Origin: Bactericera cockerelli
Lineage: Eukaryota; Arthropoda; Insecta; Hemiptera; Triozidae
Direction: 5' to 3'
Assembly: GCA_024516035.1 (NCBI GenBank)
Contig: CM044957.1
Span: forward strand, 434,001 to 498,000
Length of the DNA stretch: 64,000 bases
Notes under the pieces: model-generated
What the model was told of the DNA's origin: nothing
What the model saw: the letters and a program-made list of their open reading frames with translations, nothing else
Databases searched by the model: none
Position numbers and translations under genes: made by a program
Shown here: one piece after another, positions 1-64,000 of the stretch
Layout: each line of letters starts with the position of its first letter
Position numbering within the stretch: position 1 is the first letter of the stretch

Positions 1-320
1 CCGGCACGAGGCATGGTCCTATGATTTTCTCCTAACCCAATGAGGCATTGCCGTATATTTTTTCAAGCTTGAATTCGGCGCCACCGCCTTTCTCAGGTTC
101 ATATGAATGTCTGGATAGTCTATGTGTAAGTCTATATCTACTATTTTCTGTATATATAACCTCTTTGTTTACATAGTATTTATAGATAATGAGCAACCAA
201 CGTTAAAAGTATTTATGTCATAAAAATTCTCATTCAATAAAGTTTCAAGTTTTGCAATACTTTTTCTTTACAAAAAAAGGTGCGCGATAGCAATCGCGAA
301 CGAAAATTATTATTAATATT
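1..320. other. No gene recognised
   Basis: AT-rich sequence with no coding signal or repeat recognised. The first ten bases resemble a cDNA-library adapter remnant, but nothing else supports that. Confidence 0.3.
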
Positions 321-620
321 AAAGATGAGTGTTTCACAGCCATTTTTATTTCGTAACCATGAAACAGGAGCTACTCTAGACGCTTGTGGTCTGTGTTGTA
401 GCCTGCCCATCCCGTAGTATGCCTCCCTTCTGATGGGCGAGAAGTGACACAATACTTCCCATTTAGGTGTTAGGTCAACACGAGCGCACCGGAAGGTACC
501 CCTTTCAAACAACTGTAGGTAATCAATTTTAGAATATACATTTCTGTCGGCTCGGAGTATCGAAGCCGGGACCTTCCGCATGGCAAGCGAATGCTTAACA
601 ATTGAACTATTCGACATTCG
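321..620 (-). repeat. tRNA-derived SINE, family A (near full length)
   Basis: Read on the minus strand, the element begins with a tRNA-like head: a degenerate A-box region and a B-box-like TTCGATACTCC. It continues into a body with the CGCCCATCAGAAGGGAGG segment and ends in GAAACACTCATCTTT. The same head is at 21078-21232. The same body is at 19112-19230, 33000-33160 and 39945-40068. The open frame across it (234-617) is incidental. Confidence 0.75.
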
Positions 621-1294
621 TGCATTCTAAATTAGTAACTGTTTGATTTCAAATTTCCAAAAATACCTATCTACAAAAAAAAAGAAGACTTCTGTATTTC
701 CAGATTTCCTGTTTGATCCGAGGTTTTCACAGTGAGGAAATGTTTCACGTTTTCAGGAATCGCAATTCCTCGAATCCCTCATCTTATCACACCCGGCAGG
801 ATAATGTGGATTTCTGTGTTGATGAAAATCGAAAGCCCCTCTCCCACATTGACAGCCTCAATAAAGAACTAAATCGAAGAACGGAGGAAACAGACAAGAC
901 GCAGCATAAATATTGATAAGAAAACAAAACATTGGGAAATAGTAGGGAGAGAAGGGGAGGGGGGGAAGGAAGAGATAAGGAGAGGGAGAATAGGAGGAGG
1001 GGGACGAGTCGTGCCGAAGAATAGAGTCTACAATTCCATGTTTATGACGAGTGGAAACTGAGGAGAAGATAACAGAGCAAACATCCGATGAGCACGCAAC
1101 ACGTATGAGCTAATTTTATGAGCTCCTGAAAACTTTATGGACTATGCAATGTGCGTGCTACGAAACATTCTTCTGTTTTATGAACGCCTGTTAATTATGT
1201 TAACTATGCAATGCGTCTATCGAAACATTAGTCTTTTTCACAAAAGGAATTAAGGATAATAATAAGAATTATAAATTCCAAATTTTTGGCTCTA
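621..1294. other. No gene recognised; purine-rich patch
   Basis: Contains a GGGA/AGGA-rich patch near 935-1015 and short direct repeats. The 67-codon open frame at 713-916 has no recognisable domain and is not supported as a gene. Confidence 0.3.
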
Positions 1295-1465
1295 CTTTCA
1301 CTATCTCAAAACAGACCTCTCAACCTGGAGGTCGGTGGTTCCAGTATCAAGCACGGATAGTTTTGGCAAGACGGGATTGAGTATTTGTGACATCAGTTTG
1401 ATTGATGTCAACTCAATATCACAAATTGTCACAAGCATACGACAACCTTTTACCCACCTATCTTA
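1295..1465 (+). repeat. SINE family D, head partly lost
   Basis: Contains the ACCTGGAGGTCGGTGGTTCC segment of family D, followed by its body with GAGTATTTGTGACATCA. It abuts a 5S-headed SINE, so two SINEs lie in tandem. Confidence 0.5.
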
Positions 1466-1475
1466 TTTTTTTTTA

Positions 1476-1730
1476 GCCAGCGTCGATGGCGCGTTGAATG
1501 CAACGGTTCTCTTAAGATCACCGAACTTAAGCAACGTCCAGCGAGGTGAAGACTTCGTGATGCTGGCACTCTGGCCCAACCCAGGCTGTGTGAGGTGAAT
1601 GTGGGTAGCAGGTTATTGAGTTTCCTGCGAATTGAGGGCAACACCCTCGTCTCGAGATGACCTAGCTGTTGCTTAGGGACGTCGAACCCATGAAAATAAA
1701 TACCTATCTTATTTAAAAAAAAAAAAATTA
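1476..1730 (+). repeat. 5S rRNA-headed SINE (family B)
   Basis: The first ~95 bp resemble 5S rRNA: GCCAGCGTC at the start, then the ACCGAACTTAAGCAACGTC region matching the 5S internal control region. A body core follows (CCAACCCAGGCTG, then TTTCCTGCGAATTGAGGG) and an A-rich end. The same body core follows a tRNA-like head in family C (17530-17885). The 5S likeness is from knowledge of insect 5S sequences, not an alignment. Confidence 0.75.
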
Positions 1731-2480
1731 ATATATTTTTATATTGAGGTATGGAGCAATAATAAACACTCAGTATATCTGTGTGTTAAGTTCACGCTGA
1801 GGATCTTTTTAGACATACTGTACCATTTGACTTTCAGAACAAACTGGAAAACTAAAGCAAACTTCAGGTGTCTGTTTCACACAATTTCTCATTTTTCCTC
1901 AACTGTAAGTTTAGTTCTCTCGTACTGCTTGACTTAATAAGTTAGTGTTTTTATTTAAAACAAGGAGACGTGATGCTTCCAAGAACCTTCTTTAAAGTTG
2001 ACAGTCATAAAAAAAGATTAATTCATGGCATGGGTATTAATGGGTAATTCGGTATAAATTATACAGAACTCTTACCTGGTCAAAAGAGCTTTTAAGCTCG
2101 AAAAAGGTGTTTAAGTGTTATAAATTATATTATGTTATTTACTGGAGTTTTACGTCCTTTTCAATTGCTAAGGTCATAACGAGACGGATTTTGGAGTCTA
2201 TTCGGTGGAAACATACAAATCTGTTCCACACATGTAGCCCAGCCTGCCTGGCTTGGTTCGGGAATAGCCGTTTGTTCTCGACTTTTTTTTATCAACACAA
2301 GAGTTTGTAGTTGAATGGTCATCTATCCAAGTCCTGTATCTTTGCTTGACGTTGCTTAACTTAAGTGACAGAACAAGAACTTAACTGTCCAGGTGTGTTA
2401 TAATATTCTAGTTTAGTACAATTTTTGATTTTTCTGTTTTGACCAATACATAAAATAATCAAGTTTGGATTGGATAATTT
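1731..2480. other. No gene recognised
   Basis: AT-rich. Open frames here are short and without domains. Confidence 0.3.
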
Positions 2481-2489
2481 CCATGCGCG

Positions 2490-3150
2490 GATATAGGGGG
2501 GGGCACGGGGGGCACGTGCCCCCCCAGATTTTTTCGGTAAGCGGTGTTTCTCAAATTTCATTGTACCTAATCCCGTAAAAAAAAAAGATCTCAATGAGTT
2601 AGGGGGGCACGGGCCCCAAAATAATTCCCAATTCTAAGACTAATCCCGTAAAAAAAAAGATCTCAATAAGTTAGGGGGGCACGGGCCCCAAAATAATTCC
2701 CAATTCTAAGACTAATCCCGTAAAAAAAATATCTCAATAAGTTAGGGGGGCACGGGACCCAAAATAATTCCCAATTCTAAGAATAATCCCGTAAAAAAAA
2801 AAAGATCTCAATAAGTTAGGGGGGCACGTGACCCAAAATAATTTTCAATTCTAAGACTAATCCCGTAAAAAATAAGATCTCAAAAAGTTAGGGGGGCACG
2901 GGCCATAAAATAATTCCCAATTCTAAGACTAATCCCGTAAAAAAAAAAAAAAAAAAAAATCTCAATAAGTTAGGGGGCACGGGACCCAAAATAATTCCCA
3001 ATTCTAAGACTAATCCCGTAAAAAAAATCTCAATAAGTTAGGGGGGCACGGCACACAAAATAATTCCAAATTCTAAGACTAATCCCGTTAAAAAAATCTC
3101 AATAAGTTAGGGGGCACGGGCCCCAAATTAATTCCCAATTCTAAGACCAA
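2490..3150. repeat. Tandem array of ~72-bp units
   Basis: About eight units, each carrying GTTAGGGGGGCACGG, CAATTCTAAGACTAATCCC and a poly(A) run before ATCTCAATAA. Unit starts are near 2598, 2671, 2741, 2815, 2888, 2969, 3038 and 3104, so spacing is 66-81 bp. Much of the variation is in the length of the A run. The left edge holds a G8/C7 hairpin (2497-2526). Confidence 0.85.
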
Positions 3151-3366
3151 TAAGAAATCCACACAGATTGTCCGAGAAACCTGAAATTTTACCTATAGGT
3201 CCATTTTGATCAGGGAATATATCTCTAGGGTTCAGCTACACGGGGGAAGGACAAAAAATGGATGGGTCACACAAAAAAATCACATTTTTCGACCGAAATG
3301 ACATTTTTTTTCTCAAAATTTGTCGTGACGGCGCCACGGCGGCGGCGTATCAATTCAAAAAGAGAA

Positions 3367-3413
<47 letters not shown>

Positions 3414-3515
3414 GTCTAAACGCACTGTTATAGTGCACTTATATAGACAATTTACAATATTATACATCTATTTCCTACATCTATACTTGAACTTAATTAT
3501 AAAAAAGTACTTAAA

Positions 3516-6500
3516 CTAAGACCCTATAATAGAATTACAAGTTTCTTTATACCTCTCCGGTAACATCGCTAGGTCCAGGGCTCGAGAATGTCTGTTAAAT
3601 AGAGATAGACCTGATGGTATGGTCGAATCAAGGTATATTTTTTTGTGTTTTTTATCAATATAGAAAAAATCTTGGTCAACCCTAGATCTCAGTGTCATAT
3701 TAGGCACTTTTAAGGACATCTGTTCTGTCACATTGGGGCAAAGAATTATGTTGTTCATTATGTTGTAAATTAATGTGAGCAGACAAACATCTCTCCGTGT
3801 CTGTAGACTCTTGAGATCTAGGACTTCACATATAGTACTAGACGCTATGGCTGTTGGGTAAGATGGATAAAATCCGTTTTCTTTCCAAAAGAGATATTTA
3901 ACAAATTGTGATTGAACTCTTTCCACCTTTCTCGTTCCTTCTTGGGTATGAGGTCGCCAGATGACAGTGGCATATTCAAGTTTTGAACGAACGAGAGAGG
4001 TGTAAAGAGCTCTGATGGCATCTATATTTTGAAATGGCTTAGAGAATCTTTTTACCATGCCTAAGGCTTTAAATGCGTTTTTTGTAATATTTTCTATGTG
4101 ATTATTAAAAGATAAGTTTTTCTGAAATGTGACCCCAAGATCTTTTTTATTTGTTACTTTATTGAGAATATGATCTCCAAGTTTATAGTCAAAGCATATT
4201 TCGTTTTTGCAAGTTGTTATTGTCATGGCCTCACATTTCATCGGGTGGAGTGTTAGTTTGTGACTATTTAACCAAGAAAAAACTGATGCAAGGTCATTTT
4301 GGAGTAAGGAACAATCATCTGGGGTATTTATATTACGGTACAACTTTAAATCATCTGCATATAAAAGATAGTTAGAGTGCAGGATTCCCTCGCCTATGCC
4401 ATCTATCATGATTACAAACAAGAGACAACTCAAACCTGAACCCTGTGGTACCGAAGAGGTAGGAAAGTATGGATGTGAAATATACTCTTTGTGATGTACA
4501 TCTTTATAAACCACTCTCTGCTCACGTTCTCTGAGATAAGAAGCAAAAAAATTAAATAGTTTATAAGAAAAGCCGAAGGTATACAATTTTTCTAGTAAAA
4601 TATCATGATTGATTTTATCATAGCACTTCATGATGTCGGTGTAGATGACATCTACCTGTTTATTATTATTTAATCCTTTGGCCACTGAGTCATAAAAACA
4701 GAGCAAGTTAGTGGTTGTAGATTTACGCTCCACGAAGCCATGTTGTTTTATACTGATGTTATTGTAAATTGTTTTAGATATCTTATTGAAAATACATGTT
4801 TCAAAAACTTTTGCCAATGATGATAATTTCGCAATTGGTCGGTGATTTTCAATTTCATTTGTATTATCTTTTTTAGGCACCGGTGTAACAAGGGTTCTCT
4901 TTAAAAGGATTGGGAAAATATTAGTTTTGAGGGAGGTGTTAAATATGTGTTGTAGAGGTTTGGTTATGTACCTCTTGGATTTCTTTACTATTTCGGGTGG
5001 AATCTGATCCGCACCTGGTGCTTTATTAATAGGTAAAGTATCTATGCTACTTGTTACATCAGTTTCTGATAGTATAAAATCTTTTATTAAATCAACATGG
5101 TCTACGTGGGAGAAATCATTGTTATATTTTGACTTTGCAGGATCATAGACCGAACTGAAATGCTGTGCAAAGGCTCTCACAATGTCATTACCTGTACATA
5201 TTTTTAAATTATTGTATGTGAAGCAAGATTTTTTTGTATTTTTTCTCTTTTGTTTTGTATAGTTCCAAAACACTTTTTTATCTCCTCTAATTAAGTTGTT
5301 TTCAATTTCTTCTATGTGGTGTCGGTAGTCTGATTGGATTAATTTTTTACACTGTTTTTTTAGTATTTTCAGTTGAGGTTCAGCTTTATTTTTTTGTCTA
5401 GAATGTCGCCTTCTTAAAGTTTCTTTATTTTTAAAAGCTGTTTTTGTTTCAGCTGACCACCACAATGGAAAAGTTTGCAAGTTCTTATTTTTATTTTTAA
5501 TTTTAGGTATGTGTTTATCGAAAATTTTGTACAGGATTTTGTAAAAAATATCAAGAGATGTCTCCGCACAGTCACAGCTGATCACAGATCCCCAGTCTAC
5601 CTCGGATAAGTCAGCAAGGATAAGCGGAATGTTAGCTTTTCTGAAATTGTATTTTCCAGTATTTATGATTTCGTTATCATTATTAATAGTAAATGGAATA
5701 GATAATGATGATGATGCCATTGATATATCCTGTATGTTTTTTGGTTGTTGTGTACCGGGTGTTTTCTTTTGAGATTCCGGTTTAATTTTATTTTTCCTTA
5801 CATACTGAACTGTTATATCGAGAGGAGGGTGCATTATATCCTCTTTTTCAACTAAACTGTCTCCTCTACTTAATTCAATGTTTGCTATTCTTACACCTTT
5901 TGTTGTTCGATTTCTAAAAAGGACTACATCTAGAGTTCTATCTAAGGAGTTTGGGATGTTATTATAAGATTGAAAATTATTTTGTTGTATAAAATCTACT
6001 AGTATAGCTGCCATGGAATCTGAACAGATGTTAAGATCTTTGTACGGGAAAGCTCTAACGTTTAAGTCACCTAATATCAGGATATTATCATCAATGGCTT
6101 CACATGTACCCTCAATATGCTCGACAAGAGTTGTTATAATTCTGTTTGTGGCATGCGGTACATAAATCAAACAAATAAATAATTTAGAGTATCCAAGTTT
6201 GACCTCAGTCCACATAACTTGCATATCTGGAGTGCTAACATTCCACTGATCCCTAACTGAACATAAAAATTCACACTTAATCCCCAATAATAATCCCCCT
6301 CCCCTCTCCTTATTCGGATCGACTCTGTCTTGCCTGAACAAAGAATATCTTTGATCAATGACTTCTGAATCAAAAATACCATCATTTAACCAAGTCTCGG
6401 TTAGGGCAATGATTTGGTGGTCTTGGGCTAAAACATTTTCGTAAAAATCTTGCAATTTAGTACGCAATCCTCTGACATTCTGATAAATAATATCTATATT

Positions 6501-6617
6501 TTTTCTTGTTCTTTGATGTTCATTATTGGAAATATTTGAAGTTTTAATTTTAATGTTATTCTTAATATTAACATAATTTATTTTTTTCAAGTTCAAGTTT
6601 GTTCTGGTATTGCGCAC
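3516..6617 (-). CDS. Non-LTR retrotransposon ORF2: APE endonuclease and reverse transcriptase
   Basis: The protein nicks target DNA and primes cDNA synthesis from it. An exonuclease-endonuclease-phosphatase domain occupies roughly residues 40-270, with TETW (E near 70) and GDLN (near 185). The usual terminal S-D-H reads I-M-H here. The reverse transcriptase follows, with KAPGADQIP, QHGFVERKSTTTNL, SVPQGS and the catalytic YADD near residue 755. About 1033 codons is normal for the group. The frame is open upstream to 6761, overlapping the end of ORF1 by 38 nt in the +1 frame. The codon at 6617 is GTG, and no ATG precedes the endonuclease, so expression probably depends on ORF1 translation (frameshift or reinitiation). 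Clade within CR1/Jockey-type elements is not resolved. Confidence 0.9.
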   Translation of the reverse strand: MRNTRTNLNLKKINYVNIKNNIKIKTSNISNNEHQRTRKNIDIIYQNVRGLRTKLQDFYENVLAQDHQIIALTETWLNDGIFDSEVIDQRYSLFRQDRVDPNKERGGGLLLGIKCEFLCSVRDQWNVSTPDMQVMWTEVKLGYSKLFICLIYVPHATNRIITTLVEHIEGTCEAIDDNILILGDLNVRAFPYKDLNICSDSMAAILVDFIQQNNFQSYNNIPNSLDRTLDVVLFRNRTTKGVRIANIELSRGDSLVEKEDIMHPPLDITVQYVRKNKIKPESQKKTPGTQQPKNIQDISMASSSLSIPFTINNDNEIINTGKYNFRKANIPLILADLSEVDWGSVISCDCAETSLDIFYKILYKIFDKHIPKIKNKNKNLQTFPLWWSAETKTAFKNKETLRRRHSRQKNKAEPQLKILKKQCKKLIQSDYRHHIEEIENNLIRGDKKVFWNYTKQKRKNTKKSCFTYNNLKICTGNDIVRAFAQHFSSVYDPAKSKYNNDFSHVDHVDLIKDFILSETDVTSSIDTLPINKAPGADQIPPEIVKKSKRYITKPLQHIFNTSLKTNIFPILLKRTLVTPVPKKDNTNEIENHRPIAKLSSLAKVFETCIFNKISKTIYNNISIKQHGFVERKSTTTNLLCFYDSVAKGLNNNKQVDVIYTDIMKCYDKINHDILLEKLYTFGFSYKLFNFFASYLREREQRVVYKDVHHKEYISHPYFPTSSVPQGSGLSCLLFVIMIDGIGEGILHSNYLLYADDLKLYRNINTPDDCSLLQNDLASVFSWLNSHKLTLHPMKCEAMTITTCKNEICFDYKLGDHILNKVTNKKDLGVTFQKNLSFNNHIENITKNAFKALGMVKRFSKPFQNIDAIRALYTSLVRSKLEYATVIWRPHTQEGTRKVERVQSQFVKYLFWKENGFYPSYPTAIASSTICEVLDLKSLQTRRDVCLLTLIYNIMNNIILCPNVTEQMSLKVPNMTLRSRVDQDFFYIDKKHKKIYLDSTIPSGLSLFNRHSRALDLAMLPERYKETCNSIIGS

Positions 6618-6723
6618 AAATACATCTGAAATTGTTGTTATAGAGTATTGCTCAAGCGAGACAGAATTCGATTGATGGGGGGCAGTATTATCTACATTGG
6701 GAGTAAAATAGAAAGCAGTTGAA

Positions 6724-8262
6724 TTAACTTTGTCGTGGGGTGCTAAAAACCAGGTTACTACTTAGATCGCTAATACTCATATCAGTAGTCTTATCTGTAG
6801 GTATCTCTTTATCATATGAGAAGGTAGATGATTGAGAGGAAGATAACAATATATTGTTTGTAGAGACAGTTTCAGAACGAGTGAATGTAGGTGTAACATT
6901 CACAAGTTGATTGTTTAAGAACATAATATTATCATTCACATGGGTTTTTTCCCTAATAGTAGAAATTTCAATTCCCGATGTACCTGTAGAGTGAGAGACA
7001 ACACCCTGTTCACAAAGTAATGTGTTCTTGGTGATAAAATCTTTCAGCTTTAGACTTAAAAGTCTTTTGCCATTGCTGTTTAGGTGTACCCCGTCTCTTG
7101 CGTAGTGCCATGGTCTTAAAAAATAATTGGGGTCAATGTATGTAATTTGCTTATTTCTGAGGATTTCACGTATTGTATTATTGAATTTTTGTATTAAATA
7201 ATTGAGTTGAGGTCTATCCCATCTAATGGGTACAAGTATAAAACACAATTTAGCATTATTGTAATTTCTTTGAACTATGTGTTCTAAAGAATCAATGGCT
7301 TGCTCCCAGTTACGTGATTCAATATCACATGATCCACATATAAAAACAATTTTATCTTCCTCTGTAAGCTTAGACATACCAACTGTAGTACTATCTTTTA
7401 TACCATGATACCCTGAACCTGGCTTGAAAAAAGTTTCAACTTTATTTGCGTATTTTCTAAGGTGGTAGCCTAACCCTCTCACATGACTATCACCTATAAT
7501 ATGACATTTTGAGTTAGAATTAGAAATAGAACTTTTGGGTTGAGTGGTGTTTCTTTCTTGGCTTGAAACATTCTTGATAGCTTCTGTTTGGTCTGATGCG
7601 ATTCTATCGGTTGTATTAGATTTCTTCCTTCTTGTTTTTGGTGTTGTAGCTGCAACTTTAGTATCATTGATCTTGTCTTCAAGGGTTTTTATAGTTTTTT
7701 CTTGATTTTTTATGATTTTTTCTTTTTCAATTAGTGCCTCTAACATTCTGTTCTTCTCCAATTTCATGTTGTCCAGTTGAATTACAAGTCGTTTATTATC
7801 TTCTACGAGTCTCTGGTGGTCTTGGCTTATGGGGGTACTAGAAGTTGCACTACTTCCAAAGCACTCAGTTTTAGTATGAATGACCGGGGTACCGATATTA
7901 GTTTTACTGGGAGAGGCGACATGTGTTCCTGGGTTGGATGGATGTGCTGGATTATTATCAATTACTTTGGTGTCTCCTTTTTTATTTCTAGCTGGAGTAT
8001 TAGATGAATTTTTTGAGCTGTTGCTTTCCCGATGTATGCTGTGAGTGTAGTTTCCTCCCAAGATACTTGACTTTGCCTTGTTTACCTTGATGTTTGCAGT
8101 ACAAAATTTATGTCTACATTTGTATATTAAGCTACCATCTTTCTGGGGGATCTTGAAGACGTATTCTTCATTTCTGAAAACTAGTACGTTTCTGTCTGGA
8201 TAATAAGTAAAACTTAGATTGAATTCCTCTTGGGAATCATTGTTATTTAGTTTAGAAGTCAT
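6724..8262 (-). CDS. Non-LTR retrotransposon ORF1: FLYWCH-like finger, coiled coil, SGNH esterase-like
   Basis: 512 codons starting at ATG 8262. Residues about 15-80 have a FLYWCH-type zinc-finger layout (hydrophobic strands, then C-x4-C and H-x2-H around KCRHKFCTANI and THSIH). A low-complexity linker follows. A coiled coil rich in L, E and K spans about 150-205. From about 255 to 410 there is an SGNH-hydrolase-like fold: GDSH near 258 supplies the expected Ser, and DGVHLN near 392 the Asp and His. Esterase domains occur in ORF1 of CR1/L2-type elements; the FLYWCH-like N-terminus is less familiar to me. It is probably the RNA-binding chaperone of the retrotransposon particle. Its stop lies inside the ORF2 frame. 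Confidence 0.85.
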   Translation of the reverse strand: MTSKLNNNDSQEEFNLSFTYYPDRNVLVFRNEEYVFKIPQKDGSLIYKCRHKFCTANIKVNKAKSSILGGNYTHSIHRESNSSKNSSNTPARNKKGDTKVIDNNPAHPSNPGTHVASPSKTNIGTPVIHTKTECFGSSATSSTPISQDHQRLVEDNKRLVIQLDNMKLEKNRMLEALIEKEKIIKNQEKTIKTLEDKINDTKVAATTPKTRRKKSNTTDRIASDQTEAIKNVSSQERNTTQPKSSISNSNSKCHIIGDSHVRGLGYHLRKYANKVETFFKPGSGYHGIKDSTTVGMSKLTEEDKIVFICGSCDIESRNWEQAIDSLEHIVQRNYNNAKLCFILVPIRWDRPQLNYLIQKFNNTIREILRNKQITYIDPNYFLRPWHYARDGVHLNSNGKRLLSLKLKDFITKNTLLCEQGVVSHSTGTSGIEISTIREKTHVNDNIMFLNNQLVNVTPTFTRSETVSTNNILLSSSQSSTFSYDKEIPTDKTTDMSISDLSSNLVFSTPRQS

Positions 8263-8691
8263 TTTCTTACGAGCCGCCTTAGATAGTTGCGGGCGGAGTC
8301 AAAAATCTTACTGGTAATTTTATGTTTATTCAATTTCGGAAATAAATACGTAATATTTTTGTAAAATGTTTAAAAAATACTTAGCCTTCACTAAAAAATT
8401 CACTGACTTTATCAGAATTATTGTAAAAAAAATATCTATAACAAGATACACAAACAAAGAATACACTAATTTTTGTTCTCGAATAATAAAACATTTAAAA
8501 CACTAAACACAAAGTTATTTTGCTTGTTTTAAGCAAGGGTTCAAGTTTTCATTTGAGATATCAATCACGAAATTCTGAGGAGCCGTTCTTGAGCTACGAT
8601 GAGTAAGGACATAAAATGGATGGGTAAACAAAAAGTATTTACGTTTTTTGAACTGAATGACATTTTTACTCGAAATATGTAAACTCAAAGC

Positions 8692-8950
8692 GCCAGCGTC
8701 GATGGCATGTTGAATACACCGGTTCCCTTCAGAACACCGAAGTTAAGCGACATCCAGCGAGGTTAAGACTTGGATGGGTGACCATTCAAATTCTAATTCT
8801 CGTGACGCTGGCTTTTCCCGGCCCCACTCAGGCTGGGTGAGGTCAATGTGAGTAGCAGGTTTGTGAGTTTCCTGCGAATGGAGGGTTAAAACCCCCGTCG
8901 TGATATGACCATGGCAGTTGAAAGCGACGTTAAACCCCACTTAAAAAAAA
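8692..8950 (+). repeat. 5S rRNA-headed SINE (best conserved copy)
   Basis: The head keeps a 9-bp terminal stem (GCCAGCGTC near 8692 pairing with GACGCTGGC near 8804), TGAATACACCGGTTC, the box-A-like AAGTTAAGCGACATC and the box-C-like GGATGGGTGACC, all in 5S order. The shared body follows (CCCCACTCAGGCTGGGTGAG, then CTGCGAATGGAGGG), then an A-rich tail. This copy best supports the 5S origin of the family. Confidence 0.85.
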
Positions 8951-8999
8951 AACTCAAAGCGAGAGAAATGGATGGGTGACATGAAAAATATTGACATTT

Positions 9000-9029
9000 G
9001 TGTGTGTGTGTGTGTGTGTGTGCGTGTGT

Positions 9030-9065
<36 letters not shown>

Positions 9066-9072
9066 GGGGGGT
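9000..9072. repeat. (GT)n microsatellite with G run
   Basis: GT dinucleotide tract ending in a G9-10 run. Next to it is sequence related to the G-rich left edge of the 2.5-kb array (inverted ATATCCGCGCAT near 9143). Confidence 0.9.
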
Positions 9073-9312
9073 TGCTTGCGGGTGCAACCCGCTAATAGTT
9101 AGGTATATTGTGCGATTGTGCCCCCCCAGTATAAGAGGGCTATATCCGCGCATGATAATTTCACTCCAGTTATAAAAGAAAAACCCACTCACTGACTGAC
9201 AGCCACACCCACCAACAGTGTTAACTGTATATCTTCAATAAAGATGTCTAAGATGTTTATCTTTTAAAAATTTTGCTCATTCTGAGTGCTTACCTCCTAA
9301 AATAATAAAAAT

Positions 9313-9560
9313 AATCTAGTCATCGTGGGAGAAAGTTAGCGCACCAGACATTGCACACATGGTGACCTGGTTTCAATTCCCCGGCGGGACAGGAATTTTT
9401 CTCTTGATGGCGGGACCTCAAGAGGGGGGACAGGAAAAGATGTGAGCAGTAGCGGAATTATGAGAAAAACAAGATATGGTATATAAAACGGTAAAAAAGT
9501 CCTATGATTCTTCGATACCCACAAAAATTAGGATATAATAACACAAAGAAAAAAACATTA
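9313..9560 (+). repeat. tRNA-derived SINE, family F
   Basis: The head contains GTTAGCGCACCAGACATTGC and a B-box-like GGTTTCAATTCC. The body has TCTTGATGGCGGGACC, GTGAGCAGTAGCGGAAT and a tail with CCTATGATTCTTCGATACC and AT-rich sequence. Better copies are at 37118-37400 (+) and 41456-41638 (-). Confidence 0.7.
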
Positions 9561-10014
9561 TTATTATTATATTACAATATTTATTTACGTGAAAAAATAA
9601 TAGCATTAAATTTCACATAAACAATTTTACGGTACGCACTGGAAATTATTCTCGATAAAATACAAGTAAATTTTATGAATGCCAACACCTGAGAAAACCA
9701 GACAAACCCAACCCTTCACCTTTACCAAGACCCTTCCTCCTGTATGAACAACTGTGGTGAACCCCTGTCTGGTCTACACATCGTGAATAATTGCCACACC
9801 TATAACTCAACACGCCTATACCTAAAGCCAAAGCCATCCTTATACTATATTCTACAAGTGAAGTGGACTCATTATTGAAAGTTTTTTTTTGAGAAGTTTA
9901 GTGTCAACCTGCTCATAATGATGACACGAAAGACCATGAATAAAATGTTGGTTAAATTGCCTAGTAGAAAAAAAAAACCTCAGAAAAATTTATGTGATCG
10001 TCGAAATACGAACT
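9561..10014. other. No gene recognised
   Basis: AT-rich start, then a CCT/CAC-rich stretch. No domain in any frame. Confidence 0.3.
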
Positions 10015-10166
10015 TTTTTATATTTAATTTGGATTTGACGTCGCTTTCTACTGCATGGTCATATCTCACGACAAGGGTGTTACCGTCCATTCGCAGGAAA
10101 CTCAAAAACCTGTACCTTAACCCCCCAGCGATTGCCGAATGACAGCGTCACGAAGTCTTCACCTTA
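10015..10166 (-). repeat. 5S-headed SINE fragment (family B)
   Basis: On the minus strand it reads GGTGAAGACTTCGTGACGCTG, then the body core with TTTCCTGCGAATGGACGG and a tail after AAAGCGACGTC. The 5' part of the head is missing. Confidence 0.65.
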
Positions 10167-10439
10167 CGAACTCGTATCGGATACCTACCTACAACAATTT
10201 ATTTATCTTCTGAATTCGAGCCAACGAACCCCTCAACTCCTGCATGTGAGGAAGTTATGCGTCTTCGTTAGAAAAAGTTCTCACTCAAGTTGACGAGGAG
10301 GAGAGCAGACAGGAAAAGGAATGCGAGTTTCACCTCTTAGATTTAATTTTCAACTTGATACCTCACGAGGAAAAACGAGAAAAAATATAAAAGTGAGAAG
10401 ATTGGGAGAATGGAGGTTCAGTAAACACGGTATTGCGTT

Positions 10440-13400
10440 ATCTAAAAGTGCAAATGAAGAAGGAAGAAGAGGGGAGGAAAATGGAGCGTAGTGGAGTGTA
10501 AGGTAGTAGAGTGGAGGTTATTGGAGAGGAGAGAAGTGGAGTGAAAGGTAATGGAGGAGAGGGTATTGGAGAGGAGGATAGTGGAGTTTAAAGTAATAAA
10601 GGAGAGGGTAGTGGAGTGGAGGATAATGGAGGAGAGAGTAGGTGAGTGGAGGTTATTGGAGAGGAGAGAAGTGGAGTGTAAGGTAATGGAGGAGAGGGTC
10701 TTGGAGAGGAGGATAGTGGAGTTTAAGGTAATGGAGGAGAGGGTATTGGAGAGGAGGATAGTGGAGTTTAAGTTAATGGAGGAAAGTGTAGTGGAGAGGA
10801 GGATAGTGGAGTGTAAGGTAATGGAGGGGAGGGTAGTGGAGAGGAGGATAGTGGAGTGTAAGGTAATGGAGGAAAGGGTATTGGAGAGGAGGGTAGTGGA
10901 ATGGAGGGTAATGGAGGAGAGGGTCATGAAGTGGAGGGTAGTGGAGAGGAGGATAGTGGAGTGGAGGCTAATGGAGGAGAGGGTAGTGGAGAGGAGGATA
11001 GTGGAGTGTAAGGTAATGGAGGAAAGGGTATTGGAGAGGAGGATAGTGGAGTGTAAGGTAATGGAGGAAAGGATATTGGAGAGGAGGATAGTGGAGTGTA
11101 AGGTAATGGAGGGGAGGGTAGTGGAGAGGAGGATAGTGGAGTTTAAAGTAATGGAGGAGAGGGTAGTGGAGTGGAGGATAATGGAGGAGAGGGTAGGTGA
11201 GTGGAGGTTATTGGAGAGGAGAGAAGTGGAGTGTAAGGTAATGGAGGAGAGGGTCTTGGAGAGGAGGATAGTGGAGTTTAAGGTAATGGAGGAAAGGGTA
11301 TTGGAGAGGAGGATAGTGGAGTTTAAGTTAATGGAGGAAAGGGTAGTGGAGAGGAGGATAGTGGAGTGTAAGGTAATGGAGGGGAGGGTAGTGGAGAGGA
11401 GGATAGTGGAGTGTAAGGTAATGGAGGAAAGGGTATTGGAGAGGAGGGTATTGGAATGGAGGGTAATGGAGGAGAGGGTCATGAAGTGGAGGGTAGTGGA
11501 GAGGAGGATAGTGGAGTGGACGCTAATGGAGGAGAGGGTAGTGGAGAGGAGGATAGTGGAGGAGAGGGTAGTGGAGTGGAGGATAATGGAGGAGAGGGTA
11601 GGTGAGTGGAGGGTAGTGGAGTGGAGGGTAATGGAGAAGAGGGTAGTGGAGTGGAGGGTAATGGAGAAGAGGGTTGTGGAGTGGGGGGTACTGGAGGAGA
11701 GGGTTGTGGAGTGGGGGGTACTGGAGGAGAGGGTTGTAGAGTGGGGGGTACTGGAGGCGAGGGTAGTGGAGTGGAGGGACTGGAGGGTAGTGGAGAGGAG
11801 GGTAGTGGAGTGGAGGGTAGTGGAGTGGAGGTTATTGGAGAAGAGAGAAGTGGAGTGTAAGGTAATGGAGGAGAGGGTATTGGAGAGGAGGATAGTGGAG
11901 TGTAAGGTAATGGAGGAAAGGGTATTGGAGAGAGGATAGTGGAGTGTAAGGTAATGGAGGGGAGGGTAGTGGAGAGGAGGATAGTGGAGTTTAAAGTAAT
12001 GGAGGAGAGGGTAGTGGAGTGGAGGATAGTGGAGGAGAGGGTAGGTGAGTGGAGGTTATTGGAGAGGAGAGAAGTGGAGTGTAAGGTAATGGAGGAGAGG
12101 GTCTTGGAGAGGAGGATAGTGGAGTGTAAGGTAATGGAGGGGAGGGTAGTGGAGAGAAGGATAGTGGAGTTTAAAGTAATGGAGGAGAGGGTAGTGGAGT
12201 GGAGGATAATGGAGGAGCGGGTAGGTGAGTGGAGGTTATTGGAGAGGAGAGAAGTGGAGTGTAAGATAATGGAGGAAAGGGTATTGGAGAGGAGGGTAGT
12301 GGAATAGAGGGTAATGGAGGAGAGGGTCATGAAGTGGAGGGTAGTGGAGTGGAGGCTAATGGAGGAGAGGGTAGTGGAGAGGAGGGTAGTGGAGGAGAGG
12401 GTAGTGGAGTGTAAGGTAATGGAGGAGAGGGTATTGGAGTGTAAGGTAATGGAGGAGAAGGTAGTGGAGGAGAGGATAGTGGAGGGGAGGGTAGTGGAGA
12501 GAAGGATAGTGGAGTTTAAAGTAATGGAGGAGAGGGTAGTGGAGTGGAGGATAATGGAGGAGAGGGTAGGTGAGTGGAGGTTATTGGAGAGGAGAGAAGT
12601 GGAGTGTAAGGTAATGGAGGAGAAGGTAGTGGAGGAGAGGATAGTGGAGGGGAGGGTAGTGGAGAGAAGGATAGTGGAGTTTAAAGTAATGGAGGAGAGG
12701 GTAGTGGAGTGGAGGATAATGGAGGAGAGAGTAGGTGAGTGGAGGTTATTGGAGAGGAGAGAAGTGGAGTGTAAGGTAATGGAGGAGAGGGTCTTGGAGA
12801 GGAGGATAGTGGAGTTTAAGGTAATGGAGGAGAGGGTATTGGAGAGGAGGATAGTGGAGTTTAAGTTAATGGAGGAAAGGGTAGTGGAGAGGAGGATAGT
12901 GGAGTGTAAGGTAATGGAGGGGAGGGTAGTGGAGAGGAGGATAGTGGAGTTTAAGGTAATGGAGGAGAGGGTATTGGAGAGGAGTATAGTGGAGTTTAAG
13001 TTAATGGAGGAAAGGGTAGTGGAGAGGAGGATAGTGGAGTGTAAGGTAATGGAGGGGAGGGTAGTGGAGAGGAGGATAGTGGAGTGTAAGGTAATGGAGG
13101 AAAGGGTATTGGAGAGGAGGGTAGTGGAATAGAGGGTAATGGAGGAGAGGGTCATGAAGTGGAGAGTAGTGGAGAGGAGGATAGTGGAGTGGAGGCTAAT
13201 GGAGGAGAGGGTAGTGGAGAGGAGGGTAGTGGAGGAGAGGGTAGTGGAGTGGAGGATAATGGAGGAGAGGGTAGTGGAGTGGGGGGTACTGGAGGAGAGG
13301 GTAGTGGAGGAGAGGGTATTGGAGTGGAGGGTAATGGAGGAGAGGGTAGTGGAGTGGAGGGTAGTGGAGGAGAGGGTAGTGGAGTGGAAGGTAATGGAGT

Positions 13401-13560
13401 AGAGGGTAGTGGAGTGGAAGCTAATGGAGGAGAAGGAAATAGAGGGGAGGGTAATAGAGGAGGAGGGAATGTAGGGGAACGTAGTGGGGGACAGGGTAAT
13501 GGAGGAGAGGGTAATAAACGAGGGAGTAATATAGCGGGGGGGGGGGTAATACAGGAGAAA
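10440..13560. repeat. 3.1-kb purine-rich minisatellite
   Basis: The plus strand is almost pure purine plus T. It is built from variants of GTGGAGAGGAGGATA, GTGGAGTGTAAGGTA and ATGGAGGAGAGGGTA, a ~15-nt repeat nested in larger blocks of ~50-100 bp that themselves recur. Codon-like periodicity leaves long frames open on both strands (10442-11482 minus, 10551-11939 plus, 11479-13155 minus and others). Those frames are by-products of the repeat. The right end (13560-13690) decays into AGAAGG-rich sequence. Confidence 0.95.
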
Positions 13561-13704
13561 AAAAAGAGGAGAAATTAATGGAGGGGAGATTAATGAAGAG
13601 GAAGGAAGAATCTAGAGGTAGGGAAGTTGGAGAGGAGGATAATTTAGAGGTAGGGAAATTGGAGGGGCAGAGAAAGAAGGAGAAGATGAAGAAATTTATA
13701 AGAA

Positions 13705-13975
13705 GACTAGCCGTTTGCCCGTGCTTTGCAACGGGACTAAATTTCAAATTTACTAAGGCATGGCCGTACTGCTGGACAGCAATGCCTTTTTGAACTTTTT
13801 ATAATTTTTCTGGACAAAGCGATAATGGTTTTGGGGGGGTCAATTCTGAGACATTTTTCGCTATCTCTTACCGTTTTGGCTAAACAACTCCGGACAAACA
13901 AACAAACAAACAAACAAACAAACATAGGTAGGTAGGTAGGTAGTCCTTTTTTCTGCTTTATATATAGAGATGCCG
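13705..13975 (+). repeat. Unclassified interspersed repeat with (ACAA)n and (GTAG)n tail
   Basis: Starts ACTAGCCGTTTGCCCGTGC and runs into a (ACAA)n tract (13893-13925), a (TAGG)n tract (13926-13942) and TTTATATATAGA. A second repeat with a similar start (ACTAGCGGGCTGTCGCCCGC) and a TTTATATATTAAGATT end lies at 40150-40400. The class cannot be assigned from sequence alone. Confidence 0.55.
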
Positions 13976-14397
13976 GTAAGAGAGAAAAAATAAGAATATT
14001 TAAACGGTTGAGTTTATTTTATTTCCTCTCAGATTTCAACAGGAGTTTATACATCCTGAGATTTCCTTTGTACAACAGCCGTGTTTCCACATCAGCGCTT
14101 AGGGCCGAATATTATACAACTGTATTAAATTTCAGATAAGCTAGACTCTGTTACTTAAGTCAAGCCATTCAAGACTAAATTAAAAAAAAAAAAACAGGAA
14201 TTTAATCGTGCGATGTGATTGGTTGAAACTCCGACTTGAGGGCGTGTCTTGCTTAGCTTAACTTATCATTTGTAAGCTTTTTAAACCTCAGTTGTGTGAA
14301 TACATTAGTAGAGGATTTTTTATTTAGGGCTATTTCATTTAGTGGAATACACTGTCAGTTATAACTTTCTGGAAGCTTGTCAAATATAATAATAATA
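13976..14397. other. No gene recognised
   Basis: AT-rich. No supported feature. Confidence 0.3.
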
Positions 14398-14577
14398 ACA
14401 GACGAGGGCAATGCTCAAAGAATTTTCTACCACCTAACCGTCAGAGTCTTATTATGTGATCACAAACTCAAATTAATAAGAAAAAATTCATGCACTGGGT
14501 AGGATTCGAACCAACGGATCCCTACGCTACCTGGATTACCAGACTGGCGCGTTAACCACTTGACTACCAGTGCACGT
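14398..14577 (-). repeat. tRNA-derived SINE, family E
   Basis: The minus strand reads a tRNA-like head, CAAGTGGTTAACGCGCCAG ... GGTTCGAATCCTACC, then the body TTAATTTGAGTTTGTGATCAC and TAAGACTCTGACGGTTAGG. Other copies: 14870-14975 (-), 35612-35825 (+), 42935-43040 (-). Confidence 0.75.
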
Positions 14578-14869
14578 CAATCGCACGTAAATGCACAACA
14601 TTACCCACCACAATAACCCCGCGTGTTCTCTCTACCTGCATAATATAGTTACAATATTGTTCTCACATCAAAAAGTTTTCTCTATCAGGCGACAAGGTGA
14701 CGTATTGCTTCCGGGAAACTCGTGTACACCTATTTCCATCCCTGGGACAAACTTTGAAAGCTATCGACTTTGAAAGTTCTTTGTTTAGATTCTGGACTCG
14801 ACATCGCTTTGATGGTTCTCATTATGATATATACCTGGACTTAATAATAATAATACTAATAATAACAGT

Positions 14870-14975
14870 CTTCTATGGAAGGTATCCACCAGACCACATT
14901 ATTTTCTACCACCTAACCCTCAGAGTCTTTTTATTATGTGGTCACAAACTCACTACTTGACTACCAGTGCACATC
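14870..14975 (-). repeat. SINE family E fragment
   Basis: 3' body of family E joined to the ACTGGTAGTCAAGTAG head with the middle missing. Confidence 0.55.
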
Positions 14976-14987
14976 AAGGACTTAAGT

Positions 14988-15123
14988 ATTAAGGCGAAAT
15001 TAATAGACAAAATCGATTACTTAAGTTATTGCTGAGCATCAGTTTTCCCTATCTAAGATAGTAAACTATCCGAGACTTAGCGCCATAGAAGTGTCACAAA
15101 AACGTTTATTAATTTCGCCCTTA
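14988..15123 (+). mobile_element. 130-bp MITE copy 1
   Basis: Terminal inverted repeats of about 18 bp (AGGCGAAATTAATAGAC and GTTTATTAATTTCGCC). The interior carries CGGTTTTCCC-like and CGCAATCCGTGACTTAGCGCC-like segments of the family. Confidence 0.75.
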
Positions 15124-16199
15124 GTATTATGGGTAACTCGATACAAAATCGGCCGTCGAAAATCTGTAATTATCGCTATTTGCCACGGAGAACCCGCTGT
15201 ATATCTCCGGAGGCACCTATCTCTTAGTTCAATGTTGTCTTTGGAACAACAGCCATCCTGTTGTTACATGGAGGTTAGGCTTTGGGTTAACTCCACAATC
15301 CTGTAAAAAGAAATCTTGTTCCGGGAACCATAAACCATAGTTTCAATGTGCATTACATCAAGTACTAAGGCAAAGGAAAAGCGTTGTGACATGTGTTGCG
15401 CAGCAGGGGGAGGTTATTTGAGTAGCTGTTTTGTGAAATTCCAGTGAATAGTGGTTAAATTCCAAGTTTTAAATGTTGGTAAGTTGAAAGCGATATAATT
15501 TTTGTTTTGTTTTTCTTTTATTTATTTTGTTAATGTCTCAAAGCCAAAAAAGGAGAAACCATTAACCATTAGAAATAATAATTATCTCTTCCGCTCATTA
15601 GAAACCTCTCTCAACCTAGGTTGGACCGGAAATAGTTCGTATCACAAGGATTCGAACCTGAGGTCCCCCTCCTCAAAAACTCTTACGAAGACTTTTGTAA
15701 TAAACTTGTCATCGAAGTTCCCCAAGTTTAATATCTATGTAATGTACTATTTTCTAACAGCAGCATAGAATTTTCGTTTTTTGCCTTTTATCCCCAAGAG
15801 AAAAAAAGTTGTATGAAAAAAAAAAAAACGAGAAAAAAGATGTGATTTTAGAAACAAAGGTTTGAAAACACCCTTCTCAGCCAGTCAGTTTCTCTTTTCC
15901 TATTTAACAATCACTTCCCAGCCATGCCTTGACCTGTATAATCATGCTAGCCTCATTGTTTTCGGTTCCTTTGAACAAAACATGCAAATTTTCATTAAAT
16001 CATTTTGGATTGCTTCCAGACGAAGAGAAAAATATTGTTAAAATTTTGCGAAACTTTTGTTCAGTTCGGTGGATTAGGGGAAACTTTGCCTGTTTTTTAC
16101 AGCGTATGTTACCCAATGTCATACGGGGTGAAACAGATTTTTTTCAACATTTTTTTTTGGCTCATGTTGACTGTCCTATTCCGCATGTTTCATTTAGAT
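15124..16199. other. No gene recognised; possible decayed SINE
   Basis: GGATTCGAACCTGAGGTCC near 15651 looks like a reversed tRNA B box, so a decayed minus-strand SINE may lie near 15590-15700. Otherwise no supported feature. Confidence 0.3.
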
Positions 16200-16428
16200 A
16201 GCCAGCGTCGATGGCGCGTGGAATGCACCGGTTGTTCGTAGGAACACCGAAGAAAAGCAACGTCCAGCGAGGTGAAGACTTGGTGATGCTGGCATTCCGG
16301 CCCAACCCAGGCTAGGTGAAGTTAATTTTAGTAGCTGGTTTGTGAGTTTCCTGCGAATGGAGGGTAATCTCTTGTGATATGTTCATTCATTTGAAAGTGA
16401 CGTTAAGCCCAAATTACAAAAAGAAAAA
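16200..16428 (+). repeat. 5S-headed SINE (family B)
   Basis: GCCAGCGTCGATGGCGCG start, AAGCAACGTCCAGCGAGG, then GATGCTGGCATTCCGGCCC, TTTCCTGCGAATGGAGGG and an A-rich tail. Confidence 0.75.
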
Positions 16429-17529
16429 AATAATCATTTCTATATTTTTATGTAGAAAGTACAAAAAGATCAACGGTTGTCCAGAACAAATTAATCTTTT
16501 TCTTATTTTACTTTGCCTTTTCTCAAACTTAATTGGGTTTGGCATTGGTCAACTTCTTCACAATGGATAAGGTGGTTTGGTTCTGTGATATCCGACTTTC
16601 ATATCCACCTAAATTTTTTTATTAAATATGATAAAAGTTGTGTTATTCGTGTTAATTACTTTCGTGAAGTCAACTCAGTGAGATCAGGGCCCTCTTTTCT
16701 CGAGCTGTAAACCGAGAGAAAAGAGACAAGCACAATATTGTTGTCTACTTTTCTGTGCAAATGAAGATGTATTTTGTTAATTTATTCAGGTACTAAGATA
16801 AGGCAATTGGATTGCGAAGAAAAAAAATGTAAAATATGGGACAGTATGGGACACCCTGTTTGCAGTTGCACACAGCTTACAGCATCTGATATTATACCTC
16901 GGGTTTAATGAAAATGTTCTCAAGCTAAAATGGATAACTCGGATGAAGTTATGGCCGTTGGGAGTTTCGACTTCGGAAATCTGAATAATGAAGCTCATAA
17001 TACTTTTGTTGAATTTTGGCTCCGAAATCCTGATGACTGAAAACATGAGGATCGTGTTACCTTGTGTTAGCACTGCGGGCTACACGCCTGCATAGAATTA
17101 CACTGTGGAATGAACAACTAATTACCTATTATATTATTAAGTTGAGGTTGTGGATGGTTTTCATTCATACATGGCAAGTTTTAGAGGTTTTGTGATTAAA
17201 TCACCCGGGTAATATAATAAACCACTGTCTGACAGAACCTTATACACAAATAGATCATAGGAATTATATCTAGTTTAGTTTCTAAGATCAGTTAAAACGT
17301 GGTTTTTCGTCCGTAAGCTAGTGTCTCCATTGGAATTAAGGAAACTCCTTATATTATTTATTTATATATGTAAATAAAAAACCCATATTTATTTATACTG
17401 TGTCAGATGTGGCTACTCGTTATAGAGCAGTTGGTTAAATAAAATTAATTTTTCCTCTCTATTCCTACACTTTATTTTTTACTTTCCTTATTTTAATACA
17501 AAATAATTAACATTAATAGTATTTTAATA
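16429..17529. other. No gene recognised
   Basis: AT-rich sequence. The 95-codon minus-strand frame at 16786-17073 shows no domain. Confidence 0.3.
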
Positions 17530-17885
17530 TATCAGCCTCCGTGGCGTAATGGTTGTGACTACTGCCCGTAGTCCAGAGTTCCCGAGTTCAACTCCCGGCT
17601 GGGGCAGACTTTTCGAAGAAAATTCTGCTCCATCCAAATACGTGAGGCTGGCATTTCCGGCCCTACCCAGGCTGGGTGAGGTTAATGTGGGTAGCTGGTA
17701 CGATTCCCAGCGAATGGAGGGTAAAACCCCCGTCCTAACCCAGGACGTTAAATCAAATAGAATCGTTGGCGTTAGGATGGGCATCCAGCCGTAAAAAAAA
17801 TGTGCCAAAACCAATCAACCTCAACCATGAGGTTAAACAACGTCGACCCTGCTTGCGCGGGATAAGACAGAGTAAAAGAAGAAGA
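17530..17885 (+). repeat. tRNA-headed SINE, family C (full length)
   Basis: The head has an A-box-like GTGGCGTAATGGTTG and B-box-like GAGTTCAACTCCC. The body core is CCCTACCCAGGCTGGGTGAG, GGGTAGCTGGTACGATTCCC, GCGAATGGAGGGTAAAACCC. This is the same core as in the 5S-headed family B. The 3' part has GATGGGCATCCAGCCGTAAA and GGGATAAGACAGAGTAAAAG. Full minus-strand copy at 21451-21803; another at 62813-63065. Confidence 0.85.
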
Positions 17886-18071
17886 ATAATAGTAATTTAA
17901 TATTAAAAAACAACTTAAAAATAAATATAAAAAAATACAAAGAAAGATAGATGAACAAAAGAAAACATTACCTACATTCTTCATATTATAAGATACAAAG
18001 AGTTCCAGAAATCATCAGAGTAGGTATTACAAGGTCCAGATAGGTATGTAGGTACCTAACTGAAGAAGATC

Positions 18072-18207
18072 TGAGGTGAAATTAATAGACAATTTTGTAA
18101 TACCTCTGTGTCACTAAGTCTCGGATTGCGTACTCTAATAGATGGGGAAAACCGATGCTAAGCAATTACTTAAGTTGTTGATTTTCTCTATTAATTTTGC
18201 CCTCATA
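18072..18207 (-). mobile_element. 130-bp MITE copy 2
   Basis: Terminal AGGTGAAATTAATAGAC and CTATTAATTTTGCCCT, with GTAATACCTCTGTGTCACTAAG inside in opposite orientation to copy 1. Confidence 0.75.
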
Positions 18208-18492
18208 TTCATTGGAGTTACCTTCAGTACCTACCTATTTTACGTAATCCATGCTGAATAATTTATATTTTCATTTCTCAATGCCTGAAGAACTCATCAA
18301 AGATGATCATTATTTCCTTTATTCCTTTTCTAAATACAGGGTGACTCCCCAAATAAAACTAGATAAACCTTATCTAGCGACAGTGAAGTTGCAATTTTTT
18401 GCTACAGAGAGAATATTGGATTTCTCCATTAAGAACTGTATGCGAAAACTAAACTTGTTTCACAGAGGCATTACGAGAAAAAAAATCACTCC
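18208..18492. other. No gene recognised
   Basis: A 95-codon frame (18251-18538) overlaps the next MITE and has no domain. It is not supported as a gene. Confidence 0.3.
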
Positions 18493-18622
18493 AGGGGCGA
18501 AAATAATAGACAAACTCTATATCACAAGTCACTGCTAAGAGTCGGTTTTCCCTATCTTACACAGTACGCAATCCGTGACTTAGCGCCACAGAGGTAAAAC
18601 GTCTATGAATTCCGCCCTATAA
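18493..18622 (+). mobile_element. 130-bp MITE copy 3
   Basis: GGGGCGAAAATAATAGAC at one end, CTATGAATTCCGCCCT at the other. Family interior present. Pairs with copy 4 in opposite orientation 84 bp away. Confidence 0.8.
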
Positions 18623-18705
18623 TCTCGCAATGCTAGCTGGTAACAGTTACCTCACAGATATATGAACAGACGAAGGTCGGTAATGATCTGTGCAGGGATT
18701 TGGCT

Positions 18706-18841
18706 AAGGGCGCGGAATTAATAGACGTTTTTGTAATACCTCTGTGGCGCTAAGTCACGGATTGCGTACTGTGTAAGATAGGGAAAACCGACGCTTAGCA
18801 ATGACTTGGGATCTAGAATTTGTCTATTAATTTCGCCCTAA
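18706..18841 (-). mobile_element. 130-bp MITE copy 4
   Basis: AAGGGCGCGGAATTAATAGAC start and GTCTATTAATTTCGCCCT end. Interior in minus orientation. Followed by a T run and 270 bp with no recognised feature. Confidence 0.8.
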
Positions 18842-19111
18842 ATCTTTTTTTTTTTTTTTTTGGCTTTCTTTAAAGTGGCAGGGTTCTCACATGTGAGCTC
18901 TTCCACTCAACCACTGAGCTCTTTCACTCCACTGCAGTAGGTATTTTTCTTTTGAATAAAGAAAAATACCTACTGCAACTTCAACTTATAATATATGATA
19001 GTTCGGTACGTGCTGAACCTTCCCTTAAAATATTTGCATCTGTTTCTGGGACACACGTTTGAGGTTTTTTATATTACCCTGTAAGAATAAATCACCTTTT
19101 AGACATTTCTT

Positions 19112-19232
19112 TTTTCATTTTAAGATGAGTGCTTCACAGCCTTTTCTATCGTAGCCATGAAACAGAAGCTACTGTAGACGTTTGAGGTATGTGTTGTAAC
19201 TTGCCCATCCCGTAGTATGCCTCCCCTCTGAT
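19112..19232 (-). repeat. SINE family A, 3' part
   Basis: Plus strand reads AAGATGAGTGCTTCACAGCC and then GCCCATCCCGTAGTATGCC, the reverse of the family A body. Confidence 0.7.
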
Positions 19233-19248
19233 TATTATTATTATACAA

Positions 19249-19780
19249 CACTTTATTAGATATAAATGGACATTGTACATACAAATAATTATTTTAACAA
19301 TGAAAAAATGGAAACAATTCATACAATAAAAATGAAAAAGAATAGAAAATATATAAAAACATATGTCCTAACTAAAGGGCGGGGTTATTCCTTATGGCAA
19401 TCTCTTCCACCCAACCCTGATGGGGCGAGAAGACGCCCATTATTCTACACCCTGTATATCTAACACCCGTGAGGCATTGGATTTGATAATGACGCTGAGA
19501 AACTAGACAAAAGCCACCAATGACTCTTTCATATTTAATTGATAGCCAGGAGTTTGGATCCACGCCAGGATTTCTTTCTCAGGGTTTTCTAATTAGTCTG
19601 GCGGGAGGACTCCTCGCCTCGCTTTCAGGAAGGGATTTCTGTTTGCTGTAGGAAATGGCGTTACGGTATTGACACAGCGGAGTCTCGTGAACATTAGCCT
19701 TGGGAGTGGAATGCGCTGAATCGTCGGCTCAGCCGATTTTTCTCCTACCCGTGCCCACTGCTAAGGCAAAAAAAACAATA
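19249..19780 (-). mobile_element. LINE 3' end, 5'-truncated
   Basis: Plus strand 19249-19415 has an A/T-rich stretch ending CTTATGGCAATCTCTTCCACC. 63315-63482 carries a homologous segment ending TTTTGGCAATCTCTTCCACT. This resembles the reversed 3' end of insect non-LTR elements. 19416-19780 looks like older repeat sequence linked to it. Class not resolved. Confidence 0.45.
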
Positions 19781-19976
19781 AAAAAGACTTGGGAGCATTG
19801 ATATTGAGATCTATTGTTATGATAATAATAATAATGGGAGTCGACGAGTTCCTCCCCACAGACCTTTTTTTAACAGAGTTCCTCCCCGGAGTCCCCGGTC
19901 ATGGTTTTGACCGTACCACCTTGGTCCCCGTTGAGTGCCTCCCCGATTTTGACTTGCTCCCCGTTTACCAGATATA

Positions 19977-20884
19977 CGAGGTTTGGCTATTAAGTTCGTA
20001 GACGCGAGCCGCTACGCAAAAGCTGTCCATGCTAGGAAGATATGATGAACATGTTTAGAAAGCTTCAAGTCTTGTGTTTTGATTGATAGCTGTCACATGC
20101 CTGTACTGTAATTAGTTCTGTTGTAATAGCCCGACGCGCAAGACACCTTTTTTAATTTTGCCGGAATTATGATTGATACAAACGTTGAACAACGAGTGAT
20201 TATTGAATTTTACGTAAAACTTTCTGGTAAAACTTTTTCTTTGTTAAAGACAGTGTACCAGGAGTCATGTTTGAAAAGATCAACGCTTTATAAGTGGTTT
20301 AAACGGTTTCAAGGTGGTCAGGAAGACGTTGAGGACGATCCACGTCCTGGTCGCCCCCAAACCTCAAAAACTGACGAAAACATTGAAAAAATTGGTGTTA
20401 TGACCGTAAATTAACTCTAGGACTAATGGCTGATACACTTAAAATTAATAGATAATGTGTGAGACAAATTTTGCACGAAAATTTCAACATGACAAAAGTT
20501 TGCGCAAAAATGGTGCCATGCGCCAGCCCACAGTGCCTTCTCCGTGAAGACGTTCCTATCCAAGTACAACATCCCAGTGTTGGAACACCCTCCTTAATCA
20601 CCCGACCTGGCCCCGTGCGACTTTTACTTATTGCCAAAAATCAAATCTACCCTGAAAAGTACCAGATTTGACAGCGTAAATGACGTTAAGAAAAATCCGG
20701 CAAAAGTCTTGAAAGGCCTCACACAAAATGACCTCCACCATTGTTTCGATCAATGTAAAATTTGCTTAGAACGTTGAAGGGATAGAGGAGGGGAGTACAT
20801 TGAAGGGGATAACTACTAAAGTTGGGTAAGTTAAACACACATCGTTTTATGGGAAGAATCTACGAATTTAATAGCCAAACCTCG
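19977..20884 (+). mobile_element. Mariner element, internally deleted (908 bp)
   Basis: Terminal inverted repeats CGAGGTTTGGCTATTAAGTT and AATTTAATAGCCAAACCTCG match over about 26 bp with one mismatch. TA target dinucleotides are at 19975-19976 and 20885-20886. It carries only the two ends of a transposase gene. Confidence 0.92.
20169..20790 (+). pseudogene. Mariner transposase, N- and C-terminal remnants
   Basis: 20169-20414 encodes the N-terminal helix-turn-helix region, with RSTLYKWFKRFQGG and the DDPRPGRP linker seen in mariner transposases. A second short stretch (about 20450-20530) continues the HTH domain. From about 20525 the sequence jumps to the C-terminal part (VLEHPP-like, then SPDLAPCDF-like in a shifted frame, and a final HCFDQCK-like segment near 20740). 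The central catalytic D,D34D region is missing, so no active transposase is made. The stop after 20414 and frame changes confirm decay. Confidence 0.88.
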
Positions 20885-21077
20885 TAAAAGAACAAGAACA
20901 TTTAGTGTACTTTAAAAAGATAAAAAAAAGATAAGGAGCTAGTTATCTGTGTTGTTATATCACAATTTTTAGTGGGTAGGATCGACATTACGAGATCTAA
21001 TGCTAATGCATCATATCTCCAACCAACCGTCATATTCCCTTTTCTATCTCGTAATGCCGTCACTGGTCGTTGCCACT

Positions 21078-21232
21078 CTACAATACTTCCCATTAAGGTG
21101 CTGGGTCAACGCGAGCGTACCAGAAGGTATCCCTTAAAATTAAGAATACAAAATTTTGTCAGCAAGAGTTATCGAATCCGGCACCTTCCGCATGGCAAGC
21201 GAGTGCTTAACCACTGAGCTATTCGCGCGCTT
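21078..21232 (-). repeat. SINE family A, 5' half
   Basis: Minus strand reads GAATAGCTCAGTGGTTAAGC (A box) and GCCGGATTCGATAACTC (B box). The 3' body is missing. Confidence 0.75.
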
Positions 21233-21249
21233 GATATTATTTTTCTGCA

Positions 21250-21450
21250 GTCATCAAGGCTGAATAGTGTAGCGCTCTAGAGTTGCACGTACGGTGTCCT
21301 GGGTTAGAATCCCGGCACAGTCGGAATTTTCTCGGCTCTGTACTTTTGATATTAGGTCATTAGGTCCAATCAACCCCTTTTGAGGAAAAAGAAGTAGCTA
21401 TTTTGATGTGAGCAGCGATCAGTGGCGGAATAAAGGGCATAATAAGATCT
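21250..21450 (+). repeat. tRNA-derived SINE related to family F
   Basis: The head has GCACGTACGGTGTCCTGGG and AGAATCCCGGCACAG. The body has TCGGCTCTGTACTTTTGATA and GTGAGCAGCGATCAGTGGCG. Confidence 0.65.
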
Positions 21451-21803
21451 TCTTCTTTTACTCTGTTTTATATGCCGCTTAAGCAGGGTCGACGTTGTTC
21501 AACCTCATGGTTGAGGTTGGTGGGTTTTGGCACATTTTTACGGCTGGATGCCCTTCCTAATGCCAACGATTCTATTTGATTCAACGTTCTGGATTAGGAC
21601 GGGGGTTTTACCCTCCATTCGCTGGGAATCCGGAATCGTACCAGCTACCCACATCAACCTCACCCAGCCTGGGTAGGGCTGGAAATGGTAGCCTCACATG
21701 TACGGAACAGAATTTTCTGTGTGAAAAATCTGCTCTGACCGGGGATCGAACTCAGGATCTCTGTACTACGGGCAGGAGTCACAACCGTTACGCCACGGAG
21801 GCT
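21451..21803 (-). repeat. tRNA-headed SINE, family C (full length)
   Basis: Reverse-strand copy of 17530-17885 over its whole length, from GAGGTTGGTGGGTTTTGGC and GGCTGGATGCCCTTCC to the head end CGTTACGCCACGGAGG. Inserted directly after a family F SINE. Confidence 0.88.
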
Positions 21804-21984
21804 ATAATAAGATATTAATGGATAAAGAAAAGTTACTATCCTATTATACATTTCTGCGAGCCTCACTAAAATTGTGATCTAACACCTCGGCCGAGGTGTG
21901 AAGAACTCCCTATACACAGAAGAGACATTTCCACTAACACAAAGAAAAATATTTATTTATTCTTATTTTCCTCGCAAATATTAT

Positions 21985-22055
21985 TTCCGATAAATTTCTA
22001 ATATTAGAAATCGGAATTAGGTATTTGTATTCGTTTTTGAAGTTAAAAAAAATTG
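21985..22055 (+). repeat. Repeat H, 5' end fragment
   Basis: TTCTAATATTAGAAATCGGA palindromic end followed by GTATTCGTTTTTG, as in the longer copies at 35288 and 40783. Confidence 0.6.
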
Positions 22056-22434
22056 CTTCGCCACTGTCTGGGTTTCGCGAATCTTTTGTTTCCCTAGCCA
22101 GTGGAAGCGTGGGTATTTAATTAAAATTAGCTCTAATAAAGGTGCTGGCTCTCAGAGATAATTAAGAGAAACTTGCCTCAAGAGGTTTTCCACGGAATTT
22201 TTTTTTTTCAAAAAGGATCGAGAAAAAAATCTTGCAAAGGATTATTTTCTACCTTAAAATTATCTCTGTCCTCCCCAGTATTTTGTTATTTTTTTGTCTT
22301 TCAGTATTTTTTCCCTATTATTTTTTTGCTATAGAAAAATTGTGACTTTATCTGTTGATGACTTTGGATTTGCGTTAAATTGAATTGTTATGAAGCGATT
22401 GTTATGAAGCGATGACGAAACATGTCGACGCTTC
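22056..22434. other. No gene recognised
   Basis: T-rich and A-rich runs. No supported feature. Confidence 0.3.
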
Positions 22435-22640
22435 TGATTTACAGCCTTTTTTATTTCTTAGCCATGAAACAGGAGCTACTATAAGTCAACTTCAGTAGCT
22501 TGATTGATAAGGCAACGGACTTGTAATCTGGAGGTCGGTGGTTTAAGTCCCAAGTTAGGCAAAAAAATGGTAAATCGATTTTGAGTAGTTGTGATATCAT
22601 CACGATTGTGATCAACACAAATATGATCAGAAGAAACGGT
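22435..22640 (+). repeat. SINE family D copy, next to a family A fragment
   Basis: 22440-22485 is a reversed scrap of family A. From 22492 the family D head reads TAGCTTGATTGATAAGGCAAC and GGAGGTCGGTGGTTTAAGTCC, with the body TTTTGAGTAGTTGTGATATC. Confidence 0.7.
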
Positions 22641-22729
22641 CGTTTCGCGGAGAACGCCTCCGAGAAACTACAATGCTTATATAACTTAAAATTTAACTAT
22701 GAAATAAGATTACAACATACATAAGCCAG

Positions 22730-22865
22730 CCAGCGTAGGATCATCAAAGTTAAGGAACGTCCTGCAAGGTGAGGACTTCGTGATGCTGGCATTCTGGCCT
22801 AACCCAGGCTGGGTGAGATTAATATGGGTGCTACCCATATTATGTTTCGTAAGTTTCGTCTGGCT
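22730..22865 (+). repeat. 5S-headed SINE with internal deletion
   Basis: CAGCCAGCGTAGGATCATC shows most of the 5S head deleted. Then AAGTTAAGGAACGTCCTGC and the shared body core to TGGGTGAGATTAATATGGG. Confidence 0.65.
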
Positions 22866-23479
22866 ATTCTTTTTTTTAATCTCATTTTATATTGCGGCCC
22901 TACAATTCAAATTTTGCCAAAAATGCAAACTATCTTGTGAGTATTTTTTTTTTTTTTTTTAAACAATCAATATTGTTAACGCTCATTTCCATCAGACTAT
23001 ATCTTGTAAACAAACCATATTTTGTAAACAATTCACTACTTCTCCAGTGCTTTCTTACGAAGTGCAGACATCTTTTTACTATCTTGTCGCTATTCTTAGC
23101 TCCATTTTTAGAATGGTCTAAAGCAGTAAAAACAATATTAATTTGTTCAACCCTAAGGAGAAGAAAAGTTTTTTCGCAGCATGTGGCAATGTGGCATACA
23201 TTATTCAGTCATTTTCAACTAATGTTTGTTACAACTGTTACATTTCATACCTAAGTTCAAACATATGTATCTATATTCATCGTCCACAGTTTGAATATTA
23301 CATCACCTACCTTTGAAACATCCTTCCAACAAAACAATAAAAACATATCCTGTCATTTTCGGTTTGAAACTTTCGGGAATATATTCACAAACACCCATCA
23401 GACAGACCCATTATCCTTTTTCAGTGTATTGATGTGTTTTTAATTACATTTGTAAATAAGTACATTTATGTACATAAAC
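22866..23479. other. No gene recognised
   Basis: AT-rich. The 120-codon plus-strand frame at 22892-23254 has no recognisable domain. Confidence 0.3.
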
Positions 23480-23487
23480 CTACATAT

Positions 23488-23996
23488 TAGGGTTGCCAGA
23501 CGTCCCGTATTTCCCGGGACGTCCCGTATTTTGGGCACTTTTCAAAATGTCCCGTACGGGACACGCGTGTCCCGTATTTTCCCCACTTTCACCATCTCCT
23601 CTGGTAATTTAGGTGATAATAAATTGATACAATACAGTAGGTATGTATATCATACTAAAATCAGAGTACAGACAGGAGAGTGAGAGAGAGAGAGAGAGAT
23701 TAAGATATTGGTAAAATTGTACCCAATTGTACCAATATCTCAATGGTAAAAAAGATTTTGTCAAAAAAAAATACAGTCTAATCAAAAATATGAGAAGTAA
23801 TAAATAAATCTGAATAGTAAAAAGTTGTTTTTAAAAATAAAGCTTTTTTCTTTCTTCCGAACATTGCAGCATGTGGGGGGGGGGGGGGGGGGGGTGTTAA
23901 AAAGGGCTTGTCCCGTATTTTCATCCAAAATCCCGTTTTTTTGGACGTTTTAGGTCTCTTGTCCCGTTTTGGGCTGGAAATGATCTGGCAACCCTA
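23488..23996. mobile_element. hAT-like MITE, 509 bp
   Basis: Ends TAGGGTTGCCAGAC and TCTGGCAACCCTA are inverted repeats. The flanks carry a perfect 8-bp duplication CTACATAT (23480-23487 and 23997-24004), the size typical of hAT elements. The interior is non-coding, with many TGTCCCGTATTTT repeats on one strand, a (GA)n tract near 23682 and a G run near 23877. Confidence 0.88.
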
Positions 23997-24439
23997 CTAC
24001 ATATACTCGTATATAAGTTATGTATTATTATATGCTTACATCACCTATATTATTTTAACTGGATCAGCAGATTCTCTCTGATCCACCTCTACCTTCAGCA
24101 GCGATCTCAGATTTTGTTCTCACCTCTGCATCGAGCAGACTCGCTGAAGTTTCTTTTAATATTTACGAAATAATATCGATCAGTATTCGAATATAATTAT
24201 TAAATTTATTAAATCTTAAATAATAATCATTTCATTGAACTTTGTCATTTTTATTTCCATATCTAATCATCTTTATATTTGCGATCGCGAATAGATCTGC
24301 AAATATAAGATATCTTAAGTTATAAAGTTATTTTCATTTCAATAAGTATTTTTCGAGTTAAGTGTTAAGAATTAATTTTAAGTGATTAAAAAATAAATAA
24401 ACTTTTTAAAAACTTAACCGTAAACTTGACTTATTTATC

Positions 24440-24455
24440 TGGCGCAGTCTTCCCG
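24440..24455 (+). other. Primer-binding site, copy 1
   Basis: TGGCGCAGTCTTCC follows the presumed LTR end. The first ten bases equal those of the complete element at 52328. This resembles the tRNA-Ser-type PBS of the 17.6/297 group (from memory). Confidence 0.6.
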
Positions 24456-25090
24456 GATAATTTTTAGGAAGTAAGCGAAAATTACCTCCTAAAAATCCGA
24501 ACTTCCTCCCGGAAAAAAAAAAAAAATAAATAAATAAAAAAAAAAATTTTTTTCTCAAGAATCAAAACTTTTCAAACACCCTATACTTGGATACATTCCC
24601 ATAGCAGCTCACGGACAGAGACCCGTTGTAATCTGCACATCCCCCTTCATCGTAGTTCCGTGAAGTCATAGCAGCAGTCAATCAAATCAGCCACTCATCC
24701 TGCGAGTCAGCATTATCAACCAGCCACTACTACGAGCACATACCTGTCATGCATCGAGTCATCGGGTTACTGTAAGTGTGCACCTTATCTATAAGACTTC
24801 ACAATCTACGTAGCAATTACCTATATACTTAACCTTATGTACTTTTCTCTTGCAAAGATATTATTAGCTACTATCTTCATTGGTATTATTACCATTCAAA
24901 CAGACAATATTCATTTTAATTTTATTTAATTTTAAAATCAAAATTTAAAACGGAGTCAGACACTGATTCCTCTGACAGTGGTTCAGATTATTTTCAGGAC
25001 CTGTGGTCAGGTCAAGAGTACTTAAAAAGCTCGGAACAAGAAACCAATCTCATAGATTTAATTACTAACCTTTCTTTAACAGAAACCAAA

Positions 25091-26161
25091 ATGGCACCAC
25101 CAGAATTAAAATCAGAACATCTAAAAATGATCCCGGAGTTTAATGGGGAAGTCCCGTTACTCCCAGATTTTATCTCAGTTGCGGAAAGTCTCGTAACTTA
25201 TTTTTACGATAATACAAATCCAAATAATTTTCAAAATTATTTTCTCCTCAATTCTCTAAAAAACAAAATCAAGGGTGATGCGAAACTCAACCTGAGTTCG
25301 CACACTATCACAAAATGGGCCGACTTGAAGCAGGCCTTGCTAAACACCTATGGTGATAAACGAGATTGTTACACGTTAACAATAGAACTCTGCAATATGA
25401 GACAACAAGGAAACGAATCGGCATTTGCTTTCCACGCGAGAATTCAGTCTCATATTAACTTACATGCTAGCTACGTTGCTACGCATGAAATTTCTGGTAG
25501 CGAACACGTGAACACGTATATCGCGACATTAGGCCTGAGGACCTTCCTGAAAGGACTCAAGGAACCGCTTGGTTCTCTCATGAGGACCAAAGATCCAAAG
25601 AGCCTCAACGAAGCTCTGAACGTTTTGACAAACGACTTTCAAGTAGACGCTACTTCATATCAAACATTCTCTCAACACAAACAATCCGTACAACAATATT
25701 CACCTCACAACCGAAACAACATGAAACAGAATAATTATCAACAGAATAATTATCAACAAAAATCTTTCCAAACTCAAAAGTACACTCAACAAAATCGGTT
25801 CTTTACACCAAATCCGCAACAACAACAAAAATCGCAACAAAATTATCAACAACAAAATTATCAACAACCTTACAGACCACCACAGTATAATCAACAATCC
25901 CAAAACGTATGGTCAAGACCATCCGGTCAAAACCTTCCAAAACCTACTCCTATGAGTATTTCGGTAAAAAACAATAAAAGTGCATTAAATAATATTGAAA
26001 TATGTAATGACTCTAATCAATGTCCGGATCTTGAATACGAACAAACCCAAGAAGAAGAACAGTACAACCCCGAAGTTGATTACCACGAACTATCAGCTGA
26101 AGCACCACCTGACGATGAAAATTTTCGTCTAATGGCCTCGGAACAAAATGCGGAACTCTAA
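25091..26161 (+). CDS. Gag polyprotein of gypsy-type element, copy 1
   Basis: Structural protein of the retroelement particle, 356 codons from ATG 25091. The N-terminal two thirds match the Gag at 53157 (MAPPELK..., KMIPEF.GEV, YGDKRD, LCNM, GLRTFL.GL.EPLGSLMR). The C-terminus is very Q/N-rich (about 195-270) and then acidic. No CCHC zinc knuckle is visible. The frame stays open upstream through an acidic stretch without an ATG, as in the second copy. The stop (TAA) overlaps the pol ATG as TAATG at 26159-26163. A slippery A AAT TTT lies 35 nt before the stop. Confidence 0.9.
   Translation: MAPPELKSEHLKMIPEFNGEVPLLPDFISVAESLVTYFYDNTNPNNFQNYFLLNSLKNKIKGDAKLNLSSHTITKWADLKQALLNTYGDKRDCYTLTIELCNMRQQGNESAFAFHARIQSHINLHASYVATHEISGSEHVNTYIATLGLRTFLKGLKEPLGSLMRTKDPKSLNEALNVLTNDFQVDATSYQTFSQHKQSVQQYSPHNRNNMKQNNYQQNNYQQKSFQTQKYTQQNRFFTPNPQQQQKSQQNYQQQNYQQPYRPPQYNQQSQNVWSRPSGQNLPKPTPMSISVKNNKSALNNIEICNDSNQCPDLEYEQTQEEEQYNPEVDYHELSAEAPPDDENFRLMASEQNAEL
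26119..26125 (+). promoter_or_regulatory. Candidate -1 slippery heptamer, copy 1
   Basis: A AAT TTT in the X XXY YYZ phase of gag. The -1 frame is open from here into pol. The other copy has G GAT TTT at the aligned codons (54131-54137). Confidence 0.6.
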
Positions 26162-26263
26162 TGAATTTAACCAATCATGAAAACCAGCTACCCTATTTCA
26201 CAACCTCAAACCCCAACTTCAAAATTTTAGTGGACACAGGGAGCACCAAATCTTTTATAAAAC
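26161..26263 (+). CDS. Pol start (protease), truncated by gap
   Basis: Begins MNLTNHE and includes the aspartic protease motif DTGSTKSF. Lost into the N run after 34 codons. Nearly the same start as pol of the complete element. Confidence 0.85.
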
Positions 26264-26363
26264 NNNNNNNNNNNNNNNNNNNNNNNNNNNNNNNNNNNNN
26301 NNNNNNNNNNNNNNNNNNNNNNNNNNNNNNNNNNNNNNNNNNNNNNNNNNNNNNNNNNNNNNN
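26264..26363. other. Assembly gap (100 N)
   Basis: Exactly 100 unknown bases, probably a placeholder of unknown true size, since the pol gene entering it does not emerge on the other side. Confidence 0.98.
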
Positions 26364-26726
26364 ATAAAAAAAAATATATAAGTTTTAGAATTTTGAATTC
26401 GTGTTGAAGGTAAAATATTAACGTGGGTAGCTGAAAGACAATGTTTTTGAAGTTCTATTAAAAGAAATTCAGGTAAAAGCATTATGAATTCAACAATGTG
26501 AGAAAGGTTCAACATTTTTTTGTACCTATAAAAAAATCCTTTTTTCGTTCTTTAGATATTTCTGTCAGGGACTTTGATCGCACAAGGACTATAAAGTGAA
26601 CATTGATTTTTCCTTATGATATTCTTTGCTATCTCCTATAATTTCCAATATAATCGTAATATATTTTTCTAAGAGGGATACTTTGTCAAGTAGTGTCATA
26701 ACTGGAGAGGAAAAGAATACGCTATT
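26364..26726. other. No gene recognised
   Basis: AT-rich. No continuation of the retroelement. Confidence 0.3.
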
Positions 26727-26922
26727 CTTCACTTGACTTGGATTTGAAATGTGAACTATTTATATTTACTATGAAATAACTATAAAAAGCTCACAGAGTC
26801 GACATGTTTCGTCATACTCCTGTAGGCATTTTCAAGACAATATGAAAATGACTACATTAGTAGGCGAAACATGTTATTTCATAGTATAAATATAAATAGT
26901 TCACATTTCAAATCCAAGTCAA
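26727..26922. repeat. Fold-back repeat, ~45-bp arms
   Basis: GACTTGGATTTGAAATGTGA ... ACTATGAAATA on the left is the inverse of TATTTCATAGT ... TCACATTTCAAATCCAAGTC on the right, with ~100 bp between. Probably a small MITE-like fold-back element. Confidence 0.75.
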
Positions 26923-27354
26923 TCAGAGACTAGTTATTCTTTTTCTCTCCAATAATGATAAAGATAAGCTTAAAGTTAAATTATCATATTTGTATTTAAA
27001 TTACAATCATGCTATTACAACTCCTCAAACTCGCTTTAAGTACTAAATATCTGTGTGAGGTATACAGATCACAGAACTACTCTGTAGCAATTAATTGCGA
27101 TTTAATTTTGATAGATTTTGATAGACAGCCCGGCGCTGTCTCTTTCTTTGTAATGGCGTTCCGAGGTGTTTGATCTAGCGTGATTTCGGGGAGCGGCACC
27201 TGTTTTTAGACCTATCACAGAACTACTATTAGGTATGTTTTTGATAATAATAAAAATACTCATTGAAAAAAGCAAACCGACAGATAGAGATAAAATCAAA
27301 GTTCATCTGTAAGTTTGGAAACCGAGCATTTTTTATTTGTTGATATTACAAAAA
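26923..27354. other. No gene recognised
   Basis: AT-rich. No supported feature. Confidence 0.3.
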
Positions 27355-27515
27355 GAGTCTGGCTGGGGGACCATAAACAGGGAGTAGACCAGCATTGTCT
27401 TGGTTCTAGGGGCCCTTGTCAATTATTAGCCTCCTTGTAAAGAGAGTGTTAGAAGTGCTGTTTCATTCCTCCACTGTCTGGCTACCATCGTTCACGATGA
27501 CGCCACCCTATGATG
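27355..27515 (+). repeat. Dispersed repeat, inverted partner at 41992-42150
   Basis: GGGAGTAGACCAGCATTGTC, GGGCCCTTGTCAATTATTAG and CGTTCACGATGACGCCACCC are found reversed at 41992-42150. Confidence 0.8.
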
Positions 27516-27902
27516 ATGATTACAAAAAGGAACACAGTACTTCTAAATTTTCCGAAATAGGTATTCGGAGGAAGTATAAACTTTTCAAAATGATATTAAT
27601 CGTAGGAATGTAGATGATTAAAAAAAAAAAAAAAAAAAAAAAAAATGAATTTTTAGGGTGAGTATTTATTTTATAAATTTTTGAATCATAAAAAACGAGT
27701 ACTTCGTTCATTTTTCTCCCTTCAGGCGAGGCACTAAGGATGCATGTAGCCAGCTTCATTATTTTGGGAGAGGTACCTGCACGTACACATAGATACATAT
27801 TTATAACAGAGTATTTTTTATTCAATTGCTTTTAATTGAAAGGGATTTTTATTATTCTCTACACATTTTTGTACAATAGATAAAAAATTATAAGGGAAGA
27901 CC
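27516..27902. other. No gene recognised
   Basis: AT-rich with a poly(A) run near 27622. No supported feature. Confidence 0.3.
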
Positions 27903-27970
27903 AGCATACGTCAGGATGGGCAAGGTGCAACACAGACCACAAGCGCGTCTAAAGTGGTCGATATGGTTAC
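27903..27970 (+). repeat. SINE family A fragment
   Basis: GATGGGCAAGGTGCAACACAGACCACAAGC and CTAAAGTGG segment of the family A body. Confidence 0.5.
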
Positions 27971-27999
27971 GGCTCGCCGCTAGGTTTGCAATGTAAACA

Positions 28000-28275
28000 A
28001 TCTAGCGCATGGATTCGTGAATTTAGCGCATGGATCCATGTATCTAGCGCATGGATCCGTGAATCTAGCGCATGGATCCGTGAATCTAGCGCGTGGATCC
28101 GTGAATCTAGCGCATGGATCCGTGAATCTAGCTCATGGATCCGTGAATCTAGCGCATAGATCCGTGAATCCAGCGCATAGATCCGTGAATCCAGCGCATG
28201 GATCCGTGAATCTAGCGCGTGGATCCATGTATCTAGCGCATGGATCCGTGAATCTAGCGCGTGGATCCGTAAATT
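28000..28275. repeat. 21-bp minisatellite, ~13 units
   Basis: Unit ATCTAGCGCATGGATCCGTGA with occasional substitutions. Because 21 is a multiple of 3, both strands stay open (27967-28281 minus, 28017-28277 plus). These are not genes. Confidence 0.95.
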
Positions 28276-28339
28276 AGACACTACCCAATGCTTGGACTTT
28301 CATTTCTCTATTTGAGTTTTTGGCTAGAAAATAATAAGA

Positions 28340-28618
28340 CTCTGAGGTTAGGTTTAGGTACTAGAGCATCAACCTCATTTAGTGGTTACCTTCCAATACA
28401 GAGTGTACCCCGTCTTCATATTACCCGACTAGGACTAATCGGGTCCTGTTATTCCAGCAGTAAGCTCAGAACGTATTATTATGTGGTCAAAATCTCAAAT
28501 GGGAGGATAACTTTGTCCCAGATGGGTTTCGAACCCACGACCTTTGGATTGCCAGAGCGCAGCCTTAAGCCCTTTTTTCAAAAGAGAGCTGTGTAACAGG
28601 TGTACCACTCATCTAAAA
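28340..28618 (-). repeat. tRNA-derived SINE related to family E
   Basis: Minus strand head has GGTCGTGGGTTCGAAACCC (B box), and the body has CATTTGAGATTTTGACCAC and AATAATACGTTCTGAGC. Confidence 0.65.
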
Positions 28619-29275
28619 AAATCTTTCTCTCGCATCACCTTGTTCTTTTACCTCTCATTAAAATAATTCTGTGTCCGTGAGATAGGCACAGGTACCTAAA
28701 TCACGGTGGTGAGAGGATTATATGGACGCCCAGATCTAATGTCTAGGCTCTTTGCATGTCCATTGATTCTGTTTGGTTTTAACGTACAGCTTTGAGATAA
28801 AAAATCAGGACGGGGGAATTCAACGCTCATTATATTCCACTAACTCCTCTGAGGGACCACCTAATTTCCTCCTTTCTTTTATTATAATTATTTCTTTACC
28901 TCTTTCTTATCATATCTACTCTCAAATGTCTATTCCTCTTTAAGTAATTTTAATCTACTTAAATATGAAACAAGACAACGCTTTGCAAATTAATCATTTC
29001 GAAGGAGAAGACAAAATTAATCGTCGCGAAACTGCTTTAAAATGAACACATTTTGCAAAGGTACTTCTTAATGGCTTCCCGGAAAGTTTCACCGATTTGC
29101 AACTTTTGCATTAATCCCGTTGTACATCATTTACGAGCTGTGTTCTTGGTTAGGTTAGGTACCCTAGCAATTAATTATTAAGAAATTCTTCTTCCAAGTT
29201 GTACTTTTGGGAAATTACTACATCAGAGCAAATTGAAAAGGACTTTCATGTGTGTTCTAGAAGATTTCTTAACGG
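28619..29275. other. No gene recognised
   Basis: AT-rich. Possible decayed family C tail near 28690-28810. Nothing else supported. Confidence 0.3.
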
Positions 29276-29410
29276 ACCTGATTGGCTTGATCGATAAGAA
29301 GGTGGACTTTTAATTTGGAGTTCGCTAATTTGATTCCCATGTTAAGCAAAAAATTAGTAAAGCGAGTTTGAGTAATTGTAATTTTATGATTAACAGAAAT
29401 AATGTGATAA
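29276..29410 (+). repeat. SINE family D, diverged
   Basis: TGGCTTGATCGATAAGAAGGTGG and GTAAAGCGAGTTTGAGTAATTG. Confidence 0.6.
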
Positions 29411-29494
29411 CTCATAAGAACTTTAATTCTTTTTTTTTAATCAAGAATATTTGTGTTATCATAAGTGTGGATTTACACTTGCTGAAAGTCATAT

Positions 29495-29580
29495 TTTTAA
29501 AATATTATCTGCCATACTTGGGACTCGACTCACTCAAACCACCGACCTCTAGACTACAGGTCAGGTTCAAGTTTTAAATG
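29495..29580 (-). repeat. SINE family D head fragment
   Basis: Plus strand CAAACCACCGACCTCTAGAC is the reverse of the family D anticodon/B-box side. Confidence 0.5.
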
Positions 29581-29689
29581 GCCTAATGGTACTTCATGTC
29601 TTGTATTGGCGGTATAAATAAAGCACTTCTTAAAATAACTTGAACAACAAATTCAATACTTTCAAATTCTCTAATACTCGTAATTCTAT

Positions 29690-29848
29690 TTTTAAAGGTT
29701 ATCATATTTGTGTTAATCACAATCGTCTTATCACTATTACTCAAAATAGCTCCAATAAATATTTGCTTCAATTGAGACACGAACCACCGACCTCCAGGTT
29801 ACGAGTCCGGCCCCTCTTATCCATCAAGCTACTGAGGTCGGTTATTAC
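29690..29848 (-). repeat. SINE family D
   Basis: Plus strand GAACCACCGACCTCCAGGTT and CATCAAGCTACTGAGGTCGG, plus body TATCATATTTGTGTTAATCAC. Confidence 0.75.
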
Positions 29849-29955
29849 TATCTTAAACAATCTATTATCAAAGATTTCACTCATTTATTTGAGGTATACA
29901 TACATACATAGGTTTTAAAAACAATATGTACATAAATTAATTGATATTGAGACAA

Positions 29956-30387
29956 TTACGGATGATAGATGTTGTGGAGAGAATGTTGAAGTCTTGATAA
30001 ATATTGTCTCTTGTTGGTGTCAATTTCGGTGGCTTTAAAGTACGCATATAATAAATCAGAATTTCTTTTCTTGGTCCAACGCGTACGGTCTTTGCGAGTA
30101 TTTCTTGTGGGCTGGATCTCATGCCCACTAGAAGACTCGGAATGACGAAATGAGATGTCATTCGAGAGAATTCTATTATTCGGTGATGTCGCACTGGCCC
30201 TTGTGGTAATGGGAGAGGATTCTGTCAGAGTGCCACTCGCTTCAGTCTCTGACGCCGGGAAATTGTCATTTCCAGATGTATGGGGGTTTCTTTGTCTCAG
30301 TGAGGCATGGCCTACTGGAACGTTATCAGCTCGGTCGATGTTAGTCGTGACTGCTTGTTCATTATCCTCGGGGTCGAACGAGGATGA
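29956..30387 (-). pseudogene. ATG-less retrotransposon ORF fragment
   Basis: An uninterrupted 144-codon frame on the minus strand from 30387 to TAA 29956-29958, with GC-richer, protein-like composition and no initiating ATG. The first ~95 residues are Ser/Thr/Asn-rich. The end carries a basic stretch followed by RTRWTKKRNSDLLYAYF and RQYLSRLQ. From memory this resembles the N-terminal region of insect non-LTR polyproteins with an RRRWT-type motif. I infer a 5' fragment of such an element. A host exon is the alternative. Confidence 0.5.
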
Positions 30388-31170
30388 TTATTATTACTAC
30401 TTCTACATAAAAATATAGCCATAATTATATTATGTAGTTTTAATTTAGACACACTTTATTTTTTTTCCTTTTTAGGCGCTTTAACTCTGCTGGAGCAGGT
30501 CGTTCGCGCCGAAACAGAAACACCTTTTATTATTTAAAAAAAATACCATATATAAATTAATATTTGGTTGGTTAAAATCAAAGTTCTATGTATAGTGCAA
30601 TGAAAAAAAAATATTTTGGTGTTGATGTTTTTTTACCTTTTATTAACTTCTGTTATTTGATACATTACAAGATTATTTGAATATCTGAGTGCACGGCAGT
30701 GCGCCAGGCCAAGTTCTAGCAAGCACAACAGTGTCTCTATTCTATTACATGAAGCTTTCACTCGTGTTTCACACCCTTTTATATTAGGTTCTTTGGACCA
30801 TTATACTATGAAAATTGGCAATAGTACATAGGAAAGACGGAAAATCAAAGTAAATTTGATAGCTATTTTATAAAATATATCTCTTAAAATATTTTTTATT
30901 CTTAAAATTTGATATTTTTAAAGTTATCATTTTTAATTGCATCATTTCAACACACTACGCATACACTACACACTAGACAAGGAAGGAGCCTAGAACACTA
31001 GTTCTAGACGTCACCCATATCAATCCTTCTAACACCATGACATCACACATGGACTCGGAAAGTAAAGAAAAGTAAGTTGATATAGTAAATTAATTTTCTT
31101 TGTGTTATTATTTTATCACAATTATAGTGGGGAGCTCAGAATTATAGAAAATTTTCCTTTTCCTTGAATA
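30388..31170. other. No gene recognised
   Basis: AT-rich. No supported feature. Confidence 0.3.
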
Positions 31171-31171
31171 T

Positions 31172-31380
31172 TCCAATATGTTCTTTTTGCCTATCATTCT
31201 GCCGCTGGTCACTGCTCACGTGAAAGCAGCTACTCATTTTTCCTCACGAGGCATGGACCCCGAACATCCAAGTACTGAGCAGAAAAATCCTGCTTCGCTG
31301 GGGATCGAACCAAGGTCACTATGCGTGCAATACCTAGAGGTGACTACTAAAAATAACTCGGAAAATGGGCATTGGTAATA
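31172..31380 (-). repeat. SINE family F
   Basis: Plus strand CTACTCATTTTTCCTCACGA, GACCCCGAACATCCAAGTAC and TGGGGATCGAACCAAGGTC are the reverse of the family F body and B box. Confidence 0.75.
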
Positions 31381-31419
31381 GACATGGTACATACAATAGT
31401 AATAAAAAAAATTGAAATC

Positions 31420-31508
31420 GGAGCAAAAATATATTTATTTATTTTACAAAAACGAACACAATACTTCCGATTTCTAATAGGTATTAGGAATTTCTCGGAA
31501 GTAAGAAG
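31420..31508 (-). repeat. Repeat H end fragment
   Basis: AACGAACACAATACTTCCGA, then TTCTAATAGGTATTAGGAAT: the reversed end of repeat H. Confidence 0.6.
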
Positions 31509-31509
31509 G

Positions 31510-31905
31510 TAAACTTGGCCGCAAAAAAGATATCATTACTTTTTCATGCTGAAAATCATGGAACTTGGCTCTGTTTTAAACACTAGTTTTTGGGGAGATT
31601 TTTGCTTGATAATAGACAATTAGACATTCTACTTACAAGAGTAATCTAAAAACCAGGTAAACTTGGCCCCAGAAACGATAGCACTACTTTTTCAGGCTGA
31701 ATCATGGAACTTGGCTCTGTTTTAAACGCTAGTTTTTTTGGGGGATTTCTGCTTCTGTAATTGCGGGCTGCTCCCAGTAATCTAAAAACCAGTTAAACTT
31801 GGCCTCAAAAAAGATAGCACTACTTTTTCAGGCTGAATCATGGAACTTGGCTCTGTTTTAAACGCTAGTTTTCTGGGGGATTTCTGCTTCTGTAATTGCG
31901 GGCTG
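31510..31905. repeat. Three direct repeats of ~130-150 bp
   Basis: AACTTGGCC..CAAAAAAGATA, TCATGGAACTTGGCTCTG and TTTTAAAC.CTAGTTTT recur from about 31512, 31664 and 31796. Units two and three share more (TTTCTGCTTCTGTAATTGCG). Confidence 0.8.
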
Positions 31906-32225
31906 CTCCCATGTGCATTGTTCGTCCGCCCCTCGAGTCCAAACATCTGAACTTGATGAATAAAACTGCGAACCCCAGGCTGCCATGTGAACGCTCGCAT
32001 GGATGCATTTGTAGCGGGTAATTTTATTTTCCGGAAAAAAATTCAATGTGGGTGTGTATATGTTACAGCTAGGTTTGATTTTTTCCGGGAAAATTAAATT
32101 CCCAAGCAGTTGAGTTGAGTAATACCCTAGTAATACCCTTGTACTTGAACTTACCGGTAGAATTATTTGTGCACTCACTATTTTTCCAGATAAACCGACT
32201 ACTCTATACTATATATTTCTAGTGG
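31906..32225. other. No gene recognised
   Basis: No domain in any frame. Confidence 0.3.
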
Positions 32226-32227
32226 TC

Positions 32228-32361
32228 TAAGGACGGAATTAATAGACAACATCAATAACTTAAGTCGTTGGTAAGTGTCGGTTTTCCCTATCTTACACAA
32301 TACGCAATCGGTGACTTAGCGCCACAGAGGTATTACAAAAACGTCTATTAATTCGGCCCTA
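32228..32361 (+). mobile_element. 130-bp MITE copy 5
   Basis: GGACGGAATTAATAGAC and GTCTATTAATTCGGCCCT ends. Abuts copy 6 in opposite orientation. Confidence 0.8.
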
Positions 32362-32498
32362 AGGGTGGAATTAATAGACGTTTTTGTAATACCTCTGTGG
32401 CGCTAAGTCACGGATTGCGTACTGTGTGAGATTGGGAAAACCGACACTTAGCAATATGACTTGTGATATTGACTTTGTCTATTAATTTCGCAGTAAAT
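32362..32498 (-). mobile_element. 130-bp MITE copy 6
   Basis: GGGTGGAATTAATAGACG start. Interior CTCTGTGGCGCTAAGTCACG. End TCTATTAATTTCGCAG. Confidence 0.8.
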
Positions 32499-32563
32499 TT
32501 GATACAACTTTTTTATCCATAAAAAATTCAATATTTTTGTTTTCATAGAAAACTAAGGGCGAA

Positions 32564-32660
32564 ATTATTTGACAAAATCGAGAAAGAAATGAATTAGTAT
32601 TATTTTTCCCAATCCTATACAGTACCCAATCCAATACTTAGCTCCATAGATGCTTTACGT
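32564..32660 (+). mobile_element. 130-bp MITE copy 7 (degenerate)
   Basis: GGGCGAAATTATTTGACAAA start, CCCAATCCTATACAGTACCC and CTTTACGTCTATCCCTCGG. Right end altered. Confidence 0.6.
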
Positions 32661-32695
32661 CTATCCCTCGGAGTATGGGGATTAATGTAGTCAAT

Positions 32696-32828
32696 TTAGG
32701 GCGGAATCAATAGACTTTTTTGTAATACCTCTGTGGCGCTAAGTCAGGGATTGCGTACTGTCCAAGATGACGAATACCGATGCTAAGCAATTAATTAAGT
32801 TATCAATTTTGTCTATTAATTCCGCCGT
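32696..32828 (-). mobile_element. 130-bp MITE copy 8
   Basis: TTAGGGCGGAATCAATAGAC start, TAATACCTCTGTGGCGCTAA interior, TCTATTAATTCCGCC end. Confidence 0.8.
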
Positions 32829-32999
32829 CAGTTTACAAAAAGTACTGTCGGTAAATGTAGTGGTAGGAAGGACATAAAGATAATTTGAGAGGGAGAATCA
32901 CCTTTTACAATATCCCAGATCCAACAGTAACAATTGTATTAAAAAATTGGTTTCCGTTATTTCTGAGGAAAATCTTCTGCTTGTGTTCACCTACCACCT

Positions 33000-33160
33000 C
33001 AATGGGAAGTAAAGGAAGTATTGTGTCACCTCTCACCCATCAGAGGGGAGGAATACTAGGGATTGGTAAGCTAAAACACAGATCACAAGCGTCTACATTA
33101 GCTGTGTTGTTTCATGGCTACGAAATAAAAAAGGCTGAGAAACACTCATCTTTTAAAATA
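33000..33160 (+). repeat. SINE family A body
   Basis: CACCTCTCACCCATCAGAGGGG, ACAGATCACAAGCGTCTAC, CATGGCTACGAAATAAAAA. Confidence 0.7.
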
Positions 33161-33357
33161 ATATTCTACCTTTAAATGTAACATAACTTATACTAGATAA
33201 AGTACGAGTATAATTATTATAAACAATTAAACTAAAAACTAAACAAATACTGTATTATAATAATAGAATAGGAATTATTATAGTTGCTCAGGAGTTTACG
33301 TGAAGTCCAGGAAAATGTTCATTTTTTTAAATCAGGACATTTTCATGTATTTTTTTT

Positions 33358-33512
33358 TTGTTAAAATTTATCATATTTTTGTCTATCACAATCGTGATGT
33401 TACAAATACTCAAACTAGCTTTACTAAATTTAAGCTGAAACCGGGACTTGAACCACCGACCTCCAGGTTTCAAGTCCGGCGCCTTATCGATCAAGCGACT
33501 GAGGTCGGTTTT
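33358..33512 (-). repeat. SINE family D
   Basis: Plus strand CTTGAACCACCGACCTCCAG and CGATCAAGCGACTGAGGTCGG, with body TATCACAATCGTGATGTTAC. Confidence 0.8.
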
Positions 33513-33889
33513 CATTTATTTACAAAAACACTAAATATCTCCGATAGTATTTCGAAGGTATACTCGGATGTACAAGCAGTCAGGGTGAGGAGTTTAGGAC
33601 AGGTGAAAGTAAATGCTAATCTTCATCTTAGTAGATATCTCATCTTTTCTTGTTCCTTTGTTTTATTCCTGTCTTGATTAAGATTGTTCCAGCGTATACT
33701 GGATTGCCAAAACTCAAGACTTTTAGGCAAACTCAAGTTTTCAAATCCCCATTAATTTCAAGTTGGTTATAAAATATTATTTTAAAGGGTAGAATCAAAT
33801 TTAAAATTTTCAAACAATCACAGCGCACTGTCTGTTATGTTGGTAGTTATCCTCGTTCTAGAAACCACTGTCACTTTCACTTTCACCAA

Positions 33890-34021
33890 GGGCGAAATTA
33901 ATAGACAAATTCTATATCACAAGTCATTGCTAAGCTTCGGTTTTCCCTATCTTACACAGTACGCAATCCATGACTTAGTGCCACAGAGGTATTACAAGAA
34001 GATCTATTAATTCCGCCCTAA
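33890..34021 (+). mobile_element. 130-bp MITE copy 9
   Basis: AAGGGCGAAATTAATAGAC and ATCTATTAATTCCGCCCT. Paired with copy 10. Confidence 0.85.
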
Positions 34022-34103
34022 ATCTCCCTTTCAACCATCAACCTTTCTTAAAATACAATTATAGTGTTTGGCGAGAAGAGGGCTTGTCCAACTATAAAAG
34101 ATT

Positions 34104-34238
34104 TAGGGCGGAATTAATAGACGTTTTTGTAATACCTCTGTGCCGCTAAGTCACGGATTGCGTACTGTGTAAGATAGGGAAAACCGACACTTACCAATGA
34201 CTTAAGTTATTGATGTTGTCTATTAATTTCGCCCTAAA
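34104..34238 (-). mobile_element. 130-bp MITE copy 10
   Basis: Best-preserved ends: ATTTAGGGCGGAATTAATAG and CTATTAATTTCGCCCTAAAT, inverted over ~20 bp. Confidence 0.88.
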
Positions 34239-34239
34239 T

Positions 34240-34425
34240 ATTCTTACGGCTGTTGTTCGTCAATCTTCTTACTGCCTCAAGCCGGTGCCGCTGATGGTGG
34301 AAGAAGTTCGCCAGGCCTGGCGAAGAAGCGGCTGGCGGAGCAGATCATACAATGTGTGCTGGTCAAGAGCTGATTTTGTAAGGCCGATGAGATCTCAAGT
34401 TTCATCGGGGGTGAGTTTTTTCCGT
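34240..34425 (-). other. GC-rich island, possible exon
   Basis: A sharply GC-richer stretch in AT-rich repeats. On the minus strand a frame from about 34362 to 34268 is open with protein-like composition, and two plus-strand frames are open too. No family recognised and splice sites are not decisive, so it may be a host exon or a foreign fragment. Confidence 0.25.
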
Positions 34426-34595
34426 AGAGGTGGGGAAAACAAATTATTCACGCATTGCGCATTCGTTCATGGAGCTAAAAATAAGTGGCCATTCGGTTTA
34501 CTAAAAGTAAAGCCCTAACACATAGAGTACGCTTTATGAACAAAATTTGATGGCTGAAAGGGAGATTTGGGGATTTTTAAAAATAAAGTAAGTTG

Positions 34596-34742
34596 AAAAG
34601 TTATCATATTTGTGTTAATCACTTTCGTGATGTCACAACTACTCTAACTTGCTTTACTAAATCTATGCTGAAACCGGGACTTGAACCACCGACCTCCAGG
34701 TTTCAAGTCCGCCGCCTTATCGATCAAGCTACTGAAGTCGGA
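34596..34742 (-). repeat. SINE family D
   Basis: Nearly the same as 33358-33512: GGACTTGAACCACCGACCTC, CGATCAAGCTACTGAAGTCGG. Confidence 0.8.
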
Positions 34743-35285
34743 TTGAAAGGTAAAGTACTTTTTGGATTTCATTATCCAAGACTGTCCATCGCTTACTGTG
34801 TGTACAGTTGTACACACTGGACTCTCTATTCAAAATCCCAGGCTGTCCATCACTTTGTGGACACCCTGTATAGTAATTTCTGTTCTCTTTATCACTCACC
34901 AATAAGAATAAATTTGCATTTCCTTCTCTTTCTTAATTGCTTCTACATTACTTCACCGAGCACCTATTCCCACCATTTTCTTTTACGCGCTCTAATTTTT
35001 TCCCTTTCCTTTGTTGAATTGTTGTGCTAATTGAGTTTTATGTTCTTGTGTTTCGCGAGAAAGTTCTGAAAGCGTGACATGAGCTGATCTCTAAATCCTT
35101 TCTCTTCAAACAACGAATGGGATTTATTATTATCTGACCTGGTTGTAAGTTTTCAGTGGAAACTCCATACAATTGAAACTGCAATCTAATGAACTCTAAA
35201 TCTATTCAGCGATTAAAGTGTCTGATTAAATCTATTCAGCTGCACATGTGTTCAAGTGTCATCCAACTGATGGTGTTTTAAACAA
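34743..35285. other. No gene recognised
   Basis: The 145-codon frame 34593-35030 starts in the SINE and has no domain. Confidence 0.3.
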
Positions 35286-35287
35286 TG

Positions 35288-35575
35288 TTTTACTTCCGAG
35301 AAATTTCTAATATTAGAAATCGGAAGTATTGTGTTCGTTTTTGTAAAAAAAAATATTTTTTTGCTCCGATTTCAATTTCTTTCATATTTCAGGACGTTTC
35401 ATAACCTCCTGATCAATTTTGGTTTTGTGTTCGTCTGTCGGTCCGTCGGTCTGTTAAAAATATTCCAGATAAAACAATTTTGAAGAAAATCGGTTAAGTC
35501 TCAAAATTGGCACCTGTATACAATATGAAACAATCACGAGGAAGTATTGTGTCCATAATTGGCAGTGTTTTTTTG
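35288..35575 (+). repeat. Repeat H, internally deleted copy
   Basis: Starts TTACTTCCGAGAAATTTCTA with a near-palindromic end, ends ATTGTGTCCATAATTGGCAG. Lacks the middle ~380 bp of the 40783-41455 copy. Confidence 0.8.
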
Positions 35576-35611
35576 TTTGTTTAAATAATAAAGTAATTAT
35601 TTACTAAAGTA

Positions 35612-35825
35612 TAAACTGGTAGTCAAGTGTTTAACGCGCTAGTTTGGTAATCCAGGTAGCGCAGGGATCCATTGGTTCGAATCCCACCCAGTGCATTAAT
35701 ATTTCCTCATTAATTTGAGTTTGTGGCCACATAATAATAAGACTCTCAGGGTTAGGTGGTAAAAAATGCTTTGAGCATTAACCTCGCCTGCTGGTTACCT
35801 TCCACTAAAGAGTACATATTATTAT
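35612..35825 (+). repeat. tRNA-derived SINE, family E (full)
   Basis: ACTGGTAGTCAAGTGTTTAACGC, GGTTCGAATCCCACCC, TTAATTTGAGTTTGTGGCC and TTAACCTCGCCTGCTGG, ending in a (ATT)n tail. Confidence 0.85.
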
Positions 35826-35904
35826 TATTATGTACAGTTGTACATGAAAACATATGACCATTAGTTGATTATATTTGGTTTTAACTGATTTGAATTATGT
35901 AGGT

Positions 35905-36012
35905 CGGAGTTTAAACCCTCTATTAGCTGGGAATCGTACCACCTACCCACATTTACCTCACCAAGCCTAGGACCGGTAATGCTAGATGCTAGACTCACGC
36001 GTTCGTCGTAGG
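35905..36012 (-). repeat. SINE family C core fragment
   Basis: Plus strand GCTGGGAATCGTACCACC and CCTCACCAAGCCTAGGACC, the reversed shared core. Confidence 0.6.
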
Positions 36013-37117
36013 GAACAGAAACTCATGTCGATGATTGAAAATTTAAAGAATCCTAATTTCACATAAAACTATTACACATAATAGGTAGGTATATACGTAG
36101 TATATGTACACTCAAAAAGTTCATTAATTTTAAAGCATTATGAGTGTATGCGAATTCAAAAGTCTGCGTGAAATCTAAAGTGCTCAAATGTATGTTTTGT
36201 ACTTTACCATTGTAAATAAAAATGTTTTATACTACGATTTATGTGCTTTTATTATATTTTACATTGTCTGTTAAGTACGTAATATTAACTTTTCTTAATG
36301 AAGGGTGATTTTCGTATAATGAAATTGTATGTAAAATAAATAATTATAATACAAAATAATTTTATTGATGTAAATAGTATACTCTGTTTGTTTTGAAAAG
36401 ATATCTAAACCATGGAAATTATATTCATAGAATAGTACATTGAATAGTAGAATTTTATAACTTTACTATGAAAGTGGCTGTAAGTGTTAGTTTTACTCAC
36501 TGCCAAAGAAATTAAAAAAAAAAAAAAAAAAAAATACGATTATTACTCTTAGATTTATAAGTTGATGTTCAAAAAATATGATGCTTAGAATATTATGAAA
36601 ATGGGGTAGATTTCGGTGTATTAAATCCGGAGATACTTGGCCTTTCTAAAAAAAAATGCTACAAATAGTCTGCAGGTTAAAATTCATAGTAAAGAAGTGC
36701 AGATAACATCTCCACTAAATTGTATGCACGCCTTGAAATTTTTTCGTTATGCAATGTGCAATAGTGATATCAACTCCCCGTTATAAGTTTAGTAGTTACT
36801 GGTGTTATCACTAGCTGTATTTTTCTTACTAACCAAGTGGATTCAAATTTTTCTTTTGGCAGAGGAAAAATCTTCTTCCAGTTTGGTTAACCAAAATGGA
36901 TTTATGAAATTCTTGCTTCCATTTCTTTTATAGGTTAAGTCAATTGTTTATCTTTAAAAGTACCGAAACGCATTTTTCTTTCATGAATAGTGGGAAAGCT
37001 AAACTTGTAAGAAAACGGAAATATTTGGAAATACCGAACCTGGAATTTTTTTATCCAAAAGAAGAACACGGTTACTGTTAGGTTGAATTTATCGACTGTC
37101 ACACCAACCGCAGTCAC
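36013..37117. other. No gene recognised
   Basis: AT-rich, A run near 36512. No supported feature. Confidence 0.3.
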
Positions 37118-37400
37118 CGTGACCAAGTGAGTGAGCGCGCTAGGCATTGCACGCATGGTAACCTCGGTTCGATCTCCAGCGGAATTGGATTTTTCTGCTC
37201 TGTACTTGGATGTCCGGGGTGCACTCATACCTCGTGAGGAAAAATGAGTAGCTGCTTTGATGTGAAACAGCGACCAGTGGCGGATTTATAGCCAAAAAAT
37301 ATAGTAAAAGACATTGTATATTAAAGTGGTAAATTCCTATGATTCTGTGTTATCCACTAACATTGTGACATAATAAGACAAAGATTTTTTTTATTTATTA
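37118..37400 (+). repeat. tRNA-derived SINE, family F (full)
   Basis: AGTGAGTGAGCGCGCTAGGC, GGTTCGATCTCCAGCGG, GGTGCACTCATACCTCG, CAGCGACCAGTGGCGG and the TCCTATGATTCTGTGTTATCC tail. Confidence 0.85.
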
Positions 37401-37874
37401 TTATTACTGATCGATTAACTATATATTAATTTAACGCTTTCCTCATTTTTGTCATGTCCATTAATAATGTGATTGATAATCACACCAACAGCACTAATCA
37501 GCTGATTAATAATTCATCATCCTGCTTGATGCATTGGTAAACGCTTATACAGTAGGTTTTTTTTATTTTAAGTTTCACGTCGTTTCTGTGTTTTAAAGTA
37601 GTTTGAGCATCCTGAAGAGAGCAGAAAACTAGGCAGGCGATAATATAAACAATATGTTAATTGTATTTGCTTACTTCTACTGCTACCTCCTCTTTAAGAA
37701 AGGTGGCAGTAAAGAAGTGAGCAAGCGAGTGAGTTGTTTACATATTAGTCACACCCAAGACCTCTAGAAAGAAGATGCATCAGACAGACATAAAATGGAA
37801 GCAAAATTTGTAGGGAGCTAAATATAATACCATCTGAAATCTCTATCTATCTATAATTCTATATACCATCTGAG
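37401..37874. other. No gene recognised
   Basis: No supported feature. Confidence 0.3.
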
Positions 37875-38020
37875 CATTCCTCATTAATTTGAGTATAATA
37901 TATGACATTGTGACCCTATATTCTAAAAATTGGGGGTTAGGCGTTAGAAAATTTAAAGCTTTGAGCATTTATCTCGCCTAGTTTATGCCTTCTACTAAGT
38001 ATTAGTAAAGAGTATTAGTA
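37875..38020 (+). repeat. SINE family E fragment
   Basis: ATTCCTCATTAATTTGAGT, GGGGTTAGGCGTTAG and CATTTATCTCGCCTAGTT. Confidence 0.55.
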
Positions 38021-38027
38021 CCTATTA

Positions 38028-38110
38028 TTACTTCCGAGAAATTTCTAATATAAGAAATCGGAAGTATCAAGTATTGTGTTCGTTTTTGTAAAAAAAAATA
38101 TTTTTTTTTT
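38028..38110 (+). repeat. Repeat H 5' end
   Basis: TTACTTCCGAGAAATTTCTA followed by AAATCGGAAGTATC and GTTCGTTTTTG. Confidence 0.65.
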
Positions 38111-38217
38111 ATTATCAATGTTGAACTACATAATATATTATATTATATTATATATTTAGATATTTCTACACCAATACAGTAGTTATTATTTTAACAAAAT
38201 AATGAGTGTTTTTTTAC

Positions 38218-38425
38218 CTTTCTCCGGCACTGGATCCGACTCTGACGACGTAATCTTGATCATGGCGCTGCCTCGCGGCATTGTGGCCACGGTGGCCACA
38301 CACTGAATGGCGGCCTCTCCATGCAGGAAGTGGTCGGGCCGCAACAGGTAGGTCACGTTCAGCTCTGTGGACTCCAGGAAGCCTTGCTCAGCCACCTGCC
38401 GTGTGTGAGTGAACTCTGAGCTGAT
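38218..38425 (-). CDS. Exon of an immunoglobulin-domain protein (Beat-like)
   Basis: A 208-bp exon bounded by TGTTCCAG|AT (acceptor at 38426-38427) and GAGAAAG|GTAAAA (donor at 38216-38217), ending in phase 1. Codon use is GC-rich against AT-rich surroundings. It encodes the C-terminal half of an immunoglobulin domain, with ESTELNV, RPDHFLHGEAAIQCVATV and a C that would close the domain disulphide. The S-T-x-L, HF-x-x-G and C-x-A-T-[VI] pattern resembles the second domain of insect Beaten-path family cell-surface proteins, from memory. It is the only likely host-gene exon found; neighbouring exons are outside or not recognised. Degenerate copies of its acceptor side follow in 38428-39150. Confidence 0.55.
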
Positions 38426-38427
38426 CT

Positions 38428-39150
38428 GGAACAGAAAAAATGAAAAGTTAAGCAACGTCCAGCGTGGTTAAGAATGGTCTAGCCGCAATACATAGACAGG
38501 TTCAGTTGTGGATTCAAGGAGCTTTGGTCTCCTGGCACGTACTATGTGTGAACTCTGAGCTAATCTGGAACAGAAAAAAATGAAAAGTTAAGCAACGTCC
38601 AGCGTGGTTAAGAATGGTCTAGCCGCAATACATAGACAGGTTCAGTTGTGGATTCAAGGAGCTTTGGTCTCCTGGCACGTACTATGTGTGAACTCTGAGC
38701 TAATCTGGAACAGAAAAAAATGAAAAGTTAAGCAACATCCAGCGTGGTTAAGAATGGTCTAGCCGCAATACATAGACAGGTTCAGTTGTGGATTCAAGGA
38801 GCTTTGGTCTCCTGGCACGTACTATGTGTGAACTCTGAGCTGATGTGAAATAAAAAAATAAAAGTTAAGCAACTTCGAACGAGGTTAGGATTTGAGTGGT
38901 TAGGCCGCAGCGTGTGTGAGTGAACTCTGAGCTGATCTGGAACAGAAAAAAATTAAAGTTAAGCAACGTCCAGCGGGATTGGGACTTGACGCGGCAACAG
39001 ATAAGTCACGTTTAACTCTGCAAATTGCAGGAAGCATGGTATGATTCGTAAATTCTGATCTGATTTGGAATTTTTTTTTTAACAATTTTTTATAGATTTG
39101 GAAAATAAAACTGAAAAGTTGAGCAACTTTAAGTGAGGTTTGACAACTCA
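38428..39150 (-). repeat. Tandem array made from copies of the adjacent exon edge
   Basis: Three full ~139-bp units (steps at about 38420, 38559, 38699, 38839) plus partial ones. Each unit joins an exon-derived part (GGTTCAGTTGTGGATTC...GTGTGAACTCTGAGCT.ATCTGGAACAG, matching the exon and its acceptor) to a 5S-SINE-like part (GTTAAGCAACGTCCAGCG). More decayed exon-edge copies lie at 38905-38945 and 39000-39070. Confidence 0.8.
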
Positions 39151-39719
39151 AACGCGAAATTTTATCATGCTAATTATTTTCATTAGCTGGTGAGTGTCAT
39201 CTGAGTTATAATTGTTGAGTTTTCAGCGAATGAATCGTCAAATCACCGCCTCGCATGTGCTGCAATATTCAGATCTTGAAGAATAAATTAATATAATGAA
39301 AAAAATTAGAGTCATTAGAATCAGAGTAAAATAAGTGTTACTTATGAGGTGTTTCTTATGTTTGTGAGATTGTTATAATTTTATAGTCGTGTCACGTTCA
39401 AGTAGAAAAAAAAGAAAACACGAAGAATCTCATTTAATCATTTTATTTATTTTTATTTTAATTAACACGACACGATTCGACCTAGTTTTCGCCAGATGCT
39501 GCGAATTTGAGTAATGTTGCAAAATGAAAGCACTTTCCATGTTCCTCCCCCCCTCTTCTGTTTTTAGGTAATTAATCCTGACGCGAATTTACTTCAGTTC
39601 ATCAATAATAATTTCTCCCTTTTCTAATTATTATTTAATGAGAAGCTGGAGCTTTCAACAGCTCATTTAACAAAACTCTGTGTGGTTTCTTCCCTGGGTA
39701 CAATTATTAAAGCCCTTAC
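39151..39719. other. No gene recognised
   Basis: AT-rich. No supported feature. Confidence 0.3.
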
Positions 39720-39900
39720 CGACTTCCGTGGCTCAGTGGTTTAGAGCATTGGTTGCTGACCCGGAGGTTGCTGGTTCGAATCCCGGCCGGAGCGGAAAAT
39801 TCTAACCGAGTTTTTCCGTTTCCGGAATGGCATGGATGTAAAGGTAAAGTGACTTGAAGTAATGAGAAAGCGGTTCCGGGGCACAACTACCTTTTAAAAA
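39720..39900 (+). repeat. tRNA-derived SINE
   Basis: The head CCGTGGCTCAGTGGTTTAGAG (A box) and GGTTCGAATCCCGGCC (B box) is close to a real tRNA, but the acceptor stem is poor and a SINE body (GGCATGGATGTAAAGG) follows. A functional tRNA is unlikely. Confidence 0.65.
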
Positions 39901-40068
39901 AAGTCCAACCTCAGTAGTTTGATCGATAAGACGGCGGACTTGTCACTTCTCGCCCATCAGAGAGGAGGCATACTACGGGATGGGTAACAACAGACCACAA
40001 GTGTTTAAAGTAGCTCCTGTTTCATGGCTACGAAATAAAAGCGGCTGTGAGAAACACTCATCTTAAAA
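39901..40068 (+). repeat. Chimeric SINE: family D head on family A body
   Basis: CCTCAGTAGTTTGATCGATAAG of family D runs to GGACTTGTCAC and then directly into CTTCTCGCCCATCAGAG of family A, ending GAGAAACACTCATCTT with an A tail. Confidence 0.7.
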
Positions 40069-40149
40069 AAAAAACCCATTTTTACAACGACATCCTTTAT
40101 GTTTATTTCATGCACGCCATGTTATGTAGTACATAACATTTATATGTTA

Positions 40150-40470
40150 CTAGCGGGCTGTCGCCCGCTTTGCGGCCCGAGGCATGGCCGTGAAAGCAAA
40201 AAGTTCTTTTTCGCCAATGGCAGGTGTTGTAGTGGGAATTTCGAAAAAATCCCGTCTTATTGCACATCTAGACTATAAGACAAAGCTACCTACCAAATTT
40301 CAGCTTCCTAGGACTTACCAGTTCGGAGAAACAGTGATGATCAGTCAGTCAGTCAGTGACTTTGACATTTATATATTAAGATTATATAAGTATAGATGTA
40401 GTACCTACCATTCATATGTTATGTAATACCTACCATTTATAAGTTATGTAATACCTACCATTTATATGAC
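40150..40470 (+). repeat. Unclassified interspersed repeat with TACCTACCATT tandem tail
   Basis: ACTAGCGGGCTGTCGCCCGC start, ACCAAATTTCAGCTTCCTAG, (CAGT)n near 40340, TTTATATATTAAGATT, then three copies of a ~30-bp TATGTAATACCTACCATT unit. Related in start and end to 13705-13975. Confidence 0.6.
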
Positions 40471-40782
40471 GTTTGTTGCTCAAATATAATGCACCTACGA
40501 TGTATTACGCGACGTGTGCTGTAATATTTTCCATGTGCAGTATTATGCAGTTTCTCTCTATGCCCTACCAAACGCGTTGCAGTTTAAATCCAGCCACAGC
40601 CATGCATCTTACAAACATTATATTATATTTTCAAGAGTTATTTACATGGTATTATACATTTATGTATGTACGAGTATGTATGACTTTATTTGTAGTGAAG
40701 CACAAGGCCTCTCCACAATTTTTGTGGTTAGCGCAGCATTACCAAGAGCTTCCTACACATTTCGAATTATTCTATTAAATTA

Positions 40783-41455
40783 ATTACTTCCGAGAAATTT
40801 CTAATATTAGAAATCGGAAGTATTGTGTTCATTTTTTTAATTTTTTTTTTTTTATTTGCTCCGATTTCAATTTTTTTTCATATTTCTGGACGTTTCATAA
40901 CCTCCTGAGCAACTATGGTTTTGTGTCCGTCGGTCTGTTAAAAATATTCCTTGTAACGCGCAAATCTCGGAAACTACTAAACGGATTTTGATGAAATTTT
41001 TCACACATATAGGAGACGTTCTGTAGATGGTTCCATTTTAAATTTACAAAATTCGTACTAGTGGTTCTGGGTGAAAGAGACCATGTGCCTGACCACTAAC
41101 TTTTTTTCTTAAACGCTTATATCTCGTGAACGATACACCCGATTTTGATGTAATTTTGTATTTATATGCATATTATTGTTAAATAATTATAATTTAACTT
41201 TGATATTTAAGAAAATCCGAAATTTTGGACAAAAACGCCAAAAAATAAAAACGCCGACACTACTTGCCGATACAGAATTTTTTTGTAGAATATAGAATAT
41301 AGGAAAAATAATATTCTACCATAATTATATAACAAATTTGAAGAAAATCGGTGATTTAGTATAAAATCTCATAATTGGCACGTGTACGTGTATAGTGTAT
41401 ACAATGTGAAACAATCACGAGGAAGTATTGTGTCCATAATTGGCAGTGTTTTTTT
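40783..41455 (+). repeat. Repeat H, longest copy (~670 bp)
   Basis: Begins with the near-palindrome ACTTCCGAGAAATTTCTAAT / ATTAGAAATCGGAAGT, includes GAAACTACTAAACGGATTTT, ends GGAAGTATTGTGTCCATAAT. The terminal palindrome and non-coding body suggest a non-autonomous element; class unknown. Confidence 0.75.
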
Positions 41456-41638
41456 TTACTCTGGTAGTACCGCCACTGGTCTCATACAAGTAACTACTCA
41501 TTTTTCCTAACGAGTTATGAGTGGACCCCGAACATTCAAGTACAGGTCAGAAAAATTCTTGCTCCGCTGGGAATAGAACCCAGGTCACCATGCGTGCAAT
41601 GCCTAGCGCGCTAACTCACTCTGCCACGGTGACTACTT
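41456..41638 (-). repeat. SINE family F
   Basis: Plus strand CTACTCATTTTTCCTAACGA, GGACCCCGAACATTCAAGTA, GCAATGCCTAGCGCGCTAAC. Inserted directly at the end of repeat H. Confidence 0.85.
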
Positions 41639-41991
41639 ATACATTTATGTATCTCTATCTCATAAATTTAATTTGAATAGGTAGTATATTCTCGTATTTA
41701 CAAGACGCGACATATATGTTAGACACATTCCTATCTTAAGGAGTACAAGTCGCATGGTTCTACTTTATGGGAACGTCATGTCTTGTGACACGTAATTTTT
41801 CAGTTTATGAAAAATTCCCAGCTGAAATGTCCTGGGCTCCAGGCAGGTGTCTTGTGTTTCAGAGAAGAGGAGTTAGGAGAGTATGTTGCAATGTACAGAT
41901 AATTGAATCAAAAGGGGGAAAATTTAAGTAGAAGGAGTACGTATACTCATGTATTTTGTCAATCAACCAACAACAATAATTCTTTTATCAT

Positions 41992-42150
41992 AGGGTGGCG
42001 TCATCGTGAACGATGGTAACCAGACAGTGGAGGAATGACTCAGCACTTCTACCACTGTCTATACAAGGAGGCTAATAATTGACAAGGGCCCCCAGAACCA
42101 AGCCAATGCTGGTCTACTCCCTGATTATAGTCCCCCAGCCAGACTTTCAT
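41992..42150 (-). repeat. Dispersed repeat, inverted partner of 27355-27515
   Basis: GGGTGGCGTCATCGTGAACG, CTAATAATTGACAAGGGCCC and CCAATGCTGGTCTACTCCC. Confidence 0.8.
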
Positions 42151-42742
42151 GACGTCTTAATATCATGACTTCATTCTTTCATCATGACTTATATTATGAC
42201 AAAAAAATATGATGCATTAGATATCAGCATGAAATAATATAATGATTGATATGTAATGAAAACGAGCATCTAAAATTATTAGAGAGCTATTTCTTTAATA
42301 TTAATTATTTATTGTTATCTATTTATTTATGTTAGCTATTAAGTTCATGTTATGGTTTCATTCCATCAATATATTTCATGCTGACATCTGGGCTAATTAT
42401 TGTATTTTTTTTGTCATATTTTTGGTCGTGGTGAAACAAATTTTGTGTGGTTTTTATCTTCAGCTAGGGTATAACATTAATAATTAATTATTGTTAGGTG
42501 CAACCTTATTGGTGTAGGACACTATTGCTTTTTACAACAGGAGCTCAGGTCCTTGGAGATTCCAGAGTCCAAACAAGTAAGCGTGAAATATAGATATTTC
42601 TTATTTTGTACAGCAAATTCTATGAAAAATTCATACTAAACTTATGTTCCGTTGGGTACATAACTGACAGGACACTACTATACATAAATAACTATCTACA
42701 TGAAAAAAAAAAATATGCCGTTGAAGTATAAGACGAAGAAGA
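42151..42742. other. No gene recognised
   Basis: AT-rich. A 36-nt segment at about 42539-42574 is bounded by TTTTTACAACAG and AAGTAAGC and could be a small exon. Unsupported otherwise. Confidence 0.25.
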
Positions 42743-42860
42743 ATGCGGTCATATTGATAGTATAGATATAGAAACTATAAATGGAACATCAAGTGAAGAT
42801 ATTTTCAATAAAGCAATAGAGATTGAACGATCACCAACGTCTCTTGAAGATGTGGAATAA
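42743..42860 (+). other. Possible terminal exon, acidic
   Basis: About 39 codons open to a TAA, encoding an acidic, protein-like run (GHIDSIDIET, SLEDVE at the end), preceded by an AG. No ATG and no family recognised. Confidence 0.2.
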
Positions 42861-42934
42861 GAGGAACTCTGTCTGTTTATATCTTATTAATAAGTAACAT
42901 ATTAATAACAATAATAGGTAATACTATTAATGGA

Positions 42935-43040
42935 ATGTAACCACAAGGCGAGGTTAATGTTCGAAGCAATATTTACCAACTATCCCTCAGAGACTTATGA
43001 TTATGTGGTCATATACTCAAATAAATGAGGAAAAAATCCA
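42935..43040 (-). repeat. SINE family E fragment
   Basis: Plus strand CCACAAGGCGAGGTTAATG, CCCTCAGAGACTTATGATTA, ACTCAAATAAATGAGG. Confidence 0.55.
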
Positions 43041-43205
43041 AAAGAATATGGATATTGAAAAATGATTAAATTTGGAGCTTCGTTATGCCGAGCTACCTAC
43101 CATGATTTGTGACACAGAAAACATGCACATGCATGAATACATTTTAATAAATTAATAATACATTTTAATAAATGATTTCTTGGGAAAGTCAAAACCATCA
43201 TGGTT

Positions 43206-43400
43206 GACCGCTCGTGGTCAAGATTTAAACTGCTTGTTTCAGTAAAAATCCCAGGAAAAAACACGTGAGGTTGGTATTTCCGTCCTGAAACAGGCTAAGT
43301 GAGGTTATTGTGAGTAGTTGGTGCGATTGCCATTGATTGAAAGGTAGAACCTCCGCGCGCCGTCCTGATACACGGTGAAAAACCAACTGCGAAATTTAAC
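43206..43400 (+). repeat. SINE family C, diverged
   Basis: AACACGTGAGGTTGGTATTTCC, GAAACAGGCTAAGTGAGG, GTAGTTGGTGCGATTGCC, TAGAACCTCC. It ends at or runs into the start of the large DNA transposon. Confidence 0.6.
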
Positions 43401-43423
43401 ATAGTATTGTGATTAATTAAACA

Positions 43424-44165
43424 TACGGGGGACCCTTACAAAGTTAGCATACGCGATATTTTCGACTTTAGCATAAAGTGGTTAGCATAGTTTATGCTAA
43501 CGAAATTTGTCAAAAGTCGTGACGTCATAGTTGTGACGTCATTACTTTTATGCCAACGGATGTATAAAGTTATGCTATTGTTCAATTCAATTCAATTCAT
43601 TGATAGCATAATAACATGTTTAACTTGCATAGTCTATGCTCTGAATTTCATTTGTTTAACATAACATTATACGTATCTTAGCATAAAGTAATTCGCCTAT
43701 CATAAAGATTATGCATACTTGCTGTGTCATTTTCATACCAGTATACGAAGTAAGCATAGTGTTATGCTAACTGTTATGCGAAGTAGGCATACTGTTAAAA
43801 ACCGCATGCTAACGTTGGCATAGTGTTATGCTAACTGTTATGCGAAGTAGGCATACTGTTAAAAACCGCATGCTAACGTTGGCATAGTGTTATGCTAACT
43901 GTTATGCGAAGTAGGCATACTGTTAAAAACCGCATGCTAACGTTGGCATAGTGTTATGCTAACTGTTATGCGAAGTAGGCATACTGTTAAAAACCGCATG
44001 CTAACGTTGGCATAGTGTTATGCTAACTATTATGCAAAGTAGGCATAACAATATACGAACGTTGGTATGGTCACTATGCGACCCTTGGCATAGTGACTAT
44101 GCTAACGTTGGCATAGTCACTATGCCAACGTTCGCATATTCAATATGCGAACGTTCTCATAGCAG
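43424..44165. repeat. Left arm: TATGC-rich array with 64-bp tandem units
   Basis: From about 43745 to 44020 a 64-bp unit (GTGTTATGCTAACTGTTATGCG, GGCATACTGTTAAAAACC, GCATGCTAACGTTG) recurs about 4.5 times almost unchanged. Before it are TAGCATA motifs and two TGACGTCA sites near 43520-43545. After it are short palindromes such as GTTGGCATAGT/ACTATGCCAAC. Confidence 0.9.
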
Positions 44166-44233
44166 TATGCAAAAGTATGCATACAGCTATACGTATGATA
44201 CGTATAGCTGTATGCATACTTTTGCATACAGCT
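44161..44233. repeat. Long palindrome, 28-bp arms, 1-nt spacer
   Basis: GCAAAAGTATGCATACAGCT and its inverse AGCTGTATGCATACTTTTGC surround ATACGTATGATACGTAT. It is perfect over 44169-44225 and extends outward by 8 bp per side with one mismatch. Confidence 0.92.
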
Positions 44234-44429
44234 ATACATATACCTATGTATTTGAATGTACAGAAATTTGCAGGATAGCCTCCGACTAAGTGCATAAATA
44301 TTTTGCACTCGGACGGAAGTCATCTACATGCATATTCCTAGTCATACAAAGTCATAGGATATATGTATTGCCCTATGTGTGGAAAATGAAGAAGAATTCA
44401 ATTATTCAAGTAAATATAATGTACAACAC

Positions 44430-44560
44430 ATTACACTCTTTATTTACAGAAATTACACTTTAAGTTTACAGAAATTACACATTAACAATTTTTAAATTTA
44501 CAGAAATTACACATCAACAACTTTTTATTTGCAGATATTACACTATATATACAGTTAAGA
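44430..44560. repeat. TTTACAGAAATTACAC repeats
   Basis: Three to four copies of TTTACAGAAATTACAC-like units downstream of the transposase gene. One 26-bp copy (44460-44485) is perfectly inverted at 51080-51105. Contains a minus-strand AATAAA (44440-44445) that could polyadenylate the transposase mRNA. Confidence 0.8.
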
Positions 44561-44746
44561 AAAAATACAACTTATATGTTACATTATCAGGGAGCGGTAA
44601 AATGGGGTAATAGAAACAGTCAGGTGTCTTTCAGGTATATTAGTATACCTTTATTACGTATACTCTGTACAGATGAACCTGTATAGCTCTTAGATCACCA
44701 GACAGTTAACAGTTATATCATTTATAAAGAGTACAGTTATGCCTAC

Positions 44747-47176
44747 CTATTCTATGTTGCATCTTAAAGTAACATAAAAAGTGAAGTTGGGTTGAATGGA
44801 AAGCGTATGTGGAATGGGAGAAAATAGGTTTTCCAGAGACAAGTACTCTTTCTCTTCGGTCTGTTGTACTACTTTGTATGCTTGAAAGTGGTCAATAAAG
44901 TATTGACATTGTAATTTAGAACAAATGAAAAAAACTTGTCCGTTACAAACAAAAATGTCTTCTACTTGAACAAAAATTGGAAGCATAGTGTCCATACAAA
45001 GATCTTTCATTAGAATGCTAGATTTTTCTATTTTACAATTTTTCGTTTCCAACCATGTAATGGAAACGAACAAATCTGGGGAACTAACATTGAATTTGGA
45101 TTTCAAAAACTCTGAATGCTCTGTGAAAATGCTCAATTTCCTACCAAAAACTATCCCCTCTACCTTTGAAGTTGATGATAAGTAATGATGTAATGTCAAT
45201 TGGTTTCGCGTTGCAACTGTTTTGCAAATGTTAACTCTAGTACAAGCCGCACGAGCAGCTATTTTTGATACTCTATGCTTAGCTTCAAATCTCATGGTGG
45301 ACAAAGAAACTAATGGACCAAATTTGAGAAACATATCTGGATAATGTAGAAGGAAATGAAACTTAGGCTTCAGGTTCTCTTTTACAACATCACTAAAAGT
45401 CCACAAAAATAGTTCAATTAAATGTCTAAGAGGAGCTATTTCATCCTTTGAAAAGGAACGTACCATTAATTTATCTAATAGTTTCCTCAACAAGACATAA
45501 AGGTCCCAGACCCTGTCGTCTTCAGGAACGTAATACCCAATAATAAGACCAAAATATTTGACAAAAACCATCATTTCAGATCCTGAGCATTTCAGTTTGA
45601 TTGTGGCAGATCCATCATCAAATAAAATATTTGAAGGTTTATTTCGGCTATCCGGACCGAAATCGAAGAAAAAAATTTTTCTTTGTAAGAGTTCAATAGT
45701 CACAAATTTTTTTTCTTTAATTACATAATTTACAACGTAAGATAAGACATAACGACAACAACCTTCTAAATAATCATGAAGAATATCAACAGCAACATTG
45801 TCAAAGAGAGAAAACCCATCTAACTCTAACCAAACACACTTTTCTTTTATTCCTGTTTTTGAAGGATCGTTTACTTCCAGATCTCTGTTATAAGATTCCA
45901 TGTCTCGCAATAGAGTAGTATCTAAAGTATGCATGGTTGCAAGTGCACTCTTGTCAACAGAACAAATTCTACAACAATAATTACCTATGAAACTCTCAAC
46001 GAAACCCAAAATACCGTTTAAGCCCAAATTATCACCAGTGATACTAACGACATGGAATTTTACAGTGCCCTGGAAGTATCTATTGTGAACAGATATACCG
46101 TTACTACTTAGAAAATTTAGTTTCTGGATAATCGGGCTAAAAATAGCCTTGTTCCCAAAGGTACGTCTATCAGACGCATGGAACATCGACAACATAATAA
46201 TGTTGTTCAACTGAGAAAACCAATATGGTGGGAGAAATGGAAGAGACAAATAAACCCCACCCAGTTTTTGAATTCCTGCATGGCTACCTAAGGGATTATT
46301 TACTTCGAAATCATCAAAGTATAAAATTAGTGGGAGATGCATTTCATTTTCTGATTGAACAAAATTTCTTCTTTGCCAAGCATTTCCTTGAACAATGTTA
46401 CTCATTAATTCAGATTAATTGTTAACCATTCTGAAATAGTCAGAAATGCCCTTGAAAATGTGATCAAGGGATAAAATTTTTCCCAAAACCAACTCAACTG
46501 GTATCAACTGAAGAGTACAAGGAGAATGAGACAAACCTCTTCTAACCATATCTAAACGAGACCCTATTGTAATTTCAACGGGTAAAATTAACGTTCCCAA
46601 AATCTGGAAACTCAGAATTCTTTTATGGTCTGAATTCAGATCAGACATTTCGTTTTCAGATGCTACGAACAAGTCTCTTAAATACAAGTGATAATAACTC
46701 TTAGGGAACCCTGATTTATCTATCAAATCAATAACCCTGGTTAAATGATTATTATAGGATGTCAAAAATTCTTCAATGTTAATTACAGAATTTTGAATGG
46801 TACTTCTTGGAATGCCTGGATTTGCATATAGAGAAGTGACTAACTTTCGCAAAGAATCTTTCACCGAGCTTGCTGTGTTCGCTATTTCACGAGACACATC
46901 AATTTCCATGGAAATAGTACTAGCAAGTGGATTATCATCTCGTATGAAAGAATCATTAAGCTCAGATGGTTCACAATCATGATGTAATGTTTTCAAATGC
47001 TTGCGTAGTGCATGCAAATTTGAATAATGTCGACGACAAGAAGGCGCTCCACATGTGAATCGGGAGGAATTACCATTTCTAGCACGTACAGGACATGAGT
47101 CCTTAATGTGCTTACAATATGAAAAAATAGTTTGGAACAATTTTTGACAGTCCTCGCAAGTGAACATAGTAAACAA
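44747..47176 (-). CDS. Zinc-finger DDE transposase, tnp2/CMC-like, one in-frame stop
   Basis: Starts at ATG 47176. Residues 6-65 hold a C-x2-C/H finger and a classical C2H2 finger (C-x4-C-x12-H-x4-H ending HLKTLHHD). The same reading frame continues from the N-terminal part (47176-46415, 253 codons) into the catalytic part (46405-44747, 552 codons), broken only by TAA at 46417-46415. The catalytic part has YFDDFEVNNPLGSH, GDNLGLN, CCRIC, DILHDYLEG and MRFEAKHR in that order. These parallel the D, D, C..C, H-x-x-E and E/H blocks of tnp2-type (CACTA/Plavaka) transposases, and multi-copy uncharacterised animal proteins that I recall beginning with zinc fingers. It would bind arm repeats and cut and join DNA in the nucleus. 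Either a nonsense mutation has killed this copy or it is a sequencing error. The SAM-domain gene lies 324 bp upstream on the same strand. Confidence 0.75.
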
Positions 47177-47500
47177 TATTAAGTAAGCAAATTGAAATAG
47201 ATTAAAACAACAAAAATACGATAAAGGAGCTCAAAATTTGTACCTACAAGTAAACTAAACTAAAACAAATATATTAAAAAAAATTCTGTGTAGGGGGCTG
47301 ACACATGTAGGGGAAGGTGGGGCAAAATGGAAAAGACAAAAAGAAAATGTTTTCAAATATTGGAGGAAGAGAGCAGAAAATAGAGCAAGTTTAACAGCTC
47401 AAAAAGAGGATTGTAAAACCGAGACTTTGATGGTCTGAAATTTAATTAAACTTAACCTCCTTTAGTCCCCACATTCCCCTACTTTGAGCAGACAAATTAC

Positions 47501-48316
47501 CTACCTAGATGCCCTGGCTGCTCTATTTGCTTTAGGCATCAATGCAAGGTCAGCTAAAAGTTTAGTAGTCGGTGCATGAATCTTATCATACTTGGTGGAT
47601 ATTTCGTAGAAACCTAGCTGCAGTGTAAGCCACAGATGTTGACTCTCTTCTGGGTAATTACAATGCGTTACAAAGAAAATCTTGAAACAAAGATCTACAG
47701 CTGCTACAATTGAATTTTGAGGTTGTAGAATGTCATCTACAACACAATAAACATTGGTTGGATTTTTAAAATCACCTACATACATGACATAGGGTAAAGT
47801 GGGTCTGTACATTTTAGTCAATTTTTCAATCCGACTCACCCTGCAGGTTTCTATGTTAGAAGGACTGGACACATGCATTATGAATCCCTCGCAAACTTCA
47901 GACCTTGATGGTTTCCAAGAGTAACTCTTCACCTTTTTTGTGGCAGGAACTGATGTGAGGTAGGGCAGCAATAGCAGGCACTGCGCAGTCCGAACGTCCA
48001 TGTTAGCGTTGGGTGACAACTCTTCTAGGAAACTGACGAGATCACTGGATACAAGATCTTTCCGAGAGGCCCTCTCTTTCACGGCTTTTGCTAGGGTGAT
48101 GATCTTCTCCCTGTGATGGAGAAGGCCTTCAATCAAGCACGTTGTTCTTCCAGGATGCAATATGTCAAAGTCCATGTTTATCTAGAACAAAGAAGAACAC
48201 ACGAGATAAATAATCAACTATCATTGATAGTCAAGAGAAAGAAAAAGAGATAAAGAATGAGAAAAGAAAGTGAGATCGAAATAAATAAAAAATGAATAGA
48301 AAAATAAAAATAAACG

Positions 48317-48393
<77 letters not shown>

Positions 48394-50772
48394 GAGAGGG
48401 ATAGAGAGAGAGAGAGAGATAGAGAGAGAGAGAAATAGAATTGAAAGTAAAATAAAGTGAGAAAAATAGTACTATCCCACATAACAAGAAAATCACCGAT
48501 TTTCTTAGTGTGGGTTGTTTAGGGCATGTTACTCGTATGTCAGTAAATAATAATTATCTATTCAGTATTCAAGTTAATATTAAGGACTTATTGTAAAAAT
48601 GTAATTTCATATAATATCAAAAATCAAAAAGAAATAACTTACCAACACAGGTCCTCTTTCAGGATCCCGCAGAATACGATATGTGTTGAAGTACTGGATG
48701 ATTGATTGAAATTTCTCATTGCCCGCCTGCAAACATTGGAGTCTGTCCCTTGATGTCTCCTCCCAACGGAGTTTGATAGTCTCGAAGGAATCACTTGGAG
48801 TAGCAGTCTCTAACCATTGCAGATAGTTTTGAACTACGGTGTTTTCTGAAAACAAAACAACACATGTTATTAAAAAAGTCACGTAGCCCCACATCTGAGA
48901 TATAAAATTATTTTTTTATAATTTTTTTTTAGTTATTTGTACTAATCACTATTTTGATCACAACTACCCAAACTCGCTTTACCAAATATATGCTTAACCT
49001 GGTACTCGAACCTCCGACCTCCAGGTTACGAGTCCGTCGCCTTATTGATCAGGCTACTGAGGTCTGTTATAAGTTATCGAATTGTAGTTTAAGTATATAC
49101 ATACCTACGGTAATGAATGTGTCTGTTGCAATGCTTTTGTTCAACTCCGAGTCCTCCTGCTCTTGGTTTTCACGGTTCTGACTTGGCCTTCGCTTCTTGA
49201 ACTCGATGACACCTTCCTTCTTTCCTTTATTTCTGAGATTTCGCCAGATTTCATACAGCAAGCCGGACGTGGAGCTCCGGTAAGGCTTATCTTTCTTTGA
49301 AGAAAATGCTTCAGGTAGATCATTGTCGCTGTCATTGGAACGGTACAATTTGAACCAGATGGTGGAGGTTTCTCGTTCAAAAGGAAACTGTTCTATGATT
49401 AGGTCCCGTATTCTCATGAAGTCGATTGTTGAAAGTGTCCGCTGGGGGCAGTGTGAAAATATGTACTTCATGATTGCTTGAGCAACAGCCTGCCGATCAT
49501 ATGACATGAAGGAAGTCATGTTGAGGTATGATTGCTTCTGCGAATTTGATACTCTTGAGAGCGCTCTATGAATCAGTGGTTTGTCAAGTGCCACAAAGAT
49601 ATTAGAGGTGTCGGGCATATTGCTTCCTGTAGTTACATTGCTTGGTGTTCCTTCAGGTGTCAAGGCTGGCGTGAGTCCAGGTGTCAAGACTGGCGTGAGT
49701 CCGGACTCTGGTGTCACAACTGGTGTGGTGTGCCCACCCACCGGTGTTGATGTCCAAGACCCCGAAGAACTCCATTGTGAAGAGTCATAATGAGACGATG
49801 AAGCAGTTCTCCATGCATCTAATATGACACTACTTGAAGAATGGCCAACGTTGTCTAGAGTTGTGTACGATCCTCCGTCTTGCAGAGATTGGCCATGTGG
49901 GAACTGATGTGATGTGCTTGGTTGAAATTGAATCATCGAGGTGTCTTCTTGTAAGAATTGGCTTTGTTGTTCACACTGTTTAATCCATTCGTCCCGTTTT
50001 TTGCGTAGAATGATGATGTGAGCAACACAGTCAATGAGCAGTTTCATCTCCGCCGGCTCCATGTCCCTCAGAATGTCCGTGGTGATTTGGTTATCTGAAA
50101 CAGACATGAGTACCAATATATACTAGTGGATCAAACTGATCAGGTATTCAGGTTAGGCATTAAATTTGGCATTAAAAAATGCCCAATATGGGCTTTCAAA
50201 TTTGGTAGGGGGCCCAAATTTTTCAAAATGAAATAGCCCTTAATACCAGACAAAACATAATATCAAAATTTTATTTTTAAGGAATAAAAACTATACAGCA
50301 AAATTCCTTCGGCACGTTCAAAAACTATAGCGAAGGTAATTATTTGAAAAACAGCATTTAATATTTCTCACCTGATTTCATATATTATATTTTGTTTTAA
50401 ACAAATTAGATAACAGAGAAAAACGTGTTTTGGCAATGAAAACTGACTATCGAAAATTTTGGTCGATTCCATTATTTTCCTTTCTTAAAGGACAAAGAAA
50501 TTAAAGAGGTAACACTGGAGTCAGATTTAAATGAGAATTTTCCGAGGAAAGAATTGAAATAACTAAAAGGAAAGACTTTGAATAACAGTAAATTGGATAT
50601 TACGAACAACCGTCGAACACTTGTACTGGCCAACAATGTAAATTTCGATTCGAACCGTCGGAAATTTCAATTTTGTGTTAAAGGAAATAAAGGAAAACTT
50701 ACTTGCAAATGTTTCCACGTACTGCTGTAGTCCCCAGGCAGTTAGAAGGTCTGATACTGATACACTGTCCAT
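47501..50772 (-). CDS. SAM-domain accessory protein of the transposon (four exons)
   Basis: Four exons with canonical sites and matching phases: 50772-50703, 50094-49105, 48845-48643 and 48181-47501 (donors GTAAGT, GTATGT, GTAAGT; acceptors TTTCAG, TTTCAG, TTCTAG). The junctions rejoin a sterile alpha motif domain: exon 1 LLTAWGLQQYVETFA, exon 2 ITTDILRDMEPAEMK. A Ser/Thr/Pro-rich linker with TP repeats follows. Next is an all-helical segment (YIFSHCPQRTL, IIEQFPFE, IWRNLRNKGK). The last exon has DFDILHPG, a LLLLPYLT segment and CFKIFFVTHCNYPEES. About 650 residues in total. The same domain order occurs in uncharacterised multi-copy animal proteins I recall from fish and insects, so it is probably a transposon-encoded partner and not a host gene. 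SAM domains mediate oligomerisation. The role is inferred. A GTAGGT after AG at the 3' end could be a donor into a downstream exon. Confidence 0.75.
48322..48436. repeat. (GA)n microsatellite in intron 3 of the SAM gene
   Basis: Nearly uninterrupted GA tract with a few GATA and GGGA variants. The all-S/L frames across it are artefacts. Confidence 0.95.
48930..49066 (-). repeat. SINE family D inside intron 2 of the SAM gene
   Basis: Plus strand CGAACCTCCGACCTCCAGGT and GATCAGGCTACTGAGGTC. It lies wholly between exons 3 and 2, so the gene has tolerated it. Confidence 0.8.
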
Positions 50773-50868
50773 GATGAGTCTTCAAGAATAACCAACTCAC
50801 ACAAGCACTCGACAACAACTAATGAGGAAGAACCAAGGAGCACTTGACTTGATAGCAACTAATGAAGT

Positions 50869-50905
50869 AATGAGACATTGCACCCAGGTTAAGGTGCTTA
50901 TATAG
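50869..50905 (-). promoter_or_regulatory. Core promoter of the SAM-domain gene
   Basis: Minus-strand TATATAAG at 50905-50898 and an initiator-like CTCATT at 50874-50869, about 31 nt apart. This spacing suits an arthropod TATA/Inr promoter and gives a ~100-nt leader to ATG 50772. Confidence 0.6.
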
Positions 50906-50949
50906 GACCTTTGAACATCAAAGGTTGAATCCTCTTCGAGGGTACACTC

Positions 50950-51931
50950 CACTAAGAAGATTTAGATTACATAATAGGTACAAATTTTGAGCTGAACTAA
51001 ATATTTTAAGTAACTAAGATACTATGTGAACAATAAGAAACTGGGTACATTTTTTTAGAATAGGTAGGTAAAATTTAAATTAATGTGTAATTTCTGTAAA
51101 CTTAAGCAAGATTTTAATTTTATCATTAAGCTATTTCATTTTAGACTTTTTAGCAGACAATTCCTCTCCTTCGCCTGCGTCGTCTCCTAAAATTTCACTC
51201 ACTGACATTACGAACGTACTTAATACAACCTTGCCTTGTCACACTTAAAAAGAAATGATCGAACCGAACACAACTATCTTTATTGGAAACATAAAACCTT
51301 AGCATGAAATCATACAAACCGCCCTATTTCTATGCTAAAAATTATGCAGACTTTACATAAGTCTATACGAAGAATGTCAATCATGTTAAATTAGCATGAA
51401 TCTATAGCTCTTATTTTTATGTTTGTATAGTTTTATACGAACAGCCCTCATTGGCATGAAATGCATGCGTAAAGTAGCATACAATTACTTTATATGCGAA
51501 ACACGTATGGTTTATGCTAATAGTTTAGCATAGCAGTTATGCTAAGACTGTGAGGTATACGAATTTGGCTTGAAGTTATGTCTTCAATTTTCCTGTATGT
51601 ATAACTCTATGCAAACATTTTGCGTTGACATAAAAAGCATGCAGAATTAAGTATAAAGTGCCTTTTTGTACGAAAAATGCATGGTTCATGCCACCAAGTT
51701 TATGTTAAGCACGAGCGGTGTACCAATTTAGCTTGAAGTTATGTCTTCAAATTTCCTGTATGTATAACTTTATGCAAACATTTTGCGTTGACATAAAAAG
51801 TATGCGGAAATAGGTGTAAAGTGCCTTTTTGTACGAAAAATGCATGGTTTATGCGACCGAGATTATGTTAAGCACGAGCGGTGTACCAATTTGGCTTGAA
51901 GTTATGTCTTCAAATTTCCTGTATGTATAAC
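50950..51931. repeat. Right arm of the DNA transposon, with 163-bp tandem units
   Basis: TAGCATGAAAT, TATGCTAA and similar motifs from 51290. Then a 163-bp unit begins at 51594, 51757 and 51920 (TGTATGTATAAC, GCAAACATTTTGCGTTGAC, GTGCCTTTTTGTACGAAAAA, TTATGTTAAGCACGAGCG). The third unit is split by the retrovirus and resumes at 60068. Confidence 0.88.
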
Positions 51932-52328
51932 AGTTACAGCCAGCTAAATAGCTGACTATACACCTTTTTATGCTGATCCAATTGTATGATAATTCTCACA
52001 CTATTGTTATGCGTGAGAGCCCTTTGGCATAGGACAAGGCAGTTTTAGACTCAGACTTGCATCGAGCAAGATCTTAAATCGTTTAAGATATAATTTTATT
52101 TAATTATTAATTAATAAATTATTAATTTCTTATTCTTTACTTTCTAAGTTATTACTATAAGTGTATTCTCCATTTTATTAATTCATAATCTTATTCCTAA
52201 TAAACTACTGTTTTCACTCACTTAAGTGTTTAGAACTCTTGTATTCTTATTATATTAATTTATAAGTATTTCAGTGTTTCGAAATAAACTTTTTTAAAAA
52301 GCCAACGGCAGGAGCCTGGCTTGTAACT
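51932..52328 (+). repeat. 5' LTR, 397 bp
   Basis: Ends are the inverted pair AGTTACA and TGTAACT. Carries TTATAAGTATTTCAGTG (possible TATA/initiator at about 52260-52280) and AATAAA at 52199-52204. Confidence 0.96.
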
Positions 52329-52345
52329 GGCGCAGTCGATTTTAA
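52328..52345 (+). other. Primer-binding site
   Basis: TGGCGCAGTCGATTTTAAC at the LTR border, sharing its first ten bases with copy 1. Type resembles the tRNA-Ser primer of the 17.6/297 group (from memory). Confidence 0.7.
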
Positions 52346-52388
52346 CGGATCAAGGCTTCCAAAAAGACCATAAAAAACTAAAAATTTA

Positions 52389-52431
<43 letters not shown>

Positions 52432-53156
52432 ATCTTTGATAAATTTATAAAAGTGTATAACAGTGCCTAACAGTGTAATAGTGCCTGATTATCATTATTA
52501 TTGGATTACCCACGGGACCATCTCTACGGGATAACTCCCATTTCTTCATCAGCCAACACCAAGAGACTACCTATTCACATCGCACCAGGAACTCCAGAGT
52601 CCAGAACCCCAGATCAGCACTCAGCACTAGAGACAACAGACACACATCGCTACCATTGTCTCAGGCGCTAGGCAGAGCAAGGACCCCACAAGGAGCTTCA
52701 GCAGTGGACTGTGAATCTTATCTCTTTGCACCGGCGATGTCATCATTTCTACTTATACTGTAAGAATTATTTACTTCACATTATTATTGTTTAAAGGTGT
52801 TTACTCCTTTCCTGACTTCCTAGTACTACTTAGTACTTGTTGTTTACCTTTTCTCCTTGTAGAATAATCTAATATTTTTTTATCTCACATATATTGTTTA
52901 CTGGCAGTTTTATTACTCCAGATACTAGCGGTCACCTATTGACCTACTCATATCAATTATCCTTTCGCGTATAATTCTTGCTGTTTATTAATTTTATCCT
53001 TATCTTTTGTTAACGTTTTATTATTTTTAAAATTTCATCACGGATTCAGAATCCGATAATACCCAGTCAACTGACTCTGGGTCAAACTCTGATATCGAAT
53101 ATCAAACGGATTTAGTGGTTCAAGACGAACTTGTAAATCTATTTACCAACCTAAAC
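52329..53156 (+). other. Retroviral leader
   Basis: Contains a 36-nt A run (about 52391-52428). ATG at 52737 precedes a donor-like CTGTAAGAATT, as in copy 1 near 24750. An open acidic stretch without an ATG (53040-53156) leads in frame into gag. A spliced or non-AUG extended Gag is possible but the phases did not resolve. Confidence 0.5.
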
Positions 53157-54170
53157 ATGGCTCCACCAGAATTGAAGGGCGATCATTTAAAGATGATCCC
53201 TGAATTCAGAGGGGAGGTCGCACTCCTATCTGAATTTATTTCATTGGGGGAAAGTCTGGTCACGCATTTTTATGATGCGGCCGATCCCAACAATTTTCAA
53301 AACATATTCCTAATGAATTCCTTAAAAGCTAAAATTTTGGGAGAAGCAAAATTAAACTTGAGTACCTTCTCAATCACTACTTGGGCACAGTTAAAAAACG
53401 CTCTTCTCACCACGTATGGCGACAAGCGGGACTCTTGTACGCTAACCTTAGAATTGTGTAATATGAATCAAGGGAATGATTCAGCTTTTGATTTTTATCA
53501 GCGGGTTCTAAAGCATGTTAACCTGCATGGAAATTATTTAAGTACACATACCGACATAGAAGGACCACAATATGTAAATGCGTACATTGGTAAACTTGGC
53601 TTGAGGACTTTCCTCAGAGGACTGGAAGAACCCCTTGGCTCGCTAATGCGAACCCGAAACCCAACTAACCTTAACGAGGCGTTAAATATTCTAACTAACG
53701 AATTTCAAATTGACGCTAGTAGGAAAGCCGGTCAGTACCAAAAGTTTCTACACAAAAATCAAAAATGGACACAACATGGAAACAACAATTCTGCCAAATA
53801 TGTTCCACCTCCCATGAAAAATAACAATAATTACTCCCCAAACACCCAGTTTTCTCAAATAGGTAACACCGTCAACAATGTTCAACGCAATAACTATGCT
53901 CAACAGTATCAACCTAAACAAGCCAGCGGTGTCAACCGACAACCAACCAACAACAATTACTCTAACGTCTGGAACAGAAGTTCGGGACCTTCTACTAAGC
54001 CAACACCGATGTCAGCCATGACGACACGCTTGAACAACATAGAAATGGTTACACAGGGACAAGACGACATGGAAAACCCAAACTATGAAGAACAGGAGAC
54101 ATGCTATACCGAGGATACCTACCCGGATCAGGATTTTCGGGAACCAGCCTTGGAAACTCCGGAATATTGA
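53157..54170 (+). CDS. Gag polyprotein
   Basis: Forms the virus-like particle. Start chosen at ATG 53157 because MAPPELK is shared with copy 1. The frame is open further upstream (a GTG lies at 53115). Conserved core: LKMIPEF.GEV, NPNNFQN-like, YGDKRD, LCNM, YVNAYI..LGLRTFL, EPLGSLMR. The C-terminal third is N/Q-rich and ends acidic. No CCHC zinc knuckle is visible, as in several errantiviruses. The TGA stop overlaps a pol ATG (TGATG, 54168-54172), and the pol frame overlaps the last ~70 nt. Confidence 0.92.
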   Translation: MAPPELKGDHLKMIPEFRGEVALLSEFISLGESLVTHFYDAADPNNFQNIFLMNSLKAKILGEAKLNLSTFSITTWAQLKNALLTTYGDKRDSCTLTLELCNMNQGNDSAFDFYQRVLKHVNLHGNYLSTHTDIEGPQYVNAYIGKLGLRTFLRGLEEPLGSLMRTRNPTNLNEALNILTNEFQIDASRKAGQYQKFLHKNQKWTQHGNNNSAKYVPPPMKNNNNYSPNTQFSQIGNTVNNVQRNNYAQQYQPKQASGVNRQPTNNNYSNVWNRSSGPSTKPTPMSAMTTRLNNIEMVTQGQDDMENPNYEEQETCYTEDTYPDQDFREPALETPEY

Positions 54171-57100
54171 TGAACCTAACAAATCACGAGAATATGCTCC
54201 CGTTTCTCATCATCCCAGGATTGAATTTGAAAATGCTCATTGACACGGGGAGCACCAAATCTTTTATTAACCCAGAAAAAGCTAAAAACCTTTTTTCAAA
54301 ATACATTGAACATGACCCATTTGAAATTAACACTGCTCATGGACGATCTTACGAAAAGTACAGCGTAACTATTCCTTTCCCACAAATTTTCAAAGCAAAA
54401 GGGAACATGAAGCTACATTTGTTCAAATTCCATGACTACTTTGATTGTTTACTTGGTATTGATAATATGAAAATCTTGAACATGATTGTCGATCTCAAAA
54501 ATAACATGTTAATATCACCTACTGCTGAAATACCTATTTACTACAGAGACTCAGGATTTCATCTGAACCACATCACGTTAGCACCACAAGAAGAACAAGT
54601 AGTATCAGTCAGTGTAACCAGCCAAAAAGATGGAGAATATCTCATTCCGCACACCAAGTTGGGTTCTGCTTTCATACCCGAAGGTATACTCACGGTTAAA
54701 AATAATCAAGCTATCTGTATATTGGTGAATAGCACGGAATCAGACCAAGAAATTGTTGTACCACCTGTAGAAGTGTTACCAATAGAAAAGTATGATATCA
54801 CCTCTACTTATTCAAATTTTAATATGATTCAGACAAATAACTCGGATTTCGATTATAGTAAAATTAGAACAGAACACTTGAATATCGAAGAAAAAAAAGC
54901 GACACTAAAACTAATAGAAGAATATCAACAAATATTTCACTCAGAGGACAAACCACTCTCATTTTCCAATACCGTCAAACATATCATTCGAACTACCGAT
55001 GATGTACCTGTTTATAAAAAATCGTTCAGATACCCTCATGCACAAAAAGAGGAAGTGCAAAGACAGGTACAGAAATTGTTGGACGACCATATCATTCGAC
55101 CATCTCATTCACCATGGGCATCACCACTTTTCCTTGTACCTAAGAAAACGGACGCCTCAGGTAAGAAGAAGTGGCGCGTAGTATTAGATTACTCACGTTT
55201 AAATGAGAAGACAATAGGGGATCGCTACCCTATGCCAAATATAACCGATCTTTTGGACAAGTTAGGTAAATGCATGTACTTCACAACGCTAGACTTAGCT
55301 TCTGGATTTTTCCAAATAGAAATTGATCAAGAGAGTATTCCCAAAACAGCGTTCAATGCATTCGGACACTGGGAATTTGTAAGAATGCCGATGGGCCTGA
55401 AAAACAGTCCAGCGACATTTCAGAGAGTGATGGAGGACATCCTAACAGGACTCATAAATAAAATTTGTGTTGTGTATTTGGACGACATATTGATTTTTGG
55501 AACAAGTCTTCAAGAGCACATAGAAAACGTACGCCTTGTCTTCGATAGATTAAAAAGAGCAAATCTGAAGGTTCAACTGGACAAGTCGGAGTTTTTAAAG
55601 AAAACTGTGGATTATCTTGGACACGTAGTGACACAAGACGGAGTTAAACCCAACCCTAAGAAAATTGAGGTAATCAAAAAGTATCCTATACCCAAGACTA
55701 CTCGCCAAATCAAAGCATTCCTAGGACTTCTATCTTACTATCGTAAATTCATTAGGGACTTTGCCACCATCACAAAACCCTTGACCAAAAGACTCAAGAA
55801 AAATTCAAAAATCAACATAGAAGATACTGACTACAAAGAATGTTTTGAGTTATGTAAAACACTTCTAGTAGAGGAACCCATCCTTCAGTATCCCGATTTT
55901 TCCAAACCGTTCATATTGACCACAGATGCGAGCAACGTCGCAGTGGGTGCAGTATTATCCCAAGGACCAATAGGAAGTGACAAGCCTATAGCCTACGCTA
56001 GCAGAACATTGAACGAGAGTGAATGTAACTACTCTACCATCGAAAAAGAACTTTTAGCCATCATATGGGCAGTCAAGTATTTCAGACCCTACCTGTATGG
56101 TCAAAAATTTACAATCATCACAGACCACAGACCTCTCCAATGGCTATTTTCCATGAAGGAGCCGAGCTCAAAACTCACAAGATGGAGACTAAAGCTCGAA
56201 GAATATAACTATGAGATAGTCTACAAAAAAGGATGTATGAACACGAACGCAGATGCCTTATCGCGCATAGAATGTAATGCTGTGAACGCAATCCAGCAGT
56301 TTATTCAGAAGACAAAACAAGAAATTGCCGGTCAACTGAGTTCAAATGAAAACCCGGATCAGTCAAGCAATAACGAAAACTTGAATCAGGTAATTCCTGA
56401 CAGCGATAATTTCTCAATAATACCAGAACCAGACGACACCTTGGACATCGCAGAAATTGACAAATTTATAGAAGATACCTACGAAAATTTGCATAATGAA
56501 GAAATGCCCTCTCAAGCGGACATAACACTACATCAAGAAGACATTGACCTCGAGACACTTAACACCATTCACTCGAGCGAAGAGAATCCCCTAATAGGTA
56601 TTCCCATTAGTGAAGATCCACTCAACGTGGGGAGAAATCAAATAATTCTCTTGAGAAGTAACAACCCTCAAGAATGCGTGCTGAAGAACATTAAAATTCT
56701 TCACAAAGATAAACAAAGAAGAGAGGTACAATTATCTCCAAACAACCTGGAGAAGCAAATGATAGATTTCTTAAAAACCCAAATAGCTCCCAAGGTAAAA
56801 TATCATCTATATTTCAAAGATGATGATTTATACCCCCTGCTGTCCAAAGTCCTTCAAAATTATTTCAAAAATTCACAGATGAACCTCGTAAAATGTACTA
56901 AGGTTTTAATTGATATAACAGACGAGAACAAGAAAATAGATACAATAAAAAAACTACATGATGGAAAAACAAATCACAGAGGAATGGATGAAACTTGCAG
57001 ACAGATCAAAGAACTCTACTACTGGCCCAACATAGCCAAGTCCGTTCAAGACTACATAAATACTTGCGAAATCTGCCAAAAGACTAAATATGACCGACAA

Positions 57101-57991
57101 CCCTTAAAACTCACATACAACTTAACACCCACAACATTAAAACCATTTGATGTATTGCATATAGACACAATCTCCTTTGAAAATTCAAAATATCTCACAA
57201 TTATTGACCCTTTCTCAAAATTTGCTCAAGCACATCTACTTCGTTCATCCCATGCAACTGAAATTGCCGGAAAATTAATTGAAAGCTTTTGTCACCATGG
57301 TATTCCACGCCAAATAATATCCGACAACGGTGGCGAGTTTAAAAACTCTGTCATCAAAGAACTTCTATCTCTACACAAAATTAATATCCATTTTACTTCC
57401 TCTCAACACCCGGAGTCGAATGGAATAATTGAAAGATTTCACTCGACACTCATAGAGCACATCCGCTTACTAAATAATCGCGAAGAATTCAAGAATGACT
57501 CCTTAAGTACAAAAATGAAATATGCGCTTATCGCCTATAATCACACCGCTCACTCAGTAACAAAGCTTAAGCCCATAGAAGTTGTTACAGGTCATCTGGA
57601 ACTTGCGGATGTTACAGAAATCAATACTGAGGAGTTAATTACCTCCAACTATGTAGCCCAGCATAAAGAGAGAACTAAACTTCTTTATCAAAAAATTCAT
57701 AGCAAAATTTCAGACAGTAAAGAAAAGATCATATCAACTAGGAACCTAGGAAGAGAATCACTTCCTCAAATTCCTCAAGAAGTTTGGGTTAGAAACAAAC
57801 AAAAACAAAGTAAAACTCAAAATAAGTATAAACCTGAGAGTATCAAAAGAATTGATGAAAAGTTGAAAACTGCCGAGATTAATCCCACCCACCACAACAC
57901 AGCAGAGAAAATTCATCTTTCCAACATTAAAAGACCGCATAAAATCTTTCCAGGTTCATCTGCAGCTGCGGCGCAGAGCAATTCCGAATAA
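54101..57991 (+). CDS. Pol polyprotein: protease, reverse transcriptase, RNase H, integrase
   Basis: Numbering from 54101. Aspartic protease DTG at 48-50. Reverse transcriptase with WRVVLDYSRLN, LDLASGFFQI, PMGLKNSPATFQ and catalytic YLDDI near 458. RNase H TTDAS near 606, then ITDHRPL. Integrase zinc domain LHDG-x3-NH and C-x2-C near 950-985, and catalytic D near 1020 (HIDTIS), D near 1074 (SDNGGEF) and E near 1109 (GIIERFH). 1296 codons is normal for gypsy-type Pol. No stop or frameshift. Expressed from the gag mRNA by -1 frameshift or by reinitiation at the ATG 54170 that overlaps the gag stop. Confidence 0.96.
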   Translation: MLYRGYLPGSGFSGTSLGNSGILMNLTNHENMLPFLIIPGLNLKMLIDTGSTKSFINPEKAKNLFSKYIEHDPFEINTAHGRSYEKYSVTIPFPQIFKAKGNMKLHLFKFHDYFDCLLGIDNMKILNMIVDLKNNMLISPTAEIPIYYRDSGFHLNHITLAPQEEQVVSVSVTSQKDGEYLIPHTKLGSAFIPEGILTVKNNQAICILVNSTESDQEIVVPPVEVLPIEKYDITSTYSNFNMIQTNNSDFDYSKIRTEHLNIEEKKATLKLIEEYQQIFHSEDKPLSFSNTVKHIIRTTDDVPVYKKSFRYPHAQKEEVQRQVQKLLDDHIIRPSHSPWASPLFLVPKKTDASGKKKWRVVLDYSRLNEKTIGDRYPMPNITDLLDKLGKCMYFTTLDLASGFFQIEIDQESIPKTAFNAFGHWEFVRMPMGLKNSPATFQRVMEDILTGLINKICVVYLDDILIFGTSLQEHIENVRLVFDRLKRANLKVQLDKSEFLKKTVDYLGHVVTQDGVKPNPKKIEVIKKYPIPKTTRQIKAFLGLLSYYRKFIRDFATITKPLTKRLKKNSKINIEDTDYKECFELCKTLLVEEPILQYPDFSKPFILTTDASNVAVGAVLSQGPIGSDKPIAYASRTLNESECNYSTIEKELLAIIWAVKYFRPYLYGQKFTIITDHRPLQWLFSMKEPSSKLTRWRLKLEEYNYEIVYKKGCMNTNADALSRIECNAVNAIQQFIQKTKQEIAGQLSSNENPDQSSNNENLNQVIPDSDNFSIIPEPDDTLDIAEIDKFIEDTYENLHNEEMPSQADITLHQEDIDLETLNTIHSSEENPLIGIPISEDPLNVGRNQIILLRSNNPQECVLKNIKILHKDKQRREVQLSPNNLEKQMIDFLKTQIAPKVKYHLYFKDDDLYPLLSKVLQNYFKNSQMNLVKCTKVLIDITDENKKIDTIKKLHDGKTNHRGMDETCRQIKELYYWPNIAKSVQDYINTCEICQKTKYDRQPLKLTYNLTPTTLKPFDVLHIDTISFENSKYLTIIDPFSKFAQAHLLRSSHATEIAGKLIESFCHHGIPRQIISDNGGEFKNSVIKELLSLHKINIHFTSSQHPESNGIIERFHSTLIEHIRLLNNREEFKNDSLSTKMKYALIAYNHTAHSVTKLKPIEVVTGHLELADVTEINTEELITSNYVAQHKERTKLLYQKIHSKISDSKEKIISTRNLGRESLPQIPQEVWVRNKQKQSKTQNKYKPESIKRIDEKLKTAEINPTHHNTAEKIHLSNIKRPHKIFPGSSAAAAQSNSE
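54131..54137 (+). promoter_or_regulatory. Candidate -1 slippery heptamer for Gag-Pol
   Basis: G GAT TTT in X XXY YYZ phase of gag, with the pol frame open in -1. It aligns with A AAT TTT in copy 1. Both heptamer types are used at retroviral pro-pol junctions (from memory). Confidence 0.65.
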
Positions 57992-58096
57992 GAAATATTA
58001 CCCAGAACCTCGGTGTCCTGCCAATCAATCTAGGCAAAGCAATGCTTCAAAAATCTACTCACACAAATAGTCCATTATTACGATCTCCAACCCCTT

Positions 58097-59662
58097 ATGG
58101 AAGAATTTTCCAGCCTCAACAACCAATACGAGTACATTCAAGAGAGAACTGCAAATCAGACATCAGAATTAGCAAGTTTTACACAGAAAGAACTAAACAA
58201 CTATTTTAAGATGGTAAATCACCTACAGAAAGTAACTCAAGATAAAATTGATGTGATTAATTTCTCCTTTCTTTCCCAAAGAAAGAAAAGAGCTCTGTTT
58301 CCCGAGTTAGGATCTCTTATTAAAATAGTTACAGGAAACCTGGACTCAAAAGACGAAGAACATTACAATCTCATTTTACAGGACTTATCCAAAAACCAAG
58401 ATAACCTTAAAAATCAACTTGACCTACAGTATTCCCTAAATCAAGAAGCTGTTAAAAGGTTTGAATTGACATTGCAGAACATTGAACATAACGAAGAGCT
58501 TTTACATAGAAAAATTTCATTATTAGGTGATTTTTTCCAAAAGGAAGGGACACCTAGTCTTATGATAGCAGAAGATGCATTTCACCAAATAATAATATTG
58601 TATAACAACCTCATAAGTGTATTACAGGACATTGAAAATTCATTGACATTTTGTAGAGCTAAGTTGTATCATCCCAGTATACTGAGACCATCTGAACTTA
58701 AAAACGAACTTAATAGGTTGAAAACCTTTTATAGTAATAAAATTCCACTAGAAATTAATAGTATTTCAGACATCCAAAACCTCTTGGATGTCAACTGTAA
58801 GGTTGAAAACTCAAAGGTCATTTATTTCCTTTCCTTCCCCATCAACTATGATAGCCAATATGATTTAATTTTTCTCACATCCATCCCATCTCTAAATGAA
58901 CTAGGCTTCACAACAATCATACCAAAAACCCATTACTTCCTTAAAGCTAATACTATAGTAAAACCTTTAAATGATATTTGTGAATTAAGTAAACCATTCC
59001 AGTGTTTTCAGAGAAATGTCAAAAACAACCTGAAAGAATGTGAGAAACAAATTCTCCTAAACGAAAAACCAGACTCTTGTGAACACATCACCTTAGAAAT
59101 CACCGAGAACTATATTGATTTTATTCCGCAGATTAATATGTTTATCATTGTTTTTCCTTTTAGTGAAAGCATTAAATTAGAATTTGAAAAGGAAATTGAA
59201 ATAAAAGAACTGAGGGGCATTTTTTTAATTGAATCAATTAAGGGTAATCTCATTTTCAGAGACGAAATACTAAGCTTTTCATCAAAATCTTCAGGAAAAC
59301 CTACTATTTTAGAGGATGTGAACATAAAAATTGACAAATCAAAAATATCTAACTCGAAAATAAAGATCCATGATTTAAACCTGAATGATATTAGACTCAA
59401 TCATTTAACCCCTACCAATTTAGAGATTCAAACTTCTTTTAAACCATGGAAGATATTAATATGTACCACTCTCTCCTTAACCCTCTTATTGATAATACTT
59501 GTTTTTAAGAAACCAGATTTTAGAATAATATTTTTGAAAATGTTTAAGAAAGAGGAGCTTAGAAAGGATCAAGTTTTTCCCACAGGTTCTTCAAATTTTA
59601 ACCCATCACCAAAACAGGGAATCAATCCCAATCTTTCTCTCCCAGGGGATGCAAAGTTCTAA
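58097..59662 (+). CDS. Env glycoprotein, errantivirus type (F-like)
   Basis: 521 codons, uninterrupted. A furin-type site RKKR at residues 62-65 is followed by a hydrophobic, Gly-containing segment with a later NLDSKDE stretch. This is the layout of insect errantivirus Env, which is related to baculovirus F proteins. Coiled-coil-like helices span about 80-190. There are several Cys in the middle, a transmembrane helix at about 452-470 and a lysine-rich tail. The visible ATG lacks a signal peptide, and the frame is open upstream to a TAG at about 58031-58033 that doubles as an AG acceptor-like site. The real start is probably supplied by splicing, as is known for this group. Ends just before the polypurine tract. 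Confidence 0.88.
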   Translation: MEEFSSLNNQYEYIQERTANQTSELASFTQKELNNYFKMVNHLQKVTQDKIDVINFSFLSQRKKRALFPELGSLIKIVTGNLDSKDEEHYNLILQDLSKNQDNLKNQLDLQYSLNQEAVKRFELTLQNIEHNEELLHRKISLLGDFFQKEGTPSLMIAEDAFHQIIILYNNLISVLQDIENSLTFCRAKLYHPSILRPSELKNELNRLKTFYSNKIPLEINSISDIQNLLDVNCKVENSKVIYFLSFPINYDSQYDLIFLTSIPSLNELGFTTIIPKTHYFLKANTIVKPLNDICELSKPFQCFQRNVKNNLKECEKQILLNEKPDSCEHITLEITENYIDFIPQINMFIIVFPFSESIKLEFEKEIEIKELRGIFLIESIKGNLIFRDEILSFSSKSSGKPTILEDVNIKIDKSKISNSKIKIHDLNLNDIRLNHLTPTNLEIQTSFKPWKILICTTLSLTLLLIILVFKKPDFRIIFLKMFKKEELRKDQVFPTGSSNFNPSPKQGINPNLSLPGDAKF

Positions 59663-59671
59663 GGGTGGAGG
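59661..59671 (+). other. Polypurine tract
   Basis: AAGGGTGGAGG directly abuts the 3' LTR, the plus-strand primer site. Confidence 0.88.
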
Positions 59672-60067
59672 AGTTACAGCCAGCTAAATAGCTGACTATA
59701 CACCTTTTTATGCTGATCCAATTGTATGATAATTCTCACACTATTGTTATGCGTGAGAGCCCTTTGGCATAGGACAAGGCAGTTTTAGACTCAGACTTGC
59801 ATCGAGCAAGATCTTAAATCGTTTAAGATATAATTTTATTTAATTATTAATTAATAAATTATTAATTTCTTATTCTTTACTTTCTAAGTTATTACTATAA
59901 GTGTATTCTCCATTTTATTAATTCATAATCTTATTCCTAATAAACTACGTTTTCACTCACTTAAGTGTTTAGAACTCTTGTATTCTTATTATATTAATTT
60001 ATAAGTATTTCAGTGTTTCGAAATAAACTTTTTTAAAAAGCCAACGGCAGGAGCCTGGCTTGTAACT
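59672..60067 (+). repeat. 3' LTR, 396 bp
   Basis: Identical to the 5' LTR except for one missing T near 59949. AATAAA at 59939-59944 is the likely polyadenylation signal. Confidence 0.97.
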
Positions 60068-60250
60068 TAACTTTATGCAAACATTTTGCGTTGACATAAA
60101 AAGTATGCGGAAATAGGTGTAAAGTGCCTTTTTGTACGAAAAATGCATGGTTTATGCGACCGAGATTATGTTAAGCACGAGCGGTGTACCAATTTGGCTT
60201 GAAGTTATGTCTTCAAATATTTCATTTGTATAACTTTATGTGTGTGCATC
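60068..60250. repeat. Remainder of the split transposon-arm unit
   Basis: Continues the third 163-bp unit from TAACTTTATGCAAACATTTT to TTATGTCTTCAAATATTTC. Sequence similarity to the arm ends near 60250. Confidence 0.9.
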
Positions 60251-60273
60251 GATACTGTTATGTTCAGGATCGT

Positions 60274-60277
<4 letters not shown>

Positions 60278-60358
<81 letters not shown>

Positions 60359-60590
60359 AACCACATACACACACACATTACACACACACAGTACACACAC
60401 ACAGTACACACACACAGTACACACACATACATACACACACGCAGTACACACAAACACACACACACACATACATACACACATACACATACATACACACACA
60501 CACAGTACACACACACATACATACACACACACACAGTACACACACACACAGTACACACAAACACACACAGACACACACACAGTACAAATG
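60278..60590. repeat. (CA)n microsatellite, complex
   Basis: Pure CA to about 60357, then CA interspersed with CAGTACAC and ACATACAT variants. The His/Thr and Cys/Val frames on either strand are artefacts. Confidence 0.97.
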
Positions 60591-60884
60591 AAAAATATTT
60601 GGGCAAAAAAGTGGTTTTTTGTGAAATTGGTATGAAAAGTTGAAAGTTTAACAATTGTCTTTAGTAATTCAGGTAATTTTTATAACATTTTACTCTCGAA
60701 CATTTTGCTCTCAGATCATTCATTTTTGCTGCAGAACTCCCGTAAGTTGAGTTGATCATTTTTCCCCAATTCAGGTGGCCACTAATAATTTGTAGGTATA
60801 TAGGTGCTCATATAGGTGCTCACTACAGCATTGTAGGATTTTTTCCAGTAAATCCAAATCTAATTATATAATCCATCTTTTCTG
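60591..60884. other. No gene recognised
   Basis: No supported feature. Confidence 0.3.
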
Positions 60885-61072
60885 TAATTGCTGAGGACAA
60901 GTCGCTATGGACAATACCTCCATATATAGATTGTCGTTACGAGGCTGAATGGGTCCCGAAAACATCCAAACCCATGTTGACAAATTATTGTCTCCGCCGG
61001 GATTCGAGCCCGGGTCTAACGAGTGCAAAGACCACTGAGCCATGTGCTGTGGGAGCTGGTCCCGTCGTATAT
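60885..61072 (-). repeat. tRNA-derived SINE, family G
   Basis: Minus-strand head CACATGGCTCAGTGGTC (A box) and GGGCTCGAATCCCGGCGG (B box), then body AATTTGTCAACATGGG and CATTCAGCCTCGTAACG. Confidence 0.75.
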
Positions 61073-61734
61073 TAACATCAGGTATATGAATTGTACACAC
61101 AATACTTTATACTCCACATAGGTGTTTCGAAGTTCAGTTCAAATGTTCCAAATGTCATTAAAAAAGGTTCTTTCACTCGTATACCTGCGATCCATGCAAA
61201 AACAGAGGATGACCTCTCTCCATTAGTGACCCAATTGATATACGTCGCCGGCTGGTCAATATGAGTGGTGTGGTTATACATAACATAATATAGGTATATA
61301 TGCTTTAAATTTCCGAAAGCCTCATCACCGTTAAATATACCTTTAACCTTTGCCTCTAAAATCCTTCCATTGTGTATTATTACCTAATATTAATAGATTT
61401 CAGAGTCCATTTCTCGAGTCTAGCCCATAGCACTATTTCATTTATTTATATAAGCTACGCAACGCTCAGGTAGGTATAACAGGTAGGTTTAAAGGTATAT
61501 TAATGTGTTTCCCACGGAATCTGTTTGAGTAATTACAACACAAAAGCTAAGAATAATATAGGTATTAGATAATATTCCCGGGAATTACGTTTAAGGATTA
61601 TTTAACATGGGCGAAACACATTTGAAAATATTATCAAGGTTTCTATATGATTAATTTTTTGTAAAGGTATATCACATTATAATATAATACGTATTGTAGT
61701 ATCCCCAGCTAAATGTAGAACCCTCGTCAGTAAC
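61073..61734. other. No gene recognised
   Basis: AT-rich. No supported feature. Confidence 0.3.
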
Positions 61735-61815
61735 TTAAACAGTAACCAAACCATCACGGTTGCAAATTATTGCCCCCGTCAGGGTTCGAACCCGGGTACT
61801 CATTCATGCGGGAGC
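61735..61815 (-). repeat. SINE family G fragment
   Basis: Plus strand AAATTATTGCCCCCGTCAGG and GTTCGAACCCGGGTACTC. Confidence 0.6.
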
Positions 61816-61821
61816 TGGACT

Positions 61822-62206
61822 AGTTTAGCATATAATTCATGCTAAAGTATTTATGCTACCCTAAGAAAACAGTTATTTTATGTTAAGATTTTGTTAGCAT
61901 GAAATTATACGAACTTCACTATACATGTTCCGCATAAAAAGCTTCTCTTAGCATACATGTGGCACTGTTAGCATACATGAGATGACGTCATTAAAACCTG
62001 TTGTATAAAATTAAGCTAATTTTAGTATAAAAAACTTTTATGCTAAAGCCATTTTTATACGAACGGCTCTTTTTGTGTAAATTATGCTAAAATTATGTAT
62101 AAACGCGAAAAAATTGATTTTTTTTAGCATAAAATATGCTAAATTACTATAGTTTTTATGCGAATGGTTTTTATACAAACTTTTTAAAAAATCCTTTTTC
62201 AGCGTG
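61822..62206. repeat. Segment related to the DNA transposon arms
   Basis: TTAGCATATAATTCATGCTAA, repeated TAGCATACATG, TGACGTCATT, TTTTATGCTAAAG and AGCATAAAATATGCTAA. It ends TTTTTCAGCGTG followed by TA. The motif density and TGACGTCA match the left arm near 43520. It is either the true right end of the transposon or a truncated second copy. Confidence 0.65.
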
Positions 62207-62812
62207 TAGTTAGAACATTGCTTGAAAACTAGAAGATCGTAAGTAGTAATAATAACAACAATGAACTCCGCGATAATCATGAACAACGTAAACTGTAGAA
62301 CCAAGAAAAACAAATTCAATGCTTTCAAATCTTTCAATAGGTATCTCATAATAAATATACTCACAAGAAAGAACATTTACATTAATTTAGAAAAGTAAAT
62401 AACAGACTTGTAGAAACTCAGAAAACACAGTACCTAATAATAATAAACTGAGCAACATAGAAATAATAATAAACTATAATACTTAAAAATAATAACAGGA
62501 GAACACTCGGAGTTAACAATAGAAAGCAATTCTCAGGATGGACAGGGAAGAAAACAAAACGAAATGAGCTTTCCAAGAAAGGTGGGAGGGAGGGAGCTGA
62601 TAATGACACTTAGCGGTTGAAAGATGAATGTTTAGCTGAGGAGAATCTTATAATAGAACTAATCTTCAACAGAAATGTGGTTACCTTTAATGGAAACGAA
62701 GACGAGAGACCTTGAATCCAAAGAGAAAATAGAGGATCTCAAAATGGATTAAAAGGTGGTTTGTAGAATTTTCACAGAAATCGTAGATTTTTTTTTAAAT
62801 CATGGTAATAAT
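62207..62812. other. No gene recognised
   Basis: AT-rich. No supported feature. Confidence 0.3.
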
Positions 62813-63065
62813 TAGCCAGCGGAAGCTGGCGTAACGCTTGAGACTACTGCCCGTAGTCCAGAGATCCCGAGATCGATCCTGGGTTGAGGTAGACTTTTTG
62901 AAGAAAATTCTGTTCCTTCCAAACACGTGAGGCTGGCAATTCCGTTTATACCCAGGCAAGGTTAGGTTCATGTGGGTAGCTGGTTCGATTCCCAGTGAAT
63001 GGAGGGTAAAACCCCCGTCCTGACTATCTATCTCAATCAGGATGTTAAAACCAAATGAAATCAAC
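62813..63065 (+). repeat. tRNA-headed SINE, family C
   Basis: CTACTGCCCGTAGTCCAGAG head, GTGAGGCTGGCAATTCCG, GGGTAGCTGGTTCGATTCCC, GAATGGAGGGTAAAACCCCC. 3' part shortened relative to 17530-17885. Confidence 0.8.
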
Positions 63066-63314
63066 TGGTCTAAATAGATCTAATTAGGTTGCAGAGTTGA
63101 TTGTAAGGGTTTGACTGCTGCTACCAGGTTAGATAATAATAAGACTGGTAGTCACTGATTCTTAATGGCCGAGTGGAGACTAGGCTTGCACGCACCGAGT
63201 TTTTTGTTCATTTTTGCAGCGAATTATGAAACAGGATCAGATTGATCGAATCTTGTTTTGCTCTTAAATCAAACTCTAGTGGACATTACAATCAATCACA
63301 GCGCATTTATATTA

Positions 63315-63482
63315 ATAATTTAATCTTTATTAGGACGATAAAGAACAATATTTACAGTATAAAATTTAGAAAAAATAAATAAATGATTAAATAATGTGGA
63401 AAATAAAAAAGGAACATAATAAAAATGTCCTGAATAAAGGCCGAGGATATTACTTTTGGCAATCTCTTCCACTCAACCCTTA
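63315..63482 (-). mobile_element. LINE 3' end fragment
   Basis: Homologous to 19249-19415: A/T-rich run, ATGTCCTGAATAAAGGCCG, TTTTGGCAATCTCTTCCACT. Confidence 0.5.
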
Positions 63483-64000
63483 AATCAGCTGTTAGTTGGA
63501 TTAACAAATCCTACATATTTAATCCTGTTTCATAATTCAGCCCTAAGTCGTTTTGTAGGACATTTTAATAACACAAAATTATAAGGTATTATCTGCTTAT
63601 TTGATCAAGTCTCACAGAATAACAAAGAAGATGACAATACATCCTAAATGAGAACAAGTCTTAGTCAGCAGTGTGTCAACAACTCTGGAAAATCTTTTGT
63701 TTTTCCTGCATGGAAAATAGAAAGCACTTTATCTTGCGAGGAAACTGTTTTCATCTCTGCCTGTCTTTTATGCAGCAGGCAAACAAATGATTCTTTTCAA
63801 GTTTAGTTACAAAAAAAAGTTCCCTGAAAGGCCATTGTTCCTTTGTAAAAAACAAAGAAATAAGAAGATTAATTTACGATAAAATAGAACGCCTAAGAAA
63901 TAAAATGTAAGTACATCGAAGAAAGAGGTTTATTTCATTTATATACAAAAAGAGGAGACCTTGTTTGTCAACAAAACAGTCGAACCATTACTGTTTGGTC
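63483..64000. other. No gene recognised
   Basis: AT-rich. No supported feature up to the window end. Confidence 0.3.

Follow-up and report, generated by a model that had tools for sequence, protein, structure and literature searches.

The window, the whole 64,000-nucleotide stretch of Bactericera cockerelli DNA analysed here (contig CM044957.1; G000:C3:434001-498000 of the 565-Mb assembly to which all genome counts refer), contains a recently active insect transposon with two genes, one for a transposase and one for a protein with a putative SAM domain. The features recognized are given below, with the evidence for each in brackets.

43369-43370, no strand: target-site duplication TA, left, partner of 62207-62208 (sequence; matching 2-bp duplications in other copies)
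43371-62206, no strand: whole transposon copy, including a later LTR insertion at 51932-60067 (shared ends in aligned copies; contiguous match of the joined flanks elsewhere)
43371-43384, plus strand: left terminal inverted repeat CACGGTGAAAAACC (copy alignment; genome count of the 30-bp end)
43444-44260, no strand: left subterminal arm, in which TATGCTAA-type sites accompany 64-bp tandem repeats (motif count; repeat scan)
44747-47167, minus strand: transposase gene, a single exon of 805-806 codons in intact copies (open reading frame; conserved catalytic and zinc residues; RAG1-like model)
47501-48181, minus strand: exon 4 of the SAM partner gene, conserved C-terminal domain (predicted splicing; exon-4 copies)
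48643-48845, minus strand: exon 3 of the SAM partner gene (predicted splicing)
49105-50094, minus strand: exon 2 of the SAM partner gene, with the rest of the SAM domain, a linker and a basic central domain (predicted splicing; Pfam)
50703-50772, minus strand: exon 1 of the SAM partner gene, start of the SAM domain (predicted splicing; Pfam)
51290-51931, no strand: inner stretch of the right subterminal arm, containing 163-bp tandem repeats and resuming at 60068-60240 (repeat scan; motif count)
51932-60067, plus strand: LTR retroelement, a later insertion in the right arm and foreign to the transposon (LTR pair; target-site duplication)
61807-62206, no strand: outer stretch of the right subterminal arm, bearing TATGCTAA-type sites (motif count)
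62193-62206, minus strand: right terminal inverted repeat CACGCTGAAAAAGG, given in its minus-strand reading (copy alignment)
62207-62208, no strand: target-site duplication TA, right (comparison of copy ends)

The element is a DNA transposon with defined ends, 2-bp target-site duplications and many near-identical copies. A 501-bp probe made of the 5' end of the transposase gene and the adjoining gap (47000-47500) matches at least 40 places in the genome at about 99% identity (the best 40 of 137 candidates). Twenty copies from the top of the match list, a non-random sample, were aligned to the window; 18 share a left homology boundary at 43366-43371, and in 15 the alignment extends beyond 60250. 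The right end was found in 13 of the 15 right-end stretches, and in each of the 12 copies readable at both ends the 2-bp duplications agree, nine being TA, two TG and one AA; the window copy itself is flanked by TA on either side. The limits proposed by the sequence-only reading, 43424 and 60250, were wrong, and comparison of the copies places the true ends at 43371 and 62206. A genome count of the exact 30-bp left end gave 127 occurrences, against none for the control pattern; the right end CACGCTGAAAAAGG, read inward, is identical to the left end CACGGTGAAAAACC at 11 of 14 bases. When joined with a single TA the two flanks align contiguously on contig C348 with 89% identity over bases 1-202 of 202, and they also match a place on C3 at 88% over bases 22-199; the remaining flank matches listed, the window's own two aside, are to the left part alone, which is a common repeat.

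The LTR retroelement inside the right arm had been missed altogether in the sequence-only reading. Its LTRs (51932-52328 and 59672-60067, about 396 bp) are identical at 99-100% in their pieces, and it is flanked by the target duplication TAAC (51928-51931 and 60068-60071). Open reading frames lie at 53115-54170 (in the position of gag), 54101-57991 (pol-like by eye) and 58097-59662 (in the position of env), and the 5' LTR is adjoined by GGCGCAGTCG, which we take to be a tRNA-Ser primer site; the element looks errantivirus-like. Other repeats in the window include a SINE-like repeat on each side of the transposon (43259-43336 and 62921-62998), of which the left one shows about 77-81% identity to 36 other places among the matches listed, a large minisatellite with units of 30, 45 and 135 bp (10483-13515), a 21-bp tandem repeat in 13 copies (27999-28274) and a 140-bp tandem repeat in 3.5 copies (38409-38887).

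Arms with inverted and tandem repeats enclose both genes, as had been seen from the letters, the 64-bp repeats lying at 43754-44047 and the 163-bp repeats at 51554-51931. CACTA elements characteristically have arms in which short subterminal repeats are packed. Here the TATGCTAA-type motif set, which was picked after the arms had been read, gives 30, 10 and 10 sites in three arm stretches against 0.65, 0.43 and 0.28 expected from 100 Markov samples per stretch; the first of these values belongs to 43371-44260 and the last to 61800-62206. In the 6.1 kb of the gene body there is one such site, with 1.03 expected. The sites may be read by the zinc fingers of the transposase, by the SAM protein or by both.

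The transposase gene of the window copy contains a premature in-frame stop at 46415-46417, a codon that is open in all 19 readable copies among 20 others checked. The residues D284, D378, C398-x2-C401, H603-x3-H607 and E627 are invariant across 26 aligned sequences, so that the D, D, C..C, H..E and E/H blocks named at the outset are indeed present and conserved. The label tnp2-like held with respect to the CACTA/EnSpm-type clade and is weakly backed in the narrow sense: Pfam tnp2 (Transposase_21) scores 12.7-13.3 bits on the window family against a cut-off of 28.6 (E 0.05-0.07), and the structure model and fold comparison give the core as a RAG1/BbRAGL/HzTransib fold. Transposase_21 matches seven of the 26 aligned proteins at E up to 1, the best at 2.9e-5. 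For residues of about 669-799 at the C-terminus a BAH fold is predicted, and this tail may resemble plant DUF4216 and be shared with plant CACTA transposases. The protein would thus be composed of two N-terminal C2H2 fingers, a DDE core with a C2/H2 zinc site and a BAH-like tail. The RAG1-like spacing of the residues, compared with the consulted sections of PMC4914335, suggests cutting of the RAG/Transib type. A match to the pertussis toxin subunit domain (PF02918) in one of the 26 proteins, below cut-off at E 8.4e-4 and lying on the zinc-finger region, was dismissed as chance. The best named homologues of the transposase come from Cyamophila, Cacopsylla and Diaphorina.

The two minus-strand genes lie 324 bp apart, as first described, with the stop of the SAM gene at 47501 and the end of the transposase reading frame at 47176. 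The four-exon structure was likewise borne out, the GT-AG exons joining into a predicted protein of 647 amino acids. A SAM domain is indicated by a match just below the Pfam cut-off (SAM_1, 21.7 against 23 bits, E 2.7e-4); among six family proteins, at E up to 0.1, SAM_2 matches three and SAM_1 two, the best family member reaching E 2.5e-5, and a profile search with the SAM protein returned the tankyrase SAM domain as top match (E 0.003). The central domain of the protein has a basic pI (9.0-10.1) throughout the six families compared. The C-terminal half may resemble vertebrate SAMD3-like proteins. The C-terminal part was modelled with a mean pLDDT of 75, and comparison of the model with PDB folds gave no convincing match (best E 0.3). 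Searches of a set of 5.8 billion proteins with the full-length protein and with the SAM alignment returned nothing at E <= 0.001, a result for which low-complexity linker words and a length limit of about 1132 amino acids are suspected to be responsible (the Brenthis model P0054 described below has 1136), and scans of viral contigs and genome contigs found no relatives. The spliced SAM frame is complete in 16 of the 20 copies checked, being broken in L012, L014 and L015 and lacking the exon-2 string in L018, and both reading frames are complete in nine of the 20.

Within the window family at least 42 near-identical full copies of exon 4 were found, 41 of these 42 with a transposase within 4 kb among the matches listed; conversely, 38 of 40 transposase places have exon 4 within 4 kb among the matches listed, and one of the two exceptions, C4:18261833, has broken pieces of exon 4 alongside. 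One pair of ends encloses both genes in the aligned copies and, as described below, the pairing recurs in other families, which makes it extremely improbable that the genes stem from two different nested elements, even though the window does hold a nested LTR element. Another 73 matches to exon 4 in the window family are truncated and span residues 62/63-226 alone (best 150 of 419 candidates). The one copy of this truncated kind that was read, L050 (G000:C2:4115500-4125000), has lost most of the transposase and exon 1 of the SAM gene and still possesses both termini and the TA duplication, from which internally deleted copies, judged by this one, appear to have moved in trans.

With a Cyamophila homologue as query, further transposase families were found in the genome (best 56 of 274 candidates), and the upstream DNA of six of them (A-F) was examined for a partner gene. 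By tblastn, partner matches were obtained upstream in families A, B and F (E 5e-10, 3e-31 and 1e-72). Spliced alignment with an aligner of our own, whose models differ in predicted exon number from 4 to 7, placed the partner upstream and on the transposase strand in A, B, D, E and F, its SAM domain interrupted by an intron in each; in family C the start of the SAM domain alone was recovered. Families A, B and F share 40-49% identity with the window family in the transposase and 22-37% in the partner. Pairwise identities of the two proteins are moderately correlated (r 0.42, 21 pairs), a value that falls short of proving strict co-inheritance.

The sister family F (L044), which shares with the window family (termini CACGG...CAGCGTG) the CAGCGTG end, seen as CACGCTGAAAAA, is represented by 32 full-length, stop-free transposase copies. 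Their proteins are listed as 100% identical throughout, which indicates very recent movement; the family may be active now. Among the matches listed, 44 of its 52 exon-4 places have a transposase within 4 kb and 46 of its 57 transposase places have exon 4 within 4 kb, the remaining eight and 11 being unpaired. The corresponding values among the matches listed for the other families are nine of 29 exon-4 places (20 unpaired) and nine of 14 transposases (five unpaired); unpaired places counted in this way do not show that the partner is absent. Two of the five unpaired transposases, C3:20373070 and C10:28076960, do have a partner gene by tblastn or spliced alignment, and C7:19317126 is the family-C locus.

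Three gene models among the 120 homologues listed extend past the N-terminus of the transposase into partner sequence, namely those of Brenthis ino (P0054), Ceutorhynchus assimilis (P0081) and Diaphorina citri (P0096), with partner-profile E values of 5.4e-63, 5.3e-45 and 8.4e-42. Of the three, P0054 alone retains a SAM match (residues 3-42, Pfam E 0.0015, below cut-off), and P0081 and P0096 match later parts of the partner; eight of the 11 homologues with long unaligned ends gave no match to the partner profile. In the joined models annotation has probably run two adjacent genes together, though they may represent true gene fusions. The joining is seen in Lepidoptera, Coleoptera and Hemiptera, with one model per order, and because related pairs adjoin in butterfly and beetle models the SAM partner looks like an old component of the transposition machine. 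The SAM gene is therefore multicopy and adjacent to the transposase, in several families and in other insects, rather than single-copy, syntenic and apart from it. A host gene or neighbour captured by chance and carried as a passenger would hardly be expected to show the same order and strand and a SAM-splitting intron in A, B, D, E and F, next to transposases of 40-49% identity (A, B and F), nor to adjoin the transposase in models from a butterfly, a beetle and a psyllid and to keep a complete frame in most copies; this explanation is largely refuted, and we regard it as very improbable.

We consider it fairly probable that the element is a two-gene cut-and-paste transposon of the CMCT clade (CACTA/EnSpm, Mirage, Chapaev, Transib and relatives) in which the SAM protein assists the transposase as an accessory factor. 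The transposase would bind and cut the ends of the element, and the SAM protein would self-associate through its SAM domain, its basic central domain perhaps helping to assemble the numerous subterminal sites in a single complex and so to bring the arms together. Maize En/Spm encodes TnpA, which binds many short subterminal sites, and the job of the SAM protein may be similar to that of TnpA or of a RAG2-like partner, a likeness of role alone. Binding of the subterminal sites might require nothing beyond the zinc fingers of the transposase, which counts against an accessory role. Together with the full catalytic layout these fingers also speak for a different role, in which the SAM protein would regulate or shield, for instance at the level of expression, silencing or chromatin, for the spread of the element and would be dispensable for cutting and joining; fungal members of the clade have a TET/JBP gene regarded as an aid to escape from silencing (PMC12730594, consulted sections). 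The partner recurs in other families and in the models of three other insects, as would be expected of a core component more than of an optional one, and the regulatory role appears unlikely, if still worth considering. Retaining the accessory factor, we advance, tentatively and at rather less than even confidence, the wider picture of an ancient two-protein module: a RAG1-fold transposase with a tail like a BAH chromatin reader and a polymerising, synapse-assembling SAM partner, present in at least three insect orders, still jumping here and built like RAG1/RAG2 with an unrelated partner.

RAG and En/Spm are joined here by another lineage that pairs a transposase, in this case of predicted RAG1 fold, with a recurring partner protein. 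The element would also account for some unnamed 'C2H2-type domain-containing' insect proteins in the databases as transposases and make SAM genes upstream of them parts of transposons. Near-identical copies with both frames complete render the role of the partner directly testable. No published account of the element was found in the literature searched; Repbase and most subscription journals were outside its scope, and a name for the family may therefore exist. Queries combining SAM domain with transposase/CACTA or DNA transposon, SAMD3 with transposable element and BAH domain with transposase yielded nothing seemingly relevant, and the consulted sections on Cacopsylla genomes (PMC13003732) contain no CMC or CACTA term.

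The CMCT clade is defined by D, D and E with C(2)C and H(3-4)H between the second D and E, and has mostly 5'-CA..TG-3' termini and target duplications of 2-5 bp (PMC12730594, consulted sections). The window family shows this catalytic and zinc layout, CA..TG termini and a 2-bp duplication, and its placement in the CACTA/EnSpm-type (CMCT) clade, with the SAM gene recurring as its second gene, is supported. In EnSpm/CACTA in the strict sense the core of the inverted repeat is CACTA, from which the termini here, CACGG/CACGC, depart. Plavaka, with termini TGT..ACA or CATCA..TGATG (PMC12730594, same sections), was rejected on the termini CACGG..CAGCGTG; against this, Pfam Plavaka matches one of the 26 aligned proteins at 3.8e-4, and P0081 at 7.4e-5. 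ESTA, with TA target duplications, was rejected, three of the 12 copies having other duplications (TG twice, AA once).

Among known systems, EnSpm/CMCT elements resemble the window element in their CA..TG ends (CAC..GTG in EnSpm) and short target duplications (PMC12730594, as above); subterminal repeats, typical of CACTA elements, are a further likeness. The window element differs in its mostly TA duplication of 2 bp, its CACGG/CACGC ends, its SAM gene and its BAH-like C-terminal domain. SmTRC1 and the animal TRC elements, which have Transposase_21, are likewise of the CACTA clade and have 2-bp duplications, and more than one protein product is reported for SmTRC1, whereas the inverted repeats in S. 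mansoni, A. aegypti and T. castaneum start with CCC and the consulted sections of that source describe no SAM protein for these elements (PMC1636069). Maize En/Spm also makes two proteins from one element, by tandem TNPD and TNPA frames (PMC1636069, same sections), whereas the window element has two separate genes, each with its own exons. To ProtoRAG, RAG1-RAG2 and Transib the window transposase is linked by its predicted core fold, that of RAG1, BbRAGL and HzTransib. ProtoRAG consists, as the window element does, of one catalytic and one partner gene; RAG2 carries Kelch and PHD domains, unlike the SAM-domain partner, and the RAG/Transib target duplication is 5 bp as against 2 bp. In contrast to ProtoRAG and RAG, the two genes of the window element share one strand.
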